Source of the DNA: Sphagnum magellanicum
Lineage: Eukaryota; Streptophyta; Sphagnopsida; Sphagnales; Sphagnaceae
Assembly (NCBI GenBank): GCA_021904315.1
Contig: CM038915.1
Span: forward strand, 14,694,001 to 14,758,000
Reading direction: 5' to 3'
Length of the DNA stretch: 64,000 nt
This document shows, in pieces, positions 1 through 64,000 of this stretch. A program made the translations under genes and the position numbers. The notes under the pieces were generated by a model. The model was not told the DNA's origin. It saw only the letters and a list, made by a program, of their open reading frames with translations, and did not search any database. Positions within the stretch are counted from its first letter, which is position 1. Every line of letters starts with the position of its first letter.

Positions 1-2330
1 TGTTAAACTTTTTAATTGTTTTTTAGTTACAATTTAGATGGGATAAATATTTTAATTATTTTTAAGTTGTAATTTGAGTTGTAATTACAAAAAACATTTC
101 CCACATGCTTTGTGTTTGTTTTTCATTATGTAAATCATACAATTAAATTAATAATTATTTGATATTTATATATGTGAATTAATTATTTAATATTTAACTA
201 TATGAAAGAATTATTTAATAATATTATTATTATTTTAAAATTGATTATCAAAATAATTTATCTGAAAAATAATTTTTTGAATTAAATATTTGAAAACTAA
301 TATTTGGATTGATTATTTTAACTAATTAATTAATTAACTAGTTATCTAAATTAAGTAATCTAATTCAAAAAATTAATTAGCTAATAAATTTAGATCATTA
401 ATATCAGATAATTAGTTTTTGTAATTAACTAAATAAAAACTTATTTGTTTTCAGATAATCAAATTATCCAATGATTAATAATCTAAATTCATATAATTAG
501 TCATTTATTATCTGGATTTTTTTAAAAAGTTATTTGAATCAACTTGATTTACAATTCATATTCATGGTTAATTATTTAGTTTAAGTAATTAGTTCAGAAT
601 AACTAATTAAATTACATATTATTAATATTTAATATTTAATAATTTATTGAAAAATAATTACTTACCAAAAATATATATATATATATATATATATATGAAT
701 TTGGGTAAAAAACATCAAGGTATAAACAAACATATCCATATGTAGACCCAAATTGAATTTTTAATGTAATATACACATTGTTTTTAGTTTCACATCTCAA
801 TTAATGATATGTATGTAAATAATTAATTTTTTAATGAATTTAAATAATTAATGATCTAGTAATTATTGATGAAATAATTATTATTCTTACACATCCATAT
901 TATTCAATCAAATGAACATAATTAGTTAGGTAGTTAATTTAAAACCAATTATATGAATTACATTTATTTATTCAGATTAATATTCAATTACATATTATAA
1001 TTAATAAATTCATAATAATTAAGTGTATTAAGCACAATTAATAGGGCATATTCATAAATAGGGTACCCAAAAGGATGGTTTAACGGAAAAAGGATTGTAA
1101 AGGACTATTTTGGATTTTTTTTACATTTATTATTTCATGATTATAGGGGATTGGTATATGACTATAATTAAAATGATGTCATGTAAATTTATTAAGAAAA
1201 TCTAAGAATAAATTAGATATAATATAGATCCTTTTGAGTCCTTTTAAGTAAATTGAATCTTGTCTAAACTACAATTTTCATCTTAGAGGAATCAAAAGGA
1301 ATGTATTAAACAATGCAATTGACCTCAATTTTCTTTCATGGATAAATAATGCATACATCTATGTTTAACAATGTTCATATAATGCATTTGATTAAATAAT
1401 ATATGATATAATAATCTTGAAGTCTGTAGACTGCATTATGAAAGGGCATTAAAGAAAATGATTTTTTTTTCCCCATTTGCTTGATTTTGTTATATTCACT
1501 AGGCTTAGAGTTTGTGGCCATGTTGATAAAATGTGTAGAAAATTTTCATGCAAAAAAACATGTTAAGTTGTATATAAAAACCTATACAACTATTTTTTAC
1601 ATTTCTAGTTTTCTACCAAAATATATATGCATAATTACATATACATGTGAAAAATCACCACCACCATGAAGATGATCATAATTTGAGTTATTCAATATCT
1701 CTCACTTAAATTTATTCCATTTAGGTTTTATATTTGGAAGATAGCAAAAACAAAATCCTTGAGTTTAGTGGTCAAAAAGTGGTACCTTGAGTGTGAATAT
1801 GCCCAATATTTAATTGTCAAATTATTGAACCAATAATTCTTTATAAAGTATTACATATGAATTTGTATCCTTATTAAATTATAAGTTGTTGCACAATAGT
1901 GACAACATAGTTGAACATTAATAGTTCAATAGTGGCATACCAGTGGCTTTATTAGTTGTATCAATGGGAATCACAGTTGAAAATTAGTTGCAACATAGTT
2001 GTTGTGTTAATGACACATTTACAACAATTCTAAAATAGTTGTCACATGGAATTACTTTAAAATCAAACATGGTTGACTATGAATGTATGTATGGTACATA
2101 TAAATTATTGTATAGAAAACTCATTTTCAACTCACTTGCAACTATAATACAACTAACTAAGTTTTTGACATGACAATTTGTTCATTAATTCCCTATATTT
2201 TTAAAGGGGATAGTTGCATAGTAGTTGTAATACCTAAGGATAGTTGTACAATATTTATATATGAGTTTTTTGTGAGCTCTAGTTGTAGGGTAATGTGGTT
2301 TCGATAGACGTGATTCTTCATAGTGATAGT
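1..2330. other. AT-rich intergenic DNA, no gene seen
   Basis: Very AT-rich sequence dominated by AATTAATT-like words, with an (AT)n microsatellite near 670-696. No coding region, RNA gene or clear element ends were recognised. It may hold the lost 5' part of the copia element that follows, but no 5' LTR could be matched. Confidence 0.6.
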
Positions 2331-2339
2331 TCAAAGCAA

Positions 2340-5300
2340 ACCTTGTTGAACTAGACTTTGTAGAGTTATGGCATAAAAGACTTTGTCATTTGAACTTACT
2401 AGAGTTTGCATCATTTGATTGCTAAGGGATTAACAAATGGGACACCTAAGCTCAAGTATCAATTTTAATCGCATTGGTCAAGCCTATTTACTTAGAAAGT
2501 AGTAGAAAGAAAAAATCCCATGAAAGAGCACCAATTGGTCAACCAAAGTCTTATAGTTGTTCATTTAGATACATGTGGCCCATTGCAACATGCATCATCA
2601 AGTGACTTTGAACATTTTGTTATTTTCACAGATGATTTTTCAAGGAAAGCATGAGTTTTCTTCATGAAGAAGAAAAATGAAACCTTTAACAAATTCAAGT
2701 ATTTTAAGCAAGTTGTGGGAACAAAAACCAATGCAAGAATTAGTTGTTTGTGAATAAATAGAGGAGGTGAATTTACTTTGGGAACATGCAATGAATTTTG
2801 CAAACAACATGGGATTTGTCGTCAATTGACACAATCTCACACACATCAAAATGGGGTTACTAAAAGGAAAAATAGGTTGCTAACTGAAAGGGCCAAGAAT
2901 ATTGTTTTGGAAAATTGGCTGCCTTTTTATCTCTGGACAAAAGTTATAAATATTATGGCACTTTTATGCAACCATAGTTTGACAAAGGCAAATTTGAATG
3001 CTACACTAGAAGAAACATTTTTGGGTAAACAACCTAACTTACGCATTTAAAAGTTTTTTGGTTGTGTCGCTTATGTACATGTACCAAAAGAGAACTGAAA
3101 AAAATTTGATGCAAAGTCAATTTGTTATGTCTTTGTAGGCTATGGTATGCATAGCAAAGCTTATAGATGTTTTGAACTTATCACAAAAAAAAATGATAAT
3201 ATCCAAGGATGTCAGGTTTGATGAATTAGAATGAGGCTATCCATTGTTACAACGTTATCCTATTGAAAAAAACTCTAAAATTGTTGTCTAATTTGAAATA
3301 ACATCTTTAAATAAAAATATCCATGTTCAACTAGATAGCATATTTAAAGCAAGTAGCGATTCACCTGTTAAAGAAACTTCACTTGTAAGAGAGATTACAT
3401 TGGTCCTAGGTTTGAAGAACTCGAAAAATAAAATTTTGTTTGTGAGAACCAGAAGAATTCATAGACTTTAGCATCTTTTGATTCTCATAATTCAATTTTT
3501 GCTTCCACTGTTGATGTATGAACTTCTCAAGAGGACCACCAAGTGAAAGCATGCTAAAGTATACCAAAAAAGTAGTCTTCTCGAGTAAAAAAACATGTCA
3601 AATTTGTGACAAGTAGATTAGAAAGTAGGCGATGCCTTAGGATATTGTCCTTTTGGACTACATGAAGGCATCAAATGTGATATGTTAAAGTTTTTGAAAG
3701 TTTCAAAAGTTGTATCAACCTTTTTTTAAACCTACTTTCAATCTACTTTGCAAAATTTCCCAATTTGTCATGTTGTGAAAAAATAGATTAAAAGTAGGTC
3801 AAAAAACTTTAATTTGAAATTTTCACTCATATGTTGCATTTTGAAAGGGTTTGGGGCATGGTTTAATGAATCAAACACATGCAATGCACTTTAGTATCAT
3901 ATCAAAAAACATGTTTTGGATGCCAAATTTGAGTTTATGGAAAACTTATTTTTGAAGAACTTCACATTGTCATAATCCAAAAATTCAAATTCCAAAAAAT
4001 GTGTATCAAGGTGCATAATGGCTGAAACATTAGTAACACATCATTTGAGTTATTTGATTTGGAAAATGTGCAATATTATTTAGAGTCATAAACTTTTAAT
4101 AAATAAATAAATTAGTGAAAGTAATAATATACATTAAGAATGATCATATATGGTTTATTTAATATGATAAATACACCCAAAATTTATGGCATGATTGAAG
4201 TGCTTAAAATGCAAAAGAATTGAAATCTACTTTTATTTGTTGGTAGGGATCACCAATTGGTATACTTTACCATGCTTTCACCTCACCAAGTTGTACAAGC
4301 ATTAGGTAGGCTTATTTGATTACGAGGAGCTTTGATTATAATGAAAGATTATGTGAGTGCATTAATCACGATTCATGAACCTAAGACTATGGCAAACGTT
4401 CTTCAACATGAAAGTTGCAATGATATGATGCAACAGGAAATGAACTCTATCTAGAAAAATAATACTTGGACACTTTAGCTTTTACTTGATGGAAAGAGAC
4501 CTATATCTTCAAAATGGGTGTATAAGAAAAAATACAACACTAAAGGGGAGGTGGAGAAATTGAAAGCCAGGACAATTGATAAAGGTTTTGAGCAATTGAA
4601 TGGTTTGGACTATATGGAAACTTTTGCCCTAGTAATAAAGTGGAACACAATACAACTAGTGTGTATGCTTGCATCACAATGCAATTGGAACATCAACCAT
4701 TCGGATGTCAAGACCATGTTCTTACATGGAAAGTTGCATGAACAAATATTCAAGCATCAACTAAAAGGTTTTATAAAACCTTGGAAGGAACATTTATTTT
4801 GCAAATTGAAGAAGGCCTTGTATGACTTGAAATAGTCTCCTCAAGTGTGGTATCAAAAGATTGATAATTTTTTTAAGGACCAAGGTTTTATGAAAAATGA
4901 TCATGATCACAACATGTACTATAATATTAAAAATGGAAGCATTTTAATTTTGTTGTTATATGTTGATGATCTCTTTCTTATAGGAAATTTTGATGAAAAT
5001 ATCCAATAGTTGAAGGAACAACTGTTGGCAACATTTGAGATGACAAATTTAAGCAAAGTATTATTCTACTTAGGAATATAATTTGTATAACTACCTAGTT
5101 GCATATTCTTGACTTAGAAAAGGTACATTTTAGATATGCTTGTTGAGTTTGGCATGGAATAAGCCATGCAATGTTCCCATGCACCATAATTTCAAACTAA
5201 TTGGAGACATGAGAAGCCTATTCACTAATGAAACTTTGTATAAAAGGAAAGTTAAAAAGCTTATTTACTTAACCCACATTAAACCAAATATTTTTGCAGT

Positions 5301-6560
5301 AGTTAGTATCACTAGTAGATTCTTGAGTCCACCATAAGAAGCCCATAATATGGCTCCTACAAACCAAATCCTTCAATATGTCAAGAGGATAATCAATTAT
5401 GGCTTATGTCTCCAAAGGGTAGGAGATTGCACATTTAGAAGGTACATGTAGACTTTGATTGGGTAGGAGATGGTGATCATTGAAGGTCAATTTTAGGATT
5501 TGTCTTTCACCTAGGTTCATCACCAATATCTTGTAGTGCAAAAAGACAATCTTTTATTGCAACTTCATTGACTAAAACTGAATACAAGGCACTCTTTGAA
5601 GGATCAAAAGAGAAGTCTATGTGTCTTCATTTTTTGATGTTAGAACTTGGTTTCTTAAATCTCAACATTAAAAAAAAAAATGTGTTTAAAACCCTTAATG
5701 ATATATTATACATCAAGTTTATCAATAATGACTTTCTTCAACATTATTTTAAATATGACAATTCATATTCACCAAAAAAACAAATAATCCTACAAAACAC
5801 ATCCAATTTTCATGGAAATGCACCCTTGCCCTTGCCCTTGCTTACATGACAAAACATATTTTGTCTTGGAAGAAGTCTTTCAAATTATGTAGTTTTAGTG
5901 ATCAAAAGCACGTTCAAATATTTTTAAAAAATTATAGTGGATAACCATATTATATTAGAAGGTATATTCAAAATTTTATCACTACTAAGCTTTCATAATC
6001 ATTAATATATGGCCATCAATAAAAAATTAGAATTAATGGTTTAAATTTACATAAGATAAAGGACGTTTAAAATTTCAGTTCCCATTCAACATTTGATTGT
6101 GCATTGCTTACAATTCATTTTACAACCAATGAAACATCTTAAAATTACATTAAAAAAATTGAAATGCAAATTCAAAAATATAAAAATAACATGCACTTGA
6201 TTTCATTATATTCCAATCATTAGAACTTTTTTCAATGATTTTTGAAAGTTAGGAGGGTGTAAGTTTTTACTACAATTAACATAGTCTTGGTTCCTTGCAT
6301 CATGATTGCACCCTAAAACAAGAACAACCTATCACATTATTGTGTGATAATTAGAGTAGTATAAAACTATGGAATAATCCAGTCTTCCATTCAAAGTCCA
6401 AGCACATAGAAATTTAGCGCCACTTTATTAGAGAAAAGTAGAAGATGGATCCATCAATGTTAAATACATTCTTACATCTCCACAACTAGTTGACATATTC
6501 ATTAAACCTTAGATAGAACAAGAGTTGAAACTCTTAGATAAGCTATTGGTGTAATATGTA
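2340..6560 (+). mobile_element. Degenerate Ty1/copia retrotransposon (internal region)
   Basis: Broken Pol polyprotein in the copia order. A GAG-pre-integrase motif (LWHKRLCHLNLLEF) lies near 2370-2410. Integrase catalytic-core and C-terminal text follows at about 2560-3230. Reverse transcriptase spans about 4440-5330, with WVYKKKYNTKGEVEKLKAR-like text and the YVDD catalytic box near 4958-4975. RNase H text follows at 5450-5640, and again at 6390-6560 (HSKSKHIEI, then RHFIREK). Many stops and frameshifts make it non-functional. The reading is interrupted twice, by a TIR element at 3543-4281 and by about 0.7 kb of unrelated AT-rich DNA at about 5690-6380. Gag and the 5' LTR were not found. 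The INT-RT-RNaseH order is what separates copia from gypsy. Confidence 0.85.
3543..4281. mobile_element. Nested TIR element (MITE-like) inside the copia relic
   Basis: The ends are inverted repeats: GTGAAAGCATGCTAAAGTAT at the left matches the complement of the right end, apart from one G/C difference, continuing to ATACCA. The copia reading frame text is interrupted here and resumes after it. The flanks share CACCAAG, an imperfect 8-10 bp target duplication, which would suit a Mutator-like or hAT-like element. The interior is AT-rich and non-coding. Confidence 0.6.
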
Positions 6561-6651
6561 TAGATGACCTATCTAGGGAATAAGAGATATTCTTTATCAC
6601 AAAACACCATGGGCTAAAGCCTTAGAGTATGTTAGGAGTGAGAGAGGGTGT

Positions 6652-6960
6652 TGACATAAAACATTCTTAACATTAGAAAAAAAGTTATCTTTAGATATTA
6701 AATTAAATATTACATAGGAATTGTTAGACTTATCAATGTTATTTTTCAAGTAGTTCACTCATATGTTATCTTGAATTAGGATCATGGTGTGGCACTGTAT
6801 TTCACCATATAGATGTTGTAGATCAAAAATATATTTTATGTAGATTAGATATAGATTAACTAGATTATTCTTCTACATATAGAGGTTTTCATTCCAATGT
6901 ATGTATCTTTTATTTCTATGAATCGAACACATTGCATTTAATAGATGTGTGTCAAAAATA
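6652..6960 (+). repeat. Possible 3' LTR of the copia element
   Basis: After the RNase H end comes a purine-rich tract (GGAGTGAGAGAGGG), like a polypurine tract, followed by TGTTGACATAAAACATTC, a plausible LTR start. The right boundary is a guess. No 5' partner was found, so this rests on position only. Confidence 0.35.
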
Positions 6961-7402
6961 GTGAGATGTGAAACACGTGTGTGATGGGACAATACACATG
7001 TGTTGTGGTCATGTGACATGGACCATATTATTATCTTCATTAGAATGACAGTTTAATAAAATTGCATAAGGAAATGCACCCATGTTTTGTTGTACTTTAA
7101 TTTTAATGATTTTGTTAGGATAGACAAACCCATCATCAAGCATTAACTAATCATTGAACATTTTGGCAAATCTTTTTTTATTTCTTTTCCATTTTGAGTG
7201 ATTTAAAATGTTATAAGAATGCCTTCTCAAGCTCTACAAATCATCTCATAACTCCAAAAGAATAGAATAATATTTGAGAATTTTTCAAAAGGTTTGACAA
7301 TAAGCTACATGAATTGTTTGATTGAAAATAAATTTTTGTAGAAACAACCCTTCCCCACTTTTGGGGATGTAATTTTTTCACCTCTAATCCATTTTTGTCG
7401 AT
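6961..7402. other. Intergenic, nothing recognised
   Basis: AT-rich DNA between the copia relic and the left arm of the inverted repeat. No gene or element was recognised. Confidence 0.5.
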
Positions 7403-8785
7403 TTTTAGTACAACAAATGCTCTAAGAAAGTAGGTCCATCTACTCTTTGGACACCATAAACAATGCGCCCTCCTACAAAAACGACGAGCAAATTGTAGCT
7501 TAAGTGTTTGAACACCATGCGGTCTACACTATATTTGGCATTTTGGGGAGTTATAACTTGGAATGGAATTTCAAATATTGAAATGTTTATCACTTGTACA
7601 ACGGATGTAACCAAAATTAATATTTATAAGTGTGTCTAGCTAATGTTTAAAAAATGTCAGTTTAACTTTTTTAAAAGTGTGTCTAGCTAATGGTTACAAA
7701 AACACAAGTTTAATACTTATAAAAGTATGGAGGGTGTGATAGTTTAACGTTCATAGATGTCAACTGTGTTAACACTTATAAAAATTTCAGATGTACATGA
7801 TATCTTGTTAACATTACCGTTTTATGTTTGAAATGACCTTTTTGTTTTTTAAACATGTGAATATCTGATCTTGCAGATATATATCTATACATAGCTTATC
7901 CTTCTCGTCCTTGTTTCAGGAATGTCTATGCCTCTTACATCGTGCAGACATTGAGACAGTAGACTTCAAAATACAAGAAAGCTTTTTGAGGAAGGTTGGT
8001 ACAAGCCATTTGTGTACCTTTCGATTTCTGAAAGGAGAGAAAATGTGCATTTCAAGTCATGGCTGTCACTGAACACGTTCCAGTCAAGTTTGAAGGCAGA
8101 CAATCCGATCAGGCCAAGAATGCAGTCTTTTTAAGGACTTGATTAAGGGTTGTACTACACATGTTGATTATGGGTCCTACTTCCGAGGTTCCAAGCTTTC
8201 CAGATTTCATTTACATTTAGACCTTTCAACAGTCCCTCTGTATCCAAGCAAATCCACACCAAATACTTGACCAACTCCAAATACATGGAGCAATTCAGGA
8301 CAAATTTCTGTGTCTCGTACCATTCCACTGCTGCTCCCGCCATCCCCGCTCCCCAAGGTCATCTGAAAGGACCGCCACACTCATAAATTGAGTCTGAGAA
8401 AAAAATGGCCAGCTGATCACTCCCAGAGCTCCAACTTAGTCATACAAAAGCATAGGAAATGAGGAAACATATGAATTTATAAATTCCGGTTGCAATAGAA
8501 ATCATGGATTGCAAATTTATATTATATACTGCACAGCTGGCTCTAATTTGTTCAGAAAGAATGTTCCACAACAGCAATCTACAGCCGCTATGTACGAATG
8601 CACAAGTATACTAATGCATGTTAATGACACGCCGGCATGCATGCCCGCATCATACTACTGGCTATATTATTTTCCTCCTCGAACTGGGGAACAAACAAGA
8701 CTAGAAAAGTTCCCCTGATCAACGACTGACCACCAACTTCCTGCTTGTCACCGACTGCAACATCCTCGTCGGGCAGCAAGCAATT

Positions 8786-9788
8786 TTAACAACTGTTCCA
8801 GGCCAGAACCCCGCTGTCGTTGGAGACGTTGTTATTTATGTCGTAAGACGTGCGAACGACACTGCCGTCCTCCTGTGCGCAATTAGCGAAAATGAAGAAC
8901 GGCGATCCAACTAGGCCAAATCCTTCTGGCGTACACGTCGCAATGTAGTCGCTTCCCTCCACCAAGTTCCCGTTGTTGTTGCTTATAAAGGGATTGAGAT
9001 CTAAACTTGAGGAGGCGAGAACTCCGGCGTCGTTTGCGCAGTTGGCGGATACGACGCTTCCCGTGACTGAGAATGGTGCTTGGCAAGATGCTGTGAAACC
9101 GCCACACTGGTGATGAATGCCACATCAACATACCCATCCCACGAATTAGTAGTCATGATCTGTATCTTCGTCCGGCGGAAACTAGTGGAGCTGTGTTACA
9201 TGCATATTCAAGAAACAAACAATACGAAGACGATGCATATTTCATGAGGCATGTCCGTTCGGGCACCACATGCAGTCTACGGCTACGTACTGGGCGGGAA
9301 CTAGCTCGTCCAAATAGATCGAGCTGGACGCATTCAAGTGTCCAACAAGACGTCCCCAGTACAGCACTATATTAGACATGACACTTGTCAAATCCACCCG
9401 CAATTGGTATATATCCAGAATCCAGTGCACTCCAAGAGATGAAGAGAACCGGAGATCATGAACATGGCCGATGAAGAATCACATTTCTCAAGCATTAGGC
9501 CGGAACGGAAGGAGCGGTTACAAGCAGGAGCTGTGGAACAGTGATAATCAAGAGCATTGGAGAATCACGACATCATGGAACAAGCGCAAATCAGGCATCC
9601 AAAGCGTACAAGAAGGAATTATATTTAGATATGGCCATCTAGCTAGGTCATTAAGTATGAACACTGGTATCAATTTCCAACTGCTGTTGGTGGCCGGCAC
9701 TCACCGATGCTTCAGCTCCGTTGAGTAATGCCGACATGCAGAGAAGCCCTGCAGCCACAGCTAGAAGCGCCATCTTCTGCGAAGCCAT
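8786..9788 (-). CDS. Secreted cyanovirin-N homology (CVNH) lectin, copy 1
   Basis: A two-exon gene encodes a 134-residue secreted protein. Exon 1 (9788-9705) gives a 28-residue signal peptide beginning MASQKMALLAVAAGLLC and ending AEAS. A 598-bp GT-AG intron follows. Exon 2 (9106-8786) encodes the whole mature domain and the TAA stop. The mature part has the CVNH two-fold repeat: GGFTASC, then SLDLNPFISNNNGNL (residues 62-76), and again DYIATC, then SYDINNNVSNDSGVL. C36/C51 and C86/C104 match the two disulfides of cyanovirin-N. Extra cysteines at 29 and 134 sit at the two ends. CVNH proteins bind high-mannose glycans; the role in this plant is unknown but a secreted defence lectin is plausible. 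The coding sequence is identical to copy 2. A TATA box lies at 9920-9926 on the same strand. Confidence 0.85.
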
Positions 9789-9919
9789 GATGATCTGATC
9801 AAGACTGAAATTGAGCGGCTGAGTACGGTGGGCTGCGGATGGTATTGAAAGAAAGCTGGAGGAGTAGATGAGTTGGGAATGCTTGAGATGAATGGTACTC
9901 CCAGCTCGATCCCATCTGC

Positions 9920-9926
9920 TTATATA
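9920..9926 (-). promoter_or_regulatory. TATA box of CVNH copy 1
   Basis: TATATAA on the minus strand, about 132 bp upstream of the start codon, mirrored exactly at the other copy. It implies transcription start near 9890 and a leader of about 100 nt. Confidence 0.6.
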
Positions 9927-10016
9927 GGTACCAGAGCTCAATCGCCTCTTACCCCTGGACGACTAGCTGGTAGAGTGTGACGGAGGACTATACACGCGTG
10001 CAGGCGGAGTTCGCGT

Positions 10017-10304
10017 GAACTCCACGAGGGTGTGTGGGGGGGGGGAAAAAGTGGGTTACATTAGTAACTTTGACAAATACTACGCTGAGAAAATCAAGGG
10101 TGCAAGACTACTGTGAACTCCAGCGGGGGGTGTGTGGGGGGAAAAAGTGGGTTACATTAATAACTTTGACAATACTATGCTGAGAAAGTCAAGGGTGCAA
10201 GACTACTGTGAGCTCCAGGGGGGGGTGTGTGTGGGCAAAAAGTGGGTTACATTAATAACTTTGACAATACTATGCTGAGAAAATCTAGGTTGCGAGACTA
10301 CTGT
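10017..10304 (-). repeat. Three 95-bp tandem repeats upstream of CVNH copy 1
   Basis: Mirror of 18213-18500. Each unit carries TTTCTCAGCATAGTATTGTC, a GTAACCCAC motif and a C-rich/CACACA tract. The arrays of the two arms differ by one base in a homopolymer and a few substitutions. Confidence 0.85.
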
Positions 10305-10979
10305 CGTCCACCCAATTTACACGGAGTTGAAAAGAACTTTTTAAATAATTAAGGCTTGCGAAACTGCATTCAGAGTTGAAAGGAACGCAATTAAATCATG
10401 ACGTCACTAAAATAAATTAAAGATAGGAAGAGGCCCACAAGTTGACCTCTTTTTCCCACTTCAAATTGCGGTTTGGGATGTCCAAATACTCTATTTTGCC
10501 TGACAGTTTGAAAAGGCTGCCAATTTGGAGTTGAATCATCTGGAGTTAAATGAGATTAATCATACCCAAACTATTCCTTAGTGCATCACCTTGCTTGTTT
10601 TCCATAATGTTAATATGTTCATGTTTTAATCAACTACTAAAATTTTGTATCATGTTTCATGTGTTCATAGTGAGCTTTGTGGCAAAAGGAAAATAGTCTC
10701 GTAATGACCAACACACTCAAAGGCGCAAGTATCCCTAACCCTATGTACAATGATTAATCTATAATTTTGGTTGCCATTTTAATTCATGTAGGTAAGTTTA
10801 TGTAGTAGTTACGATTCCCAGTTTCATCTTTTGAAGACATTTAAGACATGAAATCTTCTTGTGTTGTTATGCTTGTGTTCAAATTTGTTACTTTTTACAT
10901 TTTTTGATCTTGGTGTTTTGTTTCCTTATTTTTTTCCACTTATGCATGATTATAGTCATGTTGTGGGCTAGGATCTAGT

Positions 10980-11660
10980 AATGAGTTAATACTTGCCTAC
11001 TTCTAGTAACTTAGGTTTTACTTTGTTATTTCATTATTTAGTGTTTTTACTTGGATGGATGCATGACTATGTACTTGTGGCAAATCTTGGAGTTACTTGC
11101 CTACCTCACCAACTATTGGCTTGGAAGGGGTACTTTAGTAACGGGTTTATTTCTGCTTGCATGCATGCTTGTCTACTTGCCATAGGTTGTGGGGTTACTT
11201 ACCTATTTGGCTAAGAATTAGATGTACTTAATTACTTTGTGGTCAATGCTAGTGTACTTGACATGCATGACTATGTACTTGTTGAAGTTGTGAAGTTACT
11301 TGCCTACTTGAAACCAAGTTTTGGTTTTAGTTGGGTACTTTGGAGATGGGTTGTTGTTTACTTGCATGCATGTCTGTCTATTTGTTATCTAGGTTGGGAG
11401 TTATTACCTACTTGGTTAAGGACAATATGTACTTGTTGCAAGTTGCAGAGTTAGTTGCCTACAAGTGCGTAACTAGTACTAATTTTAGTGGCTACTTGCC
11501 ATGAATGTGGTCCACTTGCTACTTTCAAATTATTTACTTGTTTTTGTTTGTAAGGTTACTTCCCTATGTGTCTAGAGTTTTATTCTACTTGTTTTAGTTA
11601 TCTAGTATAATGCATTACTTGTAAATAGTTGATTTTGCCACTAATTGTATACTTGTAGGT
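10980..11660. repeat. Degenerate tandem repeat, period about 204 bp
   Basis: GCATGACTATGTACTTG recurs at 11061 and 11265, each time followed in the same order by GTTACTTGCCTAC, GGGTACTTT, TTGCATGCATG and GTTACCTA-like blocks. TACTTG words continue to about 11660. The apparent ORFs here come from the repeat, not from a gene. Confidence 0.6.
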
Positions 11661-11699
11661 TCTAGGGTTTAGATGTCATTTGTATTATAAGTTCTATCA

Positions 11700-13990
11700 A
11701 AGCTACACTTATTTTGGAACTTGGCATGTTGTAGTTGGACTTCTACACACGCTTCATGAAAGTTCATGTAAAGTATAAGGTTGGGCTTCAAGCTTTTGAA
11801 AAGCTAAAGCCCTACAATGTAAGGAGGCCCTACTATGCACATGCAAGTATCATATAGAAATGGTGGAACTAGGACATGGTTTCAACAATATGTGAACATC
11901 CTCAAAAGGAGTTCATGGTAGAATGTGTAATTGCAACTATGATATCTGTTGTTGCAAGACTCCAAGGCACTGCATTATTGAATGAGTATAATTCTTTGGG
12001 TTCACTAACATGTGGACTTTGAAGTTATGTCCAATGGAAGATTTTGTATGGCATAATCTGTGTTGTCTAAAAGGTGAGTGCCTAAATTGTGGTGTAAATA
12101 TACTCATGACATGCCTTGTTAAAGAGAATAAAAATTTTGTTCTCTATATGCAGTGGAAGTGTTATGAATTGGTTATTCATGGTAAAATGCAACTTGGAAA
12201 TCCCAACAAAGTCTTACAGTTATAGTATAAAGAAACAATTCTTGTTCTTGGATTATTTGAGGCCAAAGTTGAAAATATTTGTGATGCACAATTATGTGGT
12301 TAAATTTTAAGAGGAACAATATAATGTTTGTTTAGACACATTTCTACCTACATCTATTTTGTCAACTGTGATTTTGCAGAGACCTATTCATTCCAAAACT
12401 GCAATTTGAAATCTAAGAAATGCATTGGCATTCTTTTCAAATAATGATTTTGGATCACATTTGTTATCAATGGAATCTTGCATACTTGGCCAATCCCACA
12501 TCCACCCAAAAGAAGCTTATGACTAAGTATCATTATTACATTTTTGATGATAATGAACATGATACGCTCTTTATCTAACATTATTTTGAACTGCATTGGG
12601 CATAATTGACTTCTAAAGGTATTTGCCCAAATGAACACTTTGTTTGGTCTAATGGGTGTGTAGCCCAATTCAAATCATGTAGAGCGTGGTATCACGTTTT
12701 CAAGTACTCTACTTTCTTTATGGGTTATCAAATATCATGGTTTTATTTTGTAACATTTTTTGAACCCTAATTCTTAGTTTCTAGCATGTTTAGATACCAA
12801 GCAAAAACGTGGAGTGATGTTTTACCCCATGGATGTTGCATGGTATGGTCCTACTTTGGATTAGGCCATGGGAAGGATGTTTGTGACAAAACTTAAGCTG
12901 TACTGAAACAAGAAATTTGCAAATGAACATGGAATCTAAAACTCAACTTTAGTGTGTAGCTGATGTTGTTACTTTCTACACTATAAAAAAATCAAAAGAA
13001 CATGTTACATATCCAAATGCCCACCGTGAAATTATCCATTTCTTCTATTTTATCAAACCTAAGGATGTAAATCATAGATTTGCTTGGGATTATAAAATCA
13101 TTCCTGGGTTTAGGTCATTACATTCCTTTTGTTATGTTTTACATATTGATGTCACATTGCTAAATTTGAGGCAACTAGCTTGCTTTTGCCTAGAATGCAT
13201 GGATGACAATGCAGGCTTTTGTGAGAACAAATTCCATGTGCAACCATGGATGTTACACACACTTGAACCCCACACCATTACATAAGCAAGAGTCTTTTAA
13301 TTTAACCTCTAATGTTGAAATGTTGAAATGTTGATCTAATAGTTTACTGAGAAACATTGTGTATGTTATTTCTACTGTTGTTCCAAGTTCATGAATTGGC
13401 AACATCAACTTAAGTGTTGTAACTTATAGATCATAAGTGATTGGTTCACAAACAACTACAAGTTTGGGAAAAGTAATTTATAATCTTTTTTTTTGTTATA
13501 TGGAGTAGGCAAGAGGTTTCATGGTTAGTGAGGAGGACAATGGTTCAAATTTAGATGGCTTAGATGTTGACGACAACATTGAAATAAAGGCAGCCAAAGT
13601 TGATATTGGAGATAACTACGCTTGTTTCAAATGAGCTTGAAAATGGAAATGCATTTTTTGTTTTTCTTTGCAACAAGCCATTACATACGTGCATGGAAAA
13701 TTTCAACAATGGCAAGGGGAATATGTGGTACAAAGGTTACATGATTTTGGGTGGAATATGGTATAAGTGCGTGGCAGGACCAAGTACTCAAAACCCTTTT
13801 TACATGTTGCAGATGTTTATCCTACTGTTACATATTTTCACTTGGACATCAAATCAAAATTAACAATGCTTTGTAATGCAAAAGGAAAGGTAACCATAGA
13901 TTCAATATGCTTGCACACGTTAGGGAAAACATACTTAGTTTTATTGAATATAAACAAACATATAGTCCCAATTGATGTACTTTATTCCAA
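11700..13990 (+). mobile_element. Decayed DDE-type transposase-like gene
   Basis: Frameshifted protein text keeps several motifs in order. A cysteine knuckle-like CCLKGECLNCG lies at about 12060-12095. SNGCVAQFKSCRAW lies at about 12648-12690. FGLGHGKDVCD lies at about 12855-12887. Near the end comes WYKGYMILGGIWYKC (about 13722-13770), then a HVADVYPTVTYFHLD block. I recall this order (SDGC-AQFKS, FFGSGHGKG, then a C-terminal GRWY segment) from uncharacterised DDE-like transposases of plants and animals; that is from memory and not a search. Many stops show it is dead. TIRs of this element were not identified, so its limits are approximate. Confidence 0.5.
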
Positions 13991-15277
13991 ATCTAATGCA
14001 AAAAAACTTGTTGATTAAAAGAAAGGTGTGTTTGCTTTGTAAATTTAAGTCCTATATTACTTATATTATTTTCTTTGCTTTGCATTTGCCACTAACAATT
14101 TATGGTCATTTTGACATGGGTTCACAAATAACCAAATAATTCTAAAACCTAGGTACATTTTGATACCCTATAGGTAATAATATCAACTAGTGTTGACAAT
14201 AAGCATGTGGGAGTACTTAGATCCCTATAATTTGTGAGTAGAACATTACATTCCAAGTGACATTATCAATATATTTAGATTGCAAGCTTTTGCTTGGCAC
14301 TTACACGACTATTTATCTTTAATTTATAACTTGGGTTGTGGATGATTTTGTCAAGGAATCTTGGAGACCAAATTTCAAAACCATTATGTGTGATTCTTGC
14401 TTCATTTCCATTTAGTATTTTTGTAGATCAAGTCAACCTTGCAATTACAATTTCCAAGGCAAGCTTCTTCTTCCTTAATGTCAAGTTTTTCATATGTCAA
14501 TCCAACTTAAGTAACAAAAGCCGTGCAACAACAATACTTGAATGATGTCATTAGTTTGTAAACTATATTTGATCTGCCAAGACATAATAATAGTCATGGT
14601 CTTGCAATTGTTAGAAATTTGTTTACAGAATTACAGCCATGAGAAGCACAACTTGTATCATGGGTCCTATTAGTAGTATGTCAAGAGATCATTTTTGGAG
14701 CCTACAATTCCAATATTTCTCATGTACTTAATTCATTTATTTGGTATTGCTCTTGAATTACTTATTTTTTGTGAATTGATGGTGAATATATGGCACTTGG
14801 AATTGGACGTGCATATATGTAAAAGCATAAAAGGTTTGGGATTTGTAAGTTGCAAAACCCCTAGTTGATGGGTTGCTTTTCTAGGAGCTATTTGGTGTTG
14901 GCAAACACTTTGCTTCAAGTGTAATATAACATTGGCACTTGCGTTCAATGCTTATTAAGTCCTTGGAGACTCAATTCAACAAGTGCAAGTTGTTGCACCA
15001 ATGGTGATGACTCACTTTGTTCTATCCCCCTAAATGCAAATATGGTTTTAGTCATTTATAGTTTGGTTCAATCTAGTGGCTTTGAGTTTTTGCAAGACTC
15101 TACGTTCACAATATGCTAGTTGAGAAATTCAGACCTACATGGCATGCCCCAAGTTTTTTTGTGCCACCCAATATTTGAAGGTCCATGTGAAAATCATGTT
15201 TATTTTGTCTAGGTGTGCATAATGTGTAAATATCTTATCATCATAGAAGTTGCATTGTTGTGTAAAATTTTGTGTTT

Positions 15278-16020
15278 AAGGACCCTTCTAATGTTAAAGA
15301 AGGGGGGTAAATCAAATGGGTTTTTAGTAAACTTGTACTTAAATGGGTGTTAATCTAACATTGAATATTTCTATCTAATTCCCTAATTGTGAAAGTGGTT
15401 TTAATTAGGTAATTGGGTTCAATGAAGTGAGTGACTTTGAGTTTTCGTAGGATGCCGCATTCACAAATTATGTGAAACTTTCAATGCTTGGGCCCATGAA
15501 CTTGGAATAATTACATTCCTTGGTAAAATTCCCTTGTTGACAAATGTCAAGTACGATATATGCCCCAAGTTAGTTTCTAGTGGGCCCACTTTTAAAATCA
15601 TCCAAACTGTACCCATATTTTATATAGGCTTTATGAATGATTCACATAACTAACTTTTGTAAATTTGTTATATTTATTTTACAGTGTGAAGATTATGCAA
15701 ACTCATGTGAGCCTTAGGTAGGTGGGGGCTTCCATGGCATTTGCAACTTCCTCTGGACATGTGAAAAGGTCCATGTGGAGAAAAAATATTTTGGATGTCC
15801 AAATTTGTTTATATAATGTACAATATATATCTTACCCTCATGGAAGTTGCATTGTTTTTACATATAAATTTTTTTGTTTAAGGGACCCTTTTAATACTAA
15901 GGAAGAGGAGAAGGGGGGGGGGTGGGATAAAATGAAATGGGTTTTAGGACTTCAACCTATGTGTTTAGCGGACACCTTTAATACTAAGGAAGGGGGGGGT
16001 AAAATAAAGTGAGTTTTAAA
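15278..16020. repeat. Related blocks with poly-G tracts
   Basis: Three related segments share AAGGACCCTT, TTTAATACTAAGGAAGG, a G-run of 6-10 and AAAATGAAATGGGTTTT (about 15278, 15885 and 15968). They look like diverged direct repeats rather than coding sequence. Confidence 0.5.
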
Positions 16021-16671
16021 CTTCAGCCAATGTGTATTTCATGGATGAAAGTAAATAAAGTAGTCAAGGTGCATTTAATAATCAATGATGTCCTAGGTCA
16101 CTTATTTTATCACTATAGGCCTCCTAATTCACTACTTAGTACTAAGTGATGATGAATTAAGGTGTGTATAATGTTCAATATATTAAGCAGTTTGATTTAA
16201 TATGGTGCATGTAGGCTACTCACTAATTGACAAGTAGGGTGTCCTATTGCCACTTGATTGGTAGCTACTCTAGCTTCTACTTAATTGTCCCACTATAGAA
16301 CTTCACTAAACCATCTTCTTGGCTATTCCCTTAGCTTGCTTGGGCACTTCTCTTCTATGTTGCCACTAGTTGCATTGTTTGTTTTTATGATTGCAATTAT
16401 CTTAAGTTTCAATAAGTCTCTTGGTTAGGTTTGTTTTAATGAAGTAGCTTGCTGCAATTAACTTGTTTTAATGTTTGTTGATTGTTTTTACTTTCAATAG
16501 TTGTTGTGAGGGAGGTGAGTTCAGTGAGGAAGCTGAACTCTGTGAGGAGACTAAACTATAGGTGAGGAGGGTGTAAAAATTCCAGAAACTAAACTATGTG
16601 AGGGGGACCAACTATTGTGAGATGGATTGAACAATGAGGGAATTGTTTTGGGTTTGATGATGAGTGTTTGA

Positions 16672-17430
16672 TTGTACAAGATGGCTCGTGAGGTGGCTAA
16701 AGGGAGTGCAACATGGTTTGAATCAAGCTTTGGCCTTCACAATGGAGGTCTAGACATTAGGAAGGAATTGGATGATACTCATGCTTCCCTTCAAGACTAT
16801 GAGCTATTATGGGGCAAGAAAAAAAGAAACAATTGTCTCAAATATGAGACTTGTAATGACGCTGACCTAATACCTAAAATTTAGGAGCTCTACCCCCTTG
16901 TTTACCAAAAACTAGAAATCACAAACAATTTTATTTCCTTAAGTTTTGTTCGAGGAATACTTGCTGAAAGGAACAAAAGGAAAGTTAACTGGGTTTGATT
17001 TGCAGAACAAGTTTCTTCTATGCGGGCAAGAGGGCATAAGCCTAAACTTATTTCACAATCTGGGGGTTCGTTTGAGTGCAGCGCATTGGGTGGACAGTAA
17101 ACAAGAGAAGAAAATGGTCATAGATAATGTAGAAGAAGTCCCCATTATCTTGGGGACCAACCCATCACAAGATGCCCAAAAGGGAACTAACCTATCAGAA
17201 GTTACCAAGAAGGAGAGTGATTTGTCAGAAGCAACCAAGAAGGGGACTGACCTGCCAGAAGCTGCCAAGAAGGGGACTGACCTATAAAAAGATGTTGAGA
17301 AGGGGACTGCCCAAAAGGGAACCAATTTTTCAGAAGTTGCTCAGAAGGGGACCAACCTATTAGAAGTTGCCCAGAAGGCCGAGACCAACTTGTCAAAAGC
17401 TACCCAGAAAAGGACCCGCCCATCAAAAGC
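16672..17430 (+). pseudogene. Broken ORFs with a 10-residue tandem repeat
   Basis: Two neighbouring open stretches, 16672-16884 and 16946-17287, are separated by stops. The second ends in a 30-bp tandem repeat (about 17170-17430, eight or nine copies) that encodes units such as KGTDLPEAAK and KGTNLSEVTK in one frame. One unit contains a stop and another is truncated, so the repeat has decayed. I do not recognise the protein. It is probably transposon-encoded, given its place in the spacer. Confidence 0.4.
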
Positions 17431-18212
17431 ATTTGAGTTTCCAAACTCACCTCCTAAATGGTCAAAGGTCAGCAGCCAAAAAAGACTGACTGTGGTAGAA
17501 TGTTGGTTAACGTAAGGTAAAGCGATGAATGAAAAGGAGACGAATCATCCAGCCCATCCTATGGACAGAACGGACAACTGGTGCAGTCATGGGGGCTGGT
17601 TCACTCTGGCCGTCATCTGCTGGTTCCAGTTGTGCGTCTGCCGGTTCCACTTGGAATGTGAAACAACGGTGGGAAACATTGTAGTGTGGTGAATGCATCC
17701 ACAGTGGGGAACAGTGGTTACGTTCTGCAACAGGCCCCAGCGTTATGACTGGACAGAATGACAATCATGATAATGCGTATGGACAAATTGTTTTTAAACT
17801 TTTGGGAAATCCACCAAATGATGTCAACACACAGCCGCGGTAGATAAAGACCATTCGGCTCTTCCAATACGTCACTGCCAGTCAATGCCTATTCTTGGTT
17901 TCTATCCATTTTGAGACTCTGGCAGTTTTGGCACCGGTGAAACTGTGGCGAACCAAAAAAAACCGAGATCCTGCGGGATGATTCAACTCCAAATTGGCAA
18001 CCTTTTCAAACTGTCAGGCAAAATAGAGTATTTGGACATCCCAAACCGCAATTTGAAGTGGGAAAAAGAGGTCAACTTGTGGGCCTCTTCCTATCTTTAA
18101 TTTATTTTAGTGACGTCATGATTTAATTGCGTTCCTTTCAACTCTGAATGCAGTTTCGCAAGCCTTAATTATTTAAAAAGTTCTTTTCAACTCCGTGTAA
18201 ATTGGGTGGACG

Positions 18213-18500
18213 ACAGTAGTCTCGCAACCTAGATTTTCTCAGCATAGTATTGTCAAAGTTATTAATGTAACCCACTTTTTGCCCACACACACCCCCCCCT
18301 GGAGTTCACAGTAGTCTTGCACCCTTGACTTTCTCAGCATAGTATTGTCAAAGTTACTAATGTAACCCACTTTTTCCCCCCACACACCCCCCGCTGGAGT
18401 TCACAGTAGTCTTGCACCCTTGATTTTCTCAGCGTAGTATTTGTCAAAGTTACTAATGTAACCCACTTTTTCCCCCCCCCACACACCCTCGTGGAGTTCA
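18213..18500 (+). repeat. Three 95-bp tandem repeats upstream of CVNH copy 2
   Basis: GTAGTCT marks unit starts at 18216, 18311 and 18406, an exact 95-bp spacing. Each unit has TTTCTCAGC, AGTATTGTCAAAGTTA, TAATGTAACCCAC and a C-rich/ACACAC tail. The array ends about 90 bp before the TATA box, so it may be a promoter element. Confidence 0.85.
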
Positions 18501-18589
18501 CGCGAACTCCGCCTGCACGCGTGTATAGTCCTCCGTCACACTCTACCAGCTAGTCGTCCAGGGGTAAGAGGCGATTGAGCTCTGGTACC

Positions 18590-18596
18590 TATATAA
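18590..18596 (+). promoter_or_regulatory. TATA box of CVNH copy 2
   Basis: TATATAA in CCTATATAAGCAG, 132 bp before the start codon. Spacing suggests transcription from about 18625. Confidence 0.6.
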
Positions 18597-18727
18597 GCAG
18601 ATGGGATCGAGCTGGGAGTACCATTCATCTCAAGCATTCCCAACTCATCTACTCCTCCAGCTTTCTTTCAATACCATCCGCAGCCCACCGTACTCAGCCG
18701 CTCAATTTCAGTCTTGATCAGATCATC

Positions 18728-19730
18728 ATGGCTTCGCAGAAGATGGCGCTTCTAGCTGTGGCTGCAGGGCTTCTCTGCATGTCGGCATTACTCAACGGAG
18801 CTGAAGCATCGGTGAGTGCCGGCCACCAACAGCAGTTGGAAATTGATACCAGTGTTCATACTTAATGACCTAGCTAGATGGCCATATCTAAATATAATTC
18901 CTTCTTGTACGCTTTGGATGCCTGATTTGCGCTTGTTCCATGATGTCGTGATTCTCCAATGCTCTTGATTATCACTGTTCCACAGCTCCTGCTTGTAACC
19001 GCTCCTTCCGTTCCGGCCTAATGCTTGAGAAATGTGATTCTTCATCGGCCATGTTCATGATCTCCGGTTCTCTTCATCTCTTGGAGTGCACTGGATTCTG
19101 GATATATACCAATTGCGGGTGGATTTGACAAGTGTCATGTCTAATATAGTGCTGTACTGGGGACGTCTTGTTGGACACTTGAATGCGTCCAGCTCGATCT
19201 ATTTGGACGAGCTAGTTCCCGCCCAGTACGTAGCCGTAGACTGCATGTGGTGCCCGAACGGACATGCCTCATGAAATATGCATCGTCTTCGTATTGTTTG
19301 TTTCTTGAATATGCATGTAACACAGCTCCACTAGTTTCCGCCGGACGAAGATACAGATCATGACTACTAATTCGTGGGATGGGTATGTTGATGTGGCATT
19401 CATCACCAGTGTGGCGGTTTCACAGCATCTTGCCAAGCACCATTCTCAGTCACGGGAAGCGTCGTATCCGCCAACTGCGCAAACGACGCCGGAGTTCTCG
19501 CCTCCTCAAGTTTAGATCTCAATCCCTTTATAAGCAACAACAACGGGAACTTGGTGGAGGGAAGCGACTACATTGCGACGTGTACGCCAGAAGGATTTGG
19601 CCTAGTTGGATCGCCGTTCTTCATTTTCGCTAATTGCGCACAGGAGGACGGCAGTGTCGTTCGCACGTCTTACGACATAAATAACAACGTCTCCAACGAC
19701 AGCGGGGTTCTGGCCTGGAACAGTTGTTAA
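18728..19730 (+). CDS. Secreted cyanovirin-N homology (CVNH) lectin, copy 2
   Basis: Exon 1 is 18728-18811 and exon 2 is 19410-19730, separated by a 598-bp phase-0 intron (GTGAGT to CACCAG). The product is 134 residues: a signal peptide of about 27 residues, then a single CVNH domain. Repeat A (about 30-80) and repeat B (81-131) each have the pattern aromatic-x-x-S/T-C, a second Cys 15-18 residues later, S-x-D-L/I-N and N-x-x-G-x-L. That is the signature of cyanovirin-N and its fern and fungal homologues. Known members bind alpha-1,2-mannose ends of high-mannose glycans. Cys29 and Cys134 could form a third bridge joining the ends (inference). The gene is intact and identical in coding sequence to copy 1, which lies head-to-head 8.9 kb away. 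Only the signal-peptide exon appears as an obvious long ORF; the domain frame opens after the splice. Confidence 0.87.
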
Positions 19731-21114
19731 AATTGCTTGCTGCCCGACGAGGATGTTGCAGTCGGTGACAAGCAGGAAGTTGGTGGTCAGTCGTTGATCA
19801 GGGGAACTTTTCTAGTCTTGTTTGTTCCCCAGTTCGAGGAGGAAAATAATATAGCCAGTAGTATGATGCGGGCATGCATGCCGGCGTGTCATTAACATGC
19901 ATTAGTATACTTGTGCATTCGTACATAGCGGCTGTAGATTGCTGTTGTGGAACATTCTTTCTGAACAAATTAGAGCCAGCTGTGCAGTATATAATATAAA
20001 TTTGCAATCCATGATTTCTATTGCAACCGGAATTTATAAATTCATATGTTTCCTCATTTCCTATGCTTTTGTATGACTAAGTTGGAGCTCTGGGAGTGAT
20101 CAGCTGGCCACTTTTTTCTCAGACTCAATTTATGAGTGTGGCGGTCCTTTCAGATGACCTTGGGGAGCGGGGATGGGGGGAGCAGCAGTGGAATGGTACG
20201 GGACACAGAAATTTGTCCTGAATTGCTCCATGTATTTGGAGTTGGTCAAGTATTTGGTGTGGATTTGCTTGGATACAGAGTGACTGTTGAAAGGTCTAAA
20301 TGTAAATGAAATCTGGAAAGCTTGGAACCTCGGAAGTAGGACCCATAATCAACATGTGTAGTACAACCCTTAATCAAGTCCTTAAAAAGACTGCATTCTT
20401 GGCCTGATCGGATTGTCTGCCTTCAAACTTGACTGGAACGTGTTCGCTGACAGCCATGACTTGAAATGCACATTTTCTCTCCTTTCAGAAATCGAAAGGT
20501 ACACAAATGGCTTGTACCAACCTTCCTCAAAAAGCTTTCTTGTATTTTGAAGTCTACTGTCTCAATGTCTGCACGATGTAAGAGGCATAGACATTCCTGA
20601 AACAAGGACGAGAAGGATAAGCTATGTATAGATATATATCTGCAAGATCAGATATTCACATGTTTAAAAAACAAAAAGGTCATTTCGAACATAAAACGGT
20701 AATGTTAACAAGATATCATGTACGTCTGAAATTTTTATAAGTGTTAACACAGTTGACATCTATGAACGTTAAACTATCACACCCTCCATACTTTTATAAG
20801 TATTAAACTTGTGTTTTTGTAACCATTAGCTAGACACACTTTTAAAAAAGTTAAACTGACATTTTTTAAACATTAGCTAGACACACTTATAAATATTAAT
20901 TTTGGTTACATCCGTTGTACAAGTGATAAACATTTCAATATTTGAAATTTACATTCCAAGTTATAACTCCCCAAAATGCCAAATATAGTGTAGACCGCAT
21001 GGTGTTCAAACACTTAAGCTACAATTTGCTCGTCGTTTTTGTAGGAGGGCGCATTGTTTATGGTGTCCAAAGAGTAGATGGACCTCCTTTCTTAGAGCAT
21101 TTGTCGTACTAAAA

Positions 21115-22130
21115 GAATAGTTGTGGTTTGGTTGGGCTGAGATAATAATAATAATAAAAGAATAGTTGATCATAATTGAATAATGGATGTCTGTTGAATA
21201 ATTAGTTAATTTTGGAACATTCATTTCAACAAATGGAATATTTTAAAATATTCACTATTTTCCTTCACAATATTTTTTGATTTGGAAAATATAATTTTTG
21301 AAAATTTCAACATTTCTGAAAATAACATAATTAGCATCAAATTGACCAAGGCACTAAGGTATCAATCCAAATGTCCACACCCACCAATGCATGGGCTAGG
21401 CCTAATTGACCATCATGTTGAGAAGTTACCTCCATTTGCTTCCATCCATGGAATAATCCACATAACATGTTGTCCTTTATATTAGACCCTAAATTTAGAA
21501 ATTTTAAGGTTGGTTTCATCTCTTATTTGTCAAGAACATGTTTCCATTATGGAAAAATATGATCAATGATCCGTATTTCATATGCTTTTGAGATGTTACC
21601 ACATCCTCCACCTTATGGCAAAATTTAGACCTATGGCAAATATGCAAACTAGTGAAAAAGGTAGCTTGGACATTTTTGAGATGTTTGTTGGAACCAATGA
21701 GCCAACAATGGAGGAGGTTTTTGAGATGTTTGCTAGAACCAATGAGCCAACAAAGGAGGAGGTGAACAAGGAGTTACAAATGTTTACAAGGTTTCAAGTG
21801 GGTGTTAATAACATTAAATGTTTTTTAGAGTGGTGGGCAAAACATGAGTCCTTATTTCCAACTATGGCATTTTTTGTTCATCACATTCTTGGCATTGTTG
21901 GTTTTCAAATGGAAACTGAGAGACCTTTTTCATTGGCTAGAATTTTTACAAATTTGAGGAGATGTCGCTTGTAATCAAATAATTTAGATAAGATAATTTT
22001 TGTTAGTAAGAATTGACCTAGTGATCTTAGGGTGGGTTATAGTTCACATTTTAATTTGAAAAAGTTGATTGAGGTTAATGCTACTTTAAAGAAAGAATTA
22101 GAACAATATGAAAGTGAATTTGAATAAAAT
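21115..22130 (+). mobile_element. hAT transposase remnant (C-terminal dimerisation region)
   Basis: The open stretch 21582-21974 ends with WWAKHESLFPTMAFFVHHIL then GIVGFQMETERPFSLA and LRRCRL, the typical hAT C-terminal (hATC) pattern. Frame-shifted text after the stop (NLDKIIFVSKN, then ELEQYESEFE) continues the same domain to about 22125. The upstream part up to about 21290 has only weak, stop-ridden similarity. A 54-bp direct duplication (TTTGAGATGTTTGTTGGAAC and TTTGAGATGTTTGCTAGAAC) lies inside the frame at about 21677-21784. It is not functional, and no TIRs were found. Confidence 0.7.
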
Positions 22131-22139
22131 GAGTTTTTG

Positions 22140-25100
22140 GACTTGTAACTTTATTTGGAAATATTTTTGAAAAAAAAAATTCTATCTTGTTATCCAAAAT
22201 GCTAGGATATCCAACAAATATTAGTGATGGCCAATATTTAACCGTATTGAAATCTAACATTATATATATTTTTAATGTCCTTAAAGAATATTATAATTGA
22301 AAATCTTACAAATAATAATAATAATCAGAATTTGTGGATAACAAATAGGCAAATAATCAAAACTAGAGGATATCAAAAAAATCTTATATCCACCCAACAC
22401 TAATATACATTTATAAACTATGTTACAATATGTGGTCAACAACACATGCCACACTAGTCTATGCTTAAAGAAGCAAGGGTAATTCTTTTTTATGCCTACA
22501 ACAAAAGTATAATGATAGTAGATTAGTTGTAGTATATGGGAATTGTTGGCCCGTGCTTCATATTTTTTACATATGTTTGTTAAAGACTCAACCAACAAAT
22601 CAAGCTTTTCTTGCATTTGCAATATCTCGACACACTATTGATTTGAAATGATTGAATGTATCTAATTTGATTTTTTTCAAAACCAAGTATGTTCATTTTG
22701 ATTAGGAAAACTAACTATCTAATCAAATCAATGACTATGCTATATTACATGTGGCAAATGTGTCACTCACTTTGCTAAAGTTAGTCATCCAAACATGACA
22801 CATTATTATCAATATGCGTTCTTTGTTATGATGTGACACTACTAAAATTTTGTGTATATATATAAATATATGATTATTTTTCAAGAACTCAATTCATAAA
22901 ACAATGGTGCAAACATGCTATTGAACTTGAATTACTTACATTGATTAATGTCATTAAATAAGTTCATGATTATCAAGTATTATAATAAAAGACATTACAT
23001 TACAATTTTTGGAATATGTTTTTGAAATACTGTCTTTAAATTTGAGATTAAAAACCATGAATGTATAACTAGAAATATGAAATTCATATTAGTGAGGTGA
23101 ATAAGTGCTGTTGAGCTTTCCAGAGGAGTATTGCCAAAGCCAAAGTTACAAAATTCTGGATTCCTTCAGTTGTGTCAAAATATTGAGTTGTCACATATCT
23201 TGATGTATTGCACCACATGGCAAGGTGATTTCTGAGGTACCTGACAAAACATAGAAGGATGCATCATCACAGAAATTTGGAAATGCTCCTTTGCAAAATA
23301 CCACTGCCCTGTAGTGTAAATCTGGGAACCAAACTTTCTAGTATTGTCATTCACAAGTCTCTGTAGTTTCTGTGATCTTGCTCCAGTATTTCAATTTCAT
23401 GGGTAAGCTTCAGATGGAATTCAATGTAACCTCAGGAAGCCAATTTGGTAGACTGGTTTTACCAAATTACATTATCATGTACTTATATATTACTCCCACC
23501 TTCAGTGGATGCACTGATCCCCAGTGGATGGGTCACTGCTACTTCTGTTGAATGTGAAGGTCTGGCACTTTGTGAGTGATGCTCATAGGTTTATGACTGC
23601 ACTCATTGTCATGTGACTTTAAAAGTGTCGGTGGAGATTTTTCTGCAACCTCATAGATGTATGAAGATAAAGGGTTGGGAGACTAAAGGTTGCACTACAT
23701 AATAAGCTTTGATGATTCCTTTGAAATTTGCATCTATTGGTGCAGGTCTTGATTGACACTGGTGTTGATTTCATTACCAATCCAAGAGAGGGGAGCTTTG
23801 GTTCATAGTTGATTCCATGACAAATTTCACTTATTTGGTGCCAATTTGATGTCATAAGTCATAGGTTGGTTCATGTTTGTGCTTTTTTTTCTTTTGTTTT
23901 GGGATTTGTATCTGGTTGGGTTTGCTGCCACCAAAGTAACAGCCACAGAGAAACAACACACATTGAGGAGGTGGAGGTGGAGTGCTGGAGTGCAGTTATT
24001 TGGCCTTGGAACACCGGTGATCCAACTGCACCTGCTGTTTCCTGCAAAACCCTCATTGCACCCATCTTCTCCAGTTCACTAATCTTTTCATGGTATAACT
24101 GATCTCCATTTCCTACTTTACACTTCCAGTTTCAAACTTTTAGCACTTTAGGGTTATGAATGGTTGGTTGTACAGGTGTGCACTGTGAACCCATCAGAGT
24201 TTTCTTAGTGCATCTCCACCCACATCCCCTATTTGGACTTGTACAGGTACAGCCACTGCAATGAATTGCTGTGAATTGCATCTTGTTGTATTAGCCATCC
24301 AAGTCTCCCATTTTGACCAAACAAGGTAGAAAACCCTCCCATCTCTTGAGAGTTGATTGTGGAAATTGACTTCTGTACAAAACTGAACAGTTTGCACAAA
24401 TGAGTTAACTGAAAAAGTAAAAGAGGCAGGGACTTGAGATGCTTGAAAATTGGTAGAAAGTTTTCGTGCCCATGAATGTTGTTGAACTGTACACATTCTG
24501 GTGAGCATGCATTGAAGCATTGGGGATTTCTAAGAGGTTGCAGATGGGCATGTTTTTGATCACAATGAGTGGTTTGAATGTACAAACTTTGGTGAGCATC
24601 ATGATGCACACTGTAATAAGAATTGGGAATTTCAACAGGTTCCAGAATGGGTAGACTTGTGAAAGTTGAATATGTTTAGAAATATGGAGTTGCTTGCCCA
24701 AGTCCTGATCATAGTCTGATGATGATAGCCTTTTTTTGGTAGTGGATTGGCACTTAAGCTTTGCTTTGGATATTGTTCTTGTATTTTCTAGATGAGGTCT
24801 ACTGAACACAGTGTATTAGTAGTACCTGGAGAGAACAAAAGGGAAGATTGGAAAGCTAAAAACCTGTATATCATTTGAGGGAGATTGAAAAGAAATCATG
24901 CAGCTAATGTTTGTTCTATTGAAGTTGCTATTGAGAGAGTGAAAGTGAAGGGGATGATTGATTATTTCTTGAGTGCATCACTGTTTCCTTCACACTATGT
25001 TTAGTCTCCATGACATGTACATATTTGGATGTGAATGTTCAAGAAGTGCACATTTTCTCTGCTTTGTAACAGCATAATGGACCCAGATATCAACTGATCA

Positions 25101-26780
25101 CTGGGTTCTTTTTTTTAGCTGCAAAAACTCGCCAAAACAAAACCACTGATCCGGTGTGCGTGGACCTGCTGTTATTTGGGCTGTCATTGCATTAAGTGAA
25201 ATTTTTTTGTTAGAGGTTGATTGACCCTGTATGGTGTGCTTTGGAGAAGGGGTATTACTGAGGCAAAATATTGGTGGCAACCAATTAGACAAGGAGACAA
25301 CTGAACATACAGGCAAGAGGGTTCATCTTTGTGAGGATGGAAGTCTTTCATTCTTGTGTTCCCGTCCTGTTTTCAGTTTGTTCTCATATGTTCAGACTGA
25401 TGTTCCTCAGGTTCTCAATGGGTTCCCTAATATGTTCCTCAACTTCCCAACCTGTTCCCCAAGGTTGTTCTCAATAGCACCTTATTTTATCCCATATGCT
25501 TTGCCCAAAGCTCTCACCTTCTCAGCACTATATGCAAAGGAAACGCACACCGTCCCCAAATAGAAACTGCTATTTTGGGATGTCTGCAGAATTTCAGTTA
25601 TCTTTTGGTTTAGGGTTAAGAAGCTCCCCAAAAAAAAGCGTAACTGGACAGGCTGGCCATGTAATGAAGAGGAGAGGAGAATAGAAGGTTGAAAGGCTGC
25701 ATAGAATTTCGTCAAGTTTCAAAATAGTGAAATACTTGTGCACCTGTGTGTCTCCCTATTGGGGCCAAAACATCCATACAACATTAACAGTTACGAATAA
25801 CTTGGAGTTTAGGTGGTAACCCCCTTGGTTATGAAGGGCAAACTCAAAACAATGAATGAATGAGCAAATAAATTCCAAAGAACCCACAAGCCCTAGAAAC
25901 CTGTCATATGTTGAGGACAGTTTATATTGCATAAGGTGCCTTGTAGTTATTGTATGGTGTTTTTTGGAGGAATTTTTTAATGTAGCTTAAGTGATGATCA
26001 TCCATATGATGAAAAGATGAAAAAATAACGGTGATCACCCCTGGGAAACTTTAGCCAAATCTGGCGATAAGATATGAAATACAAATTTCTAATCAACCTT
26101 CTATATTTATGGCTACACACTGAAAACCAAATATGGAAGTCTGATGATTTTGACTAAGTTTTCAAAACTTCTCAAAACTCACTTCATTAATTTTTAATTT
26201 CACTTTTGTGCAAAAATTCACCAGTAAACAAAAAGATCCAGTGGCTACAAGGCTATAGGAAGTTTTACTAGGCCTTGCAGATATCTAAAGTCTCTGCTAG
26301 GGTGTTGAGGGTGACATATGATGACAGGTCTTTAAGTATGAGAAGGGCCTATCTTTCAAACCTTTTAAGATTTTTGATACCGTCCACATGGTATTGTAAT
26401 AGGTCTGTTAAATCTCAGAAGGTCCTTAAGAAAGGCCCTTCTCATCTCATAAGACATCATTTAGTTCTTTTCTTTGTATTTTGGGTACTCTCAATGGTCC
26501 TAAGATTGCCAGTACCGGCCTCGGAACAGGACCTAAAATTCAAAAGGCCCTATATCCCAAACCTTCTCCTATATACAAAGTCCATGCCCAAAATATGTGT
26601 ATTTTTCATCTTTGCACTGTAGACATACCACATACATTCAACACACTACTTCCCTTATACCTACCTACCGATGTGGAGGGCACAAGGGTTAAGCTTGTGG
26701 GGCATGGTATACGATCTCATGTTTTCATAGAGAACTCTCCATTGCCGGTTTGCAAAATTTGTACTCTTGTGTGATTGCTG
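22140..26780. other. Intergenic, gene-poor
   Basis: AT-rich to about 23100, then more mixed. It holds one copy of a dispersed repeat (23533-23661), two diverged tandem copies of about 95-115 bp near 24480-24670 (TGTACA..CTGGTGAGCAT), and related blocks near 26330-26560 (GAGAAGGGCCTAT..CAAACCTT). Open stretches up to 134 codons occur on both strands, but none has recognisable protein character. Confidence 0.5.
23533..23661 (+). repeat. Dispersed repeat, copy a
   Basis: Starts TCACTGCT and runs through GCACTTTGTGAGTGA, GACTGCACTCATTG and TTTCTGCAACCTCATAGAT. It matches copies in and after the FKBP gene at 28019-28080, 28621-28758 and 29602-29722. Confidence 0.6.
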
Positions 26781-26784
26781 GTTT

Positions 26785-26891
26785 TTCCCTGAATTGGGTT
26801 TGTCAGGATTGCAGTCAGATTGTTGTATTTTGGGAGAGAGAGAAATTTTGCTTGAATTGGGTTTGTTAGGATTGCAGTCAGATCCTTGTAT

Positions 26892-26927
<36 letters not shown>

Positions 26928-26945
26928 TGTGTGTGTGTGTGACAG
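26785..26945 (+). repeat. Duplicated leader segment and (GA)n(GT)n microsatellite
   Basis: A segment of about 60 bp (GAATTGGGTTTGTCAGGATT, then GCAGTCAGAT, TTGTATTTTG, GAGAGAG) occurs twice in tandem. The second copy ends in (GA)n at 26895-26925 and (GT)n at 26926-26941. It lies 50-200 bp before the FKBP start codon, probably in its 5' leader or core promoter. Confidence 0.75.
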
Positions 26946-26990
26946 TGCAGAGAACAGCAGCAGGAGGCTCAATAAAGCTCCGTTGGCGTG

Positions 26991-29342
26991 ATGGGTAGGC
27001 GGGCAGTTTCAGTTCTGTTGCTTCTCGTGAGTTTTGTGCTGTTTTCAGGTAACTCAGTCTGCTCTTGTCTTGTCTTCCTTCATATTCTTTCTCTCCTTTC
27101 TCTCAAGCTTGGGTTGGTGCTGCAACCAACAAAAGGCTCCATTGTTTAGGTTTGGAACCTTTAGGAGTATGATTGGAAATATTGGGGGCAAGAAAAAGAG
27201 TGAATCAGTTGCTGATGGAATCTGAACGCATTTTAGGGTTTGAGGATGCCTCATTTAGCATGAGAATAAAAGAGGGGCAGAAGAGAGGAGATGACTAATG
27301 CTGGCAAGAAGATTTTATTTTGAGATATGAGATGGTGGATATGCATGCTAAACGAAAGGACTTTCTCTTGGAGTTCTTTTCTATGTCTCCTCCACTTTGT
27401 TATCATCTGAACAACATGTCATTGTCAAAGTTTAGTGTAAGGTCATGACAAGGAGATGTTTTGAGTTTAGGGAAGGAATGAGAGAAACTCAGATTTTATG
27501 TGTCATTTTCATCTGGTATCTTCTGATTCTGCAGCAGAGGCCAAAAAGGAGGAGAAGGATGTCACAGAGCTCCAGATTGGTGTCAAGGTGGGTTACAATG
27601 GGTATGGGGAAAGGCCATGCTGTGTTGTTGAGATCTTGCTGTTCAACTGTTGGATCTGAGAGTTCAGCTGCATTCCAGGAATAGAAGAATGCTTGTATGT
27701 GGTGGTCTCACCATTCTAAGATTTAAGAGAATCAACCCCAAGAGATCATCAGTCTCAGATTCCATGACATTGGGTAGTTTTTGTCTCTGTTTAGAACCTC
27801 TGAGGAGGTTGATCAGGAAAGGATTTGACCAGCAAATTTTGATTTAGTGTTTTTCTCGCAATCCTTGGTATATGTAGTTCAAACCAAAGACATGTCATGT
27901 GCAAGCACACAAGGGAGACCAAGTGAAGGTTCACTATCGGGTGAGTGTAATCCCCTCCCTTCTGTCGAGTGTTCCATAATTGGTTATAAACTCCATATAC
28001 TTGAAATGCATAGAAGATTTTAGAAACCCTTTGTGAGCAACTCTCACAAGGTTTTGTGACTGCACTCATTGTTGTGTTATACCAGAAATGTTGAAATGTT
28101 GTTGAAGGAGAGAGGGGGAGATGGTGGGGGGCAGGGTTCACTCACAGATGGGAGTGTATTTGATGAAAGCTATGCAAGAGGTGACCCGATTGACTTTGAG
28201 CTTGGATCTGGTCAAGTCATAAAAGGTCAGGCCCTCATATTGTTTTTCAGCATTTTTTTTGTGTGTTCATTTGGGGCAAGGAATCACTCATTGATGGCAC
28301 CTTGTTTGACTCAAGCTATCTATCCATGAGGAAGCTCATTTGAGTTTGCTCTTGGACAGGGATCAGTCATCAAAGGTCAAGCAGTGTTTTCATTTATTTG
28401 TTCCTCCTTGTACTATTGATTTTTATATTATTAGCTATGTCTCCTGAGTGCTAGCCAACATCATGTCCGAGTCTTCTGTTGCTTCTGGAAATGTAACAGA
28501 AACCCTGTGTACAGATTTTGTATAAATGGTTTTGCCCAGATTTTGGATGATTGTTATATACATATCTGCTGCACCCATTGTCAGGAGCTGATGAAGTCAA
28601 TGGGTAGTCATGGCAGCTTGTCACTGCTTTTCATGATGAAGGTGATAGTCTGACACTTTGTGAGTGACTCTCATAAGGCTATATGACCACTCCTAGTCAT
28701 GTTATCTTCAAACTGTTGGTTTAGAGATTTCTCTGCAAAATTCCCATAGATATCTGCTTTTTTTTCTGTCCTGTGTGTGCCTTGGTTGTTGCAGATACTT
28801 CGAATCTACACTTACTATATTGTACTCTTTTGAGAGGTAGGTGAAGAAATTGTCAGTACTTCTGAAGATTATTGAAATGAAATGAAATGTCATTTTGGGG
28901 GTTGATGTTTTGCAGGTTGGGACCAAGGTCTGTTGGGTATGTGTGTTGGGGAGAAGCGGAAGTTGAAGATTCCATCCACCTTGGGTTATGGTGCTCAGGG
29001 CTCTCCTCCAAAGATTCCAGGTGTGGTCTAACTTTAAACCATATCTTGGAAGTTATAACTTTTCTCCTTGGATGGATTTGCAGCACATTTTTATGACTGT
29101 TTTTCGGTCTTGGGCAGCGGACATTCTAGTCACAAATCCTCATTCACAACAGAAGTTACATCAGTTGCCACTATCAGATTTGTGTATTGAAAATCAAGCT
29201 GCATTTCGGGCACCTCCTATGTTCTTTGGTTTGATTGTGCAGTTTGTGTCGTGCAGGTGGGGCAACTTTGATTTTTGAAACAGAGCTTGTGGCTGTCAAT
29301 GGAAATACTGGTCAGACTGGAACTGTTGATAGTGAGCTGTAG
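26991..29342 (+). CDS. FKBP15-1-like: ER-lumenal FKBP-type peptidyl-prolyl isomerase
   Basis: Six exons (26991-27048, 27535-27587, 27878-27940, 28135-28225, 28916-29020, 29257-29342) join in frame to 151 residues, the usual size of plant FKBP15-1/-2 (the FKBP13 class). Residues 1-20 are a signal peptide ([19 protein letters not shown]). The single FKBP domain follows: [10 protein letters not shown], then [58 protein letters not shown] and [15 protein letters not shown]. Substrate-pocket residues are conserved (Y of VHYRG, the F-D pair of VFDES, VI of QVIKG, W of GWDQG, the Y of GYG), so catalysis and FK506 binding are likely. It should assist proline-limited folding in the ER. The C terminus is DSEL, a weak relative of the KDEL/NDEL retrieval signal. 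Intron 4 holds a decayed duplicate of exon 4. Confidence 0.93.
28019..28080 (+). repeat. Dispersed repeat, copy b (partial)
   Basis: CCCTTTGTGAGCAACTCTCA, then TTTGTGACTGCACTCATTG. It lies in FKBP intron 3 and is a partial match to the 23533 repeat. Confidence 0.5.
28280..28375 (+). pseudogene. Decayed duplicate of FKBP exon 4
   Basis: This segment in intron 4 aligns along its whole length with exon 4 (28135-28225). It keeps an AG acceptor context and the donor AAAG|GTCA. Conceptual text reads [12 protein letters not shown], then, in a shifted frame, [12 protein letters not shown], recognisable FKBP sequence but different from the active exon. A CTAT microduplication and a TGA in place of an arginine-type codon disable it. 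Its divergence from exon 4 suggests an old exon duplication, perhaps once mutually exclusive. Confidence 0.75.
28621..28758 (+). repeat. Dispersed repeat, copy c
   Basis: TCACTGCTTTTCATGATGAA, then GACACTTTGTGAGTGACTCT, AGTCATGTTATCTTC and GATTTCTCTGCAAAATTCCC. It lies in FKBP intron 4. Confidence 0.6.
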
Positions 29343-30991
29343 ATTGGCACTCACCTTGTCTTCTACTTCTCCACTTTCTGCATGGAGGCCGCTCCCTGGT
29401 GCTCAGGCATGCCCCAAAGACATGTTTTTGGCAAAAATACAATTTGAATCACATGCAAGGAAGTTTGCATCAATTAGGGATCTATCTTTTTCTTGGGTAC
29501 TGTGGTCAAATGTCCAGTCACTAAAGGTATAAAGTATAATCATACAGAAGAAGTTTGATGGCAAGTGGCATTTCAAAGAACCTGCAAGTCATAGCAAATT
29601 GTCACTGCTTTTCATGATGAAGATGGTTGATCACTTGCACAATATTGTAACTCCACTTACTGTTGAGTTGGCTTCAATGTGTTTGTTATGAAGATTTCTC
29701 TGCAATCTCATAGTTAAGATAAAACCTGCTCTTTATTGTAGACATGTCCATTTACTCAGCAGATAGTGACTGACAGACCACTCTTGTGGATTGTACTTCT
29801 CTCCCTGGAGTTGTACAAAGGCCTTAAAGCAAGTTCTGTTAGGTAGGTCAAATCTGTCTGCATAATGTAGTTAACCTATATCACTGTGTGATTCTTTCAA
29901 GCAGCTCAGCTTCAGCACATTTCTAGGAGATTGCTCCAAACCATCATCTCTCTAAATCAACACTTTGAAATTGAACACAACAATGAGGGCAGCTATATCC
30001 TTGTACAAGTCACTTACAAAGTGTAAGACATTAACCTTTATCATGAATAGCAGATTTTCAAAACTCATATACAGAAAATGGCACTCATGAGTTGAACTAA
30101 TGTGATGAGGTTATTGTTTGTGATATCAATAAGAGAAAAGTGAGGGAGAAAACATAAACCATGATTTGTTAATTTGGCAAACACAACTGTTTAAAGAACA
30201 ACATAGATGGTGGTGACAAGGCACCACTTTCCTACATATATGGTTTTTTTCAACTGTCCAGTTTGTACAGTAAAATCTAAAAGTTTGACAGAAGAGTGGG
30301 CTTGACAAAATAGGTGTACAGAGGAAAATTGACAAGAAAGACTTTGCACCCTAAAATATGAGAAATTGAAGTTTGAAATGGTTAAAGGACTCTTGGAAAA
30401 CAGCAGAGCGACATTCATTCGGAGATTGAACCTTTTGTGTCAACTGTTTTGGATATACAGAAACAACTCATGCACACAACCACCTCCAACTTAATCAGAC
30501 CATGCACCTTTGCAGCTTCCTCACCATGCTGGAAAAATTCCAAGCAGACACAAGGTGCAACTTGAAACCATTCAAACTTGTGGATTGCATGACAGAAACT
30601 GCCACAACCCTTGCCACCACATACTGAAATCTAGAAAATTTTGTTGAAAGCTGCAATCAAATCAGTATCAAAAATCCATGGCTGGATGCCATAGAGTCAC
30701 TGTGAAACAGAAACCAAAGGCTCTAACACTCTATAATGAGCTATGACAAATCACACACAAAACTCATCAGAGCTTTGCTTGTGGAGGAGGAGAACATGGG
30801 GGAGATGCAGCTCCAGTAATCTTGGCCCACAGTCAGTCAGTCACTACAACTTGGTCAGCTCCTTTTGCTTCACCGAAAGCCCTGGAAAAGATGCCATACT
30901 TTCATCCCTATTCAGAGGTGATACCAGACCTAGACCTAAGGGTTTGAAGCATCGAAGATCCGGCGGCAAACGTACCAGCAACAGCAGCAAA
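29343..30991. other. Convergent intergenic region FKBP / Sec61 beta
   Basis: The region holds the 3' ends of two convergent genes. It contains a fourth copy of the dispersed repeat (29602-29722, TCACTGCTTTTCATGATGAA, then GATTTCTCTGCAATCTCATAG). No further gene was recognised. Confidence 0.6.
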
Positions 30992-31336
30992 TCATGCACC
31001 ACCAGACTTGTAGTTGTAGAGCTTGCCAACGACATGAAGCGCCGTGACAAAGCCGATGAAGCAGAGGCTCATAACCAACACAACCGTGGGACTGATCTTC
31101 AAACCAGGTGCATCGTCTGTGTAGAAGCGCAACATGTTGTTGCCGCTTCCTCCGAATCCACCACTACCTCCATTTCCCGATGACGACGAGGATGTCCTCC
31201 TCCTTCTCAGCCCCGAGGCAGCTGCCGCAGTTCCTCGCGGCCCCGATCCCGCGGGCCCCGTCCTTCCAGCTCCCGCTGCAGACGAACCCCCTTTTGAGAC
31301 CGTCGACGACGCCTGGCTCTGCGATCCCTTCGCCAT
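30992..31336 (-). CDS. SEC61B: Protein transport protein Sec61 subunit beta
   Basis: An intronless gene of 114 residues, slightly longer than the usual plant Sec61 beta. The N-terminal half is cytosolic, disordered and rich in Gly, Ser and Ala, with an RRRR patch near 44. The conserved core [17 protein letters not shown] (about 68-84) leads into one C-terminal membrane helix ([20 protein letters not shown]), ending YNYKSGGA. This tail-anchored subunit belongs to the Sec61 translocon at the ER membrane, where it helps ribosome-bound nascent chains enter the ER. The start is the first methionine of the frame and gives the typical MA-K-G-like N terminus. A (GA)n leader repeat sits about 55-95 nt upstream. 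No defect was seen. Confidence 0.95.
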
Positions 31337-31386
31337 TCTTGCGGAATCTCTTCAAACTCCTACAGATCCGGTTTTCAATGACGAGA

Positions 31387-31390
<4 letters not shown>

Positions 31391-31431
<41 letters not shown>
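31391..31431 (-). repeat. (GA)n microsatellite in Sec61 beta leader
   Basis: (CT)n on the plus strand, i.e. (GA)n in the transcript direction, about 55-95 nt upstream of the Sec61 beta start codon. A telo-box-like AAACCCTAA lies farther upstream near 31495. Confidence 0.8.
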
Positions 31432-31434
<3 letters not shown>

Positions 31435-31439
31435 TTTTC

Positions 31440-34225
31440 TCTCAAACCGAACCCTAGTGCGTTCGATATCCCTCAAAGAAACTCCTCAGACCAAACCCTA
31501 AGGAAGCCGATCTCCCTCAAACAACCTCCTCCTCCGCTCGCATCAAGCTCAAACAAAAGCCGCCTTAAAATCTGGATGCAAATGCTGTAGCACAGAGAAA
31601 TCGCAAGAAGCCACAACAGAATATAAACAGAATGCAATTTGCAGCGTCGAGCGATTTGTCTCTGACGGGGGAGGAGGAGGAACGTGGGCATTGCGTCGCG
31701 CGAAAGTCGTCGATTCTTCGGAATCTGGGTGCTGGTGGCGGGTCTCGGCAGAAGCGATTCTAAAGTGTGGAATCATCCATGGTTCGTTCCACAGTTTGGA
31801 ATCGCATTGTTGTTGAAACTGGAATTCCAGGAGGATGACACCCGCCGTTGGTAGGGTCAGGTCACAAGTAAGCTGCTCAATCACTATTTTCTGGGATCTA
31901 GTGATGGTGTTGCACAAACATGTGAGATAACAATAACTATTGGACTACCCAACTCCAGAGATTCCTTAGTTGGATGTTCTCCAGGTGCAGGTTGGAGATT
32001 TTTAAAACCTTTGATTCTGGGTTTGGCACATTTTTTAAAAATTCAAAACATTGAGGATGAGCTCAAAAATTGGGTTTGGTTCGATGCACACACTACATAC
32101 TCCCCAATGTTAGAAATTGTATAGGTATAAAGTATTACAACAAATTTAAATAAGGGTCTGTCTAAGTTCAACCAACTAATTCAAATTAAGACAAGTTTGC
32201 TATAAAATTTAGTCTCCTTGTCAAGCTTTGAAAAAGAATTCAGCTTGCTTACTAAAAAAATTGAATGCGTTTGGAGGTGTTTTTCCATGCTCCGGTTCTT
32301 ATGTTAGTTCTAATAAAAGAGTGCCAACTTAGATCTGTGTTGCAATAACCAGGTAATATTGGTGCTAACTTACCCAATATCAATAGACAACTCTAGGGTG
32401 TGACATACTAATGTTCCATAGTTCAAAAACTAATTTTGTAGTTCATATTTCGTAATGACTTCTAACTATTGTATTCATTGGAAAGCAGATGCAATGTGAG
32501 GAACTACAGCAATGTTTGGAAGCATTTCTTAAGCCTCATTTCATGAATGACTCATCCTGCAAAATCATTTCATCTTGCATCAAATCTCAGTTTTGTTGCG
32601 TGCACTTGGCAGATAGATTAATTATGGGTTTGCATGCCAAATGCATCATCTCTATTGGGACAAGCTCATTAGATTTGCATGATGTTACGGAGCAAGACCA
32701 GAAGGTGCAAGTCTGGTTTTTGGGGCCATAAATTTTGCTTTTCAGTGTTGGGTGGGTGAAAGCACATTATGGGAGTCAAAAAATGTTGTTTTTTGAAACT
32801 GTACAACTTTCAACTTTCAACAAGTCAATATTATAAAAAAAATTCATAAATTATGCTCAAAATAAGATAGTTCAATAGTCAAATAATAAAATTATAAAAA
32901 AAAACATTTTTTGATTAGTATTAAATGATTAAAGAATATATTTGTGAGAATTTAGATGTTGTCACAATATATTACAAAATGTAAATATATTTTTTAAATG
33001 ATTCAAATAATTGCAAAACTCGATAAAATATTTAATCATATATTAAATATGAATTGATTGTACCATTTCAATTACAATTGAAAAGTTTGACTAGTGTGAT
33101 TTTACAAAAAAATATCTAAATAAGTTTTTCATTCAAATAAACATAAGTGTATTGAAAAAATTATTTTATTAAAAAATTATTTTCATTTGAAAAATGAAAA
33201 AAATTATGTTAGAGGCCTTTGTATTAAAATTCATTTTATATGTTTATCGAAACGCTAGATGAAATTTTTAAAAAACTGCCCCCAAAATATACTTTAAAAA
33301 CTACATTTCATTTTGCCTAAAATGGTCCTTGTAATGTGCTTTCACACTTCTTCACTATTACCATCTTCTCTCTTGTTTGTATCTTATTTGTTGAAGAGGT
33401 GTCTGCACACAAGGTTCAAAGAGGCAGATGGGATGGTACGGTCAGACTCAAAGTCTTTGTCCACCACTTCGTCCAATATGCCTGAAAATTGTAGATAGAA
33501 AATGCAGTTCTTTTGGTTAAGAATTTATACATGTTAAGGTTCAGGTGGTCTTACAATTCTTATTGAAGATCAAGCTCTAGTCAACTTTATATGAACATTG
33601 GACAGATACAAACCAAAGAATTTTCACACCAAATGTATTCAAACATTTGGTGTGAAATGAAATCATTTGTTTTGTGCTTTGAACCATCGTGCTGCCATCC
33701 ACTAATTCCACCCAAATTAGCACCTTGTAAGTTGCACACAAGATACATCACGAATTCTTGAAACTAAATAGACTTTAGTCCATGTATACTACTACTTCAG
33801 GATTTTGGACACAAAATGAAAAGTTGTCCAATTAGAGCAAAGGGGAATAATTTTTCCTCAAAGCTACCCAAAGAGCTATCATAACAATATCGTGGCTAGA
33901 GCAGTAGGGAAAAGTTGGAGATCAATGGCTCTGCCGTGTACCAGGCTACTTGGTGCATTATTTAGTTTATTAACCAAGGCCTAACAGCCTTAAAACCTCT
34001 AAACCAAATTTTGTGACATTTGCAAAACACTTTATTTGTGCACTTGTGCAAATTCACTGGGTTACTGAAGTTGATGGAGAGCAAAGAAGGCCATGACAAA
34101 GTAGTTGTATACAGAGCAAGTAAAATACATACAGAAAGCTACCTTTTTTCTCAGGCTTTGAGGGAGAATTATTCTCCTTGCTTGTTCTAACAGTTCTTCC
34201 TGATGGTGAAGGGTATAGAGTACCA
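31440..34225. other. Intergenic between divergent Sec61 beta and B12D genes
   Basis: Promoter region of Sec61 beta at the left, then AT-rich DNA with a MITE-like element at 32756-33345. No other gene was recognised; the short open stretches lack protein character. Confidence 0.55.
32756..33345. mobile_element. AT-rich MITE-like element
   Basis: Terminal inverted repeats GTGAAAGCACATTA at the left and its complement TAATGTGCTTTCAC at the right bound about 590 bp of very AT-rich non-coding DNA. The first nine bases equal the ends of the element at 3543-4281 (GTGAAAGCA). No clear target duplication was seen. Confidence 0.55.
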
Positions 34226-34239
34226 AATTGCACTCTTCA

Positions 34240-34442
34240 CGCCAGGAGTGATGGCTCAATGTTATAGCCCATTCTAGGGCCCTGGGACCTTATAAAAGGT
34301 CCTGGGTTCTCAAACCCAGTGGAGTGCAGGTGAAGCTCCTGTGGGTCCTCTGCCAATGAGCTTGACTTGGGGTGCCAACAGCTTGTCAGGTTGGGTCTGC
34401 CATTGTGCTTCCAATAAAAAAAGAAAATAGAAAAAAAAAAAA
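34240..34442 (+). mobile_element. tRNA-derived SINE with target-site duplication
   Basis: About 203 bp with RNA polymerase III promoter boxes: box A TGGCTCAATGT at 34252-34262 and box B GGTTCTCAAAC at 34305-34315. It ends in an A-rich tail (34416-34442). It is flanked by AATTGCACTCTTCA (34226-34239) and AATTGCGCTCTTCA (34443-34456), a 14-bp target duplication with one difference. Together these mark an LTR-less, LINE-mobilised SINE. It landed about 425 bp upstream of the B12D start codon. Confidence 0.8.
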
Positions 34443-34866
34443 AATTGCGCTCTTCAGTGAAAGCGGTCAGTGCATCTTCCTTGATGCCATCCTCGCATGC
34501 AACAAAAGGAAAAACAGACAGAGAAGAAGAAGACACGTGCAACCAAAATCTGCTCTTGGGAGAAGAACCAAATCCCCATCTCTCATCATCACACATGCAC
34601 GCGTCTCTGTCTCTCGCGTCACTGCAGCAGCTTTTGTACCAATATCATGTATCTCATAGCTCTACAGGAGAAGCTCAGACCCATGATCAATATGAAGCCT
34701 CTCGCGCATTGTTGCTTCATCACAACTCTACTGAATTTTTGTCTTTTTGGCTTCCCAATTTGCTGCAGCCCGGTTCTTTGTAAAATTGCCACTAGCTGAA
34801 ACTTGGGTCCTTTGAGATCATCTCAAAAGAGAGAGAGAATTCAGGGTTTAACTCATTACCATCATC

Positions 34867-36214
34867 ATGGCTTTGAATCCTTCCAGGTGGTCTCAGCACT
34901 GGATCCGGCCTGAGGTAACATCCGTTGAATCGGTCAAGCCTTGCTGAGAAAAAATTGCTTAGGCTGCAGCTTGCCAGTGCCACTCTTGAAACCCCGAACT
35001 AGAACTGATGGGGAAAACAATCCATCCTGCCATGAATGCAGCTGTCACAAGAAAATTTTATGATTCATTTTATGAGAAAATTTTATGGGATACTAGTGGA
35101 GCTGCTCAAGAAAGAAGTTTCTCACACAGTCTGTCTCTGAGGTTTTTTAGTTTCTCACACAGTCTGTCTCTGAGGTTTTTTAGTTTCTCACACAGTCTGT
35201 CTCTGAGGTTTTTTAGTGCCAGAACAATTGTGTTTTCTGCTGTGTTTCTGTAGCATTTCAGATGAACCGTTTTGTCCGGAAATTCTTCCTGATTCATTTG
35301 ATTTGAAGGGTATGTAAAACCCTAAGTACAAAAACTGAGGAACTGTATCTGATGGTGCTGCCATGTTATTTGTGAAGCAGATTGTGCCACTATTTGCGGC
35401 AGTGGCAACTGGGATTGGCTTAAGTGGTTTCATAGCGGCTCGCCATTTTACTCTCAACCCTGATGTCAGGTTAGCCACAAATCATCCTTCAGTTGTAATC
35501 CAGCCCTCTCCTCCTCTCCTTTGAACATTGTTCATCTATTTCAACAAATTTGTGTGTCAGGACTCAGAATCTGCTGTTTTCTCTAAACCCCACACAACTA
35601 CTACCTCTTGTACTTCCACAATTGCATTTTGGACAAGGGTTCTGTATTATTGAAATCCTTGCTTACACTTTTTATTATGCCTGTCTGGTCAAGAGTTTAG
35701 AGAGCACTAGCAGATTTACATTACAAATGAAGACATTGTGTCTGTCTGGGTGTAGTAATAAGAACTGTCAGTCTGCACACCCTACCTGCAAAGACGCAAA
35801 GCTTCCCTCATTTTAGGGTTTCTAGAAGAAGTCCATAATCTATAAGTACAGCCTTTCTTTCAAGGGACTAGCACCGATTTTTGTAGGGTTGCAATTTTAG
35901 CAGTCCATAGTCCTACAATTCTTTCAAGGGGCTGGCTAGCATCGAATTTTGAACTGTAAAACAGCCTGATTTTATAGATCTGCTCGTTCATTGTGCAGCG
36001 GCATGATGTCCTAATTTGTTTTGTTTTGTTTTGCTGATATGTTGTCATTTGGTGGTATGTGAAAAGAGTCAACAAGGAAGATAGGGAAGCTGGCATCCTT
36101 GATAATTATAAGGAGGGCAAAACTTACAAGGATCATGGCCTCCGATCATATCTAAGAGAGCGAAGGCCCGAGATCATGCCAGCTATCAATGATGCTTTCA
36201 GTAAGTCAAAGTGA
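34867..36214 (+). CDS. B12D-family small mitochondrial membrane protein
   Basis: Three exons (34867-34914, 35381-35469, 36067-36214) join in frame to 94 residues. Exon 1 supplies MALNPSRWSQHWIRPE; splicing yields RPEIVPLFAAVATGIGLSG, matching the B12D motif RPEVYPLFAAVG. A hydrophobic segment covers about residues 17-38. Then come NPDVRVNKEDREAGIL (about 43-58) and the C-terminal RRPEIMPAIN. B12D proteins are related to the NDUFA4/MLRQ respiratory subunit and are linked to mitochondria, seed development and low-oxygen germination in flowering plants; the exact role is not settled. Starting at the ATG at 35363 instead would lose the conserved RPE, so the upstream exon is preferred. Intron 1 contains a 33-bp triple repeat. 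Confidence 0.9.
35116..35214 (+). repeat. Three 33-bp perfect tandem repeats
   Basis: The unit AGTTTCTCACACAGTCTGTC plus TCTGAGGTTTTTT occurs three times without change inside B12D intron 1. The unit is a multiple of three, so it keeps an open frame on both strands without being coding. Confidence 0.95.
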
Positions 36215-36690
36215 TAGATGAATTATCATCATGCACAAATCGAAAACTAAGTAGTGGGCATTTCTGTTCGATGGCAACACAAGCATGTGTGTGTGTGTGT
36301 GTGAACCGATGTCTGGTTTTTGTATGGGTTATTCCTTCAACAAAAGACTATGTTGCTAAGTTGGTACTGGACTTTGCTTCATTTGGAAGGGAGATTCAGA
36401 GTTGGTTGAGAAAATTCTCTTTTCTTGAAGCATGTTTCTGTTTTTATTCATGTACAGTTCACATTCCTTCTTGGGTCAGAGAAAGGGCACTGGAATCAGA
36501 AAGTTGCCTGGTTGGATGTCATCAAAACGTTGAAACCAACGTTGAATGTACGCATTTTCAGACAGTTTATCGATATTTGAAAAATTACTACATCTCAAAG
36601 AAGTGTGCAAAGGTTACCTTCTGTGCTCCTTTTAGAAGTGGAATTTTGAGTCATATTAAGGATAGGTACTTTGATTTGGAAGCTCCGCAT
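36215..36690. other. 3' flank of B12D
   Basis: Includes a (GT)n microsatellite at about 36286-36303. A 172-codon open stretch runs from here into the hAT element and is not credible as a gene. Confidence 0.5.
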
Positions 36691-36698
36691 GTAATAAT

Positions 36699-37711
36699 CA
36701 GTGTTGGGCAGTTCTCACTTTTTCAGTGAGAACGTTTAAGGGTTTCAGTCTGGTTCTTAGAATGAAAACCAGAGGTTTTTGCATAAAGTGATAACCTCTT
36801 TGAGGACCTGCCCCTCGATTCTCTCTCAAGTAAGAATCGTCTTTTTGAAAACTTCAAAGGGTATCAGTTGAATCTTTTTTGATAACCTTTAAGGGTATTA
36901 AAACGTATGGCCACCGGTTTTCAGGGCGGAAAGTCAGGAAAACACAGCACCAGTACCCTGAGTTTGGTCCAAAACCCGGTGAGATTTTTTAAAAAAACCT
37001 CCAAAAATTTACATTAGCCTTCAACTGGGGATCAAACTCAGAAAGGCACCACTTTTTGTGCCAAACTGAGTTTCATCCGGTTTTGACCCGTCTTTCCTTT
37101 TTCCTGAGCGCCTCCACTGCTGCTACATATATTTTCACTGCTCCTACATGTACAACTACTATAATTACCTCAGACCTTGGGTGCATTAAATGCTGAGTTT
37201 CAGCATTTCATACCCAGATGATATAAAACTTCCTTAATTTGCCGACCTCACTCAAAGAGGGGATAGGGGGTGAAAAGAGGCCCAAAGGCAGGGTGAAGAC
37301 ATGATGACTTTAAGGAAAACTTTAGTGTTTAGTTAGGTATAGGTTTTTTTAGTTTGGGTGGCGCTAGCCTCCTCAACCGCTCCTTCAGCGGGAGCTTCAC
37401 GAACAAGCTTCGGGCCCTACTACAGAAGGGCGAAATTTTTATTTATTAAATTAAAATTCAAAATAAATTAAGTATTTTAAAAAAACATTCTGAATTTTTT
37501 AATTTTGAAAAATTCGGCTGTTGTTGAAAATTGAGGGTTGTAATTTTTATGAGAACCGTTGGAGGTTTTTTTTCCAGAAACCTGAAACCCTTAAAGGTTA
37601 TCTAAATCTTTTCTTCTCTTTTTTATAATGAGAACCTTCAAGGTTCTTTAAAATGACTGTGAGAACCGGAACTGGCGGTTTCACAAAAGAGTGAGAACTG
37701 CCCCAACACTG
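36699..37711. mobile_element. Non-autonomous hAT-type DNA transposon
   Basis: 1013 bp with inverted ends: left CAGTGTTGGGCAGTTCTCA and the complement of the right end CAGTGTTGGGGCAGTTCTCA, differing by one G. It is flanked by a perfect 8-bp duplication GTAATAAT (36691-36698 and 37712-37719). An 8-bp duplication and CAGTG/CACTG ends are diagnostic of hAT elements. The interior is rich in imperfect inverted copies of AACCGT/GGTTTCAG-like words and has no transposase, so it depended on another copy. The intact duplication indicates fairly recent insertion. Confidence 0.9.
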
Positions 37712-37719
37712 GTAATAAT

Positions 37720-39620
37720 GCTCCATTCAATCTCTCCAAGCAAATCCTAACGATAGAACAGGGACTGAACACTGCAATAGTGAGATCTTTTGAAGTGCTT
37801 GTGGATCCAAGTAGCTTGAAAACAAGTGTAGAGTTCAATGCAGTATTTTATTTTTTGTTCACCTTTTCAATGTAGCATTGTCACCGCCCACAATCTCTAT
37901 CTGGGCCTCTATAATAGTTGCCCACATCCAACATAGAGTGTTAATTATTTCCCCATTCCCACCCATCTATCTATGAAGGAAGGTAGTTTGTCTGTTGTGT
38001 TTGGCATGTTGAGATCTCCAAAACCATGGTGCCTCGTCACAATCTTGGTACGCCATTGGAAAACCCTGAATGAGTTATGGGTGTACTGAGTTGGTTTCAT
38101 TATGTTTCAACCTATGGTAAAGAAGTTATAGAATACTTGTTATTGAAGATTCATTTAAATTGAAACTAACAATTATAGGTGAATTCGAGTGCACTCTTGA
38201 TATTCTCAAAAAACCCTCAGTGTGGGAGGTATTAAATTTTGAGTAGTTTTTGTCATGGGAAATTCAATCAAATTACACAAAATGGTTTTGGAAGGAAATA
38301 GCTGGTTTTGATTGGCCAACCATAATGATTGGGACAGGTGGTAACATTTATTAAATAATCTTGCACTTAATGCAGTAAATCCTTTTTCATTTATGGGTGG
38401 GGATGGGGAATAATTAACTCCTTATGTTGAATGTGTTAAACATTGATTGATGGAAAATAGGGGGTGTTGGTGGAGAGTAGTCTTTTTTTCATGGGCAACA
38501 TTTGTTTAAAGTTTTCAAAGAACACCCAGTTTTTGGGATTTTCTGACACCATATTTTGAAAAAAGATTCAGAAAAGTTTCCAGATTTTGATATCATGTTC
38601 CAATAGGGTAGCCAACAATATGGAAGGATGCTTACATTTTTTTTAATTCCACATTTCATTTATAGCAAAATTTGGCTAAACCTTTTTCTGGGTGATCATC
38701 ACCTTAGCTGGATCACAAAACTCCAACAAAAACACTGGTGAAGATGCTCTAAATCATTGCATGTTGGATTTGGTACATATTCATAGAGCCCCAAATGTGC
38801 GGAGGCATATCAGAAAATTGTTAAAATGAAAGGAAATTTATGACTAAAGATTCATTTTATTGTATCGAGGTCAGAACTTTTTGTTGGAATCTGAAGGGTA
38901 TGAGCCTTGGTCATCAGCATGCTCTTCATTTCTTTTGTCACATCTCATTTGGGTAAATATTATGACCTCGAGCTTTGTTGGAGAATGGGATATTCTAAAT
39001 GCAACTGTTTGGTTTCATTTCACTTTTGATATCCTGTTCGAAATTTTGCAAGTTCATGTTTACAATGCCAATTGCACAAATAATTGTCTTTCTCTTGGCA
39101 ACATGGGTAAATAATTTGTCTTGCCGTTTATTTACCCAATTTGTACTCACATGATAAATGTAGAAAATTTGACAAAAGATTCACCCTTATGTTTTACCTT
39201 ATGAGCATGGCAAATGTTTATCATTTACCTTCAAACAGTTGGAATTCTTTTGAAACCAAACCAACTATGGGAGTAGTGGAGGAATTGGTCTTATTCTCCA
39301 GAATACATCGCAGATGAGATGTGAAGTCCCTATATGACTGCTGCACACATAGCCTGTGTGAGTCAGGATTTCTTGATTCGCATCAAAGCATTAGAAACAC
39401 CCAGTTGTAGTGAAAACTAAAATGTTGAGACAAATCACAAGGAGACCCAACAAGGAAATCAAACCCAAAGAAGTACTTTATCACTGCACAAGAAATCACA
39501 GTGCAAACCCACATGAAGGTAGACTATGAAGTGGATGAATGAAACAACTCTCACGTGGTTCTTGTTCCGATGTAGAACAAGAGAGTGCTGAGAGTGTCAC
39601 AAGGATTGTTCCTGGGCTAC
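37720..39620. other. Intergenic, nothing recognised
   Basis: AT-rich sequence between the hAT element and the 3' end of NSN1. A block near 38660-38715 (TTTGGCTAAACC, then GGGTGATCATCACC) resembles the complement of one near 26030 and may be a dispersed element. Confidence 0.45.
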
Positions 39621-39623
39621 CAG

Positions 39624-42600
39624 CTAATTGACTCCATCCATGGCATCTCCCTCATCTTCTTCATCCTCGTCAGTGTCATCTTCTTCTTGCTCTGGTAGTA
39701 GAACCTGACCATCTTGATAATCAACATTGAAGTCATAGTCATCATTTGCCTCCTTAGCATCTGCTGCTGGACCCTGCTTTCCTGCCTTTTTCCTTCGCTT
39801 CTTTTCAGCTCGTTTGGCATGAGGGTTCTGTATTCCTTCTTCGTCATAGAGCCTGTCATTTTGGTTCAAGTATGCACGGCCCCTGGTTACCACTGCTGTT
39901 TCAGTTGTGTCCATCTCAGTAAGCCCTGCATCCTCACCTGCCTCTTTCTCCTCCTCCTCCTCCTCCTCCTCTTCTTCATTCTCACTGTCACCCTGCAAGC
40001 AAAGGCCAGAGTAGATTATTATGCTGAAGTCAAAGTACATCTTCCCCCTACCTTTTGGAACCAGGCACTTCTCCATCAGCAAGGACGTCTCCAATAAAGA
40101 CAGAGAGAAACACTAAGCAAAAGTTTGAAGCAGCTGAAAGTGGGATGCATGGAGTACACAAGTTGAGATTAGACAGTACCTCAGGAATGTCAACGTCCAT
40201 GGTAAGTGGTGCAGTTGATGGCATTTCAACGTGCAATGTGTCAACAAGAGATGGTAGACCAGCAATGACAGTGGACTCCTCATTCTTAAACACATCCTCC
40301 ACATCAAACTCCTTGCCCCAGGTTGCTACAATGCTGGACTCAGCATGCTCACTAACCTCCCGTGCTGGTGGTGTGGTGAAGTATGGTATTTTACCTGTAA
40401 GCAAATAGGAAGTATGATGATGATGAGGCTAGATATGCGGAAGACCTTTGTGCAATGAACATGAACTTATGAAGAACCAAATTGTCTTTTACTCCATTCA
40501 TAACCTACAAGGAACTAACAGTTGAATAAGCTGAAGGGAAGGGACCTTCATTCCAGTCATGAAGCACCATACGGGCTGCTGCAACACTGTCACCAACACC
40601 CCCCTTTTTGAGCTTGCCACGCACTGTGGCCACGTTCAGCAAAAACTCATCTTCGTTGCTGAATTGAGGGACCTTGTAGATTGACATCAGTTTCTCTGTT
40701 GGACAGAGCCGCAATATCTCTTTCACTGCAAGAGGCACATCATGTCTTTTGTCATCGAGAATATGCCAGGTCAAAACATACAAAAGAGGCAGATGACAGC
40801 AAATCAATGCACCAAGCTCAGCTGCCAGTGGTCTTTGACTGACCTGGGGTGATGGGATCTGCAAGCCTTTCAACTTTAGTACAATTTCGGAGAGTTGCAG
40901 AGGCTTCATTGTCGCCAGGGGATGCAAATACAATACCAGGACAGTCAAGGAGCTTCACATGCTTATCAAGGTGGATTTCTTGCATAGCCTTGGTCACACC
41001 TGGAGTTGCACCCACACTTGCCACTCTTGTTCTCTTCAAACTGTTGATGAGACTACTCTTCCCCACATTTGGGAATCCAACAACACCAACGACAACCCCA
41101 GTTTTCAGCTGCAAAATCAAGGTGCTTGTCAGCTGAAGCAATTCCATCGGCAACAACATTAAAAGTTCAAGAGAACTAGTTAACAGTGAGAGGAATGAAG
41201 ACTGGACAGAAGTGATACAAGAAGTCTACCTGCTGGTTCCTGGAGTAGTTTTTGAGAAGCTGTAACAAAGTCTCAGCTCCAAGGCAATCACTAGTTTGCA
41301 AAACCTCTGCATTCTCAGTTGCCTTCCTAGATGACTTACGGCCCAGATTTGTTCGTTGCTGTTGAGTGTTGCACTTGAAGGCCACTGTTGGCAGTTCTTC
41401 TCGAAGGTACTTCAGCCATCGCTCAACCACCTCCCTTGGTACCAAATCTGCAATAGCAAATGGTTAGTCTGAGATACATTAGCCAGATTAGACTTATCAG
41501 AGGTGAGTCAATGCAGCTTGTAACTGAAAATCGGTTCAACCAGTGACAGTTTGTTGCTCCAGTGCAGCCTCAGACTAAAGGACTGGATTGCCTATGTTGG
41601 AGAAAAACCATACCAATCTTATTCAGGAGTAACACAATGCGCTTAGTTGGGCCTGCCTTATGCACCATTCGTTCCACATCAACACATCTACTACCCAGGG
41701 GATCCCTAGCATCCAATACTTGAATCACAACATCAGATGCTTCCACCACCTTCATGAATTCCTTGTAGAATGCCCTCCGTGAACCATCTGAAATTTCACA
41801 TCCAGTCATTAGATCACAACATCAACCTGTAAGAAAAACCACATCACAACCTCAAATAGAATTGAGTTGATTGCAAAAGTGGTCAACAATTTTGCTTTGC
41901 AAGCAATCAAGGGATCACATTTCCAAAATCCCACTATGCATGGTCCACAGTACCTTGTGGGCTGACAGTTTCAGAAACCCTAGGTTTCTTCCGTTTATCA
42001 AACTCCAAGCTCCGCTTTGATGCATCCTTTGCAAGCTGAGAAAGGTCTTCATCTTCCTCCGTGTCAAGTAGTCCTAGCTTTCTCTTCTGAGCCTGCAACA
42101 AGGACCACACATACATTAGCCACTATGCTGGTAGGCTGCAAAGAGCTCAGGCTATGAATGTTCATCAAGCACCCTGTTAGGTGCTGTGTGCTTCTTCTTC
42201 TTCTAAATGGAACAAAAACAAGAGTCCATAAGCTGTGCAAGGTACAAAGAGTGCAATATCTCACCCTCTCCTTTTTAGCTTGCTTCTTCTGCTCCAGTTC
42301 CTCGACTGCACGGGCCCGGCGGGCTTCCAAGGCAGCAAGTTCCTGCTCCTTAAATGGCCAGGCATTGGGAATTCCAGGATCTTTCTCAACCTTAGCTTTC
42401 TTGTTCGTGCCAGCTTTCTTAGCCTCTTTTGCCTTCTTCTTATGATGCTCCTTCACCTTCTTCAGAATCTTATACTTCTTCCGCAATGGCATGCGCTTGC
42501 TTTTACTCTCTACATCACCACACCAGCAAATTCCAAAAAACTGAGAACTCCATTGTCCAAAACTCCCAAGTTCCCAATTCTCATCAGCATCTCAAAGTAA

Positions 42601-42747
42601 CACAACGCACCTAGCCCATTTCCCCACCACACACAAACACATACACACATACAAACATCACCTCTAAGCCTTTGCGATAAACACAACCTTGAAAACTCAA
42701 ACGAGGACTCCAAGCATGAAAGACTTACTCTTGCTTTTCTTCACCAT
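39624..42747 (-). CDS. NSN1: Nucleostemin-like GTPase (GNL3/NSN1 family)
   Basis: Nine exons (42747-42729, 42509-42265, 42092-41954, 41787-41614, 41447-41230, 41108-40844, 40725-40546, 40394-40180, 39992-39624) join in frame to about 607 residues; Arabidopsis NSN1 is close in length. The basic N terminus starts [18 protein letters not shown], continues as a lysine-rich coiled region and should target the nucleolus. The GTPase is circularly permuted (G4-G5-G1-G2-G3): [10 protein letters not shown], then NKID (about 190-193), GFPNVGKSS (276-284), GATPGVT and DCPG (320-323). Exon 9 has a poly-Glu tract and the [13 protein letters not shown] motif. The family acts in pre-60S ribosome assembly and, in plants, meristem and flower development. 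A short extra exon between exons 8 and 9 (about 40050-40130) cannot be excluded. It shares a promoter region with mS33. Confidence 0.93.
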
Positions 42748-43120
42748 CTTGAAAAGCTGTTTGATGCCACTAGCACCGGGCTGTGTAGGGATGTGTGCAC
42801 ACGAACCCGAGTACAAACAAACACGGTGCAGCAGCCTGCTGCGTTCTTTCCTTCCTTCCTTCTCGCGCGAGCGCACATACTCGCACAGACAGACACAGAG
42901 ATAGAAGAGAGACGCAATAGATAGAGAGTCGAAGACAAACGGGGGATCCTGCGAAAGGCGCCAAACCCTAATTCCCGAAACCCTAACCCTAGAAATCCCC
43001 ATGTCGATATCCTAATCCTAAAACCCGCATTGATGATGCAAGCAAATGCTGGGGTTAGTTTCTTCGAGTGAACTTCTTGCAGTTCTTGCTCGTCCGCGGA
43101 GTCGCGAGAATTGATGAAGC
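42748..43120. promoter_or_regulatory. Bidirectional promoter region with telo boxes
   Basis: These 373 bp separate the NSN1 (-) and mS33 (+) start codons. AAACCCTAA occurs at 42963-42971 and AAACCCTAACCCT at 42978-42990, with related CCTAATCCTAAAACCC just after 43008. Telo boxes are known in plant promoters of ribosomal and translation genes. GA-rich leader sequence lies on the NSN1 side (about 42890-42925). Confidence 0.65.
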
Positions 43121-43633
43121 ATGGCAACAAGGGTAGCGAAACTGTTGAGTGAGCACCTAGGCAGTGCTCGGAGATGGTGCTCATGGTCGACAGTTGAGAC
43201 TTCAACAAGCAGGCAAGTTGTTGCATCATCATCCCCGGGCTCATTAGGTCATCGGTTTTTCAGTACAGGATCTGCACCAACCCCAGTGCAATCTTTGGAG
43301 CTTCGTAAGGGTTTGCAATCTGGTGCCCGAACCACAGGACATGTTAGATCTCAGGAGGATGAAGCCATGTTGAGAGGACTCCTAGAAGCAAGAGCGCGGA
43401 TTTTCGGTCATGTGATAGGAAATGGACAAAGGTCAGGCCACAAAGTGTTGAGGAAAAAGTTGATAGGGGAGAAGCTTTTGGGCTGGTATGAAACGCCGAT
43501 ACAGAAACTGGATCCCATGTATGAAGATCCCAAGGAGAAGCGGCGGTTGCTGAAGCTCGAGAGATTGAAGCGACGGGGGAAAGGCCCTCCCAAGAAGGGC
43601 CATGGAAAGCGAGCCGCCAAGCGCGCGAAATAG
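43121..43633 (+). CDS. MRPS33: Mitochondrial small ribosomal subunit protein mS33
   Basis: An intronless gene of 170 residues. The first ~75 residues are rich in Arg, Ser and Ala with few acids (MATRVAKLLSEHLGSARRWC at the start), a typical mitochondrial presequence plus linker. The mS33 domain covers about 85-150: LLEARARIFGHVIGNGQRSG, VLRKKLIGEKLLGWYETPI and DPMYEDPKEKRRLLKLERLK. A strongly basic tail follows, GKGPPKKGHGKRAAKRAK. mS33 is a component of the mitochondrial ribosome small-subunit head. The plant protein is longer than animal MRPS33 because of the N-terminal extension. An out-of-frame ATG at 43114 just upstream is ignored. The gene is divergent from NSN1. Confidence 0.9.
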   Translation: MATRVAKLLSEHLGSARRWCSWSTVETSTSRQVVASSSPGSLGHRFFSTGSAPTPVQSLELRKGLQSGARTTGHVRSQEDEAMLRGLLEARARIFGHVIGNGQRSGHKVLRKKLIGEKLLGWYETPIQKLDPMYEDPKEKRRLLKLERLKRRGKGPPKKGHGKRAAKRAK

Positions 43634-43860
43634 AGGTAGAAGAATGCAGAATTCTTGATGATTTCTTAGATGATCATCATCATAGAAACAATCTTTTGAG
43701 CAATATTTTGATGAAATATCATGTCTATCTTCTACATGATGATGATGCTTCAAGCACATTGTAAATGGTTCATAAACCAATCCAAACCACAAACGTTTGG
43801 GTTGACAGTACCATCAGTATGCAACTCCTGTTGTGGTCATTTAGATTGGAAGCATTGTGT

Positions 43861-44135
43861 TGCAACATGTGTATGCATCAACCTGCATGAAATTGAATGA
43901 ATCTTTCACTGAGAATCAAGTCTCTACTGTTCATGTTTGTTCTTCATTACACCTGGGGACAGTCTCTTAGATACAGCTACGGACTGTCTCATAGATATGG
44001 TGTAGACTACAAACGTTGCAACACATGTATCATCAACACTGCATAATTGAATCAATGTTTCACTGAAGATTAAGTCTCTACTGTTCATGTTTGTTCCAAG
44101 TTACACCTGGGGACAGTCTCATAGATATAATCTAA
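43861..44135 (+). repeat. 156-bp tandem duplication downstream of mS33
   Basis: TGCAACA..TGTAT, then TTTCACTGA, GTCTCTACTGTTCATGTTTG and ACACCTGGGGACAGTCTC recur with an offset of 156 bp (43861 and 44017). The second copy is partial. Confidence 0.75.
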
Positions 44136-47100
44136 GTAGATACAGCATACACTAAATAAGAGGTCCAAATGCAGAGATAGAGACCTGATAACACTGATGT
44201 TTTTCCTACCATGTCAAGGTGCAATTCATTTCAGCTTGTGCATATCTGTAACTGTCAGTGATTCTAGACTGTTGCAGAGTGCAAGACCTGGATCACACTA
44301 ACAGAGATGGGACATATATGTGCATTGCAAATCTTAAAGATGCTTTGTTTGTGGATCCTTTTTTTCCCTGTAACAATTGTGCTTTACATGTCACATATGG
44401 AGAATTATGTGTACAGTGGTATGTTATGCATTTGCTCATAACAACCGTCAGTGAGCAATGAATGATTAGGAAGCTGGTTAAAATGGGTTCTTCTCAACTG
44501 AGGTTTTTCCTTTCAGTGTGTTAGGGTTTATTTTTTTGTTTCCTGTCTGAGGAAGTACCTAAATATATAACATGCTAGGAAGAGCAGTTCACAGGAATTG
44601 ATTTTGAAGTTCAGTTCTAATTGCCTTGGGTGGATGTGAAAGGTCACATGAACTATCAAGGCATTGTGATGATAGAACTCTTTGTTCTCTCTGGCAACCA
44701 TTGTGAACTACCATTTGTGTTTGTGCAAGCTGGGTGTGGTGACTTTGTGCAGATGCATAGATAGGTTCTATGGACAAGTTTTTTTCTGTTGAAGTTTAAC
44801 CCTTGAGAAAAAAGATTTTGACTGTAATGGATGAATTTCATTTGTAACAAATGAAGATAAATGTTGTTGCATGAACTTCATCCATGGGCAACAAATAAGG
44901 TAATTAAAATTTTGAAGTAATGTTTAATGTCTGTTGTAAATGAATTTATGACTTATGATTAGCTTGATGGATGATACCTTATAAACCCAGAGATCCGACA
45001 CCTAGGTATTGGAATGACATAGACCCATGTTGGAATAGGCCCATCGTAAGCCATTCTATTTCAAGAATTGTGGGCACAAATTTTACCCATAATTATTCTC
45101 TACCTATTAACAAAACTATACACATTATATTTTCAAAAGTACTTACAACGATTCACAATCTGGAGTTTTACCTATTCTAAATCCTCTATAAATTGTATAC
45201 ATTTTTAAAAAATTATTACAATTACCATTTTCTTATTTCTCAAATTCTCTATTATCTTCAATAATCTAAATTTATGATCAAAATTCATAATTCAATTAGA
45301 AAAACACAATAGTTCAAAGTAGTCTCATTGTTTCCTCATCAATATTCTATTGTTTCCTTTACTCATAATTAAATATATCAAACATTTGTAGTATGAAATG
45401 TAATAACCCAAAAATGAAAATTAGAAAAATTGTGGTTCAAAACCCAACAAAATTCTAAACTACTCACTATTTAAATATTCTATTTGTTAACAACTTTCTA
45501 AATTTCTCTACGTGTAAAAAAAATCTTTCAAAAATCATCAACTTCCAAAACTACATCCTAAGTCCTTTCCTTCCGAAAGTAATTTGAATCCTCAAACTAG
45601 CATTGAAATGTTTTCATGCTATCCAACTCACTAACCATCTACATTTTGTCTTAATTTCTACCATTCTCTTGGTCATATTCTGCCTTGTTTAATCTCTACC
45701 ATTCACTAGGTAACAAAGAATATCTCCACCTACCTTCAACTATTATGTTATGAATTGAAATAAACTTGGTGACAAGATTTTAATTTAAATCCACATTGCA
45801 TAGTGCATACTGGTGTCTTGTGGGTATTGATTTTGAAGAGAACATAATATGGTCCTTGGTATCATATATTTTATAAATTTGATTGCCTTTTTGGGTGAGA
45901 TTTTGAATTTTTTTTTAAAAATCTAAAACCTTTAGGTATAATTCAATTTTTTTTTCTCAACTCATGGCCATTTAAGGTATGGGTTTACGGTTGTTGAAAT
46001 GTATCCAATTTCCAATATGGTTAGGGTTTTAAGTCATGATTTCAAAAGTTCTCATTTGATTCAAACTGATGTGGATTTTGTCATCTAGTTTTCCTATGCA
46101 TCACAAATTGTCACAAAACTTACAAAAAGACAAGAAAAAAATATTAAAATGCATATGACATATGCCCATAATGCAAGGTATGATTGTAGCCAAAAAAAGA
46201 TATAGAAGCTTTGATTTATAGTTCAAAGTCTTAGCATCCCATGATCATACCTAAAGATGATTTGTTATTCAAAGTTGTAGTTGAATCCACCTTCAATTTT
46301 GCAAACTATTTCTTAAAAAATGGTTATTGGGCGCAATGGATAATGGACTATGAACAAACAACTACCCACATAAACAACCACAAACAACCAACACAAAAAA
46401 TTAAAAAAACATATTCACAAGAATAATATAAAATCTAGACTAACAAAACACAAACTCAAGACTCACAAAAATTTAAAAAGGTAAGTTCTTGTAATAAATA
46501 AAATAAACAAATTTGACAGGTCAAACATAATAGACATTAGATAGAATAAACATACCTACAAAATTGGATAGAATGGATAGAAATCAACACAATGAACAAA
46601 GTAGATAGAAATGAATAGAAATTGGACAAAATGGGTAGAATTGACAATTAACCTATAATAGATTTTATTTTTTTAAATCAAACTTATGGGCAATGGCAAA
46701 ATAAAAAATAAAAATAAAAACATTCAAAAAACGAAACTTGCATGCATATGATAAAATAGCATAGTGCATGCTTACCTTGACCAATGTTCCCCACAAGCAA
46801 CACATGCATAATTGTCATTGAATGACCTACACATCATAAATTTAGAAGCAACAAAACCAACAAATAACTTGAAAATGACATCATATGGACAACATAATGG
46901 CCAAAACAAAAACCCAACAAAATTGACCATGCATTGTCCAACCATCTAAAGACCATCAAGGTTCTTCAAAATAATGCCCACTTCATCATTGGATTATTGC
47001 ACCCAAGGAAATAAATTGTAATGTAAATAGCTTGTTGGGATTGAATGTTGAATTTGCACTGCCAACAAGTCATATGCACTTTTATCCTAATTACAGACAT

Positions 47101-48530
47101 AAAGCCACCATAAAAAAAGATTTTTTAAATATGAAATAAGAAAACAAAACCAAAAATAGAACATTGAGTAAAACTTCATGTAGGGAATTAGAACTCTAAA
47201 CAAGGGTTTTGTTCAAAAATGTCTCACTCTTTGATGAGTTTATTGTTTTCTACAATTAAAGTAAGAAAGTTAATCATATCCATAAGATAGTAAGCCCCAG
47301 CATAGCCAGCACAAACATTTTTAGCCAATTTTTTATTACCAAAATGAGAAGATTCAAATTTTCAATTCCTAATCATGACCATCAAAAGAACTTTGTGATG
47401 ACACCAACAATACTAAAGATTCATTATATTTCAATTTGTGATTCGAATTGTTGGACATCATCCGGAACCTACTAATTTGTACAAAATGTTGAATCACAAT
47501 TTTGTAGAAGTCAAATTATGCCTATCAATGATGAATCTTCTCATGATACCACTACAAATGCTTACTCATGTGGACAATGACTATTGGCATAGCTTGCATG
47601 CAATGAATTGTAACCATGCCCTTGCTTTATGCCCATACCTCAATCACACTCCATATGAATTTCCAGGTTTCAAGCTATGAGGCACTAACAAACATCTTTG
47701 TGCATCTCTTGTCCATTGAGGGTGCTAGAGTTTTGACAAATCACCATGGTTCAATTTAGGAAATAACCATGCAACATAAACTTGTCTTCTATCAGCAAGT
47801 TGAAATTTACCCTTTGGCATGGATCACAAGGTCTAAAACTTTAACAAACCTTGAAATAAAAATGATTTGGTAGCATCTGAACCTGAAAGTAGGGGCCCCC
47901 TTGCACCAATAGGTAACTACCTTGATATTTGTACATGAGCCAATGCTTGCAGGTTTGCTTGGTCTAGGCTCTAGAGCTTCACAAATTACATGGAGATTTT
48001 CAAAAGAAGTTGTGTTGCTTATGTTGGCAGGTGCACTTGTTGCCAAGAGTGCCATAATTCACACATACGCTTCCAACCCCTTGCACATCCCAACATAGAT
48101 TACAAATAAAATCAACAACTACTAGCATTATCATAAATGCCACAACTTTGAAACCAACCAAGAACCAAGAACCTTGAATGCACACATTGGCCTACCAACC
48201 TTCAAGCACAAATGCCAAATGCCTAAGAGGTACATGTTGAGTACAAGCATACCTTCAAATGAAAACACACATATAAAACCTTAAAAACTTTACAACCTAA
48301 TAAACAACAAGGCAACATGTTCATTTTACAATTTAAGATCCCTTGAAAAGGTATGTAGAAACAATGACCCACATAACTCACAAAACATATGTCATGTGCA
48401 CATTTATGAATGTAAATGTTTAAAAAGGCACAATATCACAAGATCCAAAAATCTAGTACTTACCATGGATGATATACAAAAATAGCATTTTAAATAGTCC
48501 CAAATGTCACTCAAATGTTGAACTTGACAT
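44136..48530. other. Gene-poor AT-rich intergenic DNA
   Basis: AT-rich sequence with many short simple motifs, for example repeated GAATGGATAGAAAT-like words near 46550-46640. No gene, RNA or element was recognised. Minus-strand open stretches at 47807-48185 could be downstream decay of the pseudogene that follows. Confidence 0.45.
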
Positions 48531-48532
48531 TT

Positions 48533-50332
48533 TCATGACACTTCTACAATCATGGGATTGGTGTCACTATGACAAATAGGTATCACTTTCACTTTGTGAG
48601 GTATATGCATCATTGCATGATTAACCTTCAAGTTCATTTTATAACATTGTTTGATGACCGGAACCACGCTTCCTTCATTGATGGTCAAATGTATGTTGGT
48701 GGGAGATTGTGTGATCATAGATCTATCTAGTTGCCATGTTTCATTGAAGCTTATTTCATAATATTTTTGTGTGAAAGTAAGATTCCCTTCAAACTTCAAT
48801 GACCTCTTTAAGTGTTCTTTGGAAACAATGTGTTGTTCCACACTAAAAATGTGTGGGCTTTCATCATTCATGTTCAAATTCACCCAATTACTCACAATAA
48901 TTAGCCAAGATGTTTTTTTTGTTTTGATTTTTGAGGAATCACACAATGCAATGTCTTGCAAAACTTCTTGAGGATATTGAAAATTATACCTCAATTCACT
49001 TTGAATAGATTGGTCATCCACAAAAAAACAATCTAATTGGGAAAAACACATTTATTGAATATTTCCATGCGCAAGATTATCACCTCTTGTCCATGCATAA
49101 TCATATTTTCCTCGAGCATGAAGAGGAAGATTATGAAGAAGAGGAGTAACATCTAATTCAAGTTCTCTTCCAACTTGATGTGTTGAATAATGTATTGTTG
49201 TGATTGTATCTACAATTGTCTTCTTCAAATTTTCCACATTTTGAACATGTGTTTTAGTCGCCATTGTAGCATCCTCCTCCTCATCAATGCAATCCAAAGA
49301 GATTGTGATATTCTCTTCGTAAAAGCCTAACCCATTTTTAGTAGCCCCAATTTGCATCTTTCCAAAATTGCATTGTGTTGCTACTTCAACATCTATCATT
49401 TTACATTCTCCTTTCCATTGAAATTTAAATACCAATGTAAGACAAATGCTTGGAGGGCTTGCACGGCCCCTTAATGGAACAACAAGTTACCTTGCTTTTG
49501 GGAAAACATTCACTGTGAGAGTCCTTTCTTCTACATCTTCTCAACCAATAGAAAGGGAAGGATCCAAAGGGTTGGGAGGGCCTCTAGATGGATCCTCAAA
49601 TCCTTCATCATCTTCATTTCTCCTTGTTTCTTGTCTTGACCCACTAGATTTTGCCCCTGAAATTTTTTCACCTTTTGTAAACCCACTGGATTCTGCCCTT
49701 GAAACTTCTTTTGTTTTCATGGCATTTTCTCTTCCTAATCTAGTATGTTTCACCAATTCAAAAACTAGTGGAAAGCATGCACGAACATTCTCTTCCTTGT
49801 TATCTTCCACATACACATGACCAAGGTTTACTTCCAATTCAACCCCATTTGTTTTTGTCAAATTTGGGTGTGTCATTAACTCTTGCTTAGGGCTAGGAAT
49901 AGTTATGATCCTTGGGACAAAATGTTCCAAACACCACAATTTTGTCCACATGCCTTCATCCTCTTGTATCACATTCACACCAAACTCTTTAGTGACCACC
50001 ACCTTCGCCCAATCGAGACCCATTCCTACAACCTTGGCCATATCTCCCACATGAATGAAAAGGAACTCCCTCAAATCCCCTTCCATGGCCTTTCCCCCAA
50101 CACACACACTTGAGGTTTTTCCCAAAACCTCTTTTGGGGCTAAATATTGAAAGTCCTTTGGAGACTTGATGTGAACATCAATGGTTCTTATCATCACATC
50201 CAACTTTTCTTGTTGGTTAGGCACACCCTCGATCTCATTGGTTTTGGTGTTTGTTTTAATTTTATGTTTTTCTTTTTTACATCTAATCCAAATTTTTAAA
50301 ATGTAAAATGTGCACCTTGGCCATTTGCACAA
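48533..50332 (-). pseudogene. Single-frame pseudogene of unknown protein family
   Basis: Open stretches 50332-49541, 49435-49052 and 49051-48533 are all in the same reading frame. The 105-nt gap between the first two stays in that frame too, broken only by one more stop. About 600 codons therefore read through with three stops (near 49541, 49486 and 49052) and no frameshift. The text has protein character: ELEVNLGHVYVEDNKEENV, then a Lys/Ser/Arg-rich segment, a GLGFYEENITISLDCIDEEE segment, and FNETWQLDRSMITQSPTNIH. I do not recognise the family and saw no catalytic motif. A GT donor-like site sits next to the second stop, so one break could be an intron. It may be a recently dead gene or a transposon-encoded protein. 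Confidence 0.5.
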
Positions 50333-50334
50333 GA

Positions 50335-51840
50335 TACTAAATGAAGTTATTATTTAATGCACAACTTTGGCAAATTTTAACACATTACTAAGAAGGAAAA
50401 TTCTTCTTTGCTAATTTTTTTAATGACCAACTAAATTCCTTTAGAGTCCAAAACCCCAATATATAGTTATACATCATGTTATGATAAACATTGTTGGGTA
50501 TGAAAAAACATACGTCACAATGTAGTTAATGTCTATGATGATGTAACAATTGTATATTCTTTTCATTATCCCAATGGGACCTCCTATTTAGTTCTTCCAA
50601 GTATGGAATTTCTTGGATTGGAAAGGAGTTTTTCAAACTTTTTGAACCTTCAACATGATTGCATTTGACTAAGTTTAGATTACTCACTCAATCTTTCACA
50701 CTTACATTCCACCTACCAAAACTAAATTTTTTTTAAGATCATTCAATTGAACAACATTCAATAGGCCAATAGATGTAGATTAATCGTCTAATCCTTGAGA
50801 ATCCTTCAAATTGAACTTGGTGTTAAACTATTGTAAATGTAATTCATCAGCATCCAAGGATTCTTGGATGAATTGCAACAATCACTTGTATGAATCACAT
50901 TGTTGGTCAAAAGGTTCACACACTTGAATCCAATCAACATCTTCAATCTTGCACACATTATTCCGTGTCAACTTATAAGTTAAAAAAATGCCAAACACCT
51001 AACAAGCCAAAAAGGAACATGTGAAAACCACATCTTATGCCCACCAAACCAAAGGTTTGTTGTGATCTATTGATTACATAAGTTTATCTTCTTGAAATGA
51101 TTATAGCCTGTAAGCCATACCAACATAATCACGTGCGGTAGTCTCAATTTTTAAGAATTGCATTAAGGATATTCGGGTGTGGTAAGGCTATTAGGGGTTT
51201 TTAGCAACTTCATGTTAGAACAAGGAATGATGATTGCACATGGTTACATGAAGGGTTTTTTTTTTTCAAAATTTGGTAATAGATTAATGAAATGTAAGGT
51301 TAATTCTTTTTTTCAATAAAAGTTGGTAATCATAGTTTTAGAACTTTAGCTGCGTGATTAGGGGTGAAAAATCTCTAGAGGGTTGGTGTTAGAAATAGAC
51401 GCCAAAATTCGTAATGTTTGACAAAACATTGATCTTATTATGGTATTTAGTGAGTAGTCGTGTAAATGAAGATGTTTGAGATTCATGAAGCAATTGAGGG
51501 GGTGTCAATAAAAGGTCCAATGGAAATAGAATAATCTTCAAACATTATAAATGTGAGATTAATTCAAGACATCATAACGATAAATAATGTGATAAGGTGG
51601 TAATGGCAACATGGATTGCATGATGAATGAAACTTTTATTTAGGTTATGGATAAGTTCCATAAGGAGCTATAATTACATTCTGAGTTTTGAATTATGTCA
51701 TAGTGATAGTTCATAACTATAGAAAATTTCATCTCCGAATTGGAACCAAATAAAATTGGACCTCATAACTTTGGGCACACCTATAAATAGTTGCAACAAA
51801 ATCATACAAAATAAAATGACACCAAAAGAACTCATTTTAA
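50335..51840. other. Intergenic, nothing recognised
   Basis: AT-rich DNA with no gene or clear repeat structure. Confidence 0.5.
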
Positions 51841-52650
51841 AATTAAACATAAAATTGAATTTCACATGTTTAGGGTTCCACAAAGTTGCATTACAAAACA
51901 ACCACCTCAAAAATTAAAACCATGGAAAATTAAATTTCATAATTTTAGGGTTCCATAAAATTACATTAGAATAAAATGAAACACCTTGAAATACACTAAA
52001 AAAAACCTCAAAATTTGGAACTCACCGCTTTAAAATTACATCAAATTACACTAGAAAAAAATGGAATACTTTAAAAATACACCCAAAAAAAAAATCACAT
52101 CAAAAATTGGAACTCACAATTTTAAGGTTTCATAGAAGTACAACCCCCAAATTATTTTTTTTGAAACTTGCAACTTTAGAATGTCATGTAATTACACTAA
52201 AAAACAAATTACACACACCACCACTAAAAAAAATGAAACACTTACAAATACACCAAAAAAGAATTATCTTATGAATTGAAGTTCACACAACTATAGAGTT
52301 TCACAAAGTTACAATAGAAAAGACACCAAAAAATACACTACTTCATACACTAGAAAAGAAATTACACCAAAAAATACACTACTTCATACAAAATTACACC
52401 AAAAATTAATTAAGCACATACACTATTAAAAAAAATCAAAATTCATAAATTTCATAGAGTTACACCAAAAAGATGAAACACATACATCAAAAAATAGAGA
52501 AAGCCAGAAATTGGAGCTTGCAACTTTCACAAAGTTACACTAGAAAATGAAGCACACACACAATAAAAGAGAAAAATTAGATTTCACAACTTTCACAAAA
52601 TTACAATAGAAATGAAACACATACATGGAAAAAGAGGAAAAAACTAACAC
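51840..52650. repeat. Degenerate A-rich tandem repeat array
   Basis: Blocks such as TTTCACAAAGTTACA, TAGAAAAAAATG, GAAACACATACA and ACACCAAAAAATACACTA recur in similar order with a loose period of roughly 90-110 bp. Units are diverged and very A-rich on the plus strand. Confidence 0.6.
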
Positions 52651-52759
52651 GTGCCGAAAATGTACAAACTCAAAGTGATGAAAAAACCCTAAACCCTAAG
52701 AGTACCCATCTGAAACACTAAAACCAAGGAAATCCTCAAAGGTTTTTGAAACCAAGGAG

Positions 52760-53460
52760 TGAGTTCCTCAAGGGTTTCCCCTTGACCCCACGACGAGAGT
52801 CCATTGTTGCGTGTTGATCTGATCATGCTGCCCAAGAGCTTCTGTACGATGGTATGAACAACCGCGTATCCCGTTTGTCCCGCGAAGAATCCCGTGGCTG
52901 CGAGTGTTCACCTTTTGTTGTGGCTTCTCTTCTAAGGCGGCATCGCGGCAACGCTCTAGACTATATTACCCAGTCTGATCAAGAGTCGATGGGGGAAGCC
53001 CACAGGAACTTCTTGTTCGAACAAGTCTGGGTTTTGTGCGGATCAAGTGCCGGGCCGCAATCATCTTCCAGCCAACTTCCCGCAGATTTGTTTATATATT
53101 GCCGTGGTGATGGGAGCCACCAGCAGTCTGTGCAGGATTGACTTTCTCAATTGCGGCGATGCGAGTTTGTATGATGATTCCCGCGTGCACGTCAAGTTCA
53201 AGTTTCATCCTTCAGGTGTAACGGACAGAATGAATATTCCCTGAATATTCCCTTCTTCACAGCTCAACGCTACGCATAGGAGGAGAGTTCAGCCAGACAC
53301 AAGAACCGTGTTTTTTCACACAGTTGTGAAATCCACCGAGGAACAATATCGCACTACTATAAATTAGCTGGCCTGTCTCACTAACTTTCAAGCGCCGTTT
53401 CCAATAATTGCCTTGCTCTTCTTCTTCTTCTTCTCCTCTCGCGATTAGCTGCTTGTTAGA
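52760..53460 (+). other. GC-richer island with promoter-like end
   Basis: Unlike its surroundings this block is GC-rich and has protein-like text in shifting frames (for example YIAVVMGATSSLCRIDFLNC at about 53093-53152), but no continuous ORF over 95 codons. It ends with a TATA-like CTATAAATTA at 53357-53366 followed by a pyrimidine-rich leader (TTCTTCTTCTTCTTCTCC). It may be a gene relic next to a live promoter. Confidence 0.4.
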
Positions 53461-53639
53461 AATCTTCTCCTCCGTGCAGAACCTGCAGCTCCTGTTGCCA
53501 GTGCAGAGATCTCGACATCAACCATGTGAACTTCTTCCATAGATGTGAATTTTCCCATCTCTTGGGTTGCATGAAGAAATTATGGAATTTTTCACATAAT
53601 TCTTTTTCAAAGCTCTTGTAGTTTTGAGACGTGTGATTT

Positions 53640-54085
53640 ACTGCCATTTTTTGTTTCAAACTAAGAAATCCCTGACTTGGGTTTGAGCAATTCCAAATGC
53701 AAAACTGCAATTTGTTTTCAAGCTAAGAAATCATTGAGAACATTTAGGTTGTTGAGAGATTCAAATGGAAAAATGCAATTCCATTCAAACTCATGAAATC
53801 CACTTGTTTGGGTTTGAGAGATTCAAAATGGAGAACTACAATTTTGTGCAACTAAAAATCACTCATTTGGGTTGAGGAGATTCAAGTGGAAATTGTGTTT
53901 GAAAAAACCACCCACAGTTGGGTTTGAGAGATCCAAATGCAGGTTCTGTTCAAACTAAAGTCACCCATTTGCAAATCTGCAATTCTGTTCAAACCAAAAA
54001 TCACCTCTTTGGGCTTGAGAGATTCAAATGCAATTCTGTTCGCTAATAAATTCACCCTTTTTTGTTTAAGAGAGTTCCAATGCAA
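53640..54085 (+). repeat. About seven diverged ~57-nt tandem repeats
   Basis: Units contain GGGTTTGAGAGATTCAAATG, CAATTCTGTTCAAACT and AAAATCACYCATTT in order. Copies range from about 50 to 65 nt and differ by substitutions and small indels. The array begins about 275 bp downstream of the TATA-like site at 53357 and has no long ORF. Confidence 0.75.
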
Positions 54086-54099
54086 ACCATGAAAGATCA

Positions 54100-57050
54100 G
54101 CAAACAGTTATGAAATACATTTTGGGGAAATATAATTGTGCTCCCTTTTTGTCTTATTTTCTTCCTGCCTGCCTCTTCCATCCATCATGGTGTTTTGGGT
54201 CTATGAGGTTCTGGCAAAACAAGAAGAAACCTTTCAATTTTAGGTATAAGCAGTTCATAAAGGAAGTTTTCCCTCATGCCAAACCTTTAACCATTTTGTG
54301 AATAATTTCTTAATTTCAAAGGAAGAAGGTGCATGATGATTACTGTGATAGTTAGCTATGGTACATTAGCTAGGAAACTAGAACCCAATGGAGAAGTGTT
54401 CACTGTCCATCCATCCACCCTCCATCCCTCATAGGTATATGGCGTTAGTACTAGTTAGTGGAAATGGTATATTCCTTGTTACTCCCAGTCCATCCAGACA
54501 AAAACTAGTTCCTCTGGATGCATTCTGTCTTCTCTTTCAGGTTTGTGAAGTTCTTTCAAACCACCATACTAGACCATCATGGTCCTCGTATAAATGAATG
54601 ATGAGATGAGATTTTTGGCTATTCAGCTCTCGAACACCAAAAACAAATCAAGAACAGCAGATTGAAAGGGATTCTTCCATTTGAATCTTCCAAATGAAAA
54701 AATCTTTTGTTACAAATCATGACATGTAGCACGATTTCTAAATGAATTTCTAGAAATCATTTAGAAATTGAGAGTTGTCTGACCTTCTGTCATTGCAGGC
54801 TGAAGATGAAGAGGAATCCCTTTTTCAGCAATCCCTGTTGCCACCAACAAAGACAGTTAGGTGAATTGACTGTCTTTTGGTAAATTGAGTGGGCGGGCAA
54901 ATTCAGTAGTCAAGGATTGGACATGTGTAACCTGAGAATATCTTTCATAAGAATAGAGAAATCTCCATTCTCAAAATGAAGAAAAAAAAGCAAGTTTAAC
55001 ACTTCCTCAGGAAGCCACAGAAAGAACCAAACTAGGAAAGACAGAACAAACAAAAAACAAAAAACACACACACCAGTATGAAAAAAGTGCCAGTCTCACA
55101 TCTGTTCAGGGACCATCAATAGTAGTATGTATGATAGTGACTTAACTACCACAACTTCCCCACTGACTTCATCAGATCCCTACAGTGGGAAAAGGCCAGT
55201 GAAAAGAACCAACCTGCGAACTGAGTTTCTGCTGCAATCCCAGAAGCAAGGGGAAGACTCAGCCATACTACTGGCTAGCAACAGGCCACGACAACAAGGA
55301 CAAGACAAAAAACAGACAGACAGAAAGGGAAAAGAAAAACTCAAGGAAAGGACAACAGGGAAAAACTATGAACAATTTGCCTTACAAGAAGCTCCCCACT
55401 TATAAGACCTGAAACAAAATGTTGAACCTGAGAATGCACAACTCAACTTGGAAATTGCAGGCTACTAGGCATTACATATTTGCAGTCTTCTCAAATGGGT
55501 GGTTGCTGTATTGAAATTATACACCAATTGCAGCCCAGAACACTGTCAGAAAATGACATACCTGAAGAGCAAGGATGTCTGGAGTGTTGCATGATTGGCA
55601 AATAAATTATTCGTAGAGAAGTCTCAGTGGTTCTCCAGGATCATAGCAGCAACCTGAAGATTAAATCACTGTGGCATACATTTGTTGCACTTCACCACCC
55701 CAGTTATATAAAGCCTGCACAGTGCAATTTTGTCTGGCCCACCCAGGGCAAAACCTTCTGCAACTTAACTCAGCAATCAGTACAGCATGGAGCTGGACGT
55801 GAGTCAGCAATTAGTCAGAAATTTACAGCACCAGATAAAGAGGATCAGGATTTCATTTGAACATGGAATCCTGTCTGACTAAAGGAATCCTAAAAAAACA
55901 GCTTGCAACTTATCTACTAAGGAGTCAATCAGATGGAGGCTCAATTCTTCAGGAGGCTTTGGCTCATTATATCATCGCTAACTGCAGTTGCAAAACAGGA
56001 ATTGCTAATACTTGTGGTAATATTGAGTAGTGACCTTTTGGATCTACACTGATAAAAAAATTCCTGACACTTTTGGAACATGTGCATCATCTACAGGCTT
56101 GCGTCTCTGTCTCCATTGCTATGGTACTACAAATTTGGCAGGTGCAAAATACCCTTCTCATCCTGTATTCATCTTATACAGTACTTATTGCCTCAACAAG
56201 TCAATCTTCCTCATGCAACACACATTAGCTTTCAAAATTCCACAAACACAGATCAGCTTTCAACATCACAGATAAAGAAAAAAACACACACACACACATA
56301 CACACACAGACTGCATGTACATCATCAGCCAGCAGATGAATGCATCATCATCAAAACTTCATAAATCTTTGCTCAAATGCCATTCCCCTACTACACACTC
56401 AGACCCTCCATACCCTCTTCATTTGCTTCTATCACAAATCATAGCCATCTATAACTATCATCATCATCATCAGAATCCAATCACATCATTGTCACAAAAT
56501 CAGAGCTTCCTTCACATAGAAAATCTTGAGTTTCCTTCCGACAAGAACTCTCTTTCCACCAATGCCAATGCCAATGCCAATACATACATACATTGATACA
56601 TACAACTATAGAGAGAGCTTCAGGAATCGATGGGTGAGCTTCAGCAGCCATCCATCAACCCTAAAGAACACAATCCTCAACTGAATCCATTTTCTCTGAA
56701 ATCATCAAATTTAGATTCCAATTTTCTTCTTCTTCTTCTTCGTCTTCTTCACAAATTTCAACAACAAGCATTAATCTGAGAAAAACCCACTAGCAATCAG
56801 ATCGCCTCAAAAAAACCACCCAAAAAAAAAGTAAAATATATAAAACAGAACTCCGATTACACAAAAACAAATGGGGAAATTAGAGTCGAAAGACTTAACT
56901 TTTTGCAAATCATTCCGCGCAAAATCGATCACCAAAATCTCGAAAGAAGATCGAAGGAGAGGAAGAACCATGAAGCTCTCGACGAAGACGAAAATAAATT
57001 CACAAAAAAAAATGGGAGGGTATTGGGGGACTTAGTCGAGAGCTTAGTTA
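54100..57050. other. Non-coding region, possible minus-strand leader at 56600-57000
   Basis: No credible coding frame on either strand. (AC)n lies near 56285-56307. The complement of 56680-57000 looks like a plant 5' leader (TC-rich start, GA-rich GAAGAAGAAG tract, short uORF-like frames), but no ORF follows on that strand. It may be a non-coding transcript or a lost gene. Confidence 0.4.
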
Positions 57051-57055
57051 ACAAG

Positions 57056-57228
57056 ATGGGATTAGGGCAAATCTGTTATCCCTGTTAAGTATGAATGAAT
57101 CCGTGAATCCCGTTAAGTTAGAGGGCTTGGTCCAGATTTTACTTAACCAGACGGGATTAGGGCAAATCTGTTATCCCTGTTAAGTAGGAATGAATCCGTG
57201 AATCCTGTTAAGTTAGAGGGCTTGGTTC
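57056..57228 (+). repeat. 95-bp-offset direct duplication
   Basis: A segment starting GGGATTAGGGCAAATCTGTT and ending TAAGTTAGAGGGCTTGGT occurs twice (about 57058 and 57153) with one or two differences, separated by a short TTTACTTAACC spacer. Confidence 0.85.
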
Positions 57229-57239
57229 CTGTTAAGTAG

Positions 57240-58977
57240 GAAAGGGGAGTAAATAGGAAAATTAGGAGCCAGCTGTTAGTCGTTGCTGCCTATTTTTTTC
57301 ACTTTCCCACTGGCAGCTAGCTAAACTAGCAGTTAGCTCCAAGTTAACTGTTACATTAGTGGTTCCAGTTTAGCCGCTTTTTGGCCTTTTGGTGGCAATG
57401 TAGACCCTTTTAGATTTCCCGACCCTATCGGTCACCACTATCAGTTAACATCCTGTTACTGCCCATTTTAGCTACTGCCCTCGGTTGTTTGAAAACAAAT
57501 GCAAAAATTTATCAATAAATGAAATAAATTTCTAACCAAAAATCAAATAAAAAATATTTTATTTTATTTTTCTATTTTGGGTTTTCATCAGTCTTTTTCC
57601 TCCCATAAGAACAGAATTTCAAGTCATTTAAAATTATGTTTTTATCATAAGTTCCCCAAATTCATCATTTTTGTTTCCATATAAGAGACCTTTTTTAAGT
57701 TATTATTTTAATTTATCATCTCCCAATTCCTTTGTTTTTTAAGAATCGAAACCAAAACTAGATCCATTCTAATTTAGTTTTTAAAACCAGAACTGGAGCC
57801 TCTTTAGACAAAGTAAAGAACCACCCAACATTGATTATAACCTAAGATCCCCCAAATTTATCAGTTGGAGTTCATCGAGAAAAATCATTAAAAAAAAGGT
57901 TATCTATTAAAAAAAATTATATTAAAACATTCATGAAAGAAACTTTCATATTTCATGTCATTAAAGTCTAGGAGGAAAGTTTTTAAACAAAAGACTAATA
58001 TATAACTTGCGGTTTTTTTTCTGACAAATTTTGTGCAATTTTTCCAGAAAAAGATTGGTAAGTGTTTGGAGTTTTTTTTTTTCTCGTGAAAATCAATTCA
58101 AAAAGAATTTTGTTTATTCTTAAAGGAAAACATTTGCCAAAATTTTTATATCAAAAAAATTGAGGGAAAAAAGAAAACCCCTGGATACGAGATTTTATTG
58201 GGTTGAGGAAAAACAAAAGTGTCTTTTCCTCTGCATAATTTTATTATTATTATTATTATTATTATTATCAGGTATTATTATTATTTGCGAAAAAAGAAGC
58301 CAAAGAAACCATAGGTATTTGTTTTTTTTGTCTCTTTGAGGAAAAGTAGTCGACGTGTTCGTTTCAGGTTGGTCGACTTCCTTCCCTGGTGGTGGCCCCC
58401 GCGGGAGCAAGCGTTGCCGGATATTTGCTGCGCGTCCCCTTGAGCGCGCGCAATTCGCGCAATCTTCGCTTTTTGACTGCGTAATCACGATGTACAAACT
58501 TAGGCTCCTCGCGCGCATGTAGCGGATTGAACAGCACTCGCACAGATCCCATCCATGTGGGCTTCGCGAGGCCGGGATGCAAAAATCTTATTTCAGGACC
58601 GCGCGTACCACTACATTGTGCTAGCTTAGCTGCAGCAGCAGCTGATGGTTCATGTGCAAGTGCAGCTGCAGACCTAGCTGTTGGGTTCCTAAACTCCCGC
58701 CCCTCAGGATGCAAGAATCTGATATAACTTACCTACTAGAGAAATCTCGATAGTTTTACATTCTCCAGCTAACTGTAACAACAGATCACACATCCACCCG
58801 CGAGAGGTCGGATCAGCTTTTGATTCTTCTGCGTAATAGCACTACGTATTGTGGATGCGACTAGATCATCGAGTCTCTTATAGTTTGTGTGAGAAGGGCA
58901 TATAGATGCTGCTGCTGCTGCTGCTGCTGGCGACATAGCTAGCTTGTAGTAGCATCGGTAATTGTTATACTACCAAT
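57240..58977. promoter_or_regulatory. Upstream region of the DREB gene
   Basis: AT-rich to about 58230, with (TTA)n at 58240-58268, then GC-rich. A (TGC)n tract at 58908-58929 lies 48 bp before the start codon, probably in the leader. GCAGCAGCAGC words recur near 58630. No TATA box was assigned with confidence. Confidence 0.45.
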
Positions 58978-60972
58978 ATGGTGCTATCATCGCCGCCAGC
59001 TGATCCTGGAGCTGTGACGAAGAAACAAGCTGGGGTCCGGAAGAGGGGACGAGGTGGTTTTGTTCATGATGAGAATATACTGAAGGTCGAAGAAGGTGGC
59101 GGGGATGTTGCTCGTCGACGTGGTGCTGTTTCGCAGTCGCGGGGGAGCACGAAGCCGCGGCGAGGTGGACCTGAGAATGGATTGCATACTTTTAGAGGGG
59201 TGCGGCAGCGGCAATGGGGTCGTTGGGTGGCGGAGATTCGAGAACCACGACTGAGAACGCGGATGTGGTTAGGTACCTTTGCCACCGCCATGGAAGCCGC
59301 GCGTGCTTACGATGAAGCGGCACTGACTTATCATGGACCTGGCGCGCGTCTGAACTTACTTCATCAATCGCAGCAGCAGCCGGCTAATGCTGGAAACGGT
59401 TCATCGCCTGCTCCAGCCGGTTCCAAAAAAGCCGTATCAACAACATCAGGGATCGAAGCTGCTACATCGGATACAATATCAACGATGGCGCGAGGACCTA
59501 GTGTCGCTAGCTGCTGCAGCGACCAACCTGCAGCAGCGCCGACCAATATATTGCAGGCTGCAGGACGTCCTCATGGAGGTGGCGTAACACCCACAAGGCC
59601 GGGAATGGCAGCAGCGCACGATAATATTCAATATGAGCCCCTTCAACCTGTGTCGCGCAATATTATAATTCCAGAAGTCCGAGCTCCCAGAGTTTTACCG
59701 TTCTGCTGTGATACTGCCGGATCAGATTGCGGTTTTGATCCGATGAGCGTGATCCCCAGTTGCCGGTCGCGCGAGGCTCATGGGTGGAGCAGATATAATT
59801 ACGGTGCTGGGATTCTTAACGCGTTCTCGGATATTCCAAAGCGTCAGCTGCTGCAGGCGAGTTCGTTGCGCCTCTATAATCCACCATTTTCTATGTCCGG
59901 ACCAGCTGGTGCTGCAGCTGTGAGCTACAGCGATGGATTTGTTGCTGGAGGCCAAAGTCAATATGGGCCCGGGCTATGGGCGTCGCCACGGCCGGCTGTT
60001 GGGCTCGCAACAGAGTCCGATTTTCTGACGAAGGCTTTGCCGACTGCAGATCCGATATTGAGCGGCCCAATTACCTCTCTCACGATTCATTCCGCAGGCA
60101 CCCCATGCAACTCGTCCTGCGAGTCGCCAAGGGTCACGACGTTTCCTCACTTGAAACTGGATCAGAAGCAGGCGATAGCAGAGTCCGCGAACGTGACTAA
60201 CGAGATGCTTGCAGTCACAGCGACATTTGCAGCAGCCGGCCCTACAGCAGCTAGCACCGGCGACCACGTCCCAATTACCTCTCTCAGGATTCATTCCACA
60301 AGCACCTCATGCAACTCATCCTGCGAGCTGCCAAGGATGACGACGTTTCCTCACTTGAAGCTGGATCAGAAGCAGGAGATAACAGAGTCCATGAACGTGA
60401 CGAACGATATGCCTGCAGTCACACCGACATTTGCAGCAGCCGGCCCTACAGCAGCTAGCGGCAGCGACCACTCTCTACAGGACGAGCTTCACGCAATAGT
60501 AGTCGCCCAGCAGCAGCCTCTCTCCATCTGCATCCACTCTCGCGAGGAGGAAAAGGAAGCCGAATATCAACAATCGCCAGAATATTCATCAATAGTATTT
60601 GCAACGAATTCGACAGGAGGAGAAGGAGGAGAAACATTGCAACAGGCCGGTGGTAGTGGAAATAAAATTCGTACTGGCATGCTACAGCAGAATCAAGCCG
60701 CGGAGGACTCGCTGACATCGACCTTCTGGAGCTTGCAGTATGCAGATCAAGTCGCAGCAGCTCAAACAGTGGACAACCAAACGTCGCCGAGTTGCAACTT
60801 GGAGACGGGAATGGACGTGATCCATCCATGGAGCTCGTGTACCGAGCTAGTACTCATGGATGAACCGCCGAGCTTAATGGGTACATGGGATCTTGAAGAC
60901 ATCCCACCTCTAGTCGACCTCTCTTTATCGCTTGACGACGAGCCACTGCAGCTCGATGAAATCTTCTTATGA
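58978..60972 (+). CDS. DREB-type AP2/ERF transcription factor
   Basis: An intronless 664-residue protein, far longer than usual for the family. A basic nuclear-localisation-like RKRGRGG (21-27) and RRGGPEN (61-67) precede one AP2/ERF domain at about 71-127: [19 protein letters not shown], then [20 protein letters not shown] and GPGARLNL. Valine and glutamate at domain positions 14 and 19 (WVAEIREP) mark the DREB branch. The GGPEN just before the domain resembles DREB2/ABI4 (A-2/A-3) proteins, which bind DRE/CE1-type elements in drought, cold and ABA responses; target specificity here is inferred. The long C-terminal part is Ala/Ser/Gln-rich with a 68-residue tandem duplication (about 364-431 and 432-499). 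It ends in an acidic, leucine-rich segment ([19 protein letters not shown]) likely to activate transcription. Confidence 0.93.
60066..60473 (+). repeat. 204-bp in-frame tandem duplication inside the DREB gene
   Basis: CCCAATTACCTCTCTCA starts at 60066 and again at 60270. Two 204-bp units (68 codons each) follow, differing at scattered positions, including replacement changes. Both keep the motifs [16 protein letters not shown] and [10 protein letters not shown]. Confidence 0.9.
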
Positions 60973-61082
60973 TAATCATCTGCATCCCAAACCCTAAACC
61001 CTAAGCCCTGCTTGCAGTAAGACTAGTACTTCCTATGATCATCTGCATCCTAAACCCTAAACCCTACTTGCAGTAGGACTAG
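60971..61082 (+). repeat. Duplicated telo-box segment after the DREB stop codon
   Basis: Two copies of a ~50-bp block (TCATCTGCATCC, then AAACCCTAAACCCTA, then CTTGCAGTA, GACTAG) start near 60976 and 61039. Each has two telomere-like AAACCCT units. They lie in the 3' UTR. Confidence 0.8.
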
Positions 61083-61099
61083 CGCCGCCGCCGCGGCAT

Positions 61100-63820
61100 C
61101 CGCCACTTTCTTGTAAATAGACTCTGCTGCTGCTACTGCAGCACAGAAACCATGGTGAACAAGAACCTAGAACAAAAAATTTAGGAAAAAAATAGTAATT
61201 TTTAGAGGTGATGATATTCGATAGAGTTGCCACCCGCAATTTTGCGTAAATTACTGGCAGCGGGTTTTAATTTCACTAGTTTTACAAATTCATGTACAAG
61301 AAAACAATACAATACATACATATCGACATGCATTCATGTACTCTTAATTGTGTCTACGATTTGTCAGTTTGGTCTTTTGGACCCAAGCAAGCTGTCGAGC
61401 AGCTGCTGCAGCTTCCTCAATTCTTTGTCACACTAACTTTTAGTGCGGATTTTGCACACTCGAGAACTACTCGATTCTTCGCAAAATGAGGCCACGGGTT
61501 TGCACTTTGCACTCTGCATTACTCGCAGGATGCATGTATGTATGTATGTATGCGTGCATACAATTTATGTACGTATGTATGTATGTTCTCAAATATAATT
61601 GTATGTTTATGCTATATTAGTACTCCATACCATACATATAGATAGTATCAGTAATTCAGTCCATAATCTTTCAGATATATATGGTCTTATATTCTCTGAT
61701 TTATCTAGAGGGTTTTAAGCAGTTCATATATATATATATACATACATATGTTCTCTGGATTTATCCATGGTTTCAAGTGGTCCATATATATTTGTATGTA
61801 TGTCATTCAACATATTGTTATTCAAAATAATTATTATTTCAATGCTTTTTCAAAAAATAACATGAACAGACATAATAACATGTGCCTTTTCATGTCCATC
61901 TTACATAGAAAAATAAAATTTGAGATTGACATAAATAATGATGATCTACTGGAAATTGTATGAGAACATATGCGGGAAATAAAAAGGCCAGAGGGGGAGG
62001 GGATATTATTAGATCGATAAATCTTCATCTGCTTTATCATTATTTTTACCTCTTTTTCATACTTTCAAAGTGAAAGTATTAGAATACATTCCATACATCT
62101 AGAGCTTTTTCTCAGCCACAAGGTTCTAGTAATTCAAAATATACATTATTCAAAATAATTATTATTTCAATACCTTTTCAAAATATGACTTGAAAATGCA
62201 TGATAACATGTGCCTTTTCATGTCCATATATGGAAGTGGGGGAAAAGAGTTATGGAGTTACAAAGAAAAGAAAGGTTTTTTTTTTTCAAAAAATGTTATG
62301 CTTTTTAACGTGCATGTAAGTGGCTAGTGGAAAAGAGAGTGAAGTAGTTATTAGGAAAAGACACCCAATGCTCATAAGGTTATTGTTCAAAATTGAAAGA
62401 CAAGATAAGAACATTTAAATAAATTCAAAAAAAAATCATTTAGTCAAGTATACAATTGTTGTGACAATTTCAAATATCAAAGCTTAGGTTTTAGAAATTA
62501 TGAAAAAATAATTAAGACAATTCATCAATAATTTAATTAGGAACAAGCCTAGAATCCTTGTAACACATATTACAAAATCTGATGCATCATCGGGATTGAC
62601 TCAAAATGAAAATATAATTTACTTCCCAAATTATTCAGTAATAACACCTAGATATTATAAGACACTCAATGCCTAAAAGGTTAATTATCGTTAAATTTTG
62701 GAACACCATGTAGAAAATTTAGACAAATTTTAAAATTGGAGGGGGTAGAGAAGGGGAGGGGAGATATTATTAAACTAATAAACCTCCATCTCCTTTACTT
62801 GTTATTCTTACCTCTTTCTCATATTTTCAAAATTTAAAGATGTATTTAATTATTAGGGTACATTATAAATCCAAAGTTTTTTCTCAAGCCACAGGGTTTT
62901 AGTAGTAAATTATCAATAAAATCGTTGTGGCTTCAATGCAAACTTGCCAATTTGTATGTATGCATCTGTGTATGGGCAACTTACTATTTCAAATGTATGC
63001 TTTAGGTGTAAGTTATTTTAATTGTTATTTGACATCATGGACCATGTTGTATTTAACAATACAAATCCAATTTAGGTTCATTTGATATTATTGTTTCTGA
63101 AAAACATTATGTATAGATGATAGCACTTTTATGTCATATTATAGTAGTTGTTACAATATCTTGACATAGTTCAAATAGATCCATGGATAAACTATTTATA
63201 GTGTGCATTGAACCCATCACTAACTCAACACTAGTTGTGAATGGAATGCACAACCGTCTCTTCCTCTTGTAAAAAAGCACTCTTCTCTTACCAATTATGA
63301 TGGTTACCTATTATCTATGAAGGTAGGTTGTTTTATAGTTATGAGATCCACTGAACCAGGATGCTTCAGAATCGTTTTCTTGGTGTCTTTGGAAAGCTCT
63401 TGATGAGGAGGGGTGCATGTCCTTGGTTCCATGACGTTTGGACTTGCCGTGCAAAAGTTCTTGAATATTGAATGATTTCTTCACTGAAAATTAAATTAAA
63501 TTGTAGCTGAAAAATTCAGAGGAATTGGAATGTGCCTTTGGTGTTGTTGGAAAGATCTTGATGAGCAGGATTTAAAGGAATTTATTTGGTAAGATTTGGA
63601 TTCAGAATGTGGGAGATATTGATTTTTAAGTGATTTCTGCAGCTGAAAATTGAAACAAACTCCAAAAAACCAGGTTTTGGAAGGAAAAATCAGTCAGGCC
63701 AACGGCACAGGCCACACTAGTTGTTATTAGTTTTGGATCTTGGCCGTTGATTGGGAAAGATGGGAGGATATGTAAAAGCCATTCTCTCTTTCTCTCTCTT
63801 CTTTCTGCCTTCCCTCTTCT
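61100..63820. other. AT-rich intergenic DNA with diverged direct repeats
   Basis: ATGT/TATG simple repeats lie at about 61531-61585. Two pairs of diverged direct repeats occur. TTCAAAATAATTATTATTTC with a following TAACATGTGCCTTTTCATG block lies at about 61820-61900 and 62145-62230. GATATTATTA, then TTACCTCTTTYTCATA and TTTTTTCTCARCCACA, lies at about 62000-62125 and 62763-62900. The paired order suggests two relatives of one ~300-bp element. No gene was recognised. Confidence 0.5.
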
Positions 63821-63836
63821 CTCTTCTCTACTGCTC

Positions 63837-63911
63837 ATGGTTTCTTTGGGATTGGCTGTGGAGAGTTTGCTTATGGGGATCTGGAGCACGCAAGATTGGA
63901 TGAGTAAATTT
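63837..63911 (+). CDS. Possible first exon of a gene leaving the window
   Basis: A pyrimidine-rich CT leader (63781-63835) precedes ATGG at 63837. The frame MVSLGLAVESLLMGIWSTQD runs to a stop at about 63914, with a possible GTAAAT donor just before it. This resembles a plant 5' leader and short first exon, but there is no further support inside the window. Confidence 0.2.
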
Positions 63912-64000
63912 TAGCAGCAGCTTATTTTGGTTTTTTTTAATCTGTGTTTTTTTTTTTATCATTTTCAAAGCTTGCTTGGTCCAGACACAGTGAGGTTTTT

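Follow-up and report, generated by a model that had tools for sequence, protein, structure and literature searches.

Dispersed Palindromic Duplications with Paired CVNH Lectin Genes in Sphagnum magellanicum: Probable Homogenization by Gene Conversion

In the genome of the moss Sphagnum magellanicum, a gene for a cyanovirin-N-type (CVNH) lectin occurs in at least seven head-to-head inverted pairs spread over five contigs; an eighth pair is looser, and two further copies have no partner. These loci are probably dispersed palindromic segmental duplications carrying one CVNH gene per arm, with arms that were homogenized by gene conversion after dispersal. According to the proposed scheme, a block of tens of kilobases (flank B, arm, spacer, arm, flank A) would have been copied to several chromosomes, and the arms of each locus would thereafter have been repeatedly homogenized via gene conversion between the inverted copies; such homogenization would leave genes identical within a locus and different between loci. 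A half-unit that was later duplicated in inverted orientation would account for at least one more palindrome (C9b). The window, i.e., the whole stretch of DNA that was analyzed (64,000 bases; C9:14694001-14758000), contains one of the seven pairs, and the host genome that was searched comprises 438,994,042 bases in 31 contigs.

Results

Palindrome and paired genes in the window

The two arms form a 3.1-kb inverted repeat around a spacer of 7,436 bases (Table 1). Direct comparison of the arms gave 99.49% identity over 3,139 aligned bases, with 14 mismatches and 2 gap positions, a figure taken from the assembly alone, which assembly or polishing errors could inflate; the 1,201 bases around the gene are free of any difference. 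Chance is excluded as the source of a 3.1-kb repeat with such identity. An earlier note on this DNA had claimed an inverted repeat with a head-to-head pair of intact spliced genes, identical in coding sequence, and this was borne out: splicing of the two right-arm exons yields a 134-aa product with GT..AG intron ends, and the left gene, on the minus strand, encodes the same protein letter for letter. The genes point apart, with their 5′ ends toward the spacer. The 598-bp intron and the signal-peptide-like first exon described in that note were likewise found, the signal-peptide likeness being judged by eye.

Table 1. Features of the palindrome in the window (window positions) and CVNH loci considered across the genome (contig positions)
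Feature	Position	Strand	Remarks
Flank B, duplicated block	1..7402		broken copia-type retrotransposon pieces; continues left beyond the window
Left palindrome arm	7403..10540	-	99.49% to right arm
Left CVNH gene exon 2, mature CVNH domain and stop	8786..9106	-	ends by arm symmetry; CVNH profile match at C9:14702930-14703097 (window 8930-9097)
Left CVNH gene exon 1, signal-peptide-like, 28 codons	9705..9788	-	ATG at 9788; other end by arm symmetry
Spacer	10541..17976		large parts common to C5, C9a, and C12 loci at 89-95%
Right palindrome arm	17977..21114	+	inverted-repeat detection and direct comparison
95-bp tandem repeats, 3 units, upstream of gene	18213..18499	+	left-arm mirror ~10017-10304
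TATA-box-like TATATAAGC	18590..18598	+	138 bases upstream of ATG; left-arm mirror 9918-9926
Right CVNH gene exon 1	18728..18811	+	spliced translation
Right CVNH gene intron, 598 bp	18812..19409	+	GT/AG ends kept in 18/18 extracted copies
Right CVNH gene exon 2, 106 codons and TAA	19410..19730	+	CVNH profile match at C9:14713419-14713586
Flank A, duplicated block	21115..21451		ends where a dispersed hAT-type repeat starts, ~21452
Clear inverted pair, window			arms as above
Clear inverted pair, C9a	14.20/14.23 Mb		
Clear inverted pair, C9b	14.01/14.05 Mb		
Clear inverted pair, C12	12.2 Mb		
Clear inverted pair, C5	3.0 Mb		
Clear inverted pair, C7	4.5 Mb		
Clear inverted pair, C17	0.45 Mb		
Looser pair, C17e	0.38/0.417 Mb		88% over 2556 bases
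Unpaired single copy, C9c			
Unpaired single copy, C12b			

The 134-aa product matches the Pfam CVNH profile (PF08881) with E = 1.5e-13 and 51.8 bits versus a cut-off of 24.5, in agreement with the family identity proposed earlier; the best stretch spans only positions 1-58 of the 102-position profile. In a phmmer comparison, residues 2-103 of the query aligned to residues 2-100 of cyanovirin-N with four cysteines in register, and matches included cyanovirin-N entries as well as PDB 2jzj ("Cyanovirin-N homolog"; E = 1.3e-5), which we take to be from Ceratopteris. The four core cysteines claimed in the earlier note do match those of cyanovirin-N, but the mature protein conserves six rather than just four (positions 29, 36, 51, 86, 104, and 134, unchanged in all nine aligned proteins). 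The protein is putatively secreted and would bind glycans via its two CVNH repeats, with putative surface or defense functions; its likely role would be that of a glycan-binding lectin secreted to the cell surface, probably acting against microbes.

Copies across the genome

A search of the genome with the CVNH profile gave at least 23 matches, and a search with arm DNA gave at least 79 (40 of 183 candidates scored). The pair claimed for the window proved to be one of at least seven genome-wide. Identity within the seven inverted pairs ranges from 94.9 to 99.97% over 2.8 to 8.6 kb. The 18 extracted close copies (both members of the seven clear pairs and of C17e, plus C9c and C12b) all retain GT and AG intron ends and the six exon 2 cysteines, and their frame stays open up to a TAA stop. 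In a 19th close copy (C17, ~420.8-422.1 kb; 92.8% alike), a 2-base gap within exon 2 shifts the reading frame; the family thus includes one pseudogene, and 18 of the 19 close copies examined are intact. More distant matches (e.g., C1, C5 at 0.32 Mb, C3, C7 at 19.7 Mb, and C19) are placed outside the family as defined here. Upstream of the gene, 16 of the 18 copies have the motif TATATAAGC at a distance of 138-139 bases from the ATG, the exceptions being C9c and C12b, and the number of recognized 95-bp tandem repeat units varies from 0 to 3 per copy (18 copies).

Probable gene conversion between palindrome arms

In the window, C12, and C5, flank B adjoins one arm and flank A the other, with the arm ending at exactly the same base. 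Given these common outer junctions, the palindrome predates both its dispersal and the 3-4% divergence among the three loci. In an alignment of six loci (window, C12, C5, C9a, C9b, and C17), the p-distance between the arms of one locus is 0.41% in the window, 0.48% in C12, 0 in C9a, and 0.04% in C9b, rising to 2.96% in C5 and 2.8% in C17, the two least homogenized pairs; between loci, arms differ by 2.7-6.4%. The value for C5 is barely below its distance to the window, C12, C9a, and C9b (3.3-4.3%). The arms of C7, a locus kept out of this alignment, are 99.97% identical over 2,891 bases and 95.6% identical over a further 1,030. Arms that are closer within than between loci, in a palindrome that predates its dispersal, are the pattern by which gene-converting palindromes were recognized. 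Recent duplication or gene conversion had been offered in the earlier note for the identical exons of the window pair; comparison with the other loci favors gene conversion, since the arms are only 0.4-0.5% different in a palindrome that predates the 3-4% divergence among these loci.

The distribution of individual differences follows locus and not side. In the three pairwise comparisons of the window, C12, and C5, locus-concordant sites numbered 73, 57, and 46 (total 176), side-concordant sites 0, 0, and 0, and cross-pattern sites 0, 2, and 1 (total 3), with one alignment site able to enter more than one comparison. Coding sequences are identical in six of the seven pairs, the C17 pair having three differences. 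Arm differences in C5 and C17 are patchy, and the two 200-base bins containing exon 2 are free of them. Conversion as the underlying process is suggested by these patterns.

The main alternative, which we consider unlikely, is that the palindromes have separate and recent origins, each in a lone dispersed copy that was duplicated locally in inverted orientation, which would make conversion unnecessary. Arm lengths and inner breakpoints do vary among loci, as this would predict, and two loci show rearrangements of the appropriate kind. The first, C9b, has one identical deletion junction in common with C12b; the latter is unpaired, and the arms of C9b extend over at least 8.6 kb at 99.85% identity. 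Because the same junction is found singly in C12b and in palindromic form in C9b, the most likely origin of the C9b palindrome is a later, separate event in which such a half-unit was duplicated in inverted form. The second is the left side of C9a, where flank B is followed by a 535-bp arm piece and then by a copy of the right side in inverted orientation that includes 2.5 kb of flank A, a layout that might be a trace of break-and-copy repair across the palindrome. However, one would not expect independent events to recreate the B-arm and A-arm junctions at the same base in the window, C12, and C5, and in C5 and C17 the differences come in patches that resemble conversion tracts. Thus, homogenization of dispersed palindromes by gene conversion remains the preferred reading, with C9b as a later addition.

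Duplicated blocks, flanks, and spacer

Flanks were compared at the window, C9, C12, C17, and C5 loci, with C7 left aside, and only two recurring sequences, A and B, were found outside the arms. Flank B is common to the window and C12 as far as 2,950 bases left of the window and is shared further out with C9b, where the homologous stretch amounts to about 14.4 kb (14055205-14069574); further out on this side, C9a, C9b, and C17 are still alike, whereas the window locus diverges at C9:14684017-14684028. Flank A is common to C9a and C12 over at least 13.4 kb (including 0.6 kb of arm) and is in large part also present at C12b, C9b, C5, and a stretch near C9c. Homology on side A extends past the last point examined, and block lengths are lower bounds, since the outer block ends lie beyond the points examined. 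In C12 and C9a the spacer is flipped with respect to the flanks, which is the outcome expected of recombination between inverted arms.

Very improbably, the whole unit could be a giant mobile element, with the CVNH gene carried by long terminal inverted repeats. Its inverted arms, its variable spacer that flips relative to the flanks, and its many dispersed sites have the look of such an element, and the outer end of the arm (107-129 bp) is also found by itself, at 79-82% identity, at sites on C17, C9, C15, C7, C14, and C2. Homology nevertheless passes beyond the arms on both sides, for the lengths given above, and neither a common outer terminus nor a target-site duplication was found at the loci and outer points examined. 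Pfam matches were obtained for three of nine ORF pieces, all of them copia- or hAT-type fragments, and for none of the three ORF pieces of the spacer. Since A and B both run for more than 13 kb between loci without a terminus, the reading of the arms as transposon terminal inverted repeats was set aside.

The 3-kb arms are shorter than typical long reads, which counts against an assembly artifact. Least credible of all is the false duplication of one copy in inverted form, in spite of the PacBio CLR-type long reads from which the matching published assembly was built, according to the portion of that report available (PMC9946827), given seven loci each with different spacers and flanks, genuine arm differences (14 mismatches in the window, ~3% in C5 and C17), and arms that, in the window, C12, and C5, are bordered by different sequences, one by A and the other by B.

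Selection on the encoded protein

Over 12 sequences, unpaired copies included, the mean difference between copies is 4.5% in the intron (0.0448), 2.8% in exon 1, and 5.9% in exon 2 (0.0585). Omega was estimated at 1.24 with 12 sequences (versus 1: p = 0.39) and at 0.89 with the 10 that remain when C9c and C12b are dropped; with omega indistinguishable from 1 and exon 2 somewhat above the intron, amino-acid constraint looks weak. Mean pairwise dN and dS in the mature region are 0.069 and 0.053 (11 copies). Model M2a was preferred over M1a both with 12 sequences (2dL 23.3, p = 9e-6), where residues S60, P97, S110, and, with the whole coding sequence, L58 were tagged, and without C9c and C12b (2dL 14.6, p = 7e-4), where S60 alone remained; none of 28 null simulations reached the observed 2dL. 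The code for these site models was custom rather than codeml, and conversion between copies may bias the test. The results are only suggestive of positive selection, mainly at one residue (S60).

Neutral simulation gave probabilities of 0.08-0.16 for the absence of stop codons and of 0.004-0.022 for the absence of stops together with retention of all six cysteines, at tree lengths of 0.15 and 0.213 versus a non-coding tree sum of 0.222 and with the frameshifted copy omitted; the copies were found partly by means of the CVNH profile, which biases the set toward intact ones. There is moderate support for a reading frame and cysteines that are guarded while the remainder of the protein drifts or diversifies.

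Discussion

The copies described here suggest that a lectin of the glycan-binding type has expanded markedly in copy number, and the additional copies may provide dosage. The main life phase of mosses is haploid. Tentatively, and with considerable doubt, the dispersed palindromes might be viewed as local conversion cassettes for the secreted lectin arsenal of the moss, in which two forced-identical copies per locus, and loci under diversifying selection on the mature domain, would give a haploid-dominant plant dosage, repair against decay, and variety. Internal controls are available in the form of shared junctions, paired versus unpaired units, and intact versus broken copies, and they make the idea of palindrome-based repair testable in a plant with a haploid main phase.

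CVNH lectins of spore-bearing plants and gene-converting palindromes are each already known. To our knowledge, gene-protecting palindromes with arm-to-arm conversion have been discussed mostly for sex chromosomes. Among the literature matches listed (titles and abstract starts), none concerned palindromic CVNH genes or an amplification of CVNH genes in Sphagnum.

Gene-converting palindromes are described for the willow W and mammalian sex chromosomes in the part of the source available (PMC7023750), and they resemble the loci reported here in having large inverted repeats, near-identical genic arms, and evidence of conversion. In contrast, the moss palindromes number at least seven, are smaller, are dispersed over five contigs, and belong to one lectin family. 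Fern and bryophyte CVNH lectins, such as the fern protein CtCVNH and PDB 2jzj, have the CVNH domain that is also found in the window protein, and CtCVNH carries a signal-peptide-like sequence, as does the window gene, according to the accessible part of its description (PMC3645700). The family in the window differs from the fern and bryophyte lectins in that its copies lie in palindromes and are homogenized within loci, and from cyanovirin-N, as aligned, in conserving two additional cysteines, which lie at either extremity of its mature domain, for a total of six. Segmental duplications and ampliconic gene families likewise consist of blocks of tens of kilobases that are roughly 88-97% alike and lie on several contigs, as here; unlike in these, most loci in S. 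magellanicum carry the gene as an inverted pair.

CVNH copies elsewhere in the genome

On contig C17 of the host genome, five CVNH copies are clustered in both orientations (loci L015-L018), with a frameshift in one of them. A more distant CVNH gene, whose product carries a C-terminal extension, is located on contig C5; two matches of the genome profile search fall on this gene.

Other features of the window

A hAT-type dispersed repeat adjoins flank A, the duplicated-block sequence outside the right arm, and was found in the genome search at about 30 places among the matches listed, mostly with 72-81% identity; an ORF in it matches the Pfam hAT dimerisation domain (E=2.2e-5). The 740-bp dispersed repeat within flank B occurs at nearly 30 genome places among the matches listed (86-90% identity).

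Coordinates of the features described
Feature	Location	Strand
740-bp repeat	3543-4282	
hAT-type repeat	21452-22401	
ORF with hAT domain	21582-21974	
Open frames	39624-42492	minus
664-codon open frame	58978-60972	
CVNH gene	C5:320270-321674	
CVNH cluster	C17 0.38-0.46 Mb	both

Judged by eye, the minus-strand frames resemble the exons of a gene of nucleolar GTPase type, and visual inspection of the 664-codon frame suggested an AP2/ERF-like stretch.
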